DNA of 64,000 nt, from the NCBI RefSeq assembly GCF_027942865.1, contig NC_134509.1:34460197-34524196 (forward strand), in the 5' to 3' direction. The first letter of the stretch is position 1. Each line of letters starts with the position of its first letter. Shown here piece by piece: positions 1 to 64,000 of the stretch. A program made the position numbers and the translations under genes. The stretch is from Odontesthes bonariensis (lineage: Eukaryota > Chordata > Actinopteri > Atheriniformes > Atherinopsidae). The notes beneath the pieces are model-generated. The model was not told the DNA's origin. It worked only from the letters and a program-made list of their open reading frames with translations, and made no database searches.

Positions 1-140
1 TTGAGAGTAACGGCATTTAAGTATAACGGCGTTATTTTTCCAGTAACGGAGTTATCTAAATAATTACTTTTCCCATCGTTACAACGCCGTCATCGTTACT
101 GAGAATCAGGGGCGAGGCTAGGGTATTTTTAGCACCCCCT
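1..140. repeat. Transposon-end-like repeat rich in AACGCCGTTA motifs
   Basis: The segment holds GGCGTTA and AACGCCGT motifs facing one another, and short runs of the form TAACGG and CCGTTAC. This looks like the terminal region of a fish DNA transposon. Only one end is in the window, so boundaries and superfamily are not established. Confidence 0.35.
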
Positions 141-584
141 GGCTCAACACTTTTTTTTTTTTTTAAGTATTTTTTGGGGCTTTTTATGCCTCTCATTTCA
201 CTCACCTGAAACCCATTACCAATCAACCACCAGTTCCTACTCCAGTAATGACCTCCCCAGTATATATGTCTGTCTAGTTCAACCACTCCTCGCCGGATCC
301 TCTTCATTACCTTGTCCCCTGGTCTGTTATTCTAGTCTGCCTTCTTCGCCTTTGTGTTCTCGCCCCGGTCCCTGGTTTTTCCTCGTCTGTCCTTTTGCAA
401 GTTTTTTAGTTTTGTTATTTTCTTAGTTTTATGTCCAGTTTAGTTTTTGATAATTCCAGCTTTGCTGCGCCTTTGTTTCTCCTTGTTAAATAAATCCTTT
501 AACTTTATTTTTGCCTCCCGTCGTGTCTGCACCTGGGTCCTCCCTTAAACACATCATGATGAAACCCATGGTTCCTTTGTAGAG
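141..584. other. Unassigned, pyrimidine-rich; possible retroelement 3' tail
   Basis: No coding region is recognised. A TTTAGTTTTGTTATTTT-like stretch is followed by a polyadenylation signal in TTAAATAAATCC near 488, then a C/T-rich segment. The layout resembles the 3' end of a retroelement transcript, but no partner LTR or ORF is present, so the call is weak. Confidence 0.25.
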
Positions 585-587
585 TTT

Positions 588-985
588 TACTTGATGCATA
601 GTGAAAAAAAGTCAGTTAGACAACTGCAGCTTATTCAGAACTCTGCTGCTCGAGTCCTCACTAAGAAAAAAGCATTCAGCTTCTATGCTCCACATGTCTG
701 GAACAAACTCCCAGAAAGCCTCAGATCAGCTGAAACACTCGGTGTGTTTAGGTCCAGGTTGAAGACACACCTATTTTCAGCTGCATTTGAATAAAGCTCC
801 AAATCTGAAGCTTGAGTTTCAAACCTTAATCATGTTTTAACTACTGATTGTATCTATTGTTCTTATATCTTTATTTTCTGTTTAAGATTTAAATCATGCT
901 TTTTATTTCTACTGATTTAATGTCTCTGTAAAGCACTTTGAATCACCTTGTTGTTCTTGAATTGTGCTGTACAAATAAACTTGCC
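588..985 (+). mobile_element. L2/Rex-type LINE 3' fragment, internally deleted
   Basis: The forward frame reads QLQLIQNSAARVLT and then jumps to HVWNKLPESLRSAE and FRSRLKTHLFSAAF before a stop. In L2/Rex-type fish LINEs these two blocks are the C-terminal end of the reverse transcriptase ORF, but about 60 residues normally lie between them, so this copy is internally deleted. The 3' end has the family signature AAGCACTTTGAATCACCTTG and ends in AATAAACTTGCCTTGCCTT. It is a dead, 5'-truncated copy. Confidence 0.75.
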
Positions 986-1107
986 TTGCCTTCTAATCTT
1001 AATTAAGTTTTCCAGTTTAAAACAGAAACTTTTTATGGGCTAACTGATTTCAATAAAGCTTATCTGTGTAATAAGGTTATACTAACCATGAATAAGTTGA
1101 AACTGAG

Positions 1108-1405
1108 TAAATGGTAAATGGACTGTACTTATATGGCGCTTTTCTATTCTAGCTGACCACTCAAAGCGCTTCTAACACTACATGCCACATTCACCCATTC
1201 TCACACAATCATACAGCACATCTTAGTCTATACCTAACTACGTGTTTCCTAGTCATTTACACACATTCATACACTGATGGAAGCATCGGTAGGCAACGAG
1301 GGGTTCAGTGTCTTGCCCAAGGACTTCGAAATGTGGCCCGGGGAAACCGGAACTTTTGGTGGGCGATGGCTCTTCCTCCTGAGCGACAGCCGCGTATTAC
1401 CTGCT
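1108..1405. repeat. Dispersed fish repeat (GGACTGTACTTATATGGCGC type)
   Basis: The block opens with TAAATGGTAAATGGACTGTA, continues through CCACTCAAAGCGCTTCTAAC and GCCACATTCACCCATTC, and ends near GGCTCTTCCTCCTGAGCGAC. I recognise this as a common dispersed teleost repeat. No ORF, terminal repeat or target duplication is seen. Confidence 0.5.
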
Positions 1406-1846
1406 CTTGGTTAAATGATCAAAATGTGCCACAAGATGTCAATTAACCTTCCCTAAAGGTTCTTCATATTTTTTTTTTGTGGGAAAAAAAAAAGTGACAA
1501 CAAAAATTTGAATAAACATGTCTTCATGCCCATATTATTTTCCCACAACGGGTGTGTCTAGTTTTCTCGGAGGAATGCTTTATTCCCTGGTAAGCTTTTT
1601 CTCTGTATCAGATGGGCCTTGAGCAACTCTGAGAAAAGACAGATGCTATCAATTTAAGCCTGAGCTGTAATTATCGATTCCCCTGAATTATTAGTGGTAT
1701 ATTAGAAGAAAATTACCGGGTGTTTCAGATGGACCCATCCTTTGTCTGTTTGTTCTCTATTTGTTATTCACTACACATGCTATAAGTCAATTTGAGATAA
1801 TACACACAGTGTGCAATTAGATGACCAGCCTTAATAAGAGACAATA
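1406..1846. other. Unassigned noncoding sequence
   Basis: AT-rich sequence with short poly-T and poly-A runs near 1470-1490. I see no coding pattern, terminal repeat or recognisable family. Confidence 0.5.
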
Positions 1847-2098
1847 ATGCAAAGAAGGATTTTGCATAAAATCAAGAGAATTATGGACAACCCTGAACAT
1901 CCTCTCCATGAGACTGTTATCAGAAAACAGAGTCTCTTCAGTCAAAGGCTTCTTCAGTTTGGATGCAAAACAGACCGCTACAGGAAATCTTTCCTGCCCA
2001 CAGCCATCAGCATCTATAATAACTCCTTGATTGAATTGAGTTACATCAACATTTAATTTCCCTCTGGGATAAATAAAGTATAATTTGAATTGAATTGA
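1847..2098 (+). mobile_element. LINE ORF2 C-terminal fragment with (TTGAA)n tail
   Basis: The frame encodes a short peptide with HPLHETVIRKQSLFSQRLL followed by CKTDRYRKSFLPTAI. This is the typical C-terminus of non-LTR retrotransposon ORF2 in fish (the HPLH...RYR.SF.P.AI block). The sequence then gives TTTCCCTCTGGGATAAATAA and an AATTTGAATTGAATTGAA tail, which is a classic LINE 3' end. It is a short 5'-truncated copy on the plus strand. Confidence 0.7.
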
Positions 2099-3761
2099 AA
2101 AGCTTACTGATTAAATGACTGACTATGGTCTGATTACTGACGATTTTCTGGTTTCATGATTGACAAGTTCAGCAATGAAAGAATTGTATGTGCATGAGTG
2201 TGTGTTTTGACAAGGCTTGAACCAGATTTAAAGGTCCTGAAGTTCTGCCTGGCGTCTCTGATCTCCTGCTGCGAGATTTACCTGAAGCTTTTCAAGGCAA
2301 GACAAACATTTCATCACCATGTGCATCCAGCGAGACTCACTGAAAACACCAACTCCTCCAGCTCAAAGGTGGACTAGCGGCTGATCAACTTCAACCCACC
2401 ATTTCATTGCTGTGCTTTCATACATAATACATTGCAAAACAAACAGGGCCGTACGCAGGGCCCAAAAAATACTGAGGTCATGAGTCAGAACTTCTAGGCG
2501 GGTTACACATGGAATTTTTTTTCATTTCCTTATTTAAATCTGGCCATTTTCAGAGTATTAAGGAGCAAAAACCACATCATGACTTTTGAATAGGCTTATT
2601 TGTTTTGTTTGTTATCAGAGAACATCACCGTCATCCTAAATGATTTCAAAAATGAGTCCCATTATAAAACTGGAGGATGAATTTCATAAGTCATGGATTA
2701 GGAATAAAAAGGAAATGAACTGTCCTGGGACAGGGATACAAATGCTGAAAATCAGTGGTATATCCCTTTAACTAGTACTACAACTTATTGTACCGACATT
2801 TGAGGTCTTAAAGGGCCAGCAAGTAAAAAGCTTGGTTTGGCTCAGCCTTTTCCTCCATTACCTGTTTGACCTTGAGTGAAGAATATATACACAATCATAT
2901 TAAACTGATAGAAATGAAAACAATATGCCATTTCAACATCATGTATTCAGATGTGTCAGAAATCTTAAAAAATCTTAAGGGCAGTGTGGAGCTTATGAAA
3001 ATTTGAGGTAAAAATGGGGCATTCTGAGGCTTTTTGAAGGACCATTATGGTGACTCATGAAATAAGGTCAAGTTATCACAGAAAATGATTTATTATTATT
3101 ATTATTTTGAAAATGAACCGGATGTTTTATTTGGTTTCTGCGCACAACGTCCTGTCCCGCACGACATAACAGGTTCATCATCCAACATTGAGAAATCAAC
3201 ACTGAATAAACGTTTGATTTTCAGTCGAAGACGTCGCTGACATATCAATCGCAAAATGAATGTTGATTCAACCGGTGTAAATTGATTGATGACCGGTACT
3301 GACGGAGTTAATCAAACTTAAACTTTGATTCAATGTTTCCTTGCTATCTGAGTAGTACGCTGGGCTGCATTAAAATATTTCCACATGAAAATTCATTTAT
3401 TTCTCACAGTCATCTACCACTTAACCCTCCTGTTGTCTTGTCACATTTATATAATAGCAATAATAAACCTTTATTATGTAAAAGAAAACTGAGAAAACAA
3501 GAAAACTGTTGGTCCAGCTGACAGTTGGTTTGTGGTAAAAAAAAAAGTGTAATCCTGAAAACTGGTGATTGTCTTTTTGTATTGTGTAACAAAAAATACA
3601 TGATTAAAAAATGTATTGAATTGAGTTGAATAGATAAAAAACAGGTGGTTTCATCATATAAAATAGATTTTGGATTTAAAATTCAATTAAGTTGCTTTAT
3701 TTTGGGGCTTTGGTAGGGCGGGTTATTTTTGACCCATAGGACAAGGGGAGTACACAGAATG
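2099..3761. other. Unassigned noncoding sequence
   Basis: AT-rich sequence without long ORFs, recognisable domains or strong terminal repeats. A (TTA)n run lies near 3088-3106. Small ORFs at 3333-3601 overlap on both strands and have no family resemblance. Confidence 0.5.
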
Positions 3762-4239
3762 TTAAAGGTTCTATGGCATGAAATTTTCACTTTTTAAGGT
3801 TGTTTAACATTAATATGAGTTCCTCTAGCCTGCCTGCGGTCCCTAAAAATGACAATAGACCTAAACCATGCACTGGAAATTATTCTCCGCCTTCGGAAAT
3901 GTGACCATGCAGATGGCCTGATCGGGAAAGCCGCCTGTTATGACGTGGCGCCTCTTATGACGTGGCGCCTCTTATGACGTGGCGCCTCTTATGACGTGGA
4001 GGTTGTTTCCCCCCAGAGCCAATGAACTGCCTTTCCCCGCCCACAGCTCTTTGGCCAGCTTATTGCGCTGTATATCGATGTAAAAAAATCTGTTTAGAGC
4101 TCCTGCATCAGAACCTCTAAAGAGCCAGTGGACAGATTTGTGTTTTTTCTGGGAAAGTGACGACAGAACCGAAGAGATTTGTGTGTGCGCCAAATATTTC
4201 ACAGACGAATGTTTCCAGAACTTGGGCTAATACCGAGCC
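3762..4239 (+). mobile_element. Left half of a TTAA-target DNA transposon (Kolobok-like)
   Basis: The element starts at TTAA with TTAAAGGTTCTATGGCATGA. The mirror-image end lies 33 kb away (CATGCCATAGGATCTTTAA at 37,406-37,424), so this is one half of a family with short inverted termini and a TTAA target. Further in, at about 4149-4212, one frame reads CVCAKYFTDECFQNLG. This resembles part of a THAP-type C2CH zinc finger, a domain known from Kolobok transposases. The copy ends abruptly against an RTE LINE fragment near 4240. The family is recognised by pattern; Kolobok versus piggyBac is inference. Confidence 0.5.
3939..3999 (+). repeat. 17-bp tandem repeat, 3.6 copies, TATGACGTGGCGCCTCT
   Basis: Copies start at 3939, 3956, 3973 and 3990 (the last partial). 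The three full copies are identical. Each copy holds TGACGTGG, which matches the known unfolded-protein-response/ATF-type element. Confidence 0.95.
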
Positions 4240-4346
4240 CAAGGGAGAGCCCAGACACCCTGCAGAGGAAACTCATATCAGCCGCTTGTATTCGCGATCT
4301 CGTTCTCTCGGTCACTACCCACAGCTCGTGACCATAGGTGAGGGTA
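4240..4346 (-). mobile_element. RTE-type LINE fragment, homologous to 41,691-41,797
   Basis: About 105 bp align almost base for base with part of the RTE-type LINE at 41,345-42,050, including CACTACCCACAGCTCGTGAC. The coding direction is minus, and both ends are truncated. It sits between the TTAA-element half and a second reverse transcriptase fragment. Confidence 0.8.
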
Positions 4347-4355
4347 CTTACTTAC

Positions 4356-5370
4356 TTAATCCTCTTCGTCCCTGATGGGACATAAGGCTTCGACGATCTG
4401 CCTCCATCTGGACCTGTCTTGAGCAGCATGCTGTGCCTCGCCCCAGGTTAGATTCATCTCCTTTAGCTCAGCTGTCATCGTACGCCGCCAGGTGTTCTTG
4501 GGCCGGCCTTGCTTCCTCTTCCCAGGTGGAGTCCATCGTAGTGCGATCTTGGGGATGCGGTCTTGGTCCATCCTGAGAACATGCCCAAGCCATTGGAATC
4601 GGCGGTGTTTGATCTGTAGCACCACACTGTTGCACTTGGTCTTCTTGTATAGATGTGCATTGGATATTTTCTCAGGCCAGAAGATTCGACAGAGTTTCCT
4701 GAGGCAACCATTGTGGAAGGCTTCGACTTTTTTCATGTCGTTTGATGTTACTCGCCAGCACTCCGAGCCTTACAACAATACAGATTTTACATTACTGTTG
4801 TAAAGTCGGACCTTTGTTCTTAAGCTATATTGTTTGGACTTCCAGATTGTGTGTAGCCTAGCAAAAGCACCCTGTGCCTTACTGAGTCTTGCTCTAATGT
4901 CCTTTTGTGCAGAATTGTCCTTACTGACGAGACTTCCCAGATAGGTAAAGTCCTCCACATAATCAAGAGCGTGCCCATTCACTGTGATTGGTGCGTCTGG
5001 AGTGGCATTAATGCACATCACTTGGGTTTTGGACGTATTGATGTTCAGCCCTACCTGTTGGGCGAATTTGTTCAGTCTGTCAGTTTTCTCCTGCAGATGG
5101 ATGTGCTTTGATGCAAGGACAGCAAGATCATCGGCAAAGTCTAGATCTTCCAGTTGGGAGAACAAAGTCCACTGAATACCCCTGGGTCTGTTAGTTGTAT
5201 TCCGCATGACCCAGTCTATGGCAATCAGGAAGAGAATGGGTGAAATAGTGCACCCTTGCCGCACACCTGACTCCACAGTGAACCATGTAGATGGCTCACC
5301 ACTAACAATGACGCTGCATTCAAAGTGACGGTAGAACGTCCCTATGAGGGACTCTAGAAAACATGCCTAC
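4356..5370 (-). pseudogene. RTE-clade LINE reverse transcriptase, 3' part, one in-frame stop
   Basis: Reading leftwards from about 5370, the frame gives LIGTFYRHFECSV, then RQGCTISPILFLIAIDWVM (palm motif region), DLDFADDLAVLA (the catalytic F-A-D-D box), YLGSLVSKDN and KTKVRLYNSNVKSVLL. An in-frame TAA at 4767-4769 follows, in place of the usual tyrosine. The same frame then continues through GSECWRVTSND, RRFQWLGHVLRM and GRPKNTWRRTM to a stop near 4356. This is the C-terminal half of an RTE-type ORF2 (reverse transcriptase plus thumb and tail); the endonuclease half is missing. One nonsense change, no frameshift and the intact FADD box suggest a fairly young copy. Clade assignment rests on motif resemblance only. 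Confidence 0.85.
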
Positions 5371-5709
5371 ATCACTACGCTATGAGACAATAAAAACCAC
5401 TTGACTAGACTTGAAATAGCTGTATTGTATTTGCTTTATTTTAGGCTGTCGCTCTGAATAAAAGTGTAACTTTAAGACAAATAGCCTAAATAGGAAATAT
5501 AAATGCATACATATTTACAATTATTGTTTACAACAATAAGAACTATTAAAGTACAATTTAGTACAATACCCTTACTATCTTTAGACATTTTCTAATACAG
5601 GCATCTTGATAAGAATAATTGACTCATCTTGTACATAGCAAAAGCATTTGCACAAAATATCATTAGGTTTACAAAGCAGTATTTCATTGGTCTTTCTGAA
5701 CTTCACAAT
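5371..5709. other. Unassigned AT-rich sequence
   Basis: Noncoding AT-rich sequence between the LINE fragment and the stop of the tnp2-like ORF. It may be the 3' flank of that transposon, but no terminal repeat is seen. Confidence 0.4.
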
Positions 5710-7107
5710 TTATCTGGCAGTATTCACCTTAGCAAAATCATCATAGATTCTTAACTGTCTGGGGTCCTTTTGGAATCTAAAAAATTGTAGATACACCTCC
5801 TCAGACTGGCATGCTGATAAGCAACCACAATTGGGCTTACAAAGGAGTATGGATTTAATGCTGCCATGTTCTCCAGTTTTTAGAGCCACAAAGGAATTAT
5901 TGCGTTTAAAATTGGCTGCATACGTTTCAGTTGTGTATGAAGTGTGGTTGATGAAACATCTCTTGAACTCTTTTACCCTGAAGAGTATATCAGTTCCAAA
6001 GAGAATGGACTCCGCCAGTGTAATTACTCTGGTTGTGTAATTCCCCACAACCCGAGCATCACTTCCGACTTTGTATGGTTTTGACACTATGTTGTCTTTG
6101 TTAACAAGGTTGTTGAAAAGATCACAGACATCATCACAGGCATTGTTGAATAATTCAGTGTTATGCATTAGTGTTTTGGTGTTAAAAAATCTTCTAAAAA
6201 TTTGTTCAGGGACTGCCTGTGTGCCATTGAACATTTCAAGAAGAGTGCCAATTGTGTCTTCATAAAGAAATGCAGAATTGGCCCAGAGCGGACCCCACAT
6301 TGCTGCATTGCAAAGATGGGTTAAGCAGTGAACGTTGAAAGAAACATGACATTTCCCATAAAGCTCTGGTACCTCAACAACAAAACGTGTAAGACAGGAG
6401 GAAGCAAGCAAAAGATCAGCTTTTTCTACATGACCCTGGAGGAGTGTGTGGATGGAGAAGACAAGCAAAAGCCAGGGACTAAAATATTGCTGGGGTAAAA
6501 CTGTTTTCAAAAGAATGGGGGAATAAAATAAAAGAAATGCCCTCCATTCAGATGCCTTCCAAAAGTGTCTCTCGGACAAAGACCTTGGGCATCTTCTGAC
6601 ATCATGTGGTGGGTGTATGTTGAGGAGAGAATGGTCAATCTGTTGAATAACTTTTGGCTGTAAATAAAATGGTGAAGCTGAGTTTTTGGAATCACACCAA
6701 ATATTGACCAATTGTTTTGTTACACCAAGGCAAACCCTGTGCATGTACTCTGGGACAAAATGTTTGATTATGTCAAAATTAGGAAGGAGCAGCAGTTGAC
6801 TAGGTCCCTTTACCCCATTGATGTCTGTGTCTGAGTGTAGTGCAGCTGATGCCTGTTGGGTGGTCTGATCATGTGTTCTTAGTTGAGGATAGACAGTAGA
6901 GTGAGGATAGACACGTGTAAACCCATTTCCCTTTGGTTCAATTTCTCCCATGTGCAGACAAAACCCACATCCATATCTGCCATTAAATTGTTTCGTGTCC
7001 TGGACCATGGCACGGGCAGGCGCATCACAAATGCAGACACATGGGGCAACTTTTGTGGTGTGTTCATGGCCAATGTTGTCATGCCAAGAAAACCCTTTCC
7101 CTGACAA
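5710..7107 (-). CDS. tnp2-like (CACTA/EnSpm-type) transposase ORF, 465 codons
   Basis: A single open frame on the minus strand encodes a protein of the plant-tnp2/animal CACTA-like transposase type. Recognisable blocks are CDAPARAMVQDTKQFNGRYG with GCGFC (about residues 27-55, a probable zinc-binding segment), LLLLPNFDIIKHFVPEYMHR (about 105-124), RSLSERHFWKASEWRAFLLF (about 174-193) and WGPLWANSAFLYED (about 276-289). The family normally has D-Y-M-H in the second block; here it is E-Y-M-H, so a probable catalytic acid is conservatively changed. The family's N-terminal region is absent. Upstream sequence has a possible splice acceptor near 7122, so this may be the last exon of a longer gene. 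No stop or frameshift interrupts it. The protein would act on DNA in the nucleus; activity is unproven. Confidence 0.8.
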   Translation of the reverse strand: MSGKGFSWHDNIGHEHTTKVAPCVCICDAPARAMVQDTKQFNGRYGCGFCLHMGEIEPKGNGFTRVYPHSTVYPQLRTHDQTTQQASAALHSDTDINGVKGPSQLLLLPNFDIIKHFVPEYMHRVCLGVTKQLVNIWCDSKNSASPFYLQPKVIQQIDHSLLNIHPPHDVRRCPRSLSERHFWKASEWRAFLLFYSPILLKTVLPQQYFSPWLLLVFSIHTLLQGHVEKADLLLASSCLTRFVVEVPELYGKCHVSFNVHCLTHLCNAAMWGPLWANSAFLYEDTIGTLLEMFNGTQAVPEQIFRRFFNTKTLMHNTELFNNACDDVCDLFNNLVNKDNIVSKPYKVGSDARVVGNYTTRVITLAESILFGTDILFRVKEFKRCFINHTSYTTETYAANFKRNNSFVALKTGEHGSIKSILLCKPNCGCLSACQSEEVYLQFFRFQKDPRQLRIYDDFAKVNTAR

Positions 7108-7917
7108 ACGGCTTCAACAGTGTTGACATTTCGGGCTTGCAACCAAACCAAAGAGAGTGTAAAATAGCATACTTTCCACGTACATGAACTGTAATTGAAG
7201 TTGAGGTAACTTAAACATCTTAGTTGTGGTTACTGAGGTTACTGTGTTGGGTTCACTTGCTCTGAGTTTCAAACCAAAAGTTCTGCTAACTCAAGAAAGT
7301 CAATGCATTATGTTGACTAATTTTTTCAAGTTACGGGCACTGAATATTTTTATGTTGACTTCGTAAAAGTTACAGTCACTGCTGTAACTTTTACGAAGTC
7401 AACATTATGCATACAGATTTCTGAGTAAATGACACTTTGTTTAAAATTCAGCACACAGTGTTTAAACCAAGTGGAATTAACTTTGTAACAGCAAATGTGT
7501 TAGTGCTGCCCATTCTCAACAATTCAATTAATATACTTTAGAGTTTTCATTACATTACAATGACATTTGCAAGTTTTGTTACTCATTGAAGCTTACAAAC
7601 TGTTATGATTTCAAAACAGCACACATTGACTCATTGATAAGATTTTTATTTAAAACTCAGTCACAGGATAGATCAAAAGACAGCAACACTGTATCAGTAA
7701 CAGCGTAACAGTAGCTGTAAAAATTAGTAATGTCAAACGATTCATTTTTTAAATGTTTATGTTCTTCATAGGCTGAGATATTTAGGGCGTTATAGGTTGA
7801 CAGTACCTCTACCCAAAAACGACTTAATTTAACAGACTTTTTTTTTTTGCTGTCGTTTTAGTTATAAAACCCATAAAACAAATGATTTCTGACCAGAGGA
7901 ACTTCACAAATCAGTTA
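7108..7917. other. Unassigned noncoding sequence upstream of the tnp2-like ORF
   Basis: AT-rich and mostly unique-looking. It contains the perfect hairpin listed at 7352-7405. No other coding exon could be supported. Confidence 0.45.
7352..7405. repeat. Perfect 24-bp inverted repeat, 6-bp loop
   Basis: Arms 7352-7375 and 7382-7405 are exact reverse complements (left arm starts ATGTTGACTTCGTAAAAG), separated by TCACTG. The structure could form a cruciform or an RNA hairpin. It may be two abutting transposon ends. Confidence 0.95.
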
Positions 7918-8175
7918 GCAATTCTGCCCAACAAAGGCAAAGTGCAGTAACTACATTTTGTCAAAATTGAGTTTAGATTGAAAATAGTGTGAGTAACAAC
8001 TCCTTTATCTTGTGACAACGTCCTTATGGTCCAAATGTGTTCCGTTTTATAGATATTGCTATGTGAAATTTGCAGCAACTGCACTATCCAACCTAATACC
8101 AATACTTAGGAGCCCTTTTTCTCAGTTTCAATGTTTGCGTAGTTACTGCACTTTGCCTTTGTAGGGCAGAATTGC
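7918..8175. mobile_element. MITE with 37-bp terminal inverted repeats
   Basis: Arms 7918-7954 and 8139-8175 are reverse complements with one mismatch (they start GCAATTCTGCCC and share AAAGGCAAAGTGCAGTAACT). The interior of about 184 bp has no coding capacity. No convincing target duplication is visible, so the superfamily is open. Confidence 0.8.
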
Positions 8176-8484
8176 ATTTATTATTTTTCACATTTATGTC
8201 TTTCATTTCAAACGCGAACAGTTTGACATTGACTGTACTTTAAAGCAGTTACATTTCAGTTCTCCTGTTTTTTAATCACTTCAAATTAGCATAGGAATAG
8301 CATAACATTGCTTCCAAGCCTATGTAGGCCACAGGTGTAAATGGGACATGTTCCCTCGTGGCTCCAACACTGATGCCCACTTCTGAGTTCTGACCTAATC
8401 CCTCAAGTTATGCTGGGAAACTCTCAAACACAGTAAAAACACTGCAAAAACGTGCAGTAACTCTGTATACTAAAACTCGGTGAT

Positions 8485-8625
8485 GACTGCTCAGCTAGAA
8501 CTCAGTCATTCAACAAATCTTTCAACCTTTTAACCTTCACGTTGAACTGGATTATCTATTTTAGCAATTTGGAGAGTCTATTTCAACAACTTGTTTTTGA
8601 ATGACTGAGCTCTAGCTGAGCAGTC
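8485..8625. repeat. 29-bp inverted repeat overlapping a coding exon
   Basis: Arms 8485-8513 and 8597-8625 are reverse complements with one mismatch (GACTGCTCAGCTAGAACTCA on the left). The right arm lies inside the SAMD3-like exon, so the left arm is an inverted copy of coding sequence. Confidence 0.9.
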
Positions 8626-8889
8626 GTCTCCAAGGCCTAAAAAGACCTTTTGAATGATCTCACATGTGTATTTCAATTCTTTCGGGTATTGGAAATTCAG
8701 CACATAAAAGAAAGCAAAAAAAAGCGCTACCGCTTTGGAGAAATTGGGGATGTCTTGGAGGACCACCTGTTCCTCCAGGACAATGGCGTAGTCAATGGCG
8801 TGTGCAGAAGATGTCCCACCATCATCTTCTAAGACCGTCAGGACTGCCATTTGGACATTTTTAGTGTACCGCTCCTCTGGATCAGTGCT
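8578..8889 (-). pseudogene. SAMD3-like protein, last coding exon
   Basis: From a splice acceptor at 8890-8892 (TGATCAACAG before AGCACTGATC) the frame stays open for 103 codons to a stop at 8578. It contains DPEERYTKNVQMAVL, IDYAIVLEEQVVLQDIPNFS, VLNFQYPKELKYTCEIIQKV and a terminal SFKNKLLK. This is the C-terminal exon of the 'sterile alpha motif domain-containing protein 3-like' proteins that are extremely numerous in fish genomes and travel with tnp2-like transposons. No earlier exon was found upstream between 8.9 and 9.3 kb, so the copy is taken as a fragment. Related segments lie at 23.7-25.2 kb and 61.7-62.1 kb. Confidence 0.7.
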
Positions 8890-9031
8890 CTGTTGATCAA
8901 CAAAGAAATCAAATCAATAAAAACATGAAAATGAAAGTGGTGCGTGGCTAATTAAGTGAATAGATTTAACATTGCCATTATACATGTATATGCAAGGATA
9001 CCTATCCATAGTGAAATCAGAAAACCGAGCT

Positions 9032-9279
9032 GCACATTCTGCTTTGAATGTATCTATACCCATCTATACAAGCTGTAGTTGTAAAACCAATTGCATGCAT
9101 TTTGTAAATACTGCATATTCTGTACTTTTGCTTTTTTGCACTGATCAATGCTATTTAGCCCCTAATCAGTGCAAAAAGCAAAAAAGTACAGAATATGCAG
9201 TATTTACAAAATACATGCAATTGGTTTTACAACTACAGCTAGTATAGATGGGTATAGATAAATTCAAAGCAGAATGTGC
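9032..9279. mobile_element. Fold-back element: 114/115-bp inverted repeats, 19-bp loop
   Basis: Arms 9032-9145 and 9165-9279 are reverse complements with only a few mismatches (left arm begins GCACATTCTGCTTTGAATG and ends TTTTTTGCACTGAT). Almost the whole 248-bp unit is hairpin. There is no coding content. Transcription would give a long, nearly perfect RNA duplex. Confidence 0.95.
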
Positions 9280-9284
9280 CCTCC

Positions 9285-10139
9285 CGGTGCAAAAAGTCAA
9301 GTTGCTGAGTTTTATTTGATGGCTTGCAACCATCACTCTTCCTCTTGATCACATTTCAGAAGATTTCAATGGCAATCAGGCCTGGAGATTGGGCTGGCCA
9401 TGAGAGTTGAATCCTCAAGAGTTGGGGGACATTGTCAGAGTAGAGAGAAGCAAGTTTTATTCCAAAATAACTTTGTATGTGGCTTCAGTAATGCACCTTT
9501 CACAAAGATGAAGTTGACAGATTTAAGCCTTGCTGAAGCACCCTCAGATCATCACCTATTCTCTAACAAATTTCACAGCAGGTGCAAGACACTGCGGTTT
9601 GTAGACCTCTCCAGGTCACTAGCTAACCATTGTATAACCAGGTGTTGGATTAGATGTGAAATTTGGGGAAGGATTGGTGAAGATCTGAGGGTGCTTCAGC
9701 AAGGCTTGAATTGGGCAGATTCATCTTTGCGAACAACGCGTCACTGAAGCCACATGCAAGGTTTTCTTGGGCCAAAACTGGTTTCCTTCTGTTCTGACAA
9801 TGCCCCCGAACACTGAGGACTGTTTTCAGAGAAGGACAATGCTCCAGTCACTCAGCTTGGCTAATGAAGCTGTGGATGGATGACCACCAGATCAATACCC
9901 TGACATGGCCAGCCAAAACCCCCCTTAAAACCTCTGAAATGTGATCAAGAGGAAGCTGGATGGTCAAAAGCAATCAACCAAATCTCAGCAACTTGCATTC
10001 ATGCACCAGGCCTGGACTAAAGTCATCCAAGAACAATGTGAAAGACTAGTGGAAAGCATACCAAAACGCATGAAAGCTGTGACTAAAAATCAGGCTTATT
10101 CCACCAAATATTGATTTCTGAACTCTTCTTAAGTTAATA
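9285..10139 (+). pseudogene. Degenerate Tc1-like transposon, internally rearranged
   Basis: The 3' part (about 9830-10,112) encodes Tc1-like transposase remnants. LTWPAKTP matches the usual 'TWPAQSPDLNP' region, KRKLDGQKQS follows, and QCERLVESIPKRMKAVTKNQ with YSTKY before a stop is the characteristic C-terminus. Frameshifts break it up. The first half is rearranged: 9338-9402 is repeated in reverse at about 9904-9955, and 9480-9560 in reverse at about 9676-9755. Tc1/mariner elements encode a DDE transposase that cuts and pastes at TA. This copy is inactive. Its last 26 bp (10,140-10,165) form the outer end of the left palindrome arm. Confidence 0.7.
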
Positions 10140-11213
10140 CATTACTATTTTGTTGTTTTTAAGTTACAGTTTTTCCCGATCGTTTTGGCCCATTTTTCCA
10201 TTCACAGTTTACTTTTTCAAAACAGCTCACACAAAGCCCTTAACAGAAGCTGAAATAACCAAAACACTTTATGATGTTTGCAGAATGACACCACTTTCTC
10301 AAAACTTGTCACACATCCATCAAAACCAAACTTTTCCATCAAAACCTACAATTTGTGCTCAATTGAACATGTATGTTTTCTCATTTATTTAATAATGGAT
10401 AACAAAATTGAAACTACAGCTATCAATATCAACTTTTGTTCAACACCCTCATAGTATTGACTATTTTACAACTGACAACATACTACAATTTGGGTTTTGT
10501 ATTGAGCACTCTAACTTAGTTATATAACTTAGAAATATACTGTCACAGAGTATTTACAGTAAAATCAGAAAATGTGTATACAGTAAAATATTGTAGATCT
10601 GTTTTTGTATTGCTGAAGTACCTGTCAACACCATTGATTTACATTTGTTCTACTGTGTACAAAATGGCAAGATTCTGACAAGATTCTGACAGAAAAATAT
10701 TTTTTGCAGTACTTGTCACATGCACATAGGCGTCGATTACGGGGGGGACGGTGGGGACATGTCCCCCCCACTATTTATGATTTGAATTTTGTCCCCACGA
10801 CTTTTAAAAATGTGCTCTGATGCGACCGAAAAAAAATCCCCACATTCTCAACCGAAATCGTCGAGTCTAAATCATGCGATAGGCGCGCATGAACATGTGA
10901 AAACCCCAATTTGGTATTTAGTCGTTTGATTTGCCGACTGTGAGCCACTTTAGAAACATGAAGTTGTAAAATGACAGCGGAGTCGGTGCATTCCAATGAC
11001 GTCACACCAGAGGTCCGTTTCACGAAGCAGGTTTAGTGAAAACTCTGAGTTGATTAACCCTGAAATGAGATAAACTTTTACTCAATAAACCTTGAGTTTC
11101 TCTCTGTCTCCGCCCTTTCAGCCATTTGATTTCCTCATTCATTCAGTCAGCAGAGCGAGTTCTTCTACTTCTATAAGTCCATCAGGCACAGCAGGAGGCG
11201 ACTGTTTCCACCA

Positions 11214-11354
11214 ACATGTCCTTTTGACAACGATCCCGTGGATGAAGGTGCAGCATTATTGCGCAGAGAAATAAATATTCGTCGGAGATGGTTATCAGAC
11301 CGCGCACAGATTTTTGCATTTCCAGACAATTATCTTTTTGAGCGGCACCATCAG
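11214..11354 (+). pseudogene. HARBI1-like Harbinger transposase, N-terminal exon fragment
   Basis: The frame reads CPFDNDPVDEGAALLRREI, RRRWLSDRAQIFAFP and DNYLFERHH and then ends against unrelated sequence. This matches the N-terminus of PIF/Harbinger nucleases (HARBI1 type), which cut DNA together with a Myb-like partner. The usual ATG just before CPFD is missing, and the DDE catalytic part is absent, so it is a remnant of element C. An inverted copy lies at 17,060-17,200 in the right palindrome arm. Confidence 0.75.
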
Positions 11355-11699
11355 AATTTTGTTGGGACAAAAGAAAAAAAAGACATAAAATACAAATAAA
11401 TATTTGTATGAATAGGCTTAAAAATATATATATATAGGCCTATTATATTTTATAAAGGCACTTGTGTCTTGGGGGTGGATTCCCTCAGCCACTGGCCTTC
11501 CGTTAGAGGTGGCGGTGCTGGGCACCACCCGTTTTACGGGCATCTGCCTTCTTTCTGTTGGCTCAGTAAAAGTATGTGTTAGTTTAAATAGGCTTAATTA
11601 TTTAACAGAACATGATATAGATGAGAAGACATAGTTTATGTGTGTGAAAACAGCATTATGTTGGGGATAAAATAACTGCACAGTCAAATAGCCACTTAA

Positions 11700-11782
11700 T
11701 ATTTATATATAGCACATTGAGTTGCCTGTAGTATGAAATGCGCTATATAAATAGATGCCTTGCCTTGCATTGCCTATTTACT
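11700..11782 (+). mobile_element. LINE 3' tail fragment
   Basis: AGCACATTGAGTTGCCTG and GAAATGCGCTATATAAATAG followed by TGCCTTGCCTTGC are the 3' terminus of an L2/Rex-type LINE. No coding sequence remains. The mirrored copy is at 16,632-16,714. Confidence 0.6.
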
Positions 11783-12112
11783 TTACAGTGTAAAACATGA
11801 TCTGAGGTACCTCCATGCCGAGGTCTCACCTGTTTGAACAATGTTTTTATATTTCATCTTAAGCTGCTGCCAATTGCGCTTCTCCTCCGCGGGATTGCAC
11901 CTAAATGAAATAAATGAATGGGTTACCATTCAAGCAGTTTCCCTGTAATATTATTGTGATTGCAAAGGACTACATTTAAAATTACACTTTTACTGCTGCA
12001 GCGGTGTTGCACTTATTTCTAAAAACGTGTTGAAAATCGCCGTATGAGCGCATTAAGATTTCCAATTCGAGGTTGGTGAAAAACGCAGCCCCTCCTCTTC
12101 CCTATGGAAGCA

Positions 12113-12482
12113 AATCGTAATCAAAATTCAAATTCAAATGCATTATCAGAAATGCTTTTTCATTTTAAGAATGTGGCTGCATTATTTGACTCATAAATAA
12201 AATTACTAATCAATCATCCTATTTGCATTTCAATTTTCTTCTTCAAGACTGCTCATTCTTTCACTTAATTCAAATGAAAAGGACAAAGACATTTGAAATT
12301 TAATTTTCAAAATATGCCTCAGCAAATAGATACCAAAATTCAATTTGAAATGTAAAAGTTGAAAATTCAAATGCATTATCAGAAATGCTTTTTCATTTTA
12401 AGAATGTGGCTGCATTATTTGACTCATAAATAAAATTACTAATCAATCATCCTATTGCATTTCAATTTTCTTCTTCAAGACT
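12113..12482 (+). repeat. Direct duplication of about 125 bp inside element D
   Basis: The segment CAAATGCATTATCAGAAATG through TTTCTTCTTCAAGACTGC occurs at about 12,133-12,252 and again at about 12,367-12,483. The mirrored pair lies in the right arm, and the terminal part recurs as D's right end at 18,283-18,372. Confidence 0.85.
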
Positions 12483-12645
12483 GCACATTCTATGCCATAA
12501 TCAAAAAGAAAACAAAGCGGACATTGCTTTTTCGTTTTCGTGGTCTGCATGCAAAATACTGCCCACAATTCGATAATGAAAAAGCAATCTGAGCGGCGCA
12601 GGAGAGTGACGTCACGCCTGCTGACCGTGCTACCCATCATGTAGG

Positions 12646-13010
12646 CTACGGTAGGGGGCGGTGTGCATATTTGCTGTACAGTTTAGCTGCCCAGGTGGAG
12701 TCAAACAATATATCCGATTCTGATGCCCGTGACCGGGTTGAACGGGTCACAGAGAGCTTGGCTGCATACTCTGCCGTCACAGATTCAGAGGTTAGTGCAG
12801 CAAGGGCTAGCGCGTCGCGGCTACGACCGGCCATGACTTTCTGGCCGCAGCCATTAATGAGGCTGAGACAGACGTTGCGAACAGGAGTCGGGGGATTACC
12901 TTTCACAGGTAGGATTCAACATTATTATTGGTTGTATTTTGTCAATAGAATATTATTGTACTGTATTTGTGTCTGCCGGCGAAATCGTAGCCAGCAAACG
13001 TTAAACTAGG
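12646..13010. other. Unrecognised GC-rich open region in element D
   Basis: Open frames on both strands cover this unusually GC-rich patch (plus 12,671-13,009, 112 codons; minus 12,646-12,906, 86 codons), and both are repeated in mirror image at 15,405-15,768. I do not recognise either product. The plus frame has an acidic/serine-rich stretch; the minus frame has a basic segment. A GT donor-like site lies near 12,907. It may be an exon of D's own gene. Confidence 0.3.
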
Positions 13011-13024
13011 ATATGTTTATAGCC

Positions 13025-13552
13025 GGTGTTATGCTGAGAAGTGCACCCCCTGCTGGTCGTACTTTAAGGAGAGTCTGTGATGGAATGATATGATATAACT
13101 ACATCATAATTTGTTTACCTAATTGAATTAACGGATGCAAATCTCAATAAGTCCAAATTTGTATATAAAATTAAAATAACCAAATTTCATAGTTTCAGGT
13201 TAATTTTTATATCATTTCATCTGGGCTATAATGAGTTGAGATTGTTAATAGAAAATGTATCCAACCGTCTTTCGTGTTGACTACAAAAGTATTAGTCACA
13301 GCCCTTACTTTTGAATATATCTCCAATAATATAAAAATAGTTAGGAATAGGAATACTCTAAACTCTACAATTGTCGGATTATCATAATTGTACACGTATT
13401 ATTAATTTACATGAAGAGATGTGAAAAAAAGATGCACGAATGAAACACCATTGTCAGCTCAATATTATTTTTTTTGGATAAATGTAATAATCCACACCTG
13501 AAACGGTTTACGCGCGCTCCGTGAATGGGAATGCACTTCTCGGCATAACACC
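13025..13552. mobile_element. Small inverted-repeat element E inside D (528 bp)
   Basis: GGTGTTATGCTGAGAAGTGC at 13,025 and GCACTTCTCGGCATAACACC ending at 13,552 are reverse complements with one mismatch. The interior is AT-rich and noncoding. The mirrored copy is 14,862-15,389. The target duplication is unclear. Confidence 0.6.
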
Positions 13553-14128
13553 TCTGTTCACACGGCTATTAGGCCAACGGAGACTTCATAAATCATATAT
13601 TCCATAACACAGGCTTAGATCACAACTAACACAAGAATGCTGCTTTTGAAATAATGCAAATATTACTGTTATAACATTGACCATCAGATTTTACTCAGGT
13701 TTATTAATGACGTTTATTATGCCTGTATTATTCACATGTAATTCTTTCATCCTAACAAAAGTATTTACCTCATGTCTCATACCCACCCCTCAGATTGTCC
13801 GACCGAGAGTTGGTGTTATTCCCTCCATCTTGGGCTTACAGGTTCACCTAATAAGAGTAGGTGTATCATCATAAGGCTATTAGCATTCAGAAATTGAAAT
13901 ATTATCAATAACAGGGCGGGGTGAAATACTTATCCCTGTGTGTGTGTGTATTTTTATATATTTTAATATTATGCTTCTTCATTTTAGCCAGAAAAGGGCA
14001 GGACTACATGTTCTTCCAGAAAAGCTGAAGAGAGCCTGTCTGTGACCACTCAGGATGACAGCAAGGGCTCGCACATTTTCTGGTGGGAGGGGGGACACAC
14101 ACTAGGGCCAGAACACCAACTACAGGTA

Positions 14129-14285
14129 CCGTACATTAACAGCAGAATGACAGTGTGTGATAGACTGGTCAGTAGGCTATATTTATAAGACACCGATGCC
14201 CGTTGTCAGCTGCCGCTGTTTTGGCAGCTCGAGCCTTGTCGTAATTTTGTACTTTGGAACGGATGGAATGAGAATCCAGCTTTGT
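14129..14285. other. Palindrome spacer (157 bp)
   Basis: Unpaired sequence between the two arms, apparently interior sequence of element D. No ORF or known motif was recognised. It would be the loop of the fold-back. Confidence 0.95.
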
Positions 14286-17200
14286 TACCTGTAGTTGGTG
14301 TTCTGGCCCTAGTGTGTGTCCCCCCTCCCACCAGAAAATGTGCGAGCCCTTGCTGTCATCCTGAGTGGTCACAGACAGGCTCTCTTCAGCTTTTCTGGAA
14401 GAACATGTAGTCCTGCCCTTTTCTGGCTAAAATGAAGAAGCATAATATTAAAATATATAAAAATACACACACACACAGGGATAAGTATTTCACCCCGCCC
14501 TGTTATTGATAATATTTCAATTTCTGAATGCTAATAGCCTTATGATGATACACCTACTCTTATTAGGTGAACCTGTAAGCCCAAGATGGAGGGAATAACA
14601 CCAACTCTCGGTCGGACAATCTGAGGGGTGGGTATGAGACATGAGGTAAATACTTTTGTTAGGATGAAAGAATTACATGTGAATAATACAGGCATAATAA
14701 ACGTCATTAATAAACCTGAGTAAAATCTGATGGTCAATGTTATAACAGTAATATTTGCATTATTTCAAAAGCAGCATTCTTGTGTTAGTTGTAATCTAAG
14801 CCTGTGTTATGGAATATATGATTTATGAAGTCTCCGTTGGCCTAATAGCCGTGTGAACAGAGGTGTTATGCCGAGAAGTGCATTCCCATTCACGGAGCGC
14901 GCGTAAACCGTTTCAGGTGTGGATTATTACATTTATCCAAAAAAAATAATATTGAGCTGACAATGGTGTTTCATTCGTGCATCTTTTTTTCACATCTCTT
15001 CATGTAAATTAATAATACGTGTACAATTATGATAATCCGACAATTGTAGAGTTTAGAGTATTCCTATTCCTAACTATTTTTATATTATTGGACATATATT
15101 CAAAAGTAAGGGCTGTGACTAATACTTTTGTAGTCAACACGAAAGACGGTTGGATACATTTTCTATTAACAATCTCAACTCATTATAGCCCAGATGAAAT
15201 GATATAAAAATTAACCTGAAACTATGAAATTTGGTTATTTTAATTTTATATACAAATTTGGACTTATTGAGATTTGCATCCGTTAATTCAATTAGGTAAA
15301 CAAATTATGATGTAGTTATATCATATCATTCCATCACAGACTCTCCTTAAAGTACGATCAGCAGGGGGTGCACTTCTCAGCATAACACCGGCTATAAACA
15401 TATCCTAGTTTAACGTTTGCTGGCTACGATTTCGCCGGCAGACACAAATACAGTACAATAATATTCTATTGACAAAATACAACCAATAATAATGTTGAAT
15501 CCTACCTGTGAAAGGTAATCCCCCGACTCCTGTTCGCAACGTCTGTCTCAGCCTCATTAATGGCTGCGGCCAGAAAGTCATGGCCGGTCGTAGCCGCGAC
15601 GCGCTAGCCCTTGCTGCACTAACCTCTGAATCTGTGACGGCAGAGTATGCAGCCAAGCTCTCTGTGACCCGTTCAACCCGGTCACGGGCATCAGAATCGG
15701 ATATATTGTTTGACTCCACCTGGGCAGCTAAACTGTACAGCAAATATGCACACCGCCCCCTACCGTAGCCTACATGATGGGTAGCACGGTCAGCAGGCGT
15801 GACGTCACTCTCCTGCGCCGCTCAGATTGCTTTTTCATTATCGAATTGTGGGCAGTATTTTGCATGCAGACCACGAAAACGAAAAAGCAATGTCCGCTTT
15901 GTTTTCTTCTTGATTATGGCATAGAATGTGCAGTCTTGAAGAAGAAAATTGAAATGCAATAGGATGATTGATTAGTAATTTTATTTATGAGTCAAATAAT
16001 GCAGCCACATTCTTAAAATGAAAAAGCATTTCTGATAATGCATTTGAATTTTCAACTTTTACATTTCAAATTGAATTTTGGTATCTATTTGCTGAGGCAT
16101 ATTTTGAAAATTAAATTTCAAATGTCTTTGTCCTTTTCATTTGAATTAAGTGAAAGAATGAGCAGTCTTGAAGAAGAAAATTGAAATGCAAATAGGATGA
16201 TTGATTAGTAATTTTATTTATGAGTCAAATAATGCAGCCACATTCTTAAAATGAAAAAGCATTTCTGATAATGCATTTGAATTTGAATTTTGATTACGAT
16301 TTGCTTCCATAGGGAAGAGGAGGGGCTGCGTTTTTCACCAACCTCGAATTGGAAATCTTAATGCGCTCATACGGCGATTTTCAACACGTTTTTAGAAATA
16401 AGTGCAACACCGCTGCAGCAGTAAAAGTGTAATTTTAAATGTAGTCCTTTGCAATCACAATAATATTACAGGGAAACTGCTTGAATGGTAACCCATTCAT
16501 TTATTTCATTTAGGTGCAATCCCGCGGAGGAGAAGCGCAATTGGCAGCAGCTTAAGATGAAATATAAAAACATTGTTCAAACAGGTGAGACCTCGGCATG
16601 GAGGTACCTCAGATCATGTTTTACACTGTAAAGTAAATAGGCAATGCAAGGCAAGGCATCTATTTATATAGCGCATTTCATACTACAGGCAACTCAATGT
16701 GCTATATATAAATATTAAGTGGCTATTTGACTGTGCAGTTATTTTATCCCCAACATAATGCTGTTTTCACACACATAAACTATGTCTTCTCATCTATATC
16801 ATGTTCTGTTAAATAATTAAGCCTATTTAAACTAACACATACTTTTACTGAGCCAACAGAAAGAAGGCAGATGCCCGTAAAACGGGTGGTGCCCAGCACC
16901 GCCACCTCTAACGGAAGGCCAGTGGCTGAGGGAATCCACCCCCAAGACACAAGTGCCTTTATAAAATATAATAGGCCTATATATATATATTTTTAAGCCT
17001 ATTCATACAAATATTTATTTGTATTTTATGTCTTTTTTTTCTTTTGTCCCAACAAAATTCTGATGGTGCCGCTCAAAAAGATAATTGTCTGGAAATGCAA
17101 AAATCTGTGCGCGGTCTGATAACCATCTCCGACGAATATTTATTTCTCTGCGCAATAATGCTGCACCTTCATCCACGGGATCGTTGTCAAAAGGACATGT

Positions 17201-18274
17201 TGGTGGAAACAGTCGCCTCCTGCTGTGCCTGATGGACTTATAGAAGTAGAAGAACTCGCTCTGCTGACTGAATGAATGAGGAAATCAAATGGCTGAAAGG
17301 GCGGAGACAGAGAGAAACTCAAGGTTTATTGAGTAAAAGTTTATCTCATTTCAGGGTTAATCAACTCAGAGTTTTCACTAAACCTGCTTCGTGAAACGGA
17401 CCTCTGGTGTGACGTCATTGGAATGCACCGACTCCGCTGTCATTTTACAACTTCATGTTTCTAAAGTGGCTCACAGTCGGCAAATCAAACGACTAAATAC
17501 CAAATTGGGGTTTTCACATGTTCATGCGCGCCTATCGCATGATTTAGACTCGACGATTTCGGTTGAGAATGTGGGGATTTTTTTTCGGTCGCATCAGAGC
17601 ACATTTTTAAAAGTCGTGGGGACAAAATTCAAATCATAAATAGTGGGGGGGACATGTCCCCACCGTCCCCCCCGTAATCGACGCCTATGTGCATGTGACA
17701 AGTACTGCAAAAAATATTTTTCTGTCAGAATCTTGTCAGAATCTTGCCATTTTGTACACAGTAGAACAAATGTAAATCAATGGTGTTGACAGGTACTTCA
17801 GCAATACAAAAACAGATCTACAATATTTTACTGTATACACATTTTCTGATTTTACTGTAAATACTCTGTGACAGTATATTTCTAAGTTATATAACTAAGT
17901 TAGAGTGCTCAATACAAAACCCAAATTGTAGTATGTTGTCAGTTGTAAAATAGTCAATACTATGAGGGTGTTGAACAAAAGTTGATATTGATAGCTGTAG
18001 TTTCAATTTTGTTATCCATTATTAAATAAATGAGAAAACATACATGTTCAATTGAGCACAAATTGTAGGTTTTGATGGAAAAGTTTGGTTTTGATGGATG
18101 TGTGACAAGTTTTGAGAAAGTGGTGTCATTCTGCAAACATCATAAAGTGTTTTGGTTATTTCAGCTTCTGTTAAGGGCTTTGTGTGAGCTGTTTTGAAAA
18201 AGTAAACTGTGAATGGAAAAATGGGCCAAAACGATCGGGAAAAACTGTAACTTAAAAACAACAAAATAGTAATG
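14286..18274 (-). repeat. Right arm of the palindrome (3,989 bp)
   Basis: This is the reverse complement of 10,140-14,128. It ends at 18,274, is followed by 8 bp (TCAAATAA), and then joins the right terminal repeat of element D at 18,283. It includes inverted copies of the left ends of A, B, C and D. The copies of features in the left arm can be located by subtracting their coordinates from 28,414. Confidence 0.97.
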
Positions 18275-18657
18275 TCAAATAAGAGTCAAATAATGCAGCC
18301 ACATTCTTAAAATGAAAAAGCATTTCTGATAATGCATTTGAATTTGAATTTTGATTACGATTTGCTTCCATACTTCCCCGTTGCCATGGTGACTCGTCGA
18401 ATCGGGGCTCCATTGATGCTGGCTTTTTAAAGTTGTGGTGCACGCGCTAAACTCAAGGTCCTACTCAGAGTTGATTAAACTCACTCAAATCAGCGTTTCT
18501 GACTGGAACCGAAAACTCAGAGTTTTCTATCTCAGAGTAGATCAACTCAGAGTTCAGGAACAGACTCAGAGTATGTTGAACCTGCTTTGTGAAACGGACC
18601 CCGGGTAAACCGCTTTCCCGGCGAAACTCATTTAGAGCTACTTCTACACAAACAAAA

Positions 18658-18808
18658 ATGCAGCGTTTCTTCGCAACTTCGCTGGTGGTTCTTCCAAGGA
18701 TAACTTTAGAGGATATACACAGGATTGTGGAGTCACACTCACCAACACCACAGTCCAGGCTGAGGAAAGGGTACAAGTTCTTTGTGGAGTATATACACAG
18801 TTATCAAG
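18658..18808 (+). CDS. First coding exon of element B, unknown product
   Basis: From the ATG at 18,658 the frame reads MQRFFATSLVVLPRITLEDI and then HRIVESHSPTPQSRLRKGYK, FFVEYIHSYQ, and meets a splice donor (CAAG|GTAAAT) at 18,808. The ITLEDI...RL.KG.KF...YIHSY pattern resembles the N-terminus of a large family of fish transposon-associated proteins that carry SWIM/YqaJ-like domains further on. No later exon was found before B's right end at 19,606, so only this exon remains. It could encode a short truncated peptide. Confidence 0.45.
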
Positions 18809-19606
18809 GTAAATTGTCTAACGTTTTATTTTTATCAGTAGGCTACTCAATAGCCTTCCACATTCATGTTTTGTAATGATAAGCAAACCATATACGATCC
18901 ATAGAAATCATCTGAAATATTGTCTGTGTGTGAAATGTGTGTTAAATATTTGTCATGTGTAGACTATAATATTATGAATATAATTTGCCATGGTGGCTAT
19001 GAAGTCTCCGCGTGCAGCGTTAGCATTTTAGTATTAGGTTAGCCAAGGAAAGGTTAAGCTAGTTATTTGCTTGTTTTTTTTTTTAGCAACTCCTGAAAAT
19101 AACATTCTGTATATGCTCAGTGTCAAATGTAGTTGATGGAAAGGTGGTAGTGAGAGGCTCGATGAGGAGGAATGAGGAGCCCCACAGACTACAGGTTTCT
19201 GCTTAGTTATAGGGCCCGTTGGCTGAAGTCTGTGTTTGTTTTGATAGTCTGTCCGGACTAACAACTGCAGTTGCAGTTGCACTTTTCCCCTTTTTCTGTT
19301 GTTCAGATCATTTTCACTGTTCTTTCTTACAAACAGTACAGTAGCGTAATTAATTAACAGTGATTAATTCATGAATAAATACATAATTTCGAATCATATC
19401 ATAATGATATGGAAACATGAAATTAAAGGATATATTTTATAAACTTTGTATGCGTTCATCAAAAAAAGGGCCGCTTATTAAACATGACGCTGGAATAGAT
19501 CTAGAATGCGTTACTTTTTAATGTGCTGGATGGTGGGTGGTCCGTGGGGGGCATAGAATGCATTACGTTTTTTGTCCCCACCACTTCTAAAACCAAACTG
19601 ACGCCC
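18809..19606. other. Right part of element B, no further gene seen
   Basis: Noncoding sequence ending in TTTTTTGTCCCCACCACTTC and the B terminus. Small overlapping ORFs have no recognisable features. Confidence 0.5.
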
Positions 19607-19753
19607 TTGCACATGCACATACTATAAGCAATCAAAATGACAGGGTTCAATATGCAGTGCAACAAAGGTCAATTCTCAAAAAAGAAAGTACTGTAAATGA
19701 AACACAATGAAATGAAACCCTGTAAATATGAAAAAAATAAAAATACAGGAAAA

Positions 19754-21301
19754 TTACGCATTGTCGACACGGGCCTGACGATCAGGCCACATGTTCTCAT
19801 CCACGTCACAGAGTATGTCATCCATTGCAATACATTGAGGGAAAAAACGTCTTGAATGGCGAATCCACCCCTGGCAGTCTTCTGCGCGGATTGTCAAGCA
19901 TGCAGCATTCATTGCATCGAGCAATGACATCTGGTCATGAGGCCTATGGTCATTTACTTTCCAACGCCAGCAGGAGAAAAACTCCTCGATTGGATTTAGC
20001 ATGGGAGAGTATGCAGGGAGAAACAATGTCATCAGGCGTGGGTGAGCCGTGAACCAGTCATTCACTAACCTTGAATGATGGAAGGCCACATTGTCCCAAA
20101 TTATGACAAAATGGGACATGTTTGCCCTGAACAGGCCTCTCTCCTGTGGCAGTACCAGCCGCTCATGCAATGCATTGAGGAATGTGATTAGGCGATCACT
20201 GTTGTATGGGCCTATAGATGGGATATGGCAAAGGACTCCATTTGTGGAAATAGCAGCGCACATGGTGATGTTTGCTCCCCTCTGTCTAGGGACGGTTACT
20301 GTGGCCCTCTGACCAATGATGTTTCGGCCACGTCTCCTAACTTTGGAGAGGTTGAATCCAGCCTCATCGACGTAGATGAAGACATACTGCCTTTCGTCTG
20401 CTTCCAGATCCATTACTCTCTACATTCAAAAAGAAATTCAGAGTAAATCATACAGTAACATATACAGAAGATGCTGTTTTCTACTGTAATTGAATTTTAC
20501 AGTATGCAGCAAGACAAATCCAAATGCAGTGACAGATCCATACCTGTACATACTGTGCACGTGCTGCCTTGACGCGGTCGCTGTTTCTTTGAAATGGCAC
20601 CTTATATAGCTGCTTGGTTGCCACCAGATTGCGTTTCAGGATGCGGTCTATTGTTGCCAGACTGACACTGTTTATGTTCATAAAAGTCACCTGGTCAGCT
20701 AAGACCGCTGCCTTTATCTCACGCAATCTGATGGCATTGTTAGCAACTACCATGTTCACAATGGCAGCCTCCTGTTCAGCAGAGAAAATTCTTCCCCTGC
20801 CACCAGTGTGGGCCAGTGTGTTGATTCTGTGAAAATAGTGCCAATGACTGTAAATACTGTAAATGTACAGTAATCAGAATTCTACTGTATATTTTGAAAG
20901 TCAGTTACAGTACTCTATTGGAAATGACTCTAGTAAAACTACAGTAATGCATTGTATTACTGTATGGCAACACTTTACAATAGTACAGAAATGGCTGTTG
21001 CCAAGAGTGCAAATACAGTGAAACACAGTACAGTACGTAAATTGACCAGCAAAGTGACTTACCTATTTTCATTGCGGAAAGTACGAACTATTGATGCCAC
21101 CGTATGCCTGCTCAGGTTTGGCTGCACCCTTAGTCCGGCCTCTCTCATGGAGAGACCATGATTTACAACATGGTCAATGATTGTTGCCCTAATTTCATTG
21201 GAACTCCTAACACCAGGGCCACCTCCCCTGGCAGGGGCCTGTCTAGCTCTCCCACGACCTCTTCCTCTTCCTTGTCCTCGTCCATGTCCTCCTCGATCCA
21301 T
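19754..21301 (-). CDS. Intact three-exon DD35E (IS630/Tc1-type) transposase of element A
   Basis: Exons read leftwards: 21,301-21,063 (ATG, donor GTAAGT), 20,826-20,544 (acceptor TTTTCACAG, donor GTATGG) and 20,419-19,754 (acceptor GAATGTAG, stop). They total 1,188 nt, so the spliced frame is open for 395 codons. The N-terminus is a Gly/Arg-rich tract, then a helix-turn-helix region (NEIRATIIDHVVNHGLSMRE, about residues 43-62). Exon 2 holds a second DNA-binding segment. Exon 3 has the catalytic triad: VDEAGF, IIWDNVAFHHS and SPMLNPIEEF, with 35 residues between the second D and the E. Such proteins bind the terminal repeats and cut and paste at TA in the nucleus. No stop or frameshift is visible. 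The promoter lies next to the right terminus. The left terminus is now 9 kb away because of element B, so mobility of this copy is doubtful, although the enzyme could act in trans. Confidence 0.85.
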
Positions 21302-21931
21302 GCTTGGTGTCAACTTCAAGCTATTGACCTCTTTGATAGGTTGAGAACTACTTGCTTTGTTTTGCAAAGAGAGTTCACACAGGTGCTGATAATTTTTAGA
21401 ATTGAGAGAGCAGTTCCAATTGGCTGCTACTAAGTGTCTGCAATGTGTTGCCATGGTAAATCAGTTATGTTTCGTGTCTCTTTGTGAGAAGTGTGTTAAC
21501 TGTTTTGAAAAGTGTATTAAAAGTCAAAGAAAATTGTGTGAAAGCAATGAGAAATAGTTAACTGATTCACCAGAGAGGACTCTTGCTGTGCAAAGAAGGT
21601 GTGAGCATTAGATAAAGTTGACCCATGATGTGCAAAATGTGTCAAAGCAATCGAGAACAACTGTAATATCATCTTGTTTTCTTTGCCTTTGAGGTCTGGA
21701 AACATTGCATCTTATGTGTTATTTTGATCATTTATTATTTTCTGCAAATAAATGCTCTGAATGACAATATTTTCTTTCGAAATTCGGACAAAATGTAGTC
21801 TGTAGTTTATAGAATGAAATAATGTTTGTTTTACTCAAACACATACCTATCCATAGCAAAATTTCGAAGTGGTCAATCAATTTGTTCCGAAGGCTGAGCA
21901 GTACGTGAGTATGATTTACTGATGGGACTTA

Positions 21932-23491
21932 CAGTTTTTCTCGAATGTCAGAACACATTTCAGGAAACTGCCCTCCGTTTTCTCTAAACTCTAAACACAA
22001 AACACTTTTCTCAAGCTAGCTCCACAAAAACTCGCAGTCTCTTTGCAAAACGAAACTCTCACTCCAAAACCCAAACTTTCAACCACAAAACCCAAACTTT
22101 CACCACAAAACTGTTGCTCCTATGGCCAAAACCAAACTTTGACAACAAAATGGTCCTCACAGCTTGAAAACACAATGTTCAGGGTGTGATGTTCTAAGTA
22201 CCCCATCATTTGTATAGTAATCACATCTGTATAGTAATCAATAGTAAGTCACAGATTATTTTTAGGGGAATTGAACCCCATTTATTTACAACCTGTACAA
22301 ACGTACTTTTCCCAAAACAAATTTCAAAAGAGAACAAAAGCATACATGGGGATACATGTCACAAATTCTTACAGTAAAGAGGTACTATGGGGTCTGTGGG
22401 GGGGTCTGTGGGGGGGCCTGTGGGGGAGGCTGTGCGGGGGCCTGCGCATCACGTCGTCGGGTGGGGTCAGGCCACAGGACCTCGTCCACATCGCAGGCTA
22501 TGTTTTCCCTCGCCAGGCAACAGGGGAAGAAAGCTCTGGCATGCCGGACCCAGCCTGAGTAATCCCCCACATCATCACAGGCCAGGTCCATGGCCCTGAG
22601 GAGGTTTTCTCTACTATATGGTTGCCGGTCATACACCTTCCACCGCCATGATGAGAAGAACTCCTCTATGGGGTTGAGGAAAGGTGAGTAGGGTGGCAGA
22701 CATACATTGAGGAATTGTTGGTGTATATTGAACCACTCTCTTATCTGGTTGGTGCGGTGAAAACTGACGTTGTCCCAGATGATGACATAGATGGGAGGAG
22801 GCTGTGCTGGAACCAGATTCTGCTGCTCACGGTCAATCAGGATGTCCCGTAGCTCTCCCAGGAATGTGAGGAGACGCTGGGTGTTGAAGGACCCAAGGAG
22901 AGCCTGCCTGTGGAGAAGCCCTTCTGAGGTCATGGCTGCACATAGGGAGATATTCCCCCCACGTTGGCCAGGAACATCCACAATTGCTCTTTGGCCAATT
23001 ATGTTACGGCCTCTCCTCCTTCTCTTGGTGAGGTTGAAGCCAGCCTCATCCAGGAAGATGTATTCATGAGGTCTCATCATGGCGTCCAACCCCAAGATTC
23101 TCTGTGGAAATGAATAGAGTATGGGTAGTGTCACATGTGTCTTCAATTTTGAGTCACCGTGTTTAAGCAATGACGCCCGTGCTTTCATTGTGTTCAACTT
23201 TTGATGTCTGAGTCTACCATTTTGCATTGTGTGAGCAAAAGTGTGTTTTAGCAAGTGCGAAAGTGTTTAACATAAGTGTGAATGTGTTCAGAGCAGTGCA
23301 AATGTGTTTAGAGTTCTGCAACATGTGTTTTGGCAAATGCAAATGTGTTCAGAGTTTTGTGAAATTGGAGATTGAGGTGAAATGTGTTTATAGTTAAGCC
23401 AACTAGGGGCCTGATTTATTAAATGTGTTTAGGCAACTGGTCATTGTGCTCTGAGATCTAGAAATTGTGCTTTAGCAATCGAGAAAAACTG
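21932..23491 (-). mobile_element. Second IS630/Tc1-like transposon, 1,560 bp, relative of element A
   Basis: The ends are TA|CAGTTTTTCTCGAATG at 21,932 and AGCAATCGAGAAAAACTG|TA at 23,491, inverted and flanked by TA. It lies 268 bp beyond element A and has the same orientation. Subterminal sequence has repeated motifs of the type CCAAACTTTCACCACAAAA on the left and GCAAATGTGTTTAGAGTT on the right. Confidence 0.9.
22385..23101 (-). pseudogene. Catalytic exon of DD35E transposase, 5' exons missing
   Basis: From a splice acceptor (TTTCCACAG before AGAATCTTGG, 23,102-23,104) the frame is open for 238 codons. It contains FLDEAGFNLTKRRRRGRNII, IIWDNVSFHRTNQ and SPFLNPIEEFFSSWRWKVYD, with the same D-to-E spacing of 35 residues as element A's enzyme. 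The C-terminus ends in a Pro/Gln-rich repeat (PPQAPPQTPPQTP) encoded by a G-rich tandem at about 22,385-22,445. The DNA-binding exons seen in element A have no counterpart between 23,102 and the element's right end at 23,491. The copy therefore cannot make a complete transposase, although the catalytic domain itself is undamaged. Confidence 0.85.
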
Positions 23492-23673
23492 TAAAATGTA
23501 CATGTCTTCAATTACTCTCTAGTGGGGATAATACAAATGTTATTCAGCATTACAAATTATACATAATTACATAAATACAGATTTGAACAGAATATACAAG
23601 TTAAGGTCATTGGACCAGAGGAGTAGCTGCTATGCTGTTGAGTTGCCTGTTAAGTTGTAAAGCATGTCCTTAC

Positions 23674-25250
23674 CCAGCATGTTTTCAGCATGATCCTGTC
23701 TGCTCCAAAATCCTTCAAGAACAGTGGCAGTCCCTTGAGGGCCACAGTCCTGCGGCATTGTGCGATGTTGGATGTCTGTGGAAGAGACAAAGCTGAGTGT
23801 GCGCATATCAGACAGTCAAAACAAAGTGATTGTGAGAGTGAATGCTTCAGTGTGTCTGAGTGAGTGAGTGAGTGAGTGAGTGAGTGAGTGAAAGGATACA
23901 AGTGAGAGGGAGCCCCCATAAACACACACGCACGCACGCAGAGAGAGAGCACGCATGAGAGCACGCATTCAGCGAGAGAGACGGAGAGAGAGAGAGAGGG
24001 ATTATGAGAAAGAGCGGGAGCACGAGAGAGAGAGAACGAGATAGAGAAAGAGCACGAGAGAGAGAGAGCATGAGAGAGCGAGAGCAAGCCGAAGAGAGAG
24101 CGAGATAGAGAAAGAGCACGAGAGAGAGAGAGCATGAGAGAGCGAGATAGAGAAAGAGCATGAGAAAAAGCACGAGAGTGAGCAAGAGTGCACGAGAGAG
24201 AGAAAGAGAGCACGAGAGAGAGAAAGAGAGAGAGAGAAAGAGAGAAAGAGAGAGAGAGAAAGAGAGCACGAGAGAGAGAAAGAGCGAGAGAAAGAGAGAG
24301 CGAGAAAGAGAGCACGAGAGAGAGAGCGCACAAGAGAGAGAGCACAAGAGAGAGAGCACAAGAGAGAGAGAGAGAGATATGTCATGCTTCTTACCTCATT
24401 ATCCAAAGAGTCGAGGAGCTGGCTCATATCCTCACCAAGATGTGCTCGCTTTGCTCTGTACATTTTGATGAGTTTAGGGGTGTGAGTTTCCACAGCAGTC
24501 TGGAATGTCCTTTCCAAGTTGATCATCGTTATTCGCTGAAATTCGTAGTTCACCTGATGAATATAGTGAAAACAGTGAATATGTTAGCATAGATGCCAAA
24601 GCTGAATGGGTTGACTTCTAGTCTTAATAACAGTTAAAATTAAGATGTGAAACTAACCTGGCATTCCATGAAGAGTGCTGGCCATCTGCTTTTCACCGTA
24701 TCAACAGGGGGTTCCTGGTCAACTATTTCTTTCCTTCTCAGGGGAAAGGTACGATCCATTGCCGCATTAACAAGTGCCATGTTTGGGCTCTTTTTCTGCA
24801 TCTCTGCTGTCAGGACCTCTCTGTCGTTTTCCAAAGTGTCTTCATTTTTTCCAGGTGGTTGATCAGGAAGGAAATTAACTTCTGCTCATTTTGCTTTTTT
24901 TATGCCAGACCTACCCTCTTCACGCTTTCCCTTTCTTGTATTTATTTTCACTTCTTCACAGCCTGCATTCCGCAGCTTTTGACGGTAATTACCAATCTTG
25001 AACGCAATACTCATCCTCCATCCATTCCATCCACTTCCACTGCCTGGTTCCCGGAGACAGGGATATTTGTTGACCAGAGTCATCGCCACAGAATCCATTT
25101 CTGATTTTTCTGGATATGCAGTCATCTCAAACATGGCGTGTGCAATTTTATCCAGGATTTCTTTTTTGATATCTCTTGTGACCTCGAGGAGAGTACCATT
25201 GTCCTTGTAGACATCATTCCCCTTTTGCAGACGCAATTCCACATCATAAC
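23674..25250 (-). pseudogene. SAMD3-like gene, three exons, downstream of the tnp2-like ORF
   Basis: Exon a (about 25,250-24,658) reads RFCYDVELRLQKGNDVY, KEILDKIAHAMFEMTAYPEK, KYPCLREPGSGSGWNGWR and FKIGNYRQKLRNAGCEEV, then AMDRTFPLRRKEIVDQEPPV and VKSRWPALFMECQ before donor GTTAGT. Exon b (24,553-24,395) reads VNYEFQRITMINLERTFQTA and LIKMYRAKRAHLGEDMSQLL, donor GTAAGA. Exon c (23,775-23,674) reads TSNIAQCRRTVALKGLPLFL and ends CW before GTAAGG. All junctions are GT-AG. This is the body of the fish 'SAM domain-containing protein 3-like' family. The N-terminal (SAM) region and the last exon are missing; an exon of that last type is at 8578-8889. Exon a abuts the tnp2-like ORF in a different frame. 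Confidence 0.75.
23855..24380. repeat. (GAGT)n/(GA)n microsatellite in a SAMD3-like intron
   Basis: About ten GAGT units (from 23,857) are followed, from about 23,940, by roughly 440 bp of GA-rich imperfect repeat. It fills most of the intron between exons b and c. The strand is almost pure purine on plus. Confidence 0.97.
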
Positions 25251-27485
25251 AGAACCTTGGTAGTGGAAAACATGGATACGTTGTCTGGAAGAATTCGCAT
25301 CAAGGTGGTATGCCACCATTAACTGGTGTTTGGATGCCAGGGTAACAAGAATGTTCTTAAAATTTTGGGTGTCATGTACAACTTTCTTAAAAAAACTATG
25401 CTTGGCTTCGAAGCGCATTGTCCATAGCTCCACCAAGGGACCAAAACACCTAACCAGATGCGGATAGTGTTCCACATAGTGATGTTTTGGCCGTAAACGC
25501 AGATCAGGGAAAGTGTCAATTAGCAAGCTACGGTGGTCTGCTATTTTACTTTCCAAATAGTTCAGAGATGTCTCTGAGAACTTTGCGCTGACAACAATCT
25601 CAGTAATGTCTTTCAGATCCATGAGAATTTCCCATGCTGGCTCATTCTCTAGCACACAATGACCAATCATCAGAGTCAATAATCTTAGCAAAGTCCAGTT
25701 TTCATGGCCATTGCCCCAGCCACTACCTCTCAAAAAACTGGATTTGGGTATTTGGTGTGGCTTGTTGACTTTGTCGTAGTGCATGTATGGAAATGTCATT
25801 ATATCACTGTTAACATCATCAAGGGCAATGAATTCCTTCCTGATGAGTTCCTTCAGGCATAATGACATTTCCACAGGCACAATCCCCTCAAACAGATCAT
25901 GGAGAACATCAGGAGGAAAGCCAGTGATGGGGTGGAAATAGGCTAGTTGTTTGCTTAAAGCACACTCACCTTTGACACCAGATAGGGCAGTGTTGCCTTC
26001 AAGGATTGTAAGCAGTTGGTCGTGCTGTTCGGGCGTCCTCAGCTGGAATGCTGAGGGAGGGGTGTCTTGCAGTGACTCTCTGGAAATCAGACAAAATCGG
26101 CAAAAATTGGCAACAGAAAAACTCTCTTGAAAGCCAGCCAAACCATGTGCTGCCAAATTATCGGCACAAATGCAGAAAATTGTTCCCTTCACATTCTGCT
26201 GTTTTGCCTGGACATATATCCCTTCCTTTTCCAACAGTGACATGTCTCTTAACAAAGGGGCAAGAAATCTGTCAAATCCATACAGCTTCACATCATCACT
26301 CCTACCAAGAGCAGCCAGCTGAATGGATGGCAAAGATGAACGACACTTTGCAGGCAAGTTCAGTAGTACCCAATATACCGCTGTGATTTTGTGTATTTTC
26401 CTCGAAGTGCCCAGAGGGTTGCAGACCTCCAGGTCATCTGTGTAAAAGGCTAAAGCAATGCTAGCCTCTTCCTCTCCAAACAGTGTATTACATCGATAGT
26501 ATTTCCCATCTCTGAAAGACTGGAAAACACCAGGAAGACTCTCTCCAGCAAAATTAATGTTTTCAACAACATCCTGGCTACAAAGTAGACAGTCAAGCAT
26601 GTCCAAAACCGGAACATAGACAAAGCATTTCTCTGAAACACCTTCATAACGATACTCCACTGGTTGTATGACAGGGAAATTTTGTACATAGTACTTGTTC
26701 CTGCAATAATCAGTTGAGAGCACTCCCTTTACTTTAGTACTGTCATAAAATGGGTTTGCCCCTAGCACGGCTTCAGTCACCTCCTCAAGAACCTGGTCAT
26801 CAACTTCCTGGTTGTATTTAAGAAGTACCTTCCTCATATTTTGTTGTGCCTGTATTCTTGAATAATGCCCAATGTCATTCAACTCCTCTATAATCATCTG
26901 TGTGGCCTGTCTTGAAATGTGCAAGACTGTCTGCATGCAAAGAAAAAGTGATTCAAGCCTATGTTGTAAAGAGGGTGCATCCACCCTGTCTTCACCTACA
27001 GCTGCTGATAAGTTGTGCTCACAACTCGGCCCAGCTGTCTGTCCATCTGTGTCATCATCGTGTTCAACAATATCCCTTTCAGATGTCCTAATGTCTTTAG
27101 CTGTGTGGTGTTTATGTAACCTACTTCTATGGCTACTGAAAGTAGGGACCACATTGGTGCTGAAATCACAATTTACGAATGGGCATCCAACTGTCTGAAG
27201 ACTCCTTAAATGCGATCTTAAATGACTGAAAATCTGCTTTTCATCACAGACATCCTTAAAATCACACAGTTCACATGTAAATGCTGTAGTAGTCTGTGCA
27301 TGTGGTGCTGTTTTTGAGTGGGATTTCGAAAGATGGCATCTTAAAGACCCAGATGTTTTAAATGAGCAGAGGCAGTCCTTGAAAAAACATGGCCACCGGG
27401 CACTTACATGGCTATGGTGTATTCTGTGGTGTCTTAACAGAGTTTCTGCGCTCTGGTGGATAAACGTGCAAAATGTGCACTGCAT
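25251..27485 (-). CDS. C2H2 zinc-finger + tnp2-like transposase ORF
   Basis: The ORF starts MQCTFCTFIHQSAETLLRHH. C2H2-type fingers fill roughly residues 1-130 (CTFC...HHRIHH, CFFKDC...HLSKSH, CELCDF...HLRSH, CPFVNC...HRSRLH). The central and C-terminal regions match the tnp2-like proteins abundant in fish: FCICADNLAAHGLAGFQESF with FCRFCLI, GVKGECALSKQLAYFHPITG, FPPDVLHDLFEGIVPVEMSL, GWGNGHENWTLLRLL, RPKHHYVEHYPHLVRCFGPL and LWTMRFEAKHSFFKKVVHDT. The candidate acidic residues (D in VLHDLFEG, E in RFEAKHSF) are present. The frame is uninterrupted for about 745 codons. Near 25,250 it shifts into the SAMD3-like exon, so the family's own C-terminal region is deleted or the two are joined by a small indel. 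Presumed role: DNA transposition in the nucleus. Confidence 0.8.
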
Positions 27486-27507
27486 CAGGAAAAGACAGAA
27501 CCAAGCA

Positions 27508-27662
27508 CAGGTGTGTGTGTGTGCGCGCGAGCCCGCGGCCGTACAAGGCGCGTGCGTGCGCGCTCACGTGTGTGTGTGCGCGCTCGCGTGTGTGCGCTCG
27601 CGTGTGTCTGTGCGCGCTCGCGTGTGTGTGCGCGCTGTGCGTGCATCGTGCGCGTATGTGTT
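27508..27662. repeat. GT/GC-rich microsatellite
   Basis: Alternating GTGTGTG and GCGCGCTCGCGTGTG units directly upstream of the zinc-finger/tnp2 ORF start. Alternating purine-pyrimidine sequence of this kind can adopt Z-DNA. Confidence 0.9.
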
Positions 27663-27694
27663 CTACCTTTGGCTGAATGTATGCAAGTGTGAGC

Positions 27695-27905
27695 AATAGG
27701 CTAGTTGTTTGCTTAAAGCACACTCACCTTTGACACCAGATAGGGCAGTGTTGCTTTCAAGGAATGTAAGCAGTTGGTCGTGCTGTTTGGGCGTCCTCAG
27801 CTGGAATCCTGAGGGAGGGGTGTCTTGCAGTGACTCTCTGGAAATCAGACAAAATCGGCAAAAATTGGCAATAGAAAAACTCTTGAAAGCCAGCCAAACC
27901 TTGTG
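27695..27905 (-). pseudogene. Duplicated fragment of the tnp2-like ORF
   Basis: About 210 bp repeat 25,938-26,148 in the same orientation, with a few substitutions and small indels. It encodes NFCRFCLISRESLQDTPPS and HDQLLTFLESNTALSGVKGE again. It starts and ends abruptly in unrelated sequence, 0.2 kb upstream of the parent gene's ATG. Confidence 0.9.
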
Positions 27906-27956
27906 CGGCCATGGAAGTGTGTGCAAATATATTTCCTCGGGATTAATACATGATAC

Positions 27957-28117
27957 CCGGGCTCTACTTCTTTCATCACCAGCCAAAATGGCTAGTAGAC
28001 GTTAATCTTACTGGCCAAACACACTCACTAATGGGTCAAAGTGGCTAGTAAGTTTTCTTTTCTACCAGCCAAACTGAATTTTCACCAGCATTTGACCGGT
28101 GTTAATTTAGAGCCCTG
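27957..28117. mobile_element. hAT-type MITE, 161 bp
   Basis: The ends are CCGGGCTCTA on the left and TAGAGCCCTG on the right, an imperfect inverted pair. They are flanked by CATGATAC (27,949-27,956) and AATGATAC (28,118-28,125), a 7/8 match to an 8-bp target duplication as expected for hAT elements. The interior contains ACCAGCCAAA and TGGCTAGTA repeats in both orientations. Confidence 0.7.
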
Positions 28118-28125
28118 AATGATAC

Positions 28126-29389
28126 TCTACTAAACTCTACTACTCTAATAAAACGCTAAGATGACTGGCATAAAAATATAAATAGTTTCAATTGAATTCG
28201 AATTGTAAAAACATGCTCACTGGCAATCGGTTGTTGAAGCTAGCCGAATTTTCTTTGACTCAACAGCCAACACGTTTTACTCACATCGTGGGTGAAGTGA
28301 AATCTAGCACACAAACTTCTTCTCCAAATTAACACAACATGCATACGACATACGACTTAAAACTTGTTTGAGATGGCAAAAACCGTGAAAAAATACTGCA
28401 GTCGGTCAACGAAAACTATGGCTAGCAGTCTGTGAACTACAAAACGTAGTCGATAGGATCAATCCGCATAGCTAACCTAAGGTAGCTAGCCTGTGGGAAA
28501 TTAGCTGCGTCTCAAAAAGACAAACGTTGCTGCTCCTGGTTAACTATTTGCATGCATATAGAAGTAGAACCACAACTTACAGTACATTACAACACCTAAC
28601 AGTTTATCACAGCTAATATCGGCTAACATATGACGAGATGTCTAAACCAATCTTGCCTTGTTGTCGGTGACAAACGTGCGCCAAATTTTGTAATTCAAAG
28701 AAAGGCAAACGGAAGGGTAGTTGGTTATGATAGCGAGTTATAAGGCAGTGGCAGGTGAAATCACCTTATCAGCTAAATTGGCTGGCTGCTAACAGGGGAG
28801 CCTCGTATTCACAGTTCACAGTCACATTTCGATGAAAAATGAATCAATCTATTTGCCAAACACTTGCGCTTACAATGACAACTACGGTACCAGTTATTGA
28901 TTCATGTCGAGTTGTGGGAAGCTCCAGATGACTGATCCAACTGTGCAGGCTCCTGTGTACTTCATTCAGTTGAATGAGCTGCAAGTTGCACGTGACGCGC
29001 CTCGCCCACTCCAACACACACAAGCAGCGTTGACAGGTCCTAGCACCTTACCACCATCATCAAATTCTAAGCAGGCTATTCATTATGACTGGGAAAATTG
29101 CTCTTTTCATTCATGAAAAAGTGGATTTCCAGAAATAGATATTTTTTAGTTGCAATCTTACTGTATATTGGTCATACTAGTAAATATTAGTTTATTACTT
29201 AATAAATATTCATGGAAATATAAAATTTGGCAAAAGGCAGCACCGTTTCAATGAGCTATTCTGGCCACAATCCTACACAGTAAACCTTTAATACACCCAA
29301 AAATGGATTTTGTGTTATGATTGTGAGGTCACAATTAAACCTACACATTATTTTTTGTCATTACAACCAACCAACCAAAGTTTCATGTA
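28126..29389. other. Unassigned sequence
   Basis: No convincing gene. A 70-codon ORF at 28,904-29,116 has no recognisable features. The region could be intronic or 5' flank of the BEN-domain gene, but nothing here proves it. Confidence 0.4.
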
Positions 29390-29625
29390 TGTGTAACGGA
29401 TGACACCTAGCAGAGTTCACAATAGGCCGCGGGTTCCAGCCCCAAGTGCCGAATTAGCAAAAAAGACCTCAGTTACACTGGTGCCGTAGACCTGGGATGG
29501 GAGTGAGGTTTAGGGGGGTGAGTGTAACGGATGCCAACTAGCAGAGTTTGGCATACAACGTTAGTAAAACCCGCCTCCTGAAGCCTCATACAGTTTCGGT
29601 AGCACTGAGAGAGGTACCGTAGAAC
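29390..29625 (+). repeat. Repeat with tRNA B-box-like motif and duplicated GTGTAACGGATG
   Basis: GTGTAACGGATG followed by CTAGCAGAGTT occurs at about 29,391 and 29,521. Between them GGGTTCCAGCCCC resembles a Pol III B box. It could be a tRNA-derived SINE, but no convincing A box was seen. Confidence 0.3.
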
Positions 29626-29627
29626 CA

Positions 29628-29965
29628 GACCAGGGTCGGCCCATTGGTCCGACAGCCCATTAGTCGGAACTTTGGGGTCTGAATATCATTGCGTTTGGGT
29701 CTGGGACCATCAATTTCGCGGGCTTGGTAGCCTACCAAAGGAAATAGTCTGGTATATTTCGTCTAGCTGCCAAATGTGAGCTTCAATTCATGAATAAATT
29801 CAAAGTCTTGTCTATTTATTAAAAATGGTTTTCAGTGACGAGTGTGACGAGCGAGAATTGCACGCACGCTCTGATTTTACGAACATTATTCTCAGACAGC
29901 TATTTACATCTCTACTGAGTCCAGTCGGACTAATGGGCTGTCGGACCAATGACATGGAACCCCGT
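29628..29965. mobile_element. Small inverted-repeat element
   Basis: 29,642-29,665 and 29,928-29,951 are perfect 24-bp inverted repeats (CATTGGTCCGACAGCCCATT at the start of the left one). The interior is noncoding. It interrupts a repeat whose phrase GTAGACCTGGGATGGG appears near 29,490 and again at 29,965. Confidence 0.65.
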
Positions 29966-30043
29966 AGACCTGGGATGGGCGCTGAGCTATCGGTCTGGAC
30001 CTAGCACAGGATGACCTCATTTACTATTTAAACTGAGTCTAAC

Positions 30044-30080
30044 TGAGTGTCAAGTGTACCTGAGGTACACTTGACACTCA
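30044..30080. repeat. Perfect 18-bp hairpin with 1-base loop
   Basis: TGAGTGTCAAGTGTACCT (30,044-30,061), then G, then its exact reverse complement (30,063-30,080). Such a tight palindrome could extrude as a cruciform. Confidence 0.97.
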
Positions 30081-30218
30081 TTACATTTGACTGACGCTTT
30101 TTAACCAGGAGAGAATAAAAGCTCCCTCCAGCTGTTCCATTGTCCTAGCACAGTTGCCGCCCAAACAAATTGCATTCATTGAAAAAACATATTGTATTGT
30201 GATTTACAGGATTCTCAG

Positions 30219-30641
30219 TTAAAGCTGCGGTCGGCAACTTTTTTTTAGTCATATTAGCTTGAACTGTCATGGGATTCTGGAAGTAGAATATTAAATAGGC
30301 TGTTTAGGAAAAATAACGAAATCTGTAGCTCCCTCTGAAGCCTGTAATCGTGCTTGCAAAAACCGAGCGCTCCCGGCTGTTTTTAACCAATCAAGTTAGG
30401 GTGGAGGAATCCTACCTGTCAATCACAGCTTGTGCACACGCTGCTGAGGTGAGTCTGCCCCAGCTTGTGTGCGCTCACACTGGTGTGAACTCACGTGCAC
30501 AACCTCGTCCACGGAGGGGAAGGGGTTTGGGGGGCGATTCGGGGCTTGTTAGAGGTTGGGGGAGGGACCTGAAAGTTGTATCAGTTCGAATTTTCCGACT
30601 TTTGACTCGCAATTTTGAAAACCTGCCGACAGCAGCTTTAA
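30219..30641. mobile_element. TTAA-target MITE, copy 1 (423 bp)
   Basis: The termini are TTAAAGCTGCGGTCGGCAAC on the left and CTGCCGACAGCAGCTTTAA on the right. TTAA flanks both ends, pointing to a piggyBac or Kolobok mover. Copy 2 at 44,171-44,594 is nearly identical throughout. There is no transposase. Confidence 0.85.
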
Positions 30642-30815
30642 GTCAGGTCTGCGGGTCTTAATGGAACTCAACAAACAAGGTATTTGTGTAGTGTTTTGCG
30701 ATACCAACAAGGAGCACCCAAGTATTTAATTCCATAATTTTCAGTGTTCATCTCCGGTTCCACCTGTCTTGATGCAACCCTTAACTGTGTACATTTTCTG
30801 TTTGGTTTGTCATAG

Positions 30816-30856
30816 GATCGTCTCAGCTGAGCTCAGCCGATGAAATAGAGAGTGAA
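30816..30856 (+). CDS. Possible 41-nt exon upstream of the BEN-domain exons
   Basis: The acceptor TTGGTTTGTCATAG is followed by a frame reading SSQLSSADEIESE up to donor GTAAGA. It lies on the same strand as the BEN exons, 3.5 kb upstream, with a Harbinger element in between. It is too short for a family assignment, and membership of the same gene is inference from orientation and splice sites only. Confidence 0.3.
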
Positions 30857-31495
30857 GTAAGATGACTAATGCAATTTCATGTTTGCACTTGGGTAAACTA
30901 TGAATTCCTGCATGGTCACTAACTAACTAAACTGACTAATCCCCTTTCCCCTCAACCGTCTTGTCAGTGATTGGCTGAGGCCTAGTTTTGTTTGGCGTTT
31001 ACAGCCCCCGTGTTGTCTCCTGAAACCAGAGTTTTTTTGCAGTGTTTTCAGGGGGCAGGCAGCTAATCAAGGGAAGATTTGAGAGAATACTGAAATCATG
31101 CTAAACCATGCAGGACCTCATAATTCACCTTTACTCTTCTATTCGCAACTACAGTTTTTTTTAACTCTAGTATAGGTTAGATACAACAACAGATTACTGT
31201 ATTCAATCAGTTGTAAACTTTGTGCGTACTCAAACTGTTTTTGTATTTGGCCAGGGGGGTATTCCTAGAAAGTAGCTAAAGAAAGCCAGGCTATAGCCGG
31301 TAAGCGTCGCTTGAACTAGCTCCATCTCCCATTTAAGCCTTAAGTCGTTCCTCAAAGATATTTTAGCTGCATCTCGGTGAGGCTAATCCAAGCGAGGCTT
31401 ACATAGCCTAGCTTAGTGCGAGTGCACGAGGAACGTAAGAAGCCCTGACGAGTGGATGGTGGAAAAACGGAGATCTGTGTGAAAAGGAGAGCGAG

Positions 31496-32136
31496 ACAAG
31501 AGCTGTTATTTTTTCGTCAGCTGAACAAATAATGCTTATGGAGCTGTATGAGGATTTTAAAAGTGTCATCACCAGAAATGGTAAAACAGCTGCGATCAAT
31601 AAAGCGAAGAAACGGCATGGCCAGGCTAACTGCTGATAGACTAAATGCGTAAGTTATGAAAGTTTCATACCATTGACATTCATTTTACTGTCCTCATGTA
31701 TTTATACTCTCCTCTTTGTGTTATAATTTGTTTACATAAAGCATGCTGAATTGTGTCTGTATGAGATGTACAGCACAAATATACTGGCCCTGCTCACTTT
31801 ATTAATAACCCAATAATCGACACGCATCATCATACTTTGTGACTATATTATCCTGTGTGTGACCCACATATTATTTTTCACTGTTACATCTCAACAGGAT
31901 CAATCTTAACAGCCAAAAGCGTACCTGGCAGCAAGTAAAGGTAAAGTACAGGAAAATATTTCAGAGTGGTAAGTAGCCTTTGAAGAAATGTGTTTGTCCA
32001 ATAAAGAGAGCACCAAACTAGATATGGAATACAAGAAACTGAAAATAAAAAAGATCAAGCTAGAGATTATGAAACTGGAGAGGGATGTTAGTATAAATTC
32101 AGATAAAGGAGAATTTGGTGTTGTGAACTGTATTTA
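31496..32136 (+). pseudogene. Harbinger Myb/SANT-like accessory gene, frameshifted
   Basis: A first block reads SSAEQIMLMELYEDFKSVIT then NGKTAAINKAKKR, shifts frame, and continues LTADRLNA to a donor near 31,650. A second exon (31,901-31,971) reads INLNSQKRTWQQVKVKYRKI followed by FQS. A third segment reads NKESTKLDMEYKKLKIKKIK and LEIMKLERD before a stop near 32,136. This is the Myb-like DNA-binding partner that helps Harbinger nucleases enter the nucleus and find the element ends, with a trihelix-type N-terminus and a C-terminal basic coiled-coil segment. The frameshift in the helix region makes this copy non-functional. Confidence 0.7.
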
Positions 32137-32562
32137 ATTCTGTTTTCTCTCCACAGCTTGAGAAACATGTAATAATAATTAAACAATTCAACACAACTCA
32201 AACTTGTCATTATTGTACGGTTCATGCAATGACCTAAACGTGTGGAAAGTTATAAATCATCTCTATCCATTTAGCCTTCTTACACTTGCTCTGACTTAAA
32301 CTGTTACTATGTCAATGCTAAATTATGAAAAGAAGTTCTAACTCAAAGGTCCCAACAATAAGGATCAAAGGAAATATGTGTCCCTGTACAGGTCCCTCAC
32401 TGTGTCAGGAGAAACTGAGTCCTTTCAGGCACTAGAACTCAACGAAGAAAAGACTTGAGCCTGAAAAGTTGTCCACAAGACAAAATGTATAAAATATGAA
32501 GTATACTATTAATTTAAGATGGCTCTGTCAGAAGTCAGCCATGGTGCCTGAGAAGTTTAAGC

Positions 32563-32619
32563 AATGAACCTGTATTTAATTTGGCCAAAGGTCATTTCTA
32601 TCCGTGCCCTTGTTTTAGC
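32563..32619 (-). pseudogene. Harbinger nuclease fragment (C-terminal motif)
   Basis: Minus-strand frame reads TRARIEMTFGQIKYRF, matching the RTR..VE.TFG.LK.RF block near the C-terminus of HARBI1-like nucleases. A stop follows three codons later. Its upstream side is replaced by the hexanucleotide repeat. Confidence 0.6.
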
Positions 32620-32719
32620 ATGTGCATGTGCATGTGCATGTGCATGTGCATGTGCATGTGCATGTGCATGTGCATGTGCATGTGCATGTGCATGTGCATG
32701 TGCATGTGCATGTGCATGC
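32618..32719. repeat. (TGCATG)n hexanucleotide repeat, about 17 copies
   Basis: A pure TGCATG/GTGCAT tandem of 102 bp. GCCCTTGTT occurs at both edges, suggesting that the array expanded from within that sequence. It interrupts the Harbinger nuclease remnant. Confidence 0.98.
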
Positions 32720-33339
32720 CCTTGTTCCTGGATCAGGATATGGCGTGAGGAGGTACGGCCAGCATGCATTGCCTCTGTCCCCAAGCAGGACACCATTGAA
32801 CTCTCCTGCAGAATAAGAGAAATGTTGGATGGATATACATGTGTTAAGACTTTAGGCAATTTGATGCAATATGTGCCTTATATGGCTATCTATAATAAAG
32901 TATGACGAGCACTTTAAATTCCTTAAGATGACCTCTACACCTGACCTCTCATTACATTACCAAAATTCTGCCTATGCTACACCTTACTTCAAAAGTACAC
33001 TCCTTCGGGTAAGTAAAATTCTTGCGCCTTGTGCAAACCTCTGTGCCAGTGAGGATGCTCGTAAAATCCAAGAATCATGAACTGATCCCGGCCATTTAGC
33101 CTCAGTGTTGGAAATGAAATGACCTTCATCACAGATCATCTGTATGCACGGAGGATAGGAGTCAATGATGAGCTTTCACAGGGCATAAATGTAACATTGC
33201 TCAGCATTACTCAAAGGGGTTGATGTGGTATTTTTCAAAATGAGAAATCCAGTTCAGAGTCTATGGACAATTATCCCCAAGTGTACCTGTACATTTAGGA
33301 TATGGAAAAATGTTCGGTTTACATAGTCAGCCTCCACGG

Positions 33340-33572
33340 GTCCAGCAGGGGCCTGGACAATGTGACAATGTTTAAATCCAGACTGAAAACAGTTCTATTT
33401 AGATGTGCATATGACACCTGAAAGTATTTTATCTGCACTCTTCACTTTTAAATTAATTAATTAATGATTTTTTTGTTCTTTGGAATGATTTTATTGCCTT
33501 CTTGTGGTTTTATGTAGCTGTAAAGCACTTGCCTTGTGTACGAATTGTGTCTACACATTGCCTTGCCTTGGA
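33340..33572 (+). mobile_element. L2/Rex-type LINE 3' end
   Basis: FKSRLKTVLFRCAYDT is encoded before a stop, followed by TGTAGCTGTAAAGCACTTGC and a CATTGCCTTGCCTTG tail. It is a short 5'-truncated insertion inside the Harbinger element. Confidence 0.7.
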
Positions 33573-33574
33573 TG

Positions 33575-33740
33575 CGTACATGGGTACAGTGTAGTGCACC
33601 GATAACATGGGGAAGCCTGAGGGAGATGATGAACTTAATGCAAATACTTCAGCCAGTAGGTTGTTTTACATTATCGGCTGCTGTAAATGTGGAGCAGCAG
33701 CCTGAAAGGACAGAGGTCATATTTTTAATATGGTAAGATG
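33575..33740 (-). pseudogene. Harbinger nuclease fragment (first catalytic block)
   Basis: Minus-strand frame reads LRLPHVIGALHCTHVRIQ, matching the family's 'GFP.VIGCIDGTHI' block that carries the first catalytic aspartate. Here the D is replaced by H, so the copy is catalytically dead. Stops flank the fragment. Confidence 0.65.
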
Positions 33741-34365
33741 TTTTAATTCCTGCGTTTTATCTAATATCTTGTTTGTACAGTCCTTGACTGCACAAATAAT
33801 TTGTATCATTAACCATATTACCTGTCCCCCATTTTTCTGAGTCAGGTCCTACGTGGGTGTAGATCGGATGTTTGTTAGGTATTGATTAGTTTTAATGAAT
33901 ACCATGTTCTCTCTCATTTAATTTCATGCTCATGTGTGTATAGTTGCGTTTCTTTAGTTGCACTGGCACCGACTGATTGATTTTTCGAGACAGTGAAAGT
34001 GGTGATATGATAACCACAGTTTTTGCTTCGTTTTTTAGACAAGACATGAGTTGCGGGAGCGCAGAATTCTAGTTGAACATTTCTTTCCGGAGTCCGTTTC
34101 AGCCGGTCGGACATTTTTTGAGTTGCAGCTAAGCTAAGCTTCAACTTTAGCCTGCCCGAGACCAGGCTAGTTCAGCAGCATAAACTACCATGGTTACTCA
34201 GCGGGAGTTCAAATAAGCCACCTTTATGGAACGGAACTCTCGCTAACTTTAGCCAGAAGTAGCGAAATAAGCCAGGCTTTCCGCTAAGCCAGCTTCTAGG
34301 AATACCCCCCTGGTGTATGTAATGTTTTTTTTTTTTTTTTTTTTGTCACTACAATTTTTTTTCAG

Positions 34366-35479
34366 TGCCATCACGTAGAGTGCAAGCAGCTGAGAGAGGA
34401 CAACCGCAGGCTGCAACAGGAAAATTGTTCACTGAAACAAAAAATAGCAACACTGAAATGTAATACTATTAATATTCAATAAGTTTTTTATGAAACAATA
34501 TTTTTGTTGTTGTTTGTCTTACATGTTAGCTAAATTACTATTATGCATTTCTTTGCTCAGTGCTCCCAGACATTTTGGAGAAGATGCAGGGATATCTTTA
34601 CCTAGCACCAACACAATCAGCTGCACCAAGACTAGCACAACACAATCATCATCAGCATCATCTCCAGCACCAGCAACAGACTCTGTAAGAATCTGTTTGA
34701 TTTTGTTTGCATAGGTTAAGTTATTTAGTTTCAGCTGCACTGTTTTCTAAATGCATCAGCTGTACACTCGGTTAATTTAAATGCATGCAGTACCCCTTTC
34801 AATGTTTTACCCTTTTTTGCATTGCAGCCAAGGGCGCTGTGATTGGTTGTCTCAGCTACTTCCTTGTTCTCATGGCAGCAGTTTTCGAGAGCAAAAGCCT
34901 TGTCAATATGCTGTTAAAAACGATATCAGTGCTTTCTTTCTAATGTGTGTAAATAAATGAAGCTACAGTGACTGAATTAGTAAGTACAAACGATATATCA
35001 GTTATAGGGTACACTCGTGGCACAATGCCTGCAGTCTGACTACCGTACTTGTTTCTCCACTGAATGTAAACACACATCGGCAGACTCAAATTCCTCCATG
35101 CTTGCATTTTCTGCAAGTAAAAACGGACTTGGTATTTCAAATAATGGTACTGCTTGCTTTAAAGGTCATCCCAAAAGGACTTGTGGAGCGCTGCTCCATA
35201 CAAAGCCCCCAAAAATTCATCAATGATTTGCTGCACGGCCTCTACACCAGGGAATTCATATCCGCCCATTCTGTGACTGGCCAGCCCTCCAGCAGCGGCA
35301 CCGATAAAAAACCTGGCCTCCCCAAGCAGGACCTCCTTGAAATTATAAGTAGGTATATATAGAATAGATACTTGGGAGGTTTCAGAAAAGCTGTTTATTC
35401 TGATAACCTCGTATTCATATCTTTGGTATATGTGTTTGTGTGTTCCCACAGATGCTGCAAAGACGAAATTCTCATTCTA
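34366..35479 (+). CDS. BEN-domain gene, 3' exons (partial)
   Basis: Exon 34,366-34,459 (acceptor TTTTTTTTCAG) encodes a heptad-like coil, CKQLREDNRRLQQENCSLKQ. Exon 34,561-34,684 (acceptor CTTTGCTCAG, donor GTAAGA) encodes LPDILEKMQGYLYLAPTQSA and a His/Gln-rich tail. The BEN exon (from about 35,130, ending 35,348 at GTAGGT) reads VIPKGLVERC, QKFINDLLHGLYTREFISAH, SVTGQ and LPKQDLLEII. The last exon, 35,452-35,479, joins in frame to give IINAAKTKFSF and a stop. BEN domains bind DNA and act in transcriptional and chromatin repression; a coil before the domain is usual for oligomerisation. The first part of the gene is not identified, and the exon immediately before the BEN exon is uncertain because the phases do not match. 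Whether it is a host gene or transposon-borne is open. Confidence 0.65.
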
Positions 35480-35701
35480 AACAGACACGAACATCAATTC
35501 ATTCATCCGACAAAAATTGAACAATGCGGTCAAGTTCAACAAGTGAATGGATTTCCCCCCAAAAAACTTTTTTTTTCTCTCTCAAACACATTCATTCACA
35601 CACGCATCTACAACACTCATCAGGTCCAACAACACTACATTATTACCCTTCACGCATACAACACCACATTCCAAACCCTTGCGCAAACATAGCCTACGAA
35701 C

Positions 35702-36365
35702 TAGTGTTGCGCGGGCCGCCCCAACCCGACCCATCACGCTGCCAACCCAGCCCGCCCGACCCGAAAGATTACACAATGATTTTTAACCCGACCCCGCCCG
35801 ACCCGCTTAAAAAAAAATTAAATGAATAAGTATTTATTTATGTAGGCCTATTAAACACAAATTAACTGTTTGCGGCCGCGCAAGGGGGCGCGTAATGTCA
35901 TAGGCTGCCAAAAGCTGCGCGCATTCACCCTTAATTTCCCTTGCATCAATAGCCTACAGTTGCTACTCTAAAGTCTTGATCGCAGCACATCCATCTGACG
36001 ATTATGGTTGTAATTCCACTTTTCGTTGCCACATCAGACACCCAAGCTCTGTGCATGTCATATGAATTTAGAGAGAGAGAGCTTCACGTGAGTAGGCTGC
36101 CTGTTTGCTTGCATTCTGCGGTCTTCTGCATTGGTGCCGTGCGCAGGGGGAGAGAGAGCAAGCACACAAGTGCAGACGCTGTCAATTGGCATTCTGCTGT
36201 CTCGGATGTGCGTAGGTGTGATTTTAATGGTGTAATTATGATGTCTGTGATCTGACCCGACCCGACCGCAACCCGTGGATTCTAAGAAAATAATGTCCCG
36301 ACCCCACCCGGCCCGCGGGCTAGCCCGAGGGTCCCGCCGGGCTCGGGCCGGCCCGCGCATCACTA
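35702..36365. mobile_element. hAT MITE, 664 bp
   Basis: The termini are TAGTGTTGCGCGGGCCG and CGGCCCGCGCATCACTA. The target duplication is CTACGAAC (35,694-35,701) against CTATGAAC (36,366-36,373), a 7/8 match. The interior ends are rich in CCCGACCC/GGGTCGGG. No transposase. Confidence 0.85.
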
Positions 36366-36373
36366 CTATGAAC

Positions 36374-37229
36374 ACAAACAAACACACTACATTGCTTCAT
36401 CTCCCTCTCTTTCGCTTTCCCTTTTTTGAACTTTTTTGAACTTTTGAACGTGCCGGTGTGCACAAACAATTATTATTTGACAATAAATGATCAACTGTTT
36501 AAAGAATGTTGATTTTTTTTGTTCTCATTTCTCGTATTTTAGCAGTCTGTAGAAAACATTGTGCTAATGGTAAGTGGTTGCAGTCTTAATTTGTATGCAG
36601 TTAATTATTGTTAGTGTTATGGTTAAAAACTGCATAATGTAATGGTAATGCAGTTAGTATTATAGTACTAAAATTATAGTATTCTATAGTAAAAAAGTAT
36701 AGTAAACATTCTGTTATTTACTGTAGTATATTTTTGTGTTTTTGTGGTATACTGTAGTAATATGCATGTAGTATACTGTAGTAACAAAACTGTAGTTTTT
36801 TGTAGTATACTACAGTTTACTGTAGTAAAAAAACTATAGTAAAGTCCAAAAACACTATAGTATTTACTATAGTAAATATAGGGTATACTATAGTTTATTT
36901 ACTATAGTAAACTATAGTTTTTTTTCATATGGGCTGCCTTTCTCCTGATTGAAATGACTCGCGCTACGTGCATCTTTGCAAACCAGAGCAATCAGCTGAG
37001 AATGTCAAAATCCTCACTCCTGCTTTCCCCTTCACGCACGCCTTTTTTGCTGTGTCTTGTGTAGCACTTGCTTGATGTTTGACTGTGTTAGGAGAGTTGT
37101 TCAGTAACTAGTTCGTCATAATTTCAAAGTAAGCTCATATCAACAGGTTTCGCTAGTTTTACGGCATAGGGCTGCCGTACCATTTACGTGCCATAGCGAT
37201 TCACAAAACATTTGCGCAAGGTACCACGG
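36374..37229. other. Unassigned AT-rich sequence
   Basis: Contains the palindrome cluster listed at 36,650-36,930. The rest shows no coding pattern. Confidence 0.45.
36650..36930. repeat. Cluster of ACTATAGTAAACTATAGT-type palindromes
   Basis: Repeated TATAGTA, CTGTAGTA and TACTACAGT units with overlapping dyad symmetry, for example TTACTATAGTAAACTATAG near 36,900. It is probably a degenerate MITE or a self-complementary AT-rich minisatellite. Confidence 0.7.
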
Positions 37230-37424
37230 GCGTAAGTAAGGCCACACCCCTACTAAACAGCTCATTCTGGGGATCCTAAGGAAAGCTCATTTTTGGGACT
37301 GGCTGTAATTCTGCACCAAGGCAGAATTTTGGGGAAAAAAACTCAGATACAGTATTAGGGGACCACTAAAGCCTATAAAAATACAAAAAAGCCTCCATTT
37401 ATTTTCATGCCATAGGATCTTTAA
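37230..37424. mobile_element. Right half of a TTAA-target transposon (partner type of 3,762)
   Basis: It ends CATGCCATAGGATCTTTAA, the inverse of the terminus at 3,762. Upstream it carries TCCTAAGGAAAGCTCAT and GGGGACCACTAAAGCCTAT, recognisable as the 3' half of a common fish repeat. The left half is absent. Confidence 0.55.
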
Positions 37425-38354
37425 GACCGCACAAGGGTTAAGCTGCTTTCCACCTACATTTTTAGCTTGATGTGCAACTCTTCCAGTGACTAGTGTGACA
37501 CATGGCTCACTTTTTTTTAGGCTTTTAGGCTGTAGCCTCGTTTCCACTGTCAGTACGGTTCGGTACATTTTGCATTTATATGACTCATTTTTCCACATAG
37601 GTTGGACTCACACTCGACCGAGTATGATTGAACATGAGTAGGTTCAACATACTTTGTCATATTTTCTGGATAAGCCAAACAATGTGTGTGTGTGTGTGTG
37701 TGTGTGTGAATCTTGCACCTGCCTTCCCAGGCTAATTGTTTTGTCTCATTATGGTTGAATCATTTAAGGTCCTATATCGTATGCATAGTGGAAAAGTACA
37801 GAAACTATTTAATATGCATTTATAGTTGGTGGGGAGGCTGCTGCTGCTGATATTACTGGAGGTGGGCTGTATTTATCTGAGTGTAGACATTAAAAAGAGT
37901 ATGGGAGAGATAGTAGCTGATTAAACAAGTGTTATGTGATTATGAAAGGATACAAAGATAGCTCAAATTAAAAATGGCTCACTCTGACCTGCCATGCTGC
38001 TGATTGTTTGTAGGAGATTCTGTGCTGAGAGAGGCTGCAGACTGTTTGAACTAAACAGAAAAAGTTGCTCATTCGTAAACTTAAAGGGGAACATTAATGG
38101 GGGGACAAGAATAAAGAAGGGGTGGAAGGACACACCCCCACAAAGGTTTGTGCATTCATTTAAGACAAGGGAAGATAATAGCCTGGGAATTCCCATGCTG
38201 CTTTGCACGCGATTTCATTCACACTGCAAAGGCAGCCTGGAAACCACCACCCTTATTTTTGCCTGAGTTAGGGAACCAATCACAGAACGGGGGGGCAGCA
38301 AGACGATGACGACGCCTATGCGCGACACCGAAGCTTGTAGAGTGTTAATCCAAC
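37425..38354. other. Unassigned; includes (TG)n at about 37,684-37,708
   Basis: Transposon-end-like GTTTCCACTGTCAGTACGGT near 37,540 and a short TG microsatellite. The segment just before 38,355 may be the 5' flank of the RecQ-like fragment. Confidence 0.4.
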
Positions 38355-38603
38355 ATGGCAGCGGACACAACGTTACCGTTCGATGCAGCCTTAGAAAGTG
38401 TTTTAAGTAGCTTAGAACGCAAGTTTACTTTTAAAAAAGAGCAACGTTTGGCGTTGAAAGATTTCATTGCCAAGAAGGATGTATTTCCTCATCGAATTTC
38501 TGTCGCTCTACATACGTCATCTGGTATAAGTGATACAATTGGCTATGAATCGCGCGCAAAGCAGCATGGGAAGAACCAGACACCATTTGATAGACATTCG
38601 TAG
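38355..38603 (+). pseudogene. RecQ-like helicase N-terminal fragment
   Basis: The ORF starts at ATG 38,355 (MAADTTLPFDAALESVLSSL) and runs through FTFKKEQRLALKDFIAKKDV. In RecQ/Bloom-like helicases that ride on fish transposons, this 'F.LK.EQR.AL..F..KKDVF' block directly precedes the Walker A (ATP-binding) loop. Here the reading leaves the family right after KKDVF, and Walker A, DEAH and all later motifs are missing. The sequence then ends in an 83-codon ORF. It is a truncated relic or the captured first exon of a non-autonomous element, with no helicase activity possible. Confidence 0.5.
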
Positions 38604-39327
38604 CGGCCAATAAACGGCTCTAGGCATTCGTAAACCACGCCTCAAATACGAGAAAATGCACACCTAGTTCCCAGACCACCATCTCATTGAGATGTGGACG
38701 CGTCAGCCATGCTAGGAAGATAATGTATTAAGCTGAATTAAGATCTCCATTAGACACTGGAAAGTTAACTGTGGCTACTCTTCCTGGAGTCCTTGCTTTT
38801 CAGTTTTAATAAAATTGAGAAAAATTCTGACACCTCTTTATTTTAAATTCACAGCTGAATTTTGGGTTTCTAACCTCAGTAAAACCAAATGCAACCATTT
38901 ATTTTGACACAATCATGACTTGAACATGAAATGTTTCATCCTGTTCTTATTAATAGACAGTATTCGTATTTTATAAACTGAACATTAATGATGGGAGAAA
39001 GAGAAAAGAGGAGGGGTGTGTGTGTGTGCCTGTGTTTGTCTGTCTGTGTTTTTTACACATCACAAAGTGGCATTTTTATTTGTTGCAGTTATAACAGCAA
39101 CTTCCTGTTGCCCATGCTCTGAAAAATGTCAATGACCTCACTGTGGTTGATTGGAATATTATTCTCAATGGCCAGTAGAAGAAGCTCTGAGAACCTCTCC
39201 TCTGTGCAAAGGGAAGTTTGGTGAAGTTTGGTGGACGCACACACATGCACACACGCACACACACGCAGGATGCTGCTCACTTCTCTAACTTCGTCAGTCA
39301 TCTTGCAAGAATACACCGTGGCGTGCA
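38604..39327. other. Unassigned; TG- and CA-rich microsatellites
   Basis: GTGTGTGTGTG near 39,017 and CACACACGCACACACACGC near 39,240. No gene seen. Confidence 0.5.
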
Positions 39328-40293
39328 AATCAAAAAATCAAATCAAATCAAATTTATTTGTATAGTACATTTCATGTACAAAACAATTCAAAGTGCTTTA
39401 CATAAAATAAAAGCATTGCCGCAGGGAGTGTAAGAAGCATTACAAATACATAAAAGAATATAAAGAGAAACAAATAAAATACTTTAAATTGATTTAAAAA
39501 CAATTAACAGTCCAGATAAATTAAAAGATATCGTGCTGATATCATGCATAGACACATGAGATTAACCTGGATTTAAAAATGTCTCCATTTGGTGAAAGTT
39601 TAATCTCCACTGGCAGTTTGTTCCACTTGTTTGCAGCATAACAGCTAAATGCTGCTTCTCCATGTTTAGTCTGGACTCTGGACTGGACTAGCTGGCCTGA
39701 GTCCTTGGATCTAAGAGCTCTGCTGGCTTTATATTCTCTGAACATATCACAGATGTATTTTGGGCCTAAACCGTTCTGGGATTTCTAAACCATCAGCAGG
39801 CTTTTAAAATCTATTCTGTGACTGACTGGAAGCCAGTGTAAAGATTTTAAAACTGGTGTGATGTGTTCAGATCTCTTAGTCCGGGTTAAAACTCTAGCAG
39901 CAGCGTTCTGGATGAGCTGCAGATGTTTAATGCTCTTTTTGGGAAGTCCAGTTAAAATAGCATTACAGTAATCGAGTCTACTGGAGATGAATGCATGGAT
40001 GAGTTTGATCCTGGTCTTTTTGGGAGAGGAAACCTTTAATTCTGTTGATGTTTCTGAGATGGTAAAAAGCTGCCTTGGTGACAGCTTTGATGTGGCTGCT
40101 GAAAGTCAGATCTGAGTCTGTCAACACTCCGAGGTTACGAACTTGGTCAGTGATTGTAAGGTCCCGAGTCTCAAGATATTTACCAACGCTGACCCTCTTC
40201 TCTTTGCTCCCAAACAGAATGATCTCAGTTTTGTCTTCATTTAATTGTAGAAAATTCTCTCTCATCCAGGTGTTTATTTCCTCCAGACACTGA
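39328..40293 (-). pseudogene. L2/Rex-type LINE reverse transcriptase, 3' part
   Basis: Minus-strand coding. From the right: CLEEINTWMRENFLQLNEDK, TEIILFGSKEKRVSVGKYLE, VRNLGVLTDSDLTFSSHIKA and FYHLRNINRIKGFL, then after a frameshift near 40,010 pieces down to FSCYAANKWNKLPVEIKLSP and FKSRLISCVYA. The 3' UTR ends in an (AATCA)n tail at 39,330-39,355. At 40,294 the LINE is split by the hAT element and resumes at 47,611. The order, frame and lack of overlap show that both parts were one copy. Confidence 0.85.
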
Positions 40294-40358
40294 CACAGTA
40301 CCAGGGCTGGACTGGCATCTGAAAAGGGCCCGGGCACTTTTTGATCACTGAGGGCCCA

Positions 40359-40405
<47 letters not shown>

Positions 40406-40432
40406 TACACACACACACACATATATATATGA
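40359..40432. repeat. (AT)n(AC)n microsatellite
   Basis: ATATATAT-type run followed by ACACACAC-type run near the left end of hAT element 1. Confidence 0.95.
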
Positions 40433-41344
40433 TGTCTGGAAGCATATACTAAAGAAGATTGTATGTTTGTTCAGTTTCACCAATTGAAATGAAGTGCATC
40501 GGCCTACATTAAAGAGCCCACATGAAAAAAAAAGCTTTTTCACTACTCACAAAAACCTTCTTCTTGGGGGAGATGGTCACAGTGTCAAATTGTCCGTTTC
40601 ATGAAGTGTTTGACAAAGAAACGCTGCTAGAGATGTCTTTTTTATGGTTTATTGAAATATACTATATACACAATTAGAAATAATACCTACGGTGGGTGAG
40701 AGAGAGAGATGCAAAGACAGGTAAAGGAAAGACAGAGAACTGCAATTCGTGCTCTGATGATAACCTGAGGGAGACAGAAAGCAGAGGTGAGGTCAGATAT
40801 GCTAGTTCCATTGCATACTCCATTTGAAATACAATAAGCTAATACAGAAAACGAGTAAACTCACAAAGGAAAAAGGAGAAGATGGGAACTCCATATCAGG
40901 TAAAGGCAAATCTTCAAATAATGTCCTAAGGGAAGAAAAAGACCAGATGGTAAAAAATAATAGACTTAATGACCATTGAGGTGGACGTCAGCAAGGTCAC
41001 ATAAGACTATACAGAGTAGTTAACTAGTGTAATGTACCTCTGTTCTGTCTATTTTTGGCCCTTCATTCATCATTTTATGACATTGACTTGCTGTTGCAGT
41101 TTCTGACCAGCAGATTGCAGTTTAACCCCATACGGTGTATATAGTTATTATTAACAATAACATAGAATAGTGAACACAACATTTATGCATGTTGGAGCTG
41201 TGGCTGTGAATAAACATGAATGGTGTTATTTAGCACACTGTAGAGGGCTGTTTGTTATTGAGGTGTGTAACACTTACAGATGCTTGTGAAATCCACACCA
41301 CTTGGAACACACCAACTGGAACATCCCTTAGGAAAAGGGAAGCC

Positions 41345-42050
41345 ATCCATCCATCCATTATCTTCCGCTGGTCCGGGGATCGGGTCGCGGGGGCAGCAGC
41401 TTAAGCAAAGAGACCCAGACGTCCCTGCTCCGGCCACTTCCTCCAGCTCTTCTTGGGGCACCCCGAGGCGTTCCCAGGCCAGCCGAGAAACATAGTCTCT
41501 CCAACGTGTCCTGGGTCTTCCCCGGGGCCTCCTCCCAGTGGGACGGGCCCGGAACACCTCACCGGGGAGGCGTCCAGGAGGCATTCTCACCAGATGCCCG
41601 AGCCACCTCATCTGACTCCTCTCGATGCGGAGGAGCAGCGGTTCTACTCCGAGCCCCTCCCGGATGACCGAGCTTCTCACCCTATCTCTAAGGGAGAGCC
41701 CAGACACCCTGCGGAGGAAACTCATTTCGGCCGCTTGTATTCGCGATCTCGTTCTTTCGGTCACTACCCACAGCTCGTGACCATAGGTGAGGGTAGGAAC
41801 ATAGATTGACCGGTAAATCGAGAGCTTCGCCTTCTGGCTCAGCTCCTTCTTCACCACGACGGGCCGGTGCAGAGCCCGCATCACTGCAGACGCCGCACCG
41901 ATCCGTCTGTCAATCTCCTGCTCCATTCGTCTCTCACTCGTGAACAAGACCCCGAGATACTTGAACTCTTCCACTTGGGGAAGGATCTCATTACCGACCC
42001 GGAGAGAGCATTCCACCCTTTTCCGTCCGAAGACCATGGTCTCAGACAAG
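41345..42050 (-). pseudogene. RTE-type LINE copy, 5'-truncated, with 14-bp target duplication
   Basis: GGAAAAGGGAAGCC flanks the copy exactly (41,331-41,344 and 42,051-42,064). Minus coding: SETMVFGRKRVECSL, EEFKYLGVLFTSERRMEQEI, YVPTLTYGHELWVVTERTRS, FLRRVSGLSLRDRVRSSVI, MRWLGHLVRMPPGRLPGEVF and RPRTRWRDYVSRLAWERLG. This is the C-terminal end of an RTE-type ORF2 (thumb and tail); the reverse transcriptase core was lost by 5' truncation at insertion. The reading then becomes garbled near EEVAG. The 3' end is the (CATC)n tail at 41,345-41,360. The intact target duplication shows a fairly recent insertion, later than that of hAT element 1. Confidence 0.92.
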
Positions 42051-42379
42051 GGAAAAGGGAAGCCTTAAAGAGAAATGTTTGGACAAACATTAACATGAGT
42101 GATACATACTAATAGTAGTATAACAGGAATAATGACCAAAAGAAGTAGTTACACAACAATCTAATATACATACCGCTTAAGAAACTGCAGAATGGCCCTC
42201 CGATGATCCTCAAGAACAAACACAGCAAGGCAACTGAAACTGAAGAGTATGAACTGGACCAACTGTGAGCAGCAAGGGCATTCTGAGAGGAGAGTAAAAC
42301 AATTATTTCAGATCAAGAATAGATGAGATCAACTATTTTAATAATAGATATTAATTTATAATAAATCTTACCTTACAAA

Positions 42380-44960
42380 AGCATCTTCTTCATTAATTCA
42401 CTTTTCTCTGCAACTCTGCCAATCACTGAATCCGTATCAAGTGACACAAGGACATCCTTCTCACTGGCCATCAACATGAAGGCGTTTCAGCTTGCTGGTG
42501 GATAGACTGTTCCTCAGTCTGTTCTTGATGTAGCGGAGAGTTGAAAAAGAGCGCTCACAGGCTACCTGGGTTACTGACAGGTTGAGTAAAAACTTGTAGG
42601 CCAAACCAAGAAGGGGGTATGCGTGAGTCATCATATTGAATCGGAGAAGGATTTTGTAACAGCACACAGGGCACTCTTTGCAAGAAACACGTTTTGCTTT
42701 TTAGATCCAGCTCCTCTTGACCATCTGATGGCATTTCCTCAACTGTTCTTGTTGGGTAGTCATCTAGGGGCGATTGTACCAGTCTGTCCCATTGCTGTGC
42801 CAAGTTTCTTAATTCAACTTGTAGATTGGCTACTGTTGCTGCGCTGTTATGAACAACTAGACATTTGATGAGCTCTGTGAGTGCAGATTCAGGGAGAGTG
42901 CTGGTGTGGATCAGGTTGAAGTTTTTTGGGTGTAGGAGAGACAAATCGGCATACAGCGTTCCATGGCTCAAGAATCGTCTGTGCAGGGCCTCAACGCATG
43001 TATCCAAAACCTGATTATGGACATTGACCTTGTAAGCCTTCTCCGAGTCACTAAGGCTTTAATCTTGGGCCATCTCACCTGGTAGGACCTTCTTACGTCT
43101 CATCCGTTTCTGGGGCAGTGCGGCCTCCATCTCCAAGTCTAGCTCCTCCAGATTTTCCAGCTGTTCATTCGCCCAGTGCACAAAAGTGTCAGATGCATCT
43201 TTTACAGCCGAAAAATCTTTGGCAATCTTCTTCATGACATCCTGGGTAGTGGTGACCATCCTGTGTGCGGAGAGGATGTCCATTCCCTCTATCTGAAGGT
43301 ATTTGGAGAGGGGTGAGGTGAGCTCAAATATTCTGAGAAACAACTGAGCTGTTAGCACTGTTTCATACCACAGCAAACCGTCTCGGTATCCTCTGGCTTT
43401 GCTTCTTGCATTGGATGGAAGGGTCTTGATCTCCATTATACCAGTGAGTGTGGACACCACTTCGGGTCTTTGAAAGTTCCCAAAAACCTTCTTCAGGGCA
43501 TCGTGTTTGGCCCACCATCTTGTCTGTCCAATTGGGGAAATTCGTTTGTGCCTCTTGTCCTGGCTCTCCTTCTCCCACACACTCACTCGTGTGTATGACT
43601 CCCTGATGAACACACCAATGTCATTCAGCAGCTCAAAAAGTGAACCGTTTTCAATGACTGATTGAGTGGTGTCGGACAACACAAGGTTCAACACATGAGC
43701 ATAGCACCACACATGTTGATGTGCTGGGTATGAAGAAGTCATTAATGCTGAGAAGCCTCTGTATTGGCCCTGCATATTAGAGGCTCCATCGGTTGAGTTG
43801 CCGATGCATAGGCCCATGTCCAATTTCAGACGCTGAAGAACTTCGGTCAGCAGAGTCACAAATGACTGTCCAGTTGTTGAGCTGCATGGTACGACAGCGA
43901 CAAGCCTTTCGTGGACAGTGTCCGTGACATATCTCAATATCACAGAGCACTGTTCTTTTCCAGAGACATCTTGGGTGGTGTCAAGCTGCACAGAAAACAT
44001 CCCAGCTTTTGTGATGTCTGCGGAAAGCTTCTCCTCAATTAAGTTTTTGATGGCATCAATTACAGAATTCACTGTCGTTTTGGACAGGAAGGTTACTAAA
44101 GCGCCTCTGCCTTGGGTGCCGGAAGCATGGATCTGCTTGCTTTTGTCGATAATGTTGCTGAGGGGCTCTTTTAAAGCTGCGGTCGGCAACTTTATTTTAG
44201 TCATATTAGCTTGAACTGTCATGGGATTCTGGAAGTAGAATATTAAATAGGCTGTTTAGGAAAAATAACGAAATCTGTAGCTCCCTCTGAAGCCTGTAAT
44301 CATGCTTGCAAAAACCGAGCGCTCCCGGCTGTTTTTAACCAATCAAGTTAGGGTGGAGGAATCCTACCTGTCAATCACAGCTTGTGCACACGCTGCTGAG
44401 CGTGAGTCTGCCCCAGCTTGTGTGCGCTCACACTGGTGTGAACTCACGTGCACAACCTCGTCCACAGAGGGGGAGGGGTTTGGGGGGCGATTCGGAGCTT
44501 GTTAGAGGTTGGGGGAGGGACCTGAAAGTTGTATCAGTTCGAATTTTCCGACTTTAGACTCGCAATTTTGAAAACCTGCCGACTGCAGCTTTAAGCAAAC
44601 ATCATATTTCCCCAACAATATGATCAGCTCTAGAAAATTGCCATGGTCAAGACTGTCTATGCCCAAGAGGTAAGCTGCCTCATTGTGCTCACTCCTGTAG
44701 CTGAGCCCTCTCTTCCCAATTACCTTCACGACCTCCACCACACGCTCCAACACCTGCCGTCTCTTCTTGACCATCTCGCGGTGTCCTGACAGTTGACTTC
44801 CCTCAAGAAGGTGGCCGATGTTCGCTCTAGAGCAGTTCAACAGATATGCCTCTACACACTGCCGATGGGCCATGGTTCTCTCGTGCTCCTCCGCTCTTTG
44901 GTAGGAATGCCTCCAGTCGGTCATGCCTCAAATAAAGACACTGGGGTCATTTGGCTTGCT
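42380..44960 (-). pseudogene. hAT transposase (ZMYM1-like), interrupted and frameshifted
   Basis: From the right: VFI, an in-frame TGA, then GMTDWRHSYQRAEEHERTMA (TTF-type zinc-finger region) and ELIILLGKYDVCL. The TTAA MITE (44,171-44,594) interrupts the ORF here. Beyond it the same frame continues KEPLSNIIDKSKQIHAS, MFSVQLDTTQDVSGKEQCSV (RNase H-like core with its first acid), GNSTDGASNMQGQYRGF, HVWCYAHVLNLVLSDTTQSV and GQTRWWAKHDALKKVF. A TAA follows at 43,056-43,058. The frame resumes with HRRFLSHGTLYADLSLLHPK, and after a frameshift near 42,680 ends in the dimerisation motif LSVTQVACERSFSTLRYIKN. A last shift near 42,488 leads into MASEKDVLVSLDTDSV. hAT transposases of the ZMYM1/DUF4371 type excise and integrate with 8-bp duplications. 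This copy is dead. Confidence 0.88.
44171..44594. mobile_element. TTAA-target MITE, copy 2 (424 bp), inside hAT transposase
   Basis: Same family as 30,219-30,641, nearly identical. The flanking TTAA is duplicated. One TTAA read across the site leaves the transposase frame continuous (DVCL then KEPLS), so the target duplication and insertion are exact. Confidence 0.95.
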
Positions 44961-46480
44961 ATAAGCAAGGGAAACAAAACAAAAAAAGACTATGGCGTTG
45001 GGCACAGTAGGTCATCCACTTCCATGCCATGTCATCTGATCAATTGAAGAGCCTCTGAACAAGAGAGTTTGTGGCATTCTGTTGAGGGTGGAATTAAAAA
45101 AATTCCTGCCTCTTTGAAAAATGAGGGTGGCTAAAGTAGTTTGTAGCTTGCTGGGACTCTTCTACTCCCATTTCAACATTCTGATTTGCCTATACAAAGA
45201 TAAAGAAAAACAGGAAGGCTGGGATGTCACTATGTTACTTCTGTCTAATTATCATTAATCCTCCATTTAATCCCTGTAAGGTGTTCATGTTTTTGTTACA
45301 TAGAAGATATTCTGGCCCAGTGGACCTGGGACTAAAGGAGGGAAAAAAAGCTGCTGTGCACCCTCATGTTCCCTTCATCGTGCTTGTGAAGTTCTGAGTA
45401 TCTTTGTTTTGGAGGATAAGAGATAGAGAGAGGAGGATAACTAACTTTATTTTCCAGATGATGAGCCCTGGCCAGTGAATCTCATTGTGAAAAAAGTATT
45501 CATACCATTTTCCTTCAGCATAACCTGAAAATGGGTCCCACAGACCCAAGCCAGGAATAAGCAAAGCAATATTTCACCAACACACACAACACTGTATAGA
45601 AAAGGAGCACCAGCACCACATGCACACTATTGTATGTTCTAAGTCTTACTGAATCAAATTAAACATGTAGTAATAATTTCCTGGGTTAAATTATTTTATT
45701 TATTGCTCAAAATTGCTTCAGTCCACAGATACTGTCAGTGAGCTTACTGAATGGAATGTCAACCCCCGCCCCCCAGGCATAAACTGTAATGCAGCTTGAG
45801 ACTGATCAAAAGAACCTAAGATAGTGCTTATGTCTGTGTGTTTTTTTTCTCGGACACGTAATTTTTTTCACCACAGCAAAACCAAGTGACCGCTTCTTAT
45901 TGCTTAGGCTTCCAACATAACTTGTGGAAGTTCCATGTACAATACGCCTTGAAATCAAACTGCGTTGCCTCAACCATGAAGAAATTGAAACATCCATTGC
46001 TTTAATGCTTTCCACCAGAACAAAACGTGTTTGCATGGTAGGATATAGCCTATCCGCCGTGACCACCACAGGAAAATTCAACTCATAAAGACACTATTAA
46101 AATATCAGATACACATTGCCAACAACAAAGTTAATCTACCATGTTTTTACAGCAGGTCATGCAATAAATTGGAGTCAGCGCGTAGCTCACAATCTAGGTC
46201 TGTGGCGTAGCTATCAGCGATTCCCAAACAGTAGCACACCACGGCTAGTCGGCTTCTTGCCTATCCCTCTACCATCCAAAGACTTAAGATAGTACGAGAT
46301 GTCTTGATAATGACGTGGCATGCCATTACAGAAGGAAAAGAATACAAAATACATTCTGTCTAAAATCATAGTTGCACAACAAGACACGACAAGCAGTAGA
46401 GTAGAAATAAGAAATGTGTTGGATTTGAGAAAGTGAAAGGGGGGATGCCATAACTAACACGCACTAGCAATTACAGCACA
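44961..46480. other. Intronic/5' sequence of hAT element 1, no gene seen
   Basis: Between the TTF-finger exon and the N-terminal exon. ORFs here are short and unrecognised. Confidence 0.5.
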
Positions 46481-46955
46481 GGTCGTCCTTGTGACAGCTG
46501 ACAGCCTGGTCAAGAGAAATGGAAGATTTCTATGTGAGCGCAACGATACAAGAAAAGTGTATGAAAATAAATCAAATGGGTATTTTTGACTGATTTGAGA
46601 GAGTGGGGACGACAACTTCAGTTTTAGTTTCAGGCAACACATGGGAAAAATGCCGAAGCGGTGAATAGCTAATCTTCCTAGCTAGCTAGGGTAGTTCTAG
46701 AGGGCACTAGCAGAATTTAAACACACATTGACCTTGTGACAGCTCAAGACAAAATGGAAGATTTATATGTGCTTGCGCAACATTACAAGAGACTGCATGA
46801 AAATATACCAAATGGGTATGTTTGTGACTGATTTGCTGAAGTCAGGATGACAACTTGGTCTCGGTTTCAAACTTTCAGGCAATGGGAAACGAAACGCCGA
46901 AGCGCCCAATAGCTACACTGCATTGGCTAGCTAGCGGGTGTGTTGAGATGAATTC
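46480..46955 (+). repeat. Diverged tandem duplication, period about 237 bp
   Basis: GGAAGATTTCTATGTG at 46,519 recurs as GGAAGATTTATATGTG at 46,756, with parallel matches through AAATGGGTATTTTTGACTG and GCCGAAGCG...AATAGCTA. It is an old internal duplication in the 5' region of hAT element 1. Confidence 0.85.
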
Positions 46956-47282
46956 TAACCTCAATCTCTCCCTGCTGGGTCACGTCTCCTATCTCCGTCT
47001 CCTCCTCCTCTGGTTCCCCAGCTGGAACAACCATCTCCTCCGCCTCCTCCTCCTGTTCATTCTCCACCACCTGTGCGCTCGTTGATGTACCGGCGGCCCC
47101 ACTGCCCCAACCTGAGGTCGAGCAGCCAGGTTACGCATCTCCCACGGCCCCACTAACCGAACCTGAGCTCGAGCTTGTGCTTTTAAACATGTCAGTGATT
47201 TTAGCGCATTTTACTGCGTCGTCTTTTAGTTTTTGTTTTCTCTTTTCCTTACCCTTGTCATGGCCACTCTTTTGTTTCTCCA
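46955..47282 (-). pseudogene. N-terminal exon of the hAT element 1 transposase
   Basis: From an ATG near 47,282 the minus strand encodes MEKQKSGHDKGKEKRKQK, LKDDAVKCAKITDMFKSTSS and GAVGDA, then an in-frame TAA near 47,130. In the same frame it continues SAQVVENEQEEEAEEMVVPA, an acidic tract ending QQGEIE before donor GTTAGA near 46,955. A basic start, a 'KSDA.KC.KI.D.F' segment and an acidic low-complexity stretch are usual for the first exon of ZMYM1-like hAT proteins. The nonsense codon adds to the lesions of the main exon. A short TGATGATGATGATGA run lies upstream at about 47,350. Confidence 0.7.
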
Positions 47283-47610
47283 TTTCGCGTCCTCTTTGTC
47301 CACCAGAGCTTTAGCCGAATATAGCCAAGTAGGCTAAACTTGGGGTTATAATGATGATGATGATGACTTGGGTCAAGTGGGCCTGTAGGGAAGGGCGGGC
47401 CTTTGACAACGTTAGGCATTCTCATTGGACTAGCGCTCTGTGCCTCAGGAGAAACATCCAATGGGCCCCGACGTGTCATTTTTTTACCGTCGCAGTCAAT
47501 AAAAAATATAATATATATATGTATATTTTATTTACGGCCCTCGGAGGGCCCAAATCGCGGGAGGGCCGTTCGGGATATGCCCGAACGGCCAGATAGCCAG
47601 TCCAGCCCTG

Positions 47611-47825
47611 CACAGTACATCTGCTGGGCTGCAGTCGTCTGGTGACAGAGACACACAAAGTTGTGTATCGTCTGCATAACTGTGATAATTGATGTTAAAG
47701 TTCTGCAATATCTGACCCAAAGGGAGCATATACAAGTTAAAAGGAAGAGGTCCAAGAATTGACCCCTGGGGAACTCCACAAGTCATGGCCACTCGCTTAG
47801 ATTCATAGCTGCCACACACAAATAC
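47611..47825 (-). pseudogene. L2/Rex-type LINE, upstream part of the copy split by hAT element 1
   Basis: Minus frame reads [35 protein letters not shown], and [20 protein letters not shown] with the YADD catalytic box, then PADVLC directly before the hAT target site. The continuation is at 40,293. The copy is 5'-truncated at about 47,825. Confidence 0.9.
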
Positions 47826-48758
47826 TGCTGCAAAACCTACTCACCGCACCGTCAGTTGTGCTCTTTCCGTCTCTAGCAGCTTAGCAGCGTTTAGCTGCAG
47901 GGCACGTCGTCTGTTCACGTCAGTGAGGGCACGTCTATGTGGATCATGTGACCGACCAAGGGTATATCGAAATTATTATTATTTTAGGCCACACAGACTT
48001 TCACACACACTTACATAAAAAAACATTTGACTTTGGGTAGAAAGGGCCAAAGGGGCCCTTCTTCACGCATCAACTACGTCTAATCAGCTCCCTCCAACAA
48101 ATCACTATGACCGGGTAACAGGTATTGTTATGATGGTTGCACAAGCAAAGAAAATTCAACAACATTTTTGCATTCCGGTTCAACCCCAAAAACAGAATTG
48201 CTCCCCTTATCCTCACTAAACCATGAGGTAATATTCAAGGTCCAGTATACTGGATGTATAAAAGGTTGGTGGTGTTTATCTCTCACATGTGTATATGTGT
48301 TATTGGTTAATGTATTTTTCTTTTTGTGGTTACAAATTTCATACATGACAGCTGGGGTTATACTCTGCAGGCCACTTATAATCGACGTGCCTTCTACCAA
48401 CTGGCAGGCTCACGTGTTGTTTAGTCCAAAAGAGAGAGTGTGGATGTTCCTGTTGAAATGACACTGGAGTTTCATCTATTTCTGTGGGAGGGAGCAGTGC
48501 TTCATACCCACATATATTTTAGGATCAGCGTGTTTTCTGTTAATTTCAACAACAGAAGATGACTGTGGCGTCAGTAGAGTTTCGGTTTTAGCCACGAGCT
48601 GACATAATGTTATCAGAAAATATAAGACAATACCACAATCTGATGTCTTTGGGGATTCCATGTATTCTGCCATGTAATGTGCTTCTATGCTGTTAATAAA
48701 TTCCCCATGAGAGGCTGCCAAGGTGAATCCGACTACTCCACAACATCACCCACACTGC
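47826..48758. other. Unassigned sequence
   Basis: No gene or known repeat recognised between the LINE end and hAT element 2. Confidence 0.5.
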
Positions 48759-49191
48759 GCGCTTCACAGGGCCGGTTCTAGCCCATTGGCTGCCCTAGGC
48801 AAGATTGAGATTTTGCAACCCCCCCCCGTTTGTATCCTGTTTGAACGAATCACAACCACATTCTTTTTTTTTAAAGTATCTTTTTCTTTCACAAAAGAAA
48901 GCCATTCAGCATATATTCAGTCTTACATTTTGCAATTTTTCTTTTGAGCAGCAATCCCACCCCCCACCCTTAAAGGGATAAGCCAACAAAACACACAAAC
49001 ATAAAAGTACAATTATGAAAATGAAAAAGGGAAAAAGCAAAAGAGAAAATACATGTAATCATTCTGATATAGGTACACTATGTTATATGGATTATGCTGT
49101 ACATTTATATTTGATACATGAACTACAAGCAAGGTAATGGTCTCAGAACATTTTTATTTTTAGAAACTTTGGAACTTTTACAACCAACTGC

Positions 49192-49341
49192 TCACAATGA
49201 AACACGCCTAGCCTTCCTAATCGCAAATTCATCAATGGTGTCATCGAATGATATCTGGCTTGACACGTCTTGGTTTACACTTATAAGAGCAAGCCCATTG
49301 AGACGTTCTTGGCTCATTGTTGACCTCAGATATGTTTTTAT
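49192..49341 (-). pseudogene. hAT element 2 transposase, C-terminal piece
   Basis: Reads TYLRSTMSQERLNGLALISV, NQDVSSQISFDDTIDEFAIR and KARRVSL to a TGA stop at 49,192. It is the end of the hAT dimerisation domain and joins the piece at 50,561-50,727 across hAT element 3. Confidence 0.9.
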
Positions 49342-50560
49342 CAGAGGTGTCAAGTAACGAAGTATAAATACTTCGTTACTGTACTTAAGTACACTTTTTA
49401 GGTATCTGTACTTTACTCCACTACTTATTTTTCTGCCTACTTCTTACTTCTACTCATTACATTTTCACACAAGTATCTGTACTTTCTATTCCTTACATTT
49501 TCAAAACAAACAGCCTCGTTACTTTTTTTTTAAACTCTTGGCTTCAGTTTAATGTTGATGTATTTCACGTCATGTGCGCCATCCAATACAGATCAGTGGC
49601 GCCATTCACACCTAGTGAGAACGAGTGTAATTGGATGAATCATATAACGCAAACACTCATCGGTTAGGCTATTCGTCAAATTAAATCGTCATTCGTCAGA
49701 AGCGAGCAGGTGTTCTACAACTAACTGCAAACGCGAAGCTGCCACGCAAAATGTCCAATTCAGAAAAAGATGCCGAAATGTCTGAAAGGTCGGACACAGG
49801 CGAGAGCGTATCGGGAGACGGAGACGGAGACCAAAGAGACCTTCCTCATCCTTGGCCCTATCTTAAAGATTTTTTCAAAATAGTCGGGTGCAAAAATGAC
49901 TCTTGGAAAATGCAATATAAACTCTGCACACCCAAGACCCACGTAAATTTGGCGTTCAAGAACTCTCCCTCCAATTTGAAAAAACATGTAGAGGTAAGTT
50001 GTAAGCTTATTCTTTGTTACCACCGAACTGTAAACTGATAATTGATATATTTTGCTGCAGCTTGGCTAGCATAGGAACATGCCAAGACATGCCCGGTTAG
50101 CAGCTAACAATTGTCAAAGGCGTTAGCCTTGCCTCTCTGATGTTTTCGGAATAACAACTGGCATAGTTATATATTTTTTTAGGTAGTAAGACTTTTTTTC
50201 GTTTTTTTGATGGGACTGAATTCCAATAAAGTTTGAGAAAGAACATGCTCCTTGAGTGACTTTGTCTTTGACAGTAATGGTTTTATGATTGTTGTCTTGG
50301 GCCATATGTAGAACTAATCAGTTTTCAAATTAAGCTTGCAATTCATATAGTGGCATCTACCTTTTTGTGTGTGGGTTTAAAAAAAAAAATATTTAAAGGT
50401 TACTTTATACTTTTATACTTTAATTAGGTTTTGGAGCACATACTTTTTCACTTTTACTTGAGTAAAAAGGTCAAGTTGATACTTCAACTTTTACCAAAGT
50501 GTTTTTAAACTGCAGTATCTATACTTCTAGTAACAAATATGTGTACTTTTGACACCGCTG
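49342..50560 (+). mobile_element. hAT element 3, 1,219 bp, inside the transposase of hAT element 2
   Basis: The ends are CAGAGGTGTCAAGTAA on the left and TTGACACCGCTG on the right. The target duplication is GTTTTTAT (49,334-49,341) against TTTTTTAT (50,561-50,568). Subterminal ACTTTTTAGGTATCTGTACT and ACTTTTACTTGAGTAAAA motifs are typical of a common fish hAT family. It carries one coding exon and no catalytic domain. Confidence 0.88.
49751..49993 (+). pseudogene. BED-type zinc-finger first exon of hAT element 3
   Basis: ATG at 49,751, then a Ser/Glu/Asp-rich start and HPWPYLKDFFKIVGCKNDSW, KMQYKLCTPKTHVNLAFKNS, PSNLKKHVE, ending at donor GTAAGT (49,993/49,994). The C-x2-C...H pattern with 'AFKNSPSNLKKH' is the BED finger that hAT transposases use to bind their ends. 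The family usually has C-x2-C; here the first cysteine position reads Q-Y-K-L-C, so the finger is probably impaired. No further exons follow inside the element, so this is a non-autonomous derivative. Confidence 0.7.
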
Positions 50561-50727
50561 TTTTTTATCAACTTTAACTTGGAAAAGCTTCTCTCTGCAG
50601 AAGCTACTGTTACTGGAAGGGTAGCAGCAACTCTGAGGGCGACCCACATGTTTGGAAAGATTTCTCGTAATTTCTTCTCGTATAAGAAAGTTAGAAGATC
50701 CATAGTGGTCATGTCAGCTTTTGACAA
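50561..50727 (-). pseudogene. hAT element 2 transposase, central dimerisation piece
   Basis: Reads TFLYEKKLREIFPNMWVALR, VAATLPVTVASAERSFSKLK and LIK, where hAT element 3 interrupts. The A-E-R-S-F-S-K-L-K motif is the hAT family dimerisation signature. The RNase H-like core that should precede it is missing. Confidence 0.9.
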
Positions 50728-50887
50728 ATCAGGGAATTAGTTTTACAATGACTGGAAGTGTGAGTTCATATTTTGACTGTAGTAACATACTCCTATAATA
50801 GATGATTATAGCTTTATTGAGTATAGCCCACTACTACTAAAACGAATGCTATTATTACCAAAAACTATAATAAATAAACTTACAAGA

Positions 50888-51564
50888 TTCAGAGAGAGGT
50901 GAACCTGGGAGATCAGCTGAGTTTTCTTCAGGTGAGGGTCTCTGCAAAAATCTCTGGAGTGCACCTAGACATTTTAAAATATAAAATAATCTGAGCATAA
51001 CACACCACTCACCAACACAATCACATTTATTACAATTGTGTAGTCACATGTATCTACTATTTACATGACCGTAGCAGATTCTACATAAGCCATTTTTCCA
51101 TAAGATTTCCAAATCATTTCTCTGATTACTTTGAATGTTTACCTAGCTGGAAGGCTCGACAAATGTTAAATGATAAAACAAAAGAAAACTAGCTAGGGTA
51201 TTTCTTAAAGTAGTTTGGCTTACAAGACTAACTCTAGGTTTTTAGTTTCCTTTAAAAAAACGATTTTGTTGCCTGTGAAAGACAGCTTGTGGATTAAGCT
51301 AGCAGGCTAAACGATAGCCCACAAGCTTTCTAGAAATAGCTAATGCTAGCGGAGTAACGTTATGCAGTGATAGCTAGCTTCTACAATGAAACGGCAACCA
51401 TGAACAGTGACAGAAAACACAATTTTGATTAAACTTTAGAACTAATGTCTGAGATGAAAATACATACCTCTATACTGGGGTTTCTTCTCCTCCTCATCTT
51501 TTTTTCGTTTTCGCCCCTGTGCACCAGACAGTTTGGTCCTTTTCATGTCGCTAGTTGACCTTCT
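50888..51564 (-). pseudogene. hAT element 2 transposase, two N-terminal exons
   Basis: The exon at 51,564 to about 51,468 starts MKRTKLSGAQGRKRKKDEEE and ends KKPQYRG near donor GTATGT. The next exon (about 50,961-50,888, acceptor GGTGCACTCCAG) reads RFLQRPSPEENSADLPGSPL. The 'MKR..LSGAQ.RKRKK.EEE' start is characteristic of a fish hAT/ZMYM-like transposase. The zinc finger and catalytic core that should follow are deleted. Confidence 0.7.
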
Positions 51565-51777
51565 ACGACCGTTAGCGTGATCTAGTTCTAGTGTGGCTGT
51601 GACTTGCAACTGCATCGTCATGACGACACCCATGCACATATTTTATGTAATATAATATTACATTTTCATTCGAAATATGGGTTGAGGCATGTTCATTTAA
51701 TTCAATGAGGGTTTTATTGCCCATGCTTTTTAAAAAATGTTTCGTTAATCAATGTTGTTAAAACAAAGATGTATGTA

Positions 51778-51925
51778 TGGGGCGGTCAGTGGCGTAGTGG
51801 GTTAAGCAGCCGCCCCATGTACAGAGGCTACAGTCCTTGCTGCAGTCCTCGCCCTGGCTCGACTCCCGCACCGAGCGACCCTGTGCTGCGTGTCTTCCCC
51901 CCACCCCCCAAAAAAACAAGGGGGC
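51778..51925 (+). mobile_element. tRNA-derived SINE
   Basis: An A-box-like TGGCGTAGTGG at 51,790-51,800 and a B-box-like GGCTCGACTCC at 51,856-51,866 give Pol III promoter spacing. The body contains CATGTACAGAGGCTACAGTC and ends in a C/A-rich segment. It lies just inside the right terminus of hAT element 2. It is a SINE head, not a functional tRNA. Confidence 0.7.
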
Positions 51926-52009
51926 GCCCCCTGCCAATTTGGCGCCCTAGGCAGCTGCCTTGGTGGCCTGTAGGAAGAACCAGCCCTGGCGCTTCATTTA
52001 AACCCTAAA

Positions 52010-52250
52010 CAGCCTTACACACGTCACCAAGTACACCAGCTCCAAATAGACGCGTCCACAAACCTCACTTAGACCCCAACGGTTCTTTTAAGAGCTACTC
52101 ACTCTGTCTGAAGAGTACTTCCGGAAATATTTGGCTCATTTCATTAACATCTTGGTTGTGGACTGCGCTGATTGCAAGCACTCAGGAAAACATTCAAAAT
52201 ATCACATCTGTACACGTGTCTTAAAACATCTAAAATTATCTGTCACAAGT
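52010..52250 (+). pseudogene. Histone H2B 3' fragment with degenerate stem-loop
   Basis: The last eight codons (VTKYTSSK) and the stop at 52,047-52,049 match the intact H2B at the right end of the window. The similarity continues through ACGCGTCCACAAACCTCACT, the stem-loop position (GGTTCTTTTAAGAGCT, 52,081-52,096, last base changed) and CTTCCGGAAATATTTGGCTC into about 110 bp of flanking DNA. Upstream of VTKY the coding sequence is unrecognisable, and hAT element 2 lies 30 bp away. It is a relic of an H2B gene on the plus strand, opposite to the intact one, so the locus once held at least one more H2B. Confidence 0.9.
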
Positions 52251-52320
52251 AAGCTTGAACAATAATTTTGGTTATTTTATCATGTGGCGAGGAGATATTT
52301 GGTATGAGAGGTGTTAGAAC

Positions 52321-52963
52321 TAGTGATGGGAAGTTCGGCTCTTTTCCGAGAGCCGGCTCTTTTGACTCGGCTCCCAAAGAAGAGCCGGCTCTTTCGACTC
52401 CCGAACGGCTCTTTATTTAGGATCTTTTGTAGCTTATATTTTACCTAAACTTTGCAAAAAAAAAATCATGGTTTATGTGTTGAAAACCCTTTTGCTTTCA
52501 GTGTTTTAATGAGAGACCTTATAATTGCCTAATTCTTTGCATTTATTCGGTGACAAAACCACTTTTACATTTGTTTATTTCAATTAAACTTTTTTATTGC
52601 ACAAATTAATAAACTTCAAACACATCCACAGAACAGAACCAAACTCAAGCTCACATTAATAATGTCCTCAATTGAACTTTTTCATTGGACAAATAAACCA
52701 AAACATTTCAAACAAATCCACAGAACAAAACCAGAACCAAACTCCTTAATTCTCACGTGAATACCGCATGCTGGTCGCCATGCTGGCCAATCATAACAAA
52801 GCTCTGTCGTAACCAGAGCTGGGACTGAGCACTGAAAGTGAAACCTAAGCAGCGAATGGAAAAAAACTTGGAGTCGGCTCTCACTTGATGCGAGCCGGGT
52901 CTTCTGATTCACTACAAAGAGCCGGCTCTCAGAGCCGATGCTTGTGCGCATGACCCATCACTA
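52321..52963. mobile_element. hAT MITE, 643 bp
   Basis: It begins TAGTGATGGGAAGTTCGGCT and ends GACCCATCACTA. GTTAGAAC flanks both ends exactly (52,313-52,320 and 52,964-52,971). GAGCCGGCTCTTTT-type palindromes occur near both ends. No intact gene. Confidence 0.95.
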
Positions 52964-52971
52964 GTTAGAAC

Positions 52972-53659
52972 TAAAAAGTCTGACAATGCCACCCTGGGGT
53001 ATGTTCTGCTATGTGGATCTCCTTTAAGGCACCCAGGTTCGCTCACCCAAGCAGGAGATGAGAATCCATTTCCCAATACAAATATTTATTTATGGACACA
53101 AGGACAAAAAATATAAAAGTACGACCAATTTAAAAAATCTAGTTCTAGGTGTGGATAGGCCTGCCAGCGGTGGGGCTAGCAATGCGGGAGTAGGGACATC
53201 AGTCACACAAAAGGAGATGCCACCACCGCCTTAGGCCATCAGCACCTAAAGAACACAGAATAAAAAGGGAGTGACCGGTCAGAGGGTTTTCCAAAACGTC
53301 AATATATAAACCAAGATCTTATTTCCAACACAGTTACTCCGTGAATTAAAATGAATAAAAAGAACTCCCAACTCCAAGCAGGTGATGAGCTAGTCACACT
53401 GGCAGGCTAGGGAGTTGGAATGAATTAAAAGAAACAGTAAAAGACAAACCAAAAAGCAAATGCAGCAGAGTTCCAGCTAAGGTATTAGCTCAGCTTCACA
53501 GGTGTAGGCCACAGTGGCAGCAGGGTTAGCTGTGCACCAGAAGGCCTCAATCCAGCCTTACAGATACAATCAGGAAAGTGGTTGTTGGCTTCAGGGAGAG
53601 AAAGAGCTTGAGCTCAACCAGTTACCCTAAGGCCTAGAAACACAAACTTGGCACAATAC
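52972..53659. other. Unassigned sequence
   Basis: No gene or recognised repeat. The phrase CAAGCAGGAGATGAGAATCC and A-rich stretches suggest old repeat material, without clear ends. Confidence 0.45.
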
Positions 53660-54775
53660 CATCATGAATGAGGGAAGTACCAGCGGTAATCCTGTCTCAG
53701 AGTGATGCAGAAAAACTTGTCCATGCATTTGTCACAAGATTGGACTACTGTAATTCTTTATTATTGGGCTGTCCCACATATTCTCTGAAAAGCCTTCAGT
53801 TGATCCAAAATGCTGCAGCCAGAGTTTTGATGAGAACTAACAGGAGAGATCATATTTCTCCAGTTTTAGCTTCTCTTCATTGGCTCCCTGTTAAATTCAG
53901 AATAGAATTTAAGATTCTTCTCCTTTCATATAAAGCTCTTAATGACCGAGCTCATCATATCTTAAAGATCTCATAAGATATTTTCCTAACAGAGCACTTC
54001 GTTCCCAAACTGCAGGTTTACTTGAGGTTCCCAGAGTTTCTAAAAGTAGAATGGGAGGCAGAGCATTCAGTTATCAGGCCCCTCTCTTGTGGAATAAGCT
54101 GCCAGTAAATGTCTGGGAAGCAGACACCCTTTCCACTTTTAAGATCAGGCTTAAAACTTTCCTTTTTGATAAAGCTTATAGTTAGGGATCGTTCAGGTGA
54201 TCCTGAAACATCCCATAGTTAAGCTGCTATAGGCCTAGACTGCTGAGCTCATCTGTCACACCTTTCCTCACTTTACTATCTTTTTTCCCCCTGTTTAATG
54301 TCTCAAATGATATTATGTATATGTGACATTATTGTGGTCATTAACTTGTGTCTGCCTGTTCCAACAGGTATCCTTTGAATAGTGTTACAGTGTTTTTTTT
54401 CCCCTCTTTTCTGTCTTCTCAAACCCCAGCTGGTGGAGGCGGATGGCCATCCTTCCTGAGTCTGGTTCTGCCAGAGGTTTCCTCCTGTTAAAAGGGAGTC
54501 GTTCCTCTCCACAGTCGCCTCAGTCACGCTCAGGACGGGAGATTGGACTGAAGACAAGTTTCGGTGCAATCTGTTGGTCTCCTTAGCTAGGAAATTGTTT
54601 TTGAATTGGCTCTATATGAATGAATTGGATTATTTTGTAAATAATTATGATTACAATGAATTGAATTCCAATTGGTTTGAATTGGACTATACTATTTAAG
54701 TGCCTTGAGATGACATTTGTTGTATTTGGCGCTATATAAATAAAACTGAATTGAATTTAATTTAATTAATCCACC
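53660..54775 (+). pseudogene. L2-clade LINE, C-terminal ORF and 3' UTR
   Basis: The plus frame reads SDAEKLVHAFVTRLDYCNSL, LLGCPTYSLKSLQLIQNAAA, RDHISPVLASLHWLPVKFRI and EFKILLLSYKALNDRAHHIL. After a frameshift near 53,955 it continues LRSQTAGLLEVPRVSKSRMG, AFSYQAPLLWNKLPVNVWEA and LKTFLFDKAYS before the stop. This is the post-polymerase tail of L2-clade ORF2. A long 3' UTR follows, ending GGCGCTATATAAATAAAAC and an (AATTG)n tail. 5'-truncated and frameshifted. Confidence 0.9.
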
Positions 54776-55109
54776 AGTAGCCAAGCAAGGGCCTACACCG
54801 AAACCAGCTGCAGCAATGTCAGAGGGTAGACAACCAAAAAGAGGGCAGAGACTAGAGCTGAGAGAACACATACCATCTGCAGCCACAGCCTGCTTATATA
54901 GGCTGCTGCGTTTGAGTGACAGGCTGGTAAGTGTCATGCATTTACAGGGACCAGTTAGCTAAAGTCAGATAGGAAAGACCATATTCCTTCCACATATATA
55001 ATATTATGTCATCGTAACTAATGTTACTTAAGTGTAACGTTATTACAGCGGGGACTGGTACTCTCTCTCATTGTCTCTTGCTGTTTTTTTTCTTCTTCAT
55101 ATTTTGAAG
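54776..55109. other. Unassigned; 5' side of the THAP gene
   Basis: No coding exon found. GCTTATATAGGCTGC near 54,892 resembles a TATA box, without further support. Confidence 0.35.
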
Positions 55110-55810
55110 GTTTCCCAGTGATACAGGCTTGAGGAGGCAATGGGAAGTTGCTATATGACGGGAGGGTTTTTTTTGCGACAGAGTCGTCAAAGCTCTGTAG
55201 TGAGCACTTCAAGCCTGAAGATTTTGACAGGACGGGTGAGATTGTCAGGCTTAGAGACGGAGCGACCCCATCTGTCTTCAACTTCCCATCTCATCTCCAA
55301 AGAGTAGGTGTATTTTTAGAATTTGTGATGTATTGTGTATTACAATACACTGTGGGTTACTAACACCGTTTCAAGTGTTTTTAATGAAGTTGTTTTTAAG
55401 TATTATGTTTCTTATATTTTATCCTGTAGTGACAAGGAACACAAAAACTTCAAGGAAAGCTCAAGAGAGCCTACTAGTGGACATTTCTCAGCATTTCCCT
55501 GAAAGTGAACCTCAGCCCAATGATGTGAGTATTTGTAGGCTATTTGATATGTCCCACACAGCTGAGAGCATCATGGCTCTGGTAATATCAAAAAGGACCA
55601 CTCCTATGCATTGTCCAATTCTCCTACTCGTCTAAAGGCCAGACTCAGTGAGGCTTTGGCTAAAGTGGAGAGTCTGGAGCGGGAGAAGCAAAATGCAAAG
55701 GCCCGAGAACGGAGAGCAAAGAAAACCATAAAGAGTCTTCTGGAAGATCTGAAGAAAGAAAAAAAAACTTGTAAATGAGGAGTTGAAAGAAAAGCTTGAC
55801 TTCCACTCAG
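55110..55810 (+). pseudogene. THAP-domain gene fragment with three lesions
   Basis: Exon 55,110-55,302 reads [15 protein letters not shown], a TGA in place of the usual Arg, REG, then after a one-base shift in a T8 run [20 protein letters not shown] and [14 protein letters not shown]. This is the C-terminal two-thirds of a THAP C2CH finger (CSEHF, AVPS-type end). Exon 55,430-55,524 reads VTRNTKTSRKAQESLLVDIS. Exon 55,596-55,810 reads SPTRLKARLSEALAKVESLE, REKQNAKARERRAKKTIKSL, and after a shift in an A8 run LVNEELKEKLDFHS to donor GTAAAA, a coiled coil. The layout (THAP finger, linker, coil) is that of THAP-containing P-element-like transposases or THAP genes. The first THAP exon and any catalytic part are absent. 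Confidence 0.75.
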
Positions 55811-57501
55811 GTAAAATAAATTGATAATACAACCTTGAATTTTATGCTGTTTACACTCTTTGTCAGACTTTATAAAAGTTACATTATATTATCTATTACA
55901 TTACATTATCATTACAAAATCTAATGTGTACGCTACAATTTGTTCAAATGATAGTGTAGTGCTGGCTGCATAACAAAGTATCAAGCAATGGAATGAAACA
56001 TATCGCTCTACAGGACACGTTTTAAGTCCTTAATCAAGAAGAAGAAACAGAACATTGTCAGACAGACATGATTGAATATGGAAGAACTGTAATGGTTGGT
56101 GAAAACGTTGGGATGAGAGGGCCGATACCTTTGATGTTGCTTCCTTTTTTTGACATTGTCTCTGTCTTTATTGTTGACTCCATGCATTGCATTTATGTAA
56201 CAGTGATGGGTAAGCTGTCCACCCTGTGGTTTGACCAGAATCAATAACATAAGAGGCCTTGTATAGTTGATCACATGTGGCGTACAATGTTCGCGTTCTT
56301 CTTCATCTCTGTGGCAGTGTCAGAAACTGGGGGCCTTTATGGTGTACAATGGCACTCAGTTTGTACCTTTACAGAGAGTAACATCTTTTCTCTTACTGAA
56401 ATGTGCATTTGTGAGATTGTGATGATAAATGCTCAACTCAGAATAAAGCAGCTGTTTAATAAAATGATATTTGTCTATAATACAAACAAACATGCAAGAA
56501 GAGAATAAGGCACTGTGTTATTTGGTCGTGGCTGCTTTAGACCTCTTAATCTGTATAAAAAGGATGCTATTGTAAAACATGGATAACCAGTCTAGCTATT
56601 TTATTTTCATGCTACATAACAATTTAGAATGAGATTAACACCTGAGTTGGCCCTAGTGTAGAACTGGCTCCTAAGTGCCTGCCTACAATGTACAATTTAA
56701 ATATACCTTATTCAATGTTATTGGTTCAGGAATATAGTGATTCATCGTGTCTTCAATGTTATTGAACTATGTGCCAAAGATAGTGAAATTTCTTTTGTTT
56801 GTAGATTCTGTGGAAGGGGCTGAGTCCATTTTATTTTGTGCATGTCTTCCACAGTGATGTTTATGCTATGTAATCAGGTCATTATTGGTGTTGAATGCAC
56901 TCAGTCAACATAACACAATACAATGTCTTCATTTGGTGTAAACAATCAGTGTGAAGATAAAGCTCTTTTCTTGATTACATCCAGGCAGATAGTTTTCACC
57001 ATTTGAACTCTTTTTATTCATTCCTCATGTTGATTTTTGGTAGCATTTATTGTATCATTTAGCTGTTTGGTTATTTTCTGGCATATATGTCTTTCTGTGC
57101 CTACTGATTTGTTATCTGTAACAGTGTATATCTTATAAAAGTGTGAAGTTCTTCTGCAGTTGTATAATAAAGGCTGACTTACTGGGCCACTAAATGACTG
57201 CTTGCAATGTGGATATTGCAACCCTGTAATTGTGAATTACTTTCAATACATACTGCGTGACTTTGTAGATGCCAATGAATCATATCAGTATTGTTGCTTC
57301 ATTATCATTCAGCTGAAGTAAAAAACAAACGACTGTGGTTCTTTGCAATGCCTTAGAACAGATGTGTTTATATAGTCTTGATAATGATGAAACTTTCTAT
57401 TAGTCAGTATTGACATTACTGCACTTTTTGAAAATAATCAAAAAGATCACCAGTTGAAAATGTGCAGGTTTTTTTTAGTCATTCCAACTTGAAAGGAATA
57501 T
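55811..57501. other. Unassigned AT-rich sequence
   Basis: No coding exon or repeat family recognised. It may be intronic or the 3' flank of the THAP gene. Confidence 0.45.
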
Positions 57502-57509
57502 CAAAATAG

Positions 57510-58583
57510 TAGAGCTGTAACAAAATCCGGGTTATCCGGTTTTCAACCCGGATAAATACGTCACCCGGGCAGACCGGATGGTGGCATGCATTTGATCCGC
57601 CTTAAAAAAAAATAATTAAAAAAAAGATTAAACCGGAATATATATATATACATATATATATATATGTATATATATTCATTCCTAGGCTACAGTCTTTCTC
57701 TAGCATGGTGTTCAGTCACGAACACAGTCACAGACACACTGAGTGAAACGAAACCTAACTCCCGCCCCGTTTGTCACGAGCCGGTTAAGTGAGCCATGCC
57801 CCCTACTGATCCGTCCTGACTTGCGATCCGTCCGGACGGGACGAATCCCCGCTGACTCGTACTGCTCGAACGGCTCGCGGGCCAGTCTGGCGAATCATGC
57901 CGGCTCTGGGTGACTCACGGCCAGACGAGTCACGCGGCAGAATCGAAACTTAAAATGATCCGAGTTGGCACGGATCCGCTAGCCCGTCTGACCGCTGAGT
58001 CACCCAGAGCCAGCGATTCAGCGGTCAGACGGGCAAGTAGCGGATCCATGCCAACTCGGATCTTTTTAAGTTTCGATTCTGCCGGCAGCAAGGATTGTCG
58101 ACTCGTCAACCCATCTGACTGCTGAAGCCTCTGTAGCTCGCTACAAGCTCGGTTAGCGTGGCTTCATGCATCTTGTACAGTCGTTGAAAAATAATCATTT
58201 AGTGATATAGGGAGGGCAAGATCATTCCATGTTGTTTACTTGTAGGTCTAAACTCAGCATTGCCTCTCCTAATGCTACCACATTTGTTGCTGTGTAAACG
58301 CACACACTAGCTGTTGTGTCTGGCTTTCAGATAACATGGCATTGAATTATTACTTGACAAAAATAAATGAATGAAATTGTAGCCGTAGGCTGCTCTTTGA
58401 TTTATCAAAATGAATTGATAAATGGGACAAAAAAAGGCGAGGCGTATAGCCACTTAACGGCAGAAAGTTTTTTTTTTTAATAAGTGACTCAAGTGATTCA
58501 AGTGATCCGTATAACTCGAATCCCCTCCTCGAAATGATCCGATCAGCCCGGATCGCCCAAAAGATTCGAGTTAAGCATCTCTA
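57510..58583. mobile_element. hAT MITE, 1,074 bp, with an internal 62-66-bp hairpin
   Basis: It begins TAGAGCTGTAACAAAATCC and ends TTAAGCATCTCTA. CAAAATAG flanks both ends exactly (57,502-57,509 and 58,584-58,591). In the middle, 57,939-58,000 and 58,015-58,080 are inverted repeats with few differences (AGAATCGAAACTTAAAA at the outer edge). CCGGGT/ACCCGG and GATCCG motifs are frequent. No transposase. Confidence 0.9.
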
Positions 58584-58689
58584 CAAAATAGTGTGGAAAG
58601 TTTTTGCATATGTGCTTCATTTGTTACCACATATGGAACATGTCCTTTATCCATGTGGGTAACGTGTAGTTTCTGACAAGGATTAATGT

Positions 58690-58780
58690 TTTTTTTTTTT
58701 TTTTTTTTTTTTATAGAATCCTTGCAATAAGTTGATACCAAGGAAAACCTGTCAGCATATTATATATATATATATATATT
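58690..58780. repeat. Poly-T run and (TA)n
   Basis: About 25 T at 58,688-58,712 and TATATATATATATATATA near 58,760-58,779. Confidence 0.95.
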
Positions 58781-58967
58781 ACAGAAAGCCACAGTAAAAT
58801 TAGGGACATATGAGGTAAGAATAGCGATATAACTAACTATGAACTTTCCAGTATGATACAACTAAATATGCTCAATGAGAGCAGGCAGAATAAGACGTGT
58901 GACTTTTTATATGAATAAACAAGAGAAGAATGAGGAGAGGAAGAAGCTCTTGGAATGAAATTGAGGT

Positions 58968-58983
58968 GGCTCTTAAAAGAGCC
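58968..58983 (-). terminator. Histone 3' stem-loop of H3, with purine-rich downstream element
   Basis: On minus: GGCTCTTTTAAGAGCC, a perfect 6-bp stem with TTTA loop, followed by ACC. About 12 nt further, CCAAGAGCTTCTT (58,944-58,956) fits the U7-snRNA-binding downstream element. It lies 27 nt beyond the stop codon. Such sites direct cleavage of non-polyadenylated histone mRNA. Confidence 0.97.
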
Positions 58984-59010
58984 GTTGTGGCTTGTGGAGC
59001 AGCAGCTAGT

Positions 59011-59766
<756 letters not shown>

Positions 59767-59916
59767 ATGAGTGGCAGAGGAAAGACTAGCGGCAAGGCCA
59801 GAGCTAAGGCAAAGACCCGCTCCTCCCGGGCAGGACTCCAGTTCCCAGGCGGCCGTGTTCACAGGCTGCTGCGCAAAGGCAACTATGCCGAGCGTGCCGG
59901 TGTCGTGCCAAAGTAG
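59767..59916 (+). pseudogene. H2A: Histone H2A, truncated after about 43 residues
   Basis: Starts [20 protein letters not shown] and runs through [20 protein letters not shown] and AER. It then leaves the H2A sequence and stops at 59,914-59,916 after 49 codons; normal H2A is about 128. Residue 8 is S and 28 is G where canonical copies have G and V, so it has drifted. The histone-fold helices 2 and 3, the docking domain and the 3' stem-loop are absent. The sequence immediately after the break belongs to a Ty3/gypsy element. The product cannot form a nucleosome. Confidence 0.95.
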
Positions 59917-60231
59917 TTATCCCCGCCAGGATTTGTGTCCCCTGACGCGGGAGGGGGATACAAATCGGGAGGAGGTAAAAGCTGCTGATCCAATGTTGTG
60001 TCTAAACTCACGTACAGCCCACAGTTCCTTTGTCTCAGATGTGTTGCAGCACGTGCACGGGGCCCAGTATCTGCACATTTCTCTGCTGAAAAAGTGTTTG
60101 AGCAAGCAAGGCAAGTGTGTTACTGGCCCTCTATGTTTAAAGACATCAATCAGTTGTTAAAATTGGCTTTGTTCTTAGACATTATGAATGAAATAGTCTC
60201 TGTATTTTTCCATGACCTAAAATGATCCCGG
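59917..60231 (+). pseudogene. Ty3/gypsy LTR retrotransposon fragment (integrase zinc-binding region)
   Basis: A plus-strand frame contains AHFSAEKVFEQARQVCYWPS followed by MFKDINQL. This resembles the N-terminal zinc-binding region of gypsy integrases, with the H...H...YWP.M pattern. Upstream frames are broken. It begins right at the H2A break and ends just before the TTAA MITE. No protease, reverse transcriptase or LTR is adjacent on this side. It is a remnant, described here only as found. Confidence 0.55.
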
Positions 60232-60250
60232 ATGAACACGAGACATAACC

Positions 60251-60836
60251 TTAAAGCTGCAGTCTGCAGGATTTGTTGTTGTCATAGTCTTACTTTTTGG
60301 CATTTTAAGAGTTTACATGATCTATCAGAACGCTTGAAGTTGAAAATGGTGACCTCCGTAGTCGCAAAATGCAAGAAATGCTTATTTTTTAACCGAAAAA
60401 TAAAAAGTTATTCAACTTCCTGTCCCGCCCCATCAAAACACATGAGAACTCGTGCACGTTGCGCCTACACGACTCCTCATTCATCAACTCACCTGTCATT
60501 TGCGATCATGGAAGACACAGTAAGTAGACTAGCCCGTAATGAAGTTCAATAGTCTAGATAAATAAGCGTGGGGACGAGCCTACCTTGTATCGCGCGTGCA
60601 CAATCGGTGATTGACAGGCAGCAGAGCCCAGCTCGTAACCTGATTGGTTACCTTTTACCGGTCCGGTCTGCAATTTTGTAAACAAACCTGCTGGCTTTGG
60701 CGGGACCTAGCAGGACATATAGGGGACCTAGAGAACTTGTTTTTTTTTGTATTGGGGTATTTAATGTACTACTTTCAGAATCCCCGGACAGTTCCAGGCA
60801 TTATGCTTGAAGAAGAGTTGCAGACTTCCGCTTTAA
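60251..60836. mobile_element. TTAA-target MITE, second subfamily (586 bp)
   Basis: The ends are TTAAAGCTGCAGTCTGCAGG and, on the right, CAGACTTCCGCTTTAA. TTAA lies at both edges. The termini resemble those of the copies at 30,219 and 44,171, but the interior differs. Noncoding. Confidence 0.75.
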
Positions 60837-61181
60837 CTGAGACTGATCCAGACAAAACAGGGAACCCTGAGAACCCAGGTGCAGAAGCACACACACATTA
60901 TTTGGGTTATTCAGAGACATTATTTGGCTTATGACGAAGCATGTTGAACCGACTCATATCCAATCACATTTGATCAATAAGGGATCCAACGTGTGAAACA
61001 ATGACACATATAAATACAAAATGTTACTGGAAATCGAGGCTCTGACGGATTCCTGCGAGAGTTCTGTCATACCGAGTCCAGCGCTGAAATACTTCATTTG
61101 TTGCCAGAAATAAAGACTTCATTTCACTTGAGATTACTCCGGTTGGTTCTTGAGCTTTCAATTAAAGAATCGATCTAACAC
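60837..61181 (+). other. Possible LTR-like segment
   Basis: A TATA-like CATATAAATAC near 61,008, a polyadenylation signal in CCAGAAATAAAGACTTC near 61,100 and an end in TCTAACA are LTR-like. It would run TGTTGAACC...TCTAACA, but no matching second LTR is visible, and the flanks show no target duplication. Confidence 0.35.
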
Positions 61182-61690
61182 AGAGGTGGGAGTTACAGTA
61201 TGTGTGCCTTGTCAGACCTGCAGAGCACCTATGGGTGGGTCCCCAGTCACACGACCATTTCAGAGGGGCTGCTGACATCAAAGGGAAACAGATATGCGTT
61301 GGTGATGGAAGACTACTTCACCAGATTTGTGAATTGTTATGCTCTTCCCAATCAAACAGCCCAATCAGTTGCATGTTGCCTATTTGAGGATTCTGTACTT
61401 GTGCATGGAGTTCCAGAGACTGTTCAGTCATCAGCGTCGGCAGTCTGAAATTGTTCAGAGACTCTGTCAGCTTTTGGGGGATAAAAAAGACACGCACCAC
61501 TCTCTATAATCCGAAGTCGGATAGTATGGTGGAACGTTTTAACAGAACCCTGATAGACCAGCTGGCCAAGTTATTGCAGACTTATGGAGGGGAGTGGGAT
61601 GAATATGTTAAGTATGTGGCTTTTTCTGACACATGGACATGAGGGCCCGTGTTCCTGTGGATGTTTATAGAGGGCGTTTGTAGCACTATG
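61182..61690 (+). pseudogene. Ty3/gypsy integrase core fragment, frameshifted
   Basis: The frame reads LTSKGNRYALVMEDYFTRFV and NCYALPNQTAQSVACCLFED, then breaks. A second frame further on reads NPKSDSMVERFNRTLIDQLA and KLLQTYGGEWDEYVKYVAF. These are the catalytic-core regions of a gypsy integrase (the D of MEDYFT and the E of MVERFNR are recognisable). Multiple frame changes make it non-functional. It is probably the same old element as at 59,917-60,231, separated by later insertions. Confidence 0.75.
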
Positions 61691-61732
61691 TTGTCATGTT
61701 GATGTGATCATGCCCTGTCCCTTTTTTTCAGG

Positions 61733-62067
61733 ACGTTGATGATGAGGAAGGTTCGTACAATGATGTGCCAGTGGGGATCCTCTGCTATGAACAGGGAAAC
61801 ATCACTCAACACACGCAGTCCCTTCACCACAATGCATCCTCAGTGGGAATCATCTTGGAGGGAAACATTGTGATGGATGATGAAAGCCCGCCCCAGGCCA
61901 TGTACATTATCTTCAGACTTACCTATGCACTGCATCTCAACCACCCAAAGCACATGAAGAACACTTTTGATTTTTTTTTTTTCCAACAGGTACTTCTGAA
62001 TTTAGGTAAGACAGACCCGAAACCTAAACTTCAAACACTCAAGAAGCCTGGGGGGGGGGGGTCATGA
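61733..62067 (+). pseudogene. SAMD3-like C-terminal exons
   Basis: After an acceptor (CCTTTTTTTCAG) the frame reads DVDDEEGSYNDVPVGILCYE, ASSVGIILEGNIVMDDESPP, FRLTYALHLNHPKHMKNTFD. A second short piece after TTTTTTTCCAACAG reads VLLNLGKTDPKPKLQTLK. It is the same C-terminal region as at 8578-8889, on the opposite strand, and belongs to the fish SAMD3-like family associated with tnp2-like transposons. No upstream exons were found here. Confidence 0.7.
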
Positions 62068-63340
62068 GGAGGGGAGAGTGCTCTAGATCAGTATCTACTG
62101 TCAGCTTTATTTTTCACCCTTATTCTGTCTCACATATGCTGTTTTATTTTATCCGGAGAAACATTTTTTGTTAATGATCGAGTTCACAATTGCCATGGAG
62201 GAGTGGGATAGAGAGAGGAGAGGGGAAGACAGAAAGGGAGGTAGAGGTGGAGGGGGGAGTATGGGCTCTCCAGGTAGCTGCTCTGTTATTTTTTTCACCC
62301 TCCCGTTCTCTCTTCTTTCATTCTCACACACTTTTGTTTTGCCATTGGACACGATTGTTATTTGTAAATGTTAAGATGCAGGTCTGAGTTTTATCTTGCC
62401 AGTTTGGCAACCAAATTTGAAGAGGTGCAGTACAATATGGTAATGATTGGAGGTAAAGAGGAAGAGATTTCTTTTTTACTTTTCATGCCATCACTGAGGA
62501 AACTACACACTAGAAGCCTATTAGGCCATGGCTTTGTTTCTTTGTTGTTGGAAAAAAAACAAAGACATGTTCAATAAAAAAAAAAATTGGATCAGTGTAA
62601 TGTTGCATTTCTATGTATGCATCTTACACGGCTCTATTGATTGAAATACATATTTCAATATTTTGAAAAAGTTATGTTGGGTCAGTTAGAATATACAATT
62701 TACTAAAGGAATAATACTTACAAGAGTTGCATTATGAGCCGAGTTAAATAAATGGGTGGGGAATGATTGTTTAAACTAAGTATCTTCACTTACTGTAACT
62801 CGGTTATTAGTACATTCAACTTAAATGTTCTATTCCATTATGGGCTCAAGTACATTGAACGTAATCCACTTAACTTATTCAACTAATGCTTCATTACTTA
62901 ATTTTAACGAGTTACCTTTTTCTTTATAAGTATATTCTAGTAATCCGGGTTTACAGTGTACGCCGTTTATAAGACGTGCTGAAACAATCATTTTTAGTAT
63001 TCCTTCAGTCTGCCAATACACAGTTGACATGCAATAAGATTCAAGATAGTTTTGTCACATACACAATATGCTGTGAAATTCTTCCTTGTCCTGCTACAAA
63101 TAAAAAGGTAATTCAAATTAAATATGGATAAAATATATAAAATAAGAATAAAAGAAAATGTCTGAAATATAAAGTATTATCAGTATAGAAAGTTGAGTTG
63201 TGCTTCTGTAACTCGGAAGAATTGCTTTTCAATGAATGACAGTTTAAATAATTTCCTGAATGGTTGAGATCAGCACAGTTCACATCCAAGATGTTAATGA
63301 CATGAGCCAAATATTTCCGGAAGTGCTCTTGAGACAGAGT
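62068..63340. other. Unassigned; possible LINE/SINE tail at about 63,040-63,130
   Basis: No gene recognised. GTTTTGTCACATACACAATA followed by GTGAAATTCTTCCTTG resembles the end of a fish retroposon. The last 100 bp before 63,340 are H2B downstream flank, shared with 52,100-52,250. Confidence 0.4.
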
Positions 63341-63344
63341 GAGT

Positions 63345-63360
63345 GGCTCTTAAAAGAACC
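63345..63360 (-). terminator. Histone 3' stem-loop of H2B
   Basis: On minus: GGTTCTTTTAAGAGCC. The stem pairs with one T-G wobble at the third base; the loop is TTTA. A purine-rich CAAGAGCACTT follows at about 63,321-63,331. It lies 31 nt beyond the stop codon. Confidence 0.93.
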
Positions 63361-63391
63361 GTTGGGATTTGAGTGAGGTTTGTGGACGCGT

Positions 63392-63880
<489 letters not shown>

Positions 63881-64000
63881 GCTGCTCACATGGTTATGGG
63901 CTTAACGTTATGTTTCCGTGGAAAGCTGTTCAGACTTTTTTATTTAGCTTTGTTTTGTCTCCACGGCACAGGTAGTGATGGCAAAATTAGGCTTTTTGAA

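Follow-up and report, generated by a model that had tools for sequence, protein, structure and literature searches.

The 64,000-nt stretch of Odontesthes bonariensis DNA analysed here (the window) contains a palindrome, confirmed in the assembled letters, which probably arose by a recent local inverted duplication during replication involving two template switches (MMBIR or "four-point" template switching; we give this reading a probability of roughly 60%). Its parts, together with the outer junction, are placed as follows.

10,140–14,128, + strand: left arm, 3,989 bp, with four mismatches against the reverse complement of 14,286–18,274
14,129–14,285: spacer, 157 bp, unmatched between the arms
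14,286–18,274 (may end at 18,275), − strand: right arm, splitting element D (below) into a left part and a right terminal repeat
18,267–18,293: outer, or return, junction, with a shared TAGTAAT followed by a repeated GTCAAATAA

The arms pair by p + p' = 28,414 over their full length without any indel, and exact comparison bore out both this rule and the four substitutions reported by a previous reading made from the letters alone (the sequence-only reading). In left-arm coordinates, and with the right-arm letters reverse-complemented, the substitutions (left/right) are 12,505 A/G, 13,056 G/A, 13,321 C/G and 13,621 C/T, corresponding to a divergence of 0.10% (95% interval 0.03–0.26%). The left arm contains eight homopolymers of at least 6 bp and two dinucleotide runs, all of which are identical in both arms since none of the four mismatches falls inside them. 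Self-BLAST of the window, a check that the sequence-only reading had proposed, recovered the palindrome as a match of 3,990 bp, one outer pair (10,139/18,275) longer than the arms given above. The same search found no second inverted repeat of comparable size in the window; the next ones were a 252-bp self-complementary match at 9,032–9,279 (91%) and a match of 420 columns at 9,412–9,819 (71%). None of the 14-mers of the spacer occurs elsewhere in the window.

The evidence on the origin of the palindrome comes mainly from a series of nested transposons, the left ends of which lie in the left arm.

9,938–10,166, + strand: Tc1-like remnant, transposase C-terminal frame and downstream sequence, crossing the arm boundary
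10,167–21,663, − strand: element A, of the DDE_3 transposase type, with TA on both sides and a terminal repeat of 17/22
10,725–19,609: element B, inside A, with a short terminal repeat of 8/10
11,012–18,600: element C, inside B, with a terminal repeat of 22/26, found by local alignment
12,103–18,372: element D, inside C, interrupted by the putative inverted copy, found by self-BLAST and local alignment
13,025–13,552: element E, MITE-like, with 26-bp ends that are 88% complementary, lying whole within the left arm

The frame of the Tc1-like remnant runs from 9,938 to a stop at 10,112–10,114, ends with the residues STKY and matches the Sleeping Beauty C-terminus weakly (36 residues, E 0.065). 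Its non-coding continuation, which had no database match, we take to be Tc1-element sequence. The presence of this remnant in the arm, noted before, held, whereas its length there is 27 bp including the TA (10,140–10,166) and not 26 bp. The remnant had no match among phages, and neither the Tc1 3' sequence nor the D terminal repeat had any in viral_contigs, a collection without eukaryotes; element D likewise gave none in genome_contigs, also without eukaryotes. The open frame of D hit no Pfam family at E 0.05, and a possible exon gave one sub-threshold match.

As the sequence-only reading had it, the left ends of A, B, C and D are carried by the arm, starting at 10,167, 10,725, 11,012 and 12,103. 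The corresponding right ends follow in the right flank in the order D, C, B, A, the mirror of the order in the left arm. Element A is thereby split between its left end in the left arm and its transposase and right end in the right flank, the DDE_3 domain being found at 19,754–20,419 (Pfam, E 2.4e-24). Element B is bordered by an 8-bp target-site duplication, CACATGCA, at 10,717–10,724 and 19,610–19,617, and element D by a 6-bp one, CTTCCC, at 12,097–12,102 and 18,373–18,378, while none was recognised at the ends of C. The terminal repeat of D is identical over 90/90 positions and matches at 101/106 overall.

For A and B, the ends were set by visual inspection of the printed sequence before being scored; local alignments recovered the ends of C and D and missed those of A and B, returning unrelated short matches instead. 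In a random-pair control, in which C was scored by its repeat alone and the true right end of D lay 8 bp beyond the sampled range, 0 of 200,000 arm/flank pairs matched the repeat and target-site duplication score for each of the four elements. The repeat of B is short taken alone: among the arm/flank pairs that share an 8-mer next to the site (451 of 14,359,200), the pair chosen for B scored best (8/12), but the next ones reached 7/12. The sequence at 21,929–21,944 was rejected as the right end of A: it pairs with the right arm, yet it is oriented like the left end of A, and is more probably the start of the related element that comes next.

Because the right ends of A–D mirror their left ends across the palindrome, the left flank, left arm, spacer and right flank would together represent one original locus, and 14,286–18,274 alone would be extra, an inverted copy inserted within D. 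The left arm would accordingly be the original copy, and the spacer probably D interior adjoining the first switch point. At 12,505, the only substitution with a partner in a tandem copy inside D, that partner (placed by an ungapped count within a diverged stretch) carries A, as does the left arm. None of the breakpoints (10,140, 14,128, 14,286 and 18,275) lies at a recognised element end, which together with the mirrored right ends upholds the claim that the arms copy a locus and not a mobile element. Neither the insert nor the palindrome has a target-site duplication, only 1 bp being shared at the edges of the former and 0 bp at those of the latter. This argues, with the position of the breakpoints, against a mobile element whose terminal repeats measure 4 kb and against alternative transposition via element ends, a transposon-driven origin that we reject as extremely improbable even in a region made of nested transposons. 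A 20-mer search of the window detected no arm copy beyond the two in the palindrome; a later deletion could have erased a third. The 71 arm 20-mers found outside the palindrome span 18,283–18,372 and belong to the D right terminal repeat.

Junction homology was assessed at the outer junction alone. Here TAGTAAT (18,267–18,273) is common to the D left terminal repeat, in register, and the following GTCAAATAA (18,274–18,282) recurs at 18,285–18,293, forming a 9-bp patch copied from a site at a distance of 11 bp. The reverse complement of 18,267–18,282 matches the inward extension of the D left repeat at 11/16 positions in register, a score reached by 17 of 20,200 control 16-mers, and its last seven letters are exact in the same register, as in 3 of 20,200; these controls were designed post hoc, after the junction letters were known. 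A 9-bp direct repeat of period 9–14 starts in 154 of 17,320 control windows. Direct repeats of 9 bp and short period are not rare, a weak point of the patch as evidence: they start at 137 of 63,970 positions of the window (period 9–12, tandem arrays included) and at 40 of 62,696 positions with arrays excluded (period 9–14, the junction's own repeat counted). The return homology may be read either as 7 bp in register or as 2 bp followed by slippage, two mutually exclusive readings. The former would require that the D right repeat once matched the D left repeat at this place; the interior of the right repeat may have been TTTATTTAT or GTCAAATAA, and this alternative would decide on the 9-bp patch.

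The sequence itself shows how alike the arms are, how the elements are split and what letters stand at the junction; the direction of copying and the mechanism we infer. Rightward synthesis through D would have halted at 14,285 and resumed at 14,128 with the complementary strand as template, copying about 4 kb backward past the left ends of D, C, B and A in turn until it reached the Tc1 remnant. There, at 10,140, the nascent strand would have left this template to rejoin D within its right terminal repeat, some 98 bp short of the end of the element. Short homology would have served the return, and a brief misalignment of 11 bp would have produced the 9-bp copied patch. Little or nothing of D would have been lost between 14,285 and 18,275. 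A hairpin in the spacer was discarded as the cause of the stall, the folding of the spacer being ordinary (z −0.99, with 29/200 shuffles as good); a stronger fold (z −2.31, 3/200 shuffles) included arm ends, which pair by construction. The sequence-only reading had offered template switching or an artefact, and the boundary evidence favours the former; beyond what it proposed, two switches would be required, with a return into the D right repeat marked by homology and a copied patch.

The proposed event is of a known kind, of which this locus is an unusually clear and well-resolved example. Four-point template-switch mutations, as described in PMC7954356, share with it the order of points 1, 2, 3 and 4, the reversed tract and the return. 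Here the reversed copy lies at the switch site, between the spacer and the D right repeat, and the return to the original locus is seen in the right ends of the four elements, which follow in the right flank in the order D, C, B, A. The tract of about 3,990 bp stands against at most 128 bp among the reported four-point events of great apes (PMC7954356), which counts against the two-switch reading, tempered by that study's focus on short-range events. MMBIR/FoSTeS, in the account of PMC2621351, similarly comprises switches out and back, inverted segments and short junction homology, but was derived from human disease rearrangements, whereas here the segment is 4 kb, no phenotype is known and the switches are local.

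The main biological rival, which we regard as unlikely, is an inverted triplication produced by ODIRA and secondarily rearranged with a deletion. Its final anatomy would be identical, the model as given in PMC10766186 includes secondary rearrangement of palindromic triplications, and it shares the palindromic junction, the short spacer and the interstitial position. The short homology at the outer junction would suit such a deletion as well. The spacer of 157 bp is close to the Okazaki size of about 150 bp but exceeds the 40–80 nt of the yeast inverted repeats (both PMC10766186). Against it, the window holds no third copy in direct orientation, and two events would be required, the deletion having to end just beside the sequence left by the spacer.

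Only slightly less probable is an assembly or library artefact, in which the assembly took in a chimera, either a fold-back read or an amplification product; the 157-bp spacer and the 99.9% identity are compatible with it. Fold-back reads, as we understand them, have one junction, after which the copy continues into the reversed flank until the read ends. Here, instead, the copy ends at 10,139/10,140 and a second junction re-enters D correctly, and a simple artefact of this type appears disfavoured. Four substitutions are also unexpected if both arms derive from one molecule, although a join of two haplotypes could account for them. Fold-back reads, whose second segment comes from nearby on the opposite strand, make up about 0.55–0.6% of nanopore genomic reads in PMC12870357, where three PacBio samples were without systemic fold-backs, a comparison that holds to the extent that this assembly comes from the same platform; whole-genome amplification, for its part, yields palindromic fragments that have entered assemblies (PMC6218980).

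We consider quite improbable an end-primed fold-back after a double-strand break, with a hairpin-capped end healed by joining the other side. Fold-back priming has been studied in Sae2- and Mre11-deficient yeast (PMC10622511), and human fold-back inverted duplications, as presented in PMC3907307, also show short homologies and a single-copy spacer between their inverted copies. Both duplications and spacers are far larger there, however, the spacers measuring 766–70,466 bp at 21 sequenced junctions against 157 bp here, and those duplications accompany terminal deletions, translocations or rings, whereas this locus continues rightward.

A palindrome of this composition recalls Mu killer of maize, described in PMC3440606 as an inverted duplication of part of a transposon, terminal-repeat region included; it is proposed to give a hairpin RNA of about 4 kb and silences MuDR, whereas the present locus is known from its sequence. 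That the palindrome is a vertebrate counterpart, transcribed by read-through into a near-perfect 4-kb hairpin RNA that bears ends from four transposon families and whose small RNAs silence A–D elsewhere in the genome, seems very improbable; if true, such silencing would also account for its persistence. No title on a fish palindrome of this kind was among the literature matches listed for palindrome and zebrafish.

There is disagreement on whether returns of the proposed kind occur in one replication tract or only by later rearrangement of a triplication. PMC10766186 takes the second view, and its authors report having found no experiment in print that supports FoSTeS in model eukaryotes. At this locus the nested transposons, through their recognisable ends, indicate both the original arm and the site of return of the second switch without a reference allele. 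If confirmed by reads, the palindrome would be a clean natural instance of an inverted excursion of kilobase length that returns to its own site.

Over 3,989 bp the left arm of the palindrome (10,140-14,128) is the reverse complement of the right arm (14,286-18,274) apart from four substitutions, and no indel separates the two. This bears out the gapless arms with four substitutions claimed in the sequence-only reading. A spacer of 157 bp lies between the arms. The outer pair 10,139/18,275 matches too, giving a maximal arm of 3,990 bp. The divergence between the arms is 0.10% (95% interval 0.03-0.26%), and the four mismatches all fall outside the eight homopolymers (6 bp or longer) and the two dinucleotide runs listed for the left arm, so that those tracts are identical between the arms. 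Next among the window's inverted repeats come a self-complementary stretch of 252 bp (91%) at 9,032-9,279 and a 420-column alignment (71%) at 9,412-9,819; these, together with a self-complementary stretch at 57,935-58,084 (153 columns, 85%), are perhaps MITE-type elements with long terminal repeats.

The added segment could be told from the original by means of four nested transposons, A to D:

10,167-21,663, element A, TA on both sides, terminal repeat 17/22, DDE_3 transposase in the right flank (19,754-20,419, E 2.4e-24)
10,725-19,609, element B, inside A, 8-bp duplication CACATGCA on both sides
11,012-18,600, element C, inside B, terminal repeat 22/26
12,103-18,372, element D, inside C, terminal repeat 90/90, 6-bp duplication CTTCCC on both sides

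Since the right flank carries the right ends of A-D in mirror order to the left ends present in the left arm, both flanks, the left arm and the spacer together make up one original locus, to which 14,286-18,274 has been added as an inverted copy inside D. Without this copy, D would be made up of two pieces of 2,183 and 98 bp, and further D sequence was possibly lost at their join. Local alignment gave the ends of C and D, whereas for A and B the ends were first placed by eye and afterwards scored. None of 200,000 random arm/flank pairs matched as well for each of the four elements, with C scored on its terminal repeat alone and with the sampled right ends starting at 18,380, which leaves out D's own right end. 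The terminal repeat of B taken alone is weak, and a target-site duplication was not recognised at the ends of C (11,012/18,600).

A Tc1-like remnant spans the left boundary of the palindrome, with the transposase C-terminus in the left flank weakly matching Sleeping Beauty (E 0.065); its sequence had no match in two collections (viral contigs and phages). Tc1 sequence presumably continues from the remnant over 10,140 and past the right end of A. Outside that end, near A's own transposase, lies a second DDE_3 transposase frame (22,385-23,266, minus strand), and 21,929-21,944, which resembles the left end of A and is oriented like it, may be the start of this second element. The left region of D contains a 151-bp direct repeat (12,130-12,280 and 12,363-12,512, 94%), the first copy of which starts 27 bp inside D's end.

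At the return junction (18,267-18,293), where the inverted copy rejoins D's right terminal repeat, the right and left terminal repeats of D match going inward over 90 bp perfectly, then at 4/9 and then at 7/7 positions (TAGTAAT), in register, and TAGTAAT doubles as the terminus of the inverted copy. At 18,274-18,282 stands a patch of 9 bp, GTCAAATAA, of which an exact repeat lies 11 bp further, at 18,285-18,293. Two readings fit: a 7-bp homology at the switch followed by a +11/-11 misalignment, or a switch at the two bases GT with nine bases copied and 11 slipped back, the TAGTAAT match being due to chance. In controls designed after the junction had been seen, 17 of 20,200 sixteen-mers matched D's extension at 11/16 or better, three of 20,200 had the last seven bases exact, and such a short-period 9-bp direct repeat occurred in 154 of 17,320 windows (20 start positions each). 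On both readings the signature is polymerase-like, and a computational misjoin would not be expected to leave it; a chimera formed enzymatically in the tube could still do so.

We give a probability of roughly 60% to the palindrome being the product of a two-switch replicative event, in which synthesis would break off at 14,285, jump to position 14,128 of the complementary strand, run backwards as far as 10,140 and, by a second switch, return close to 18,275. The MMBIR paper raises the need for a second switch and states that long-distance replication after an inverted switch might give a dicentric and would call for a second inversion (PMC2621351). The order of points is the same as in the four-point model, whereas the tracts described there are far smaller, up to 128 bp (PMC7954356).

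The main biological rival, an ODIRA triplication with later deletion of the third copy, would leave an identical final structure, and we consider it unlikely; the 157-bp spacer is close to the Okazaki size of ~150 bp quoted in PMC10766186, but lies above the range of 40-80 nt that the same paper gives for inverted repeats in yeast. Slightly less probable is a chimeric fold-back or amplification product in the assembly. Palindromes from amplification are known (PMC6218980), and in one survey fold-back artefacts made up ~0.55-0.6% of nanopore genomic reads and were virtually absent from PacBio HiFi (PMC12870357). The four substitutions argue against one chimeric molecule, although joining of two haplotypes could account for them, and an artefact must also account for a second junction at which the sequence comes back to the correct element and position.

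The window also holds reverse-transcriptase frames, DDE transposase frames and simple repeats, among which 32,618-32,718 is a perfect GCATGT hexamer array of 16.8 copies. By its content it resembles part of a vertebrate chromosome, probably that of a fish. Two direct copies of 425 bp (30,219-30,642 and 44,171-44,595), 98% identical, lie 14 kb apart, and the second overlaps a frame at 43,059-44,255 (DUF4371, E 2.2e-07, 31.4 bits, below the cut-off of 32.1). Long open frames at 5,710-7,113 (467 codons) and 25,122-27,563 (minus strand, 813 codons) had no Pfam match at E 0.05 and may be transposase-like; part of the latter (25,937-26,155) has a direct copy at 27,695-27,911 (95.9%). Two histone-fold frames, which we take to be H3 and H2B, suggest a histone cluster near the transposon nest, and a histone 3' stem-loop follows the first of them at 58,944-58,988:

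59,011-59,517, histone-fold frame (Pfam Histone)
63,392-63,799, minus strand, histone-fold frame (Pfam Histone)

Given the 0.10% divergence, the event that produced the palindrome is recent if the substitutions post-date it and no gene conversion took place; some of the four may instead date from that very event. The rearrangement is of a known kind, and the transposon landmarks resolve it unusually well. If reads confirm it, the palindrome would be of moderate interest, because it bears on whether an inverted excursion over kilobases comes back within a single tract.
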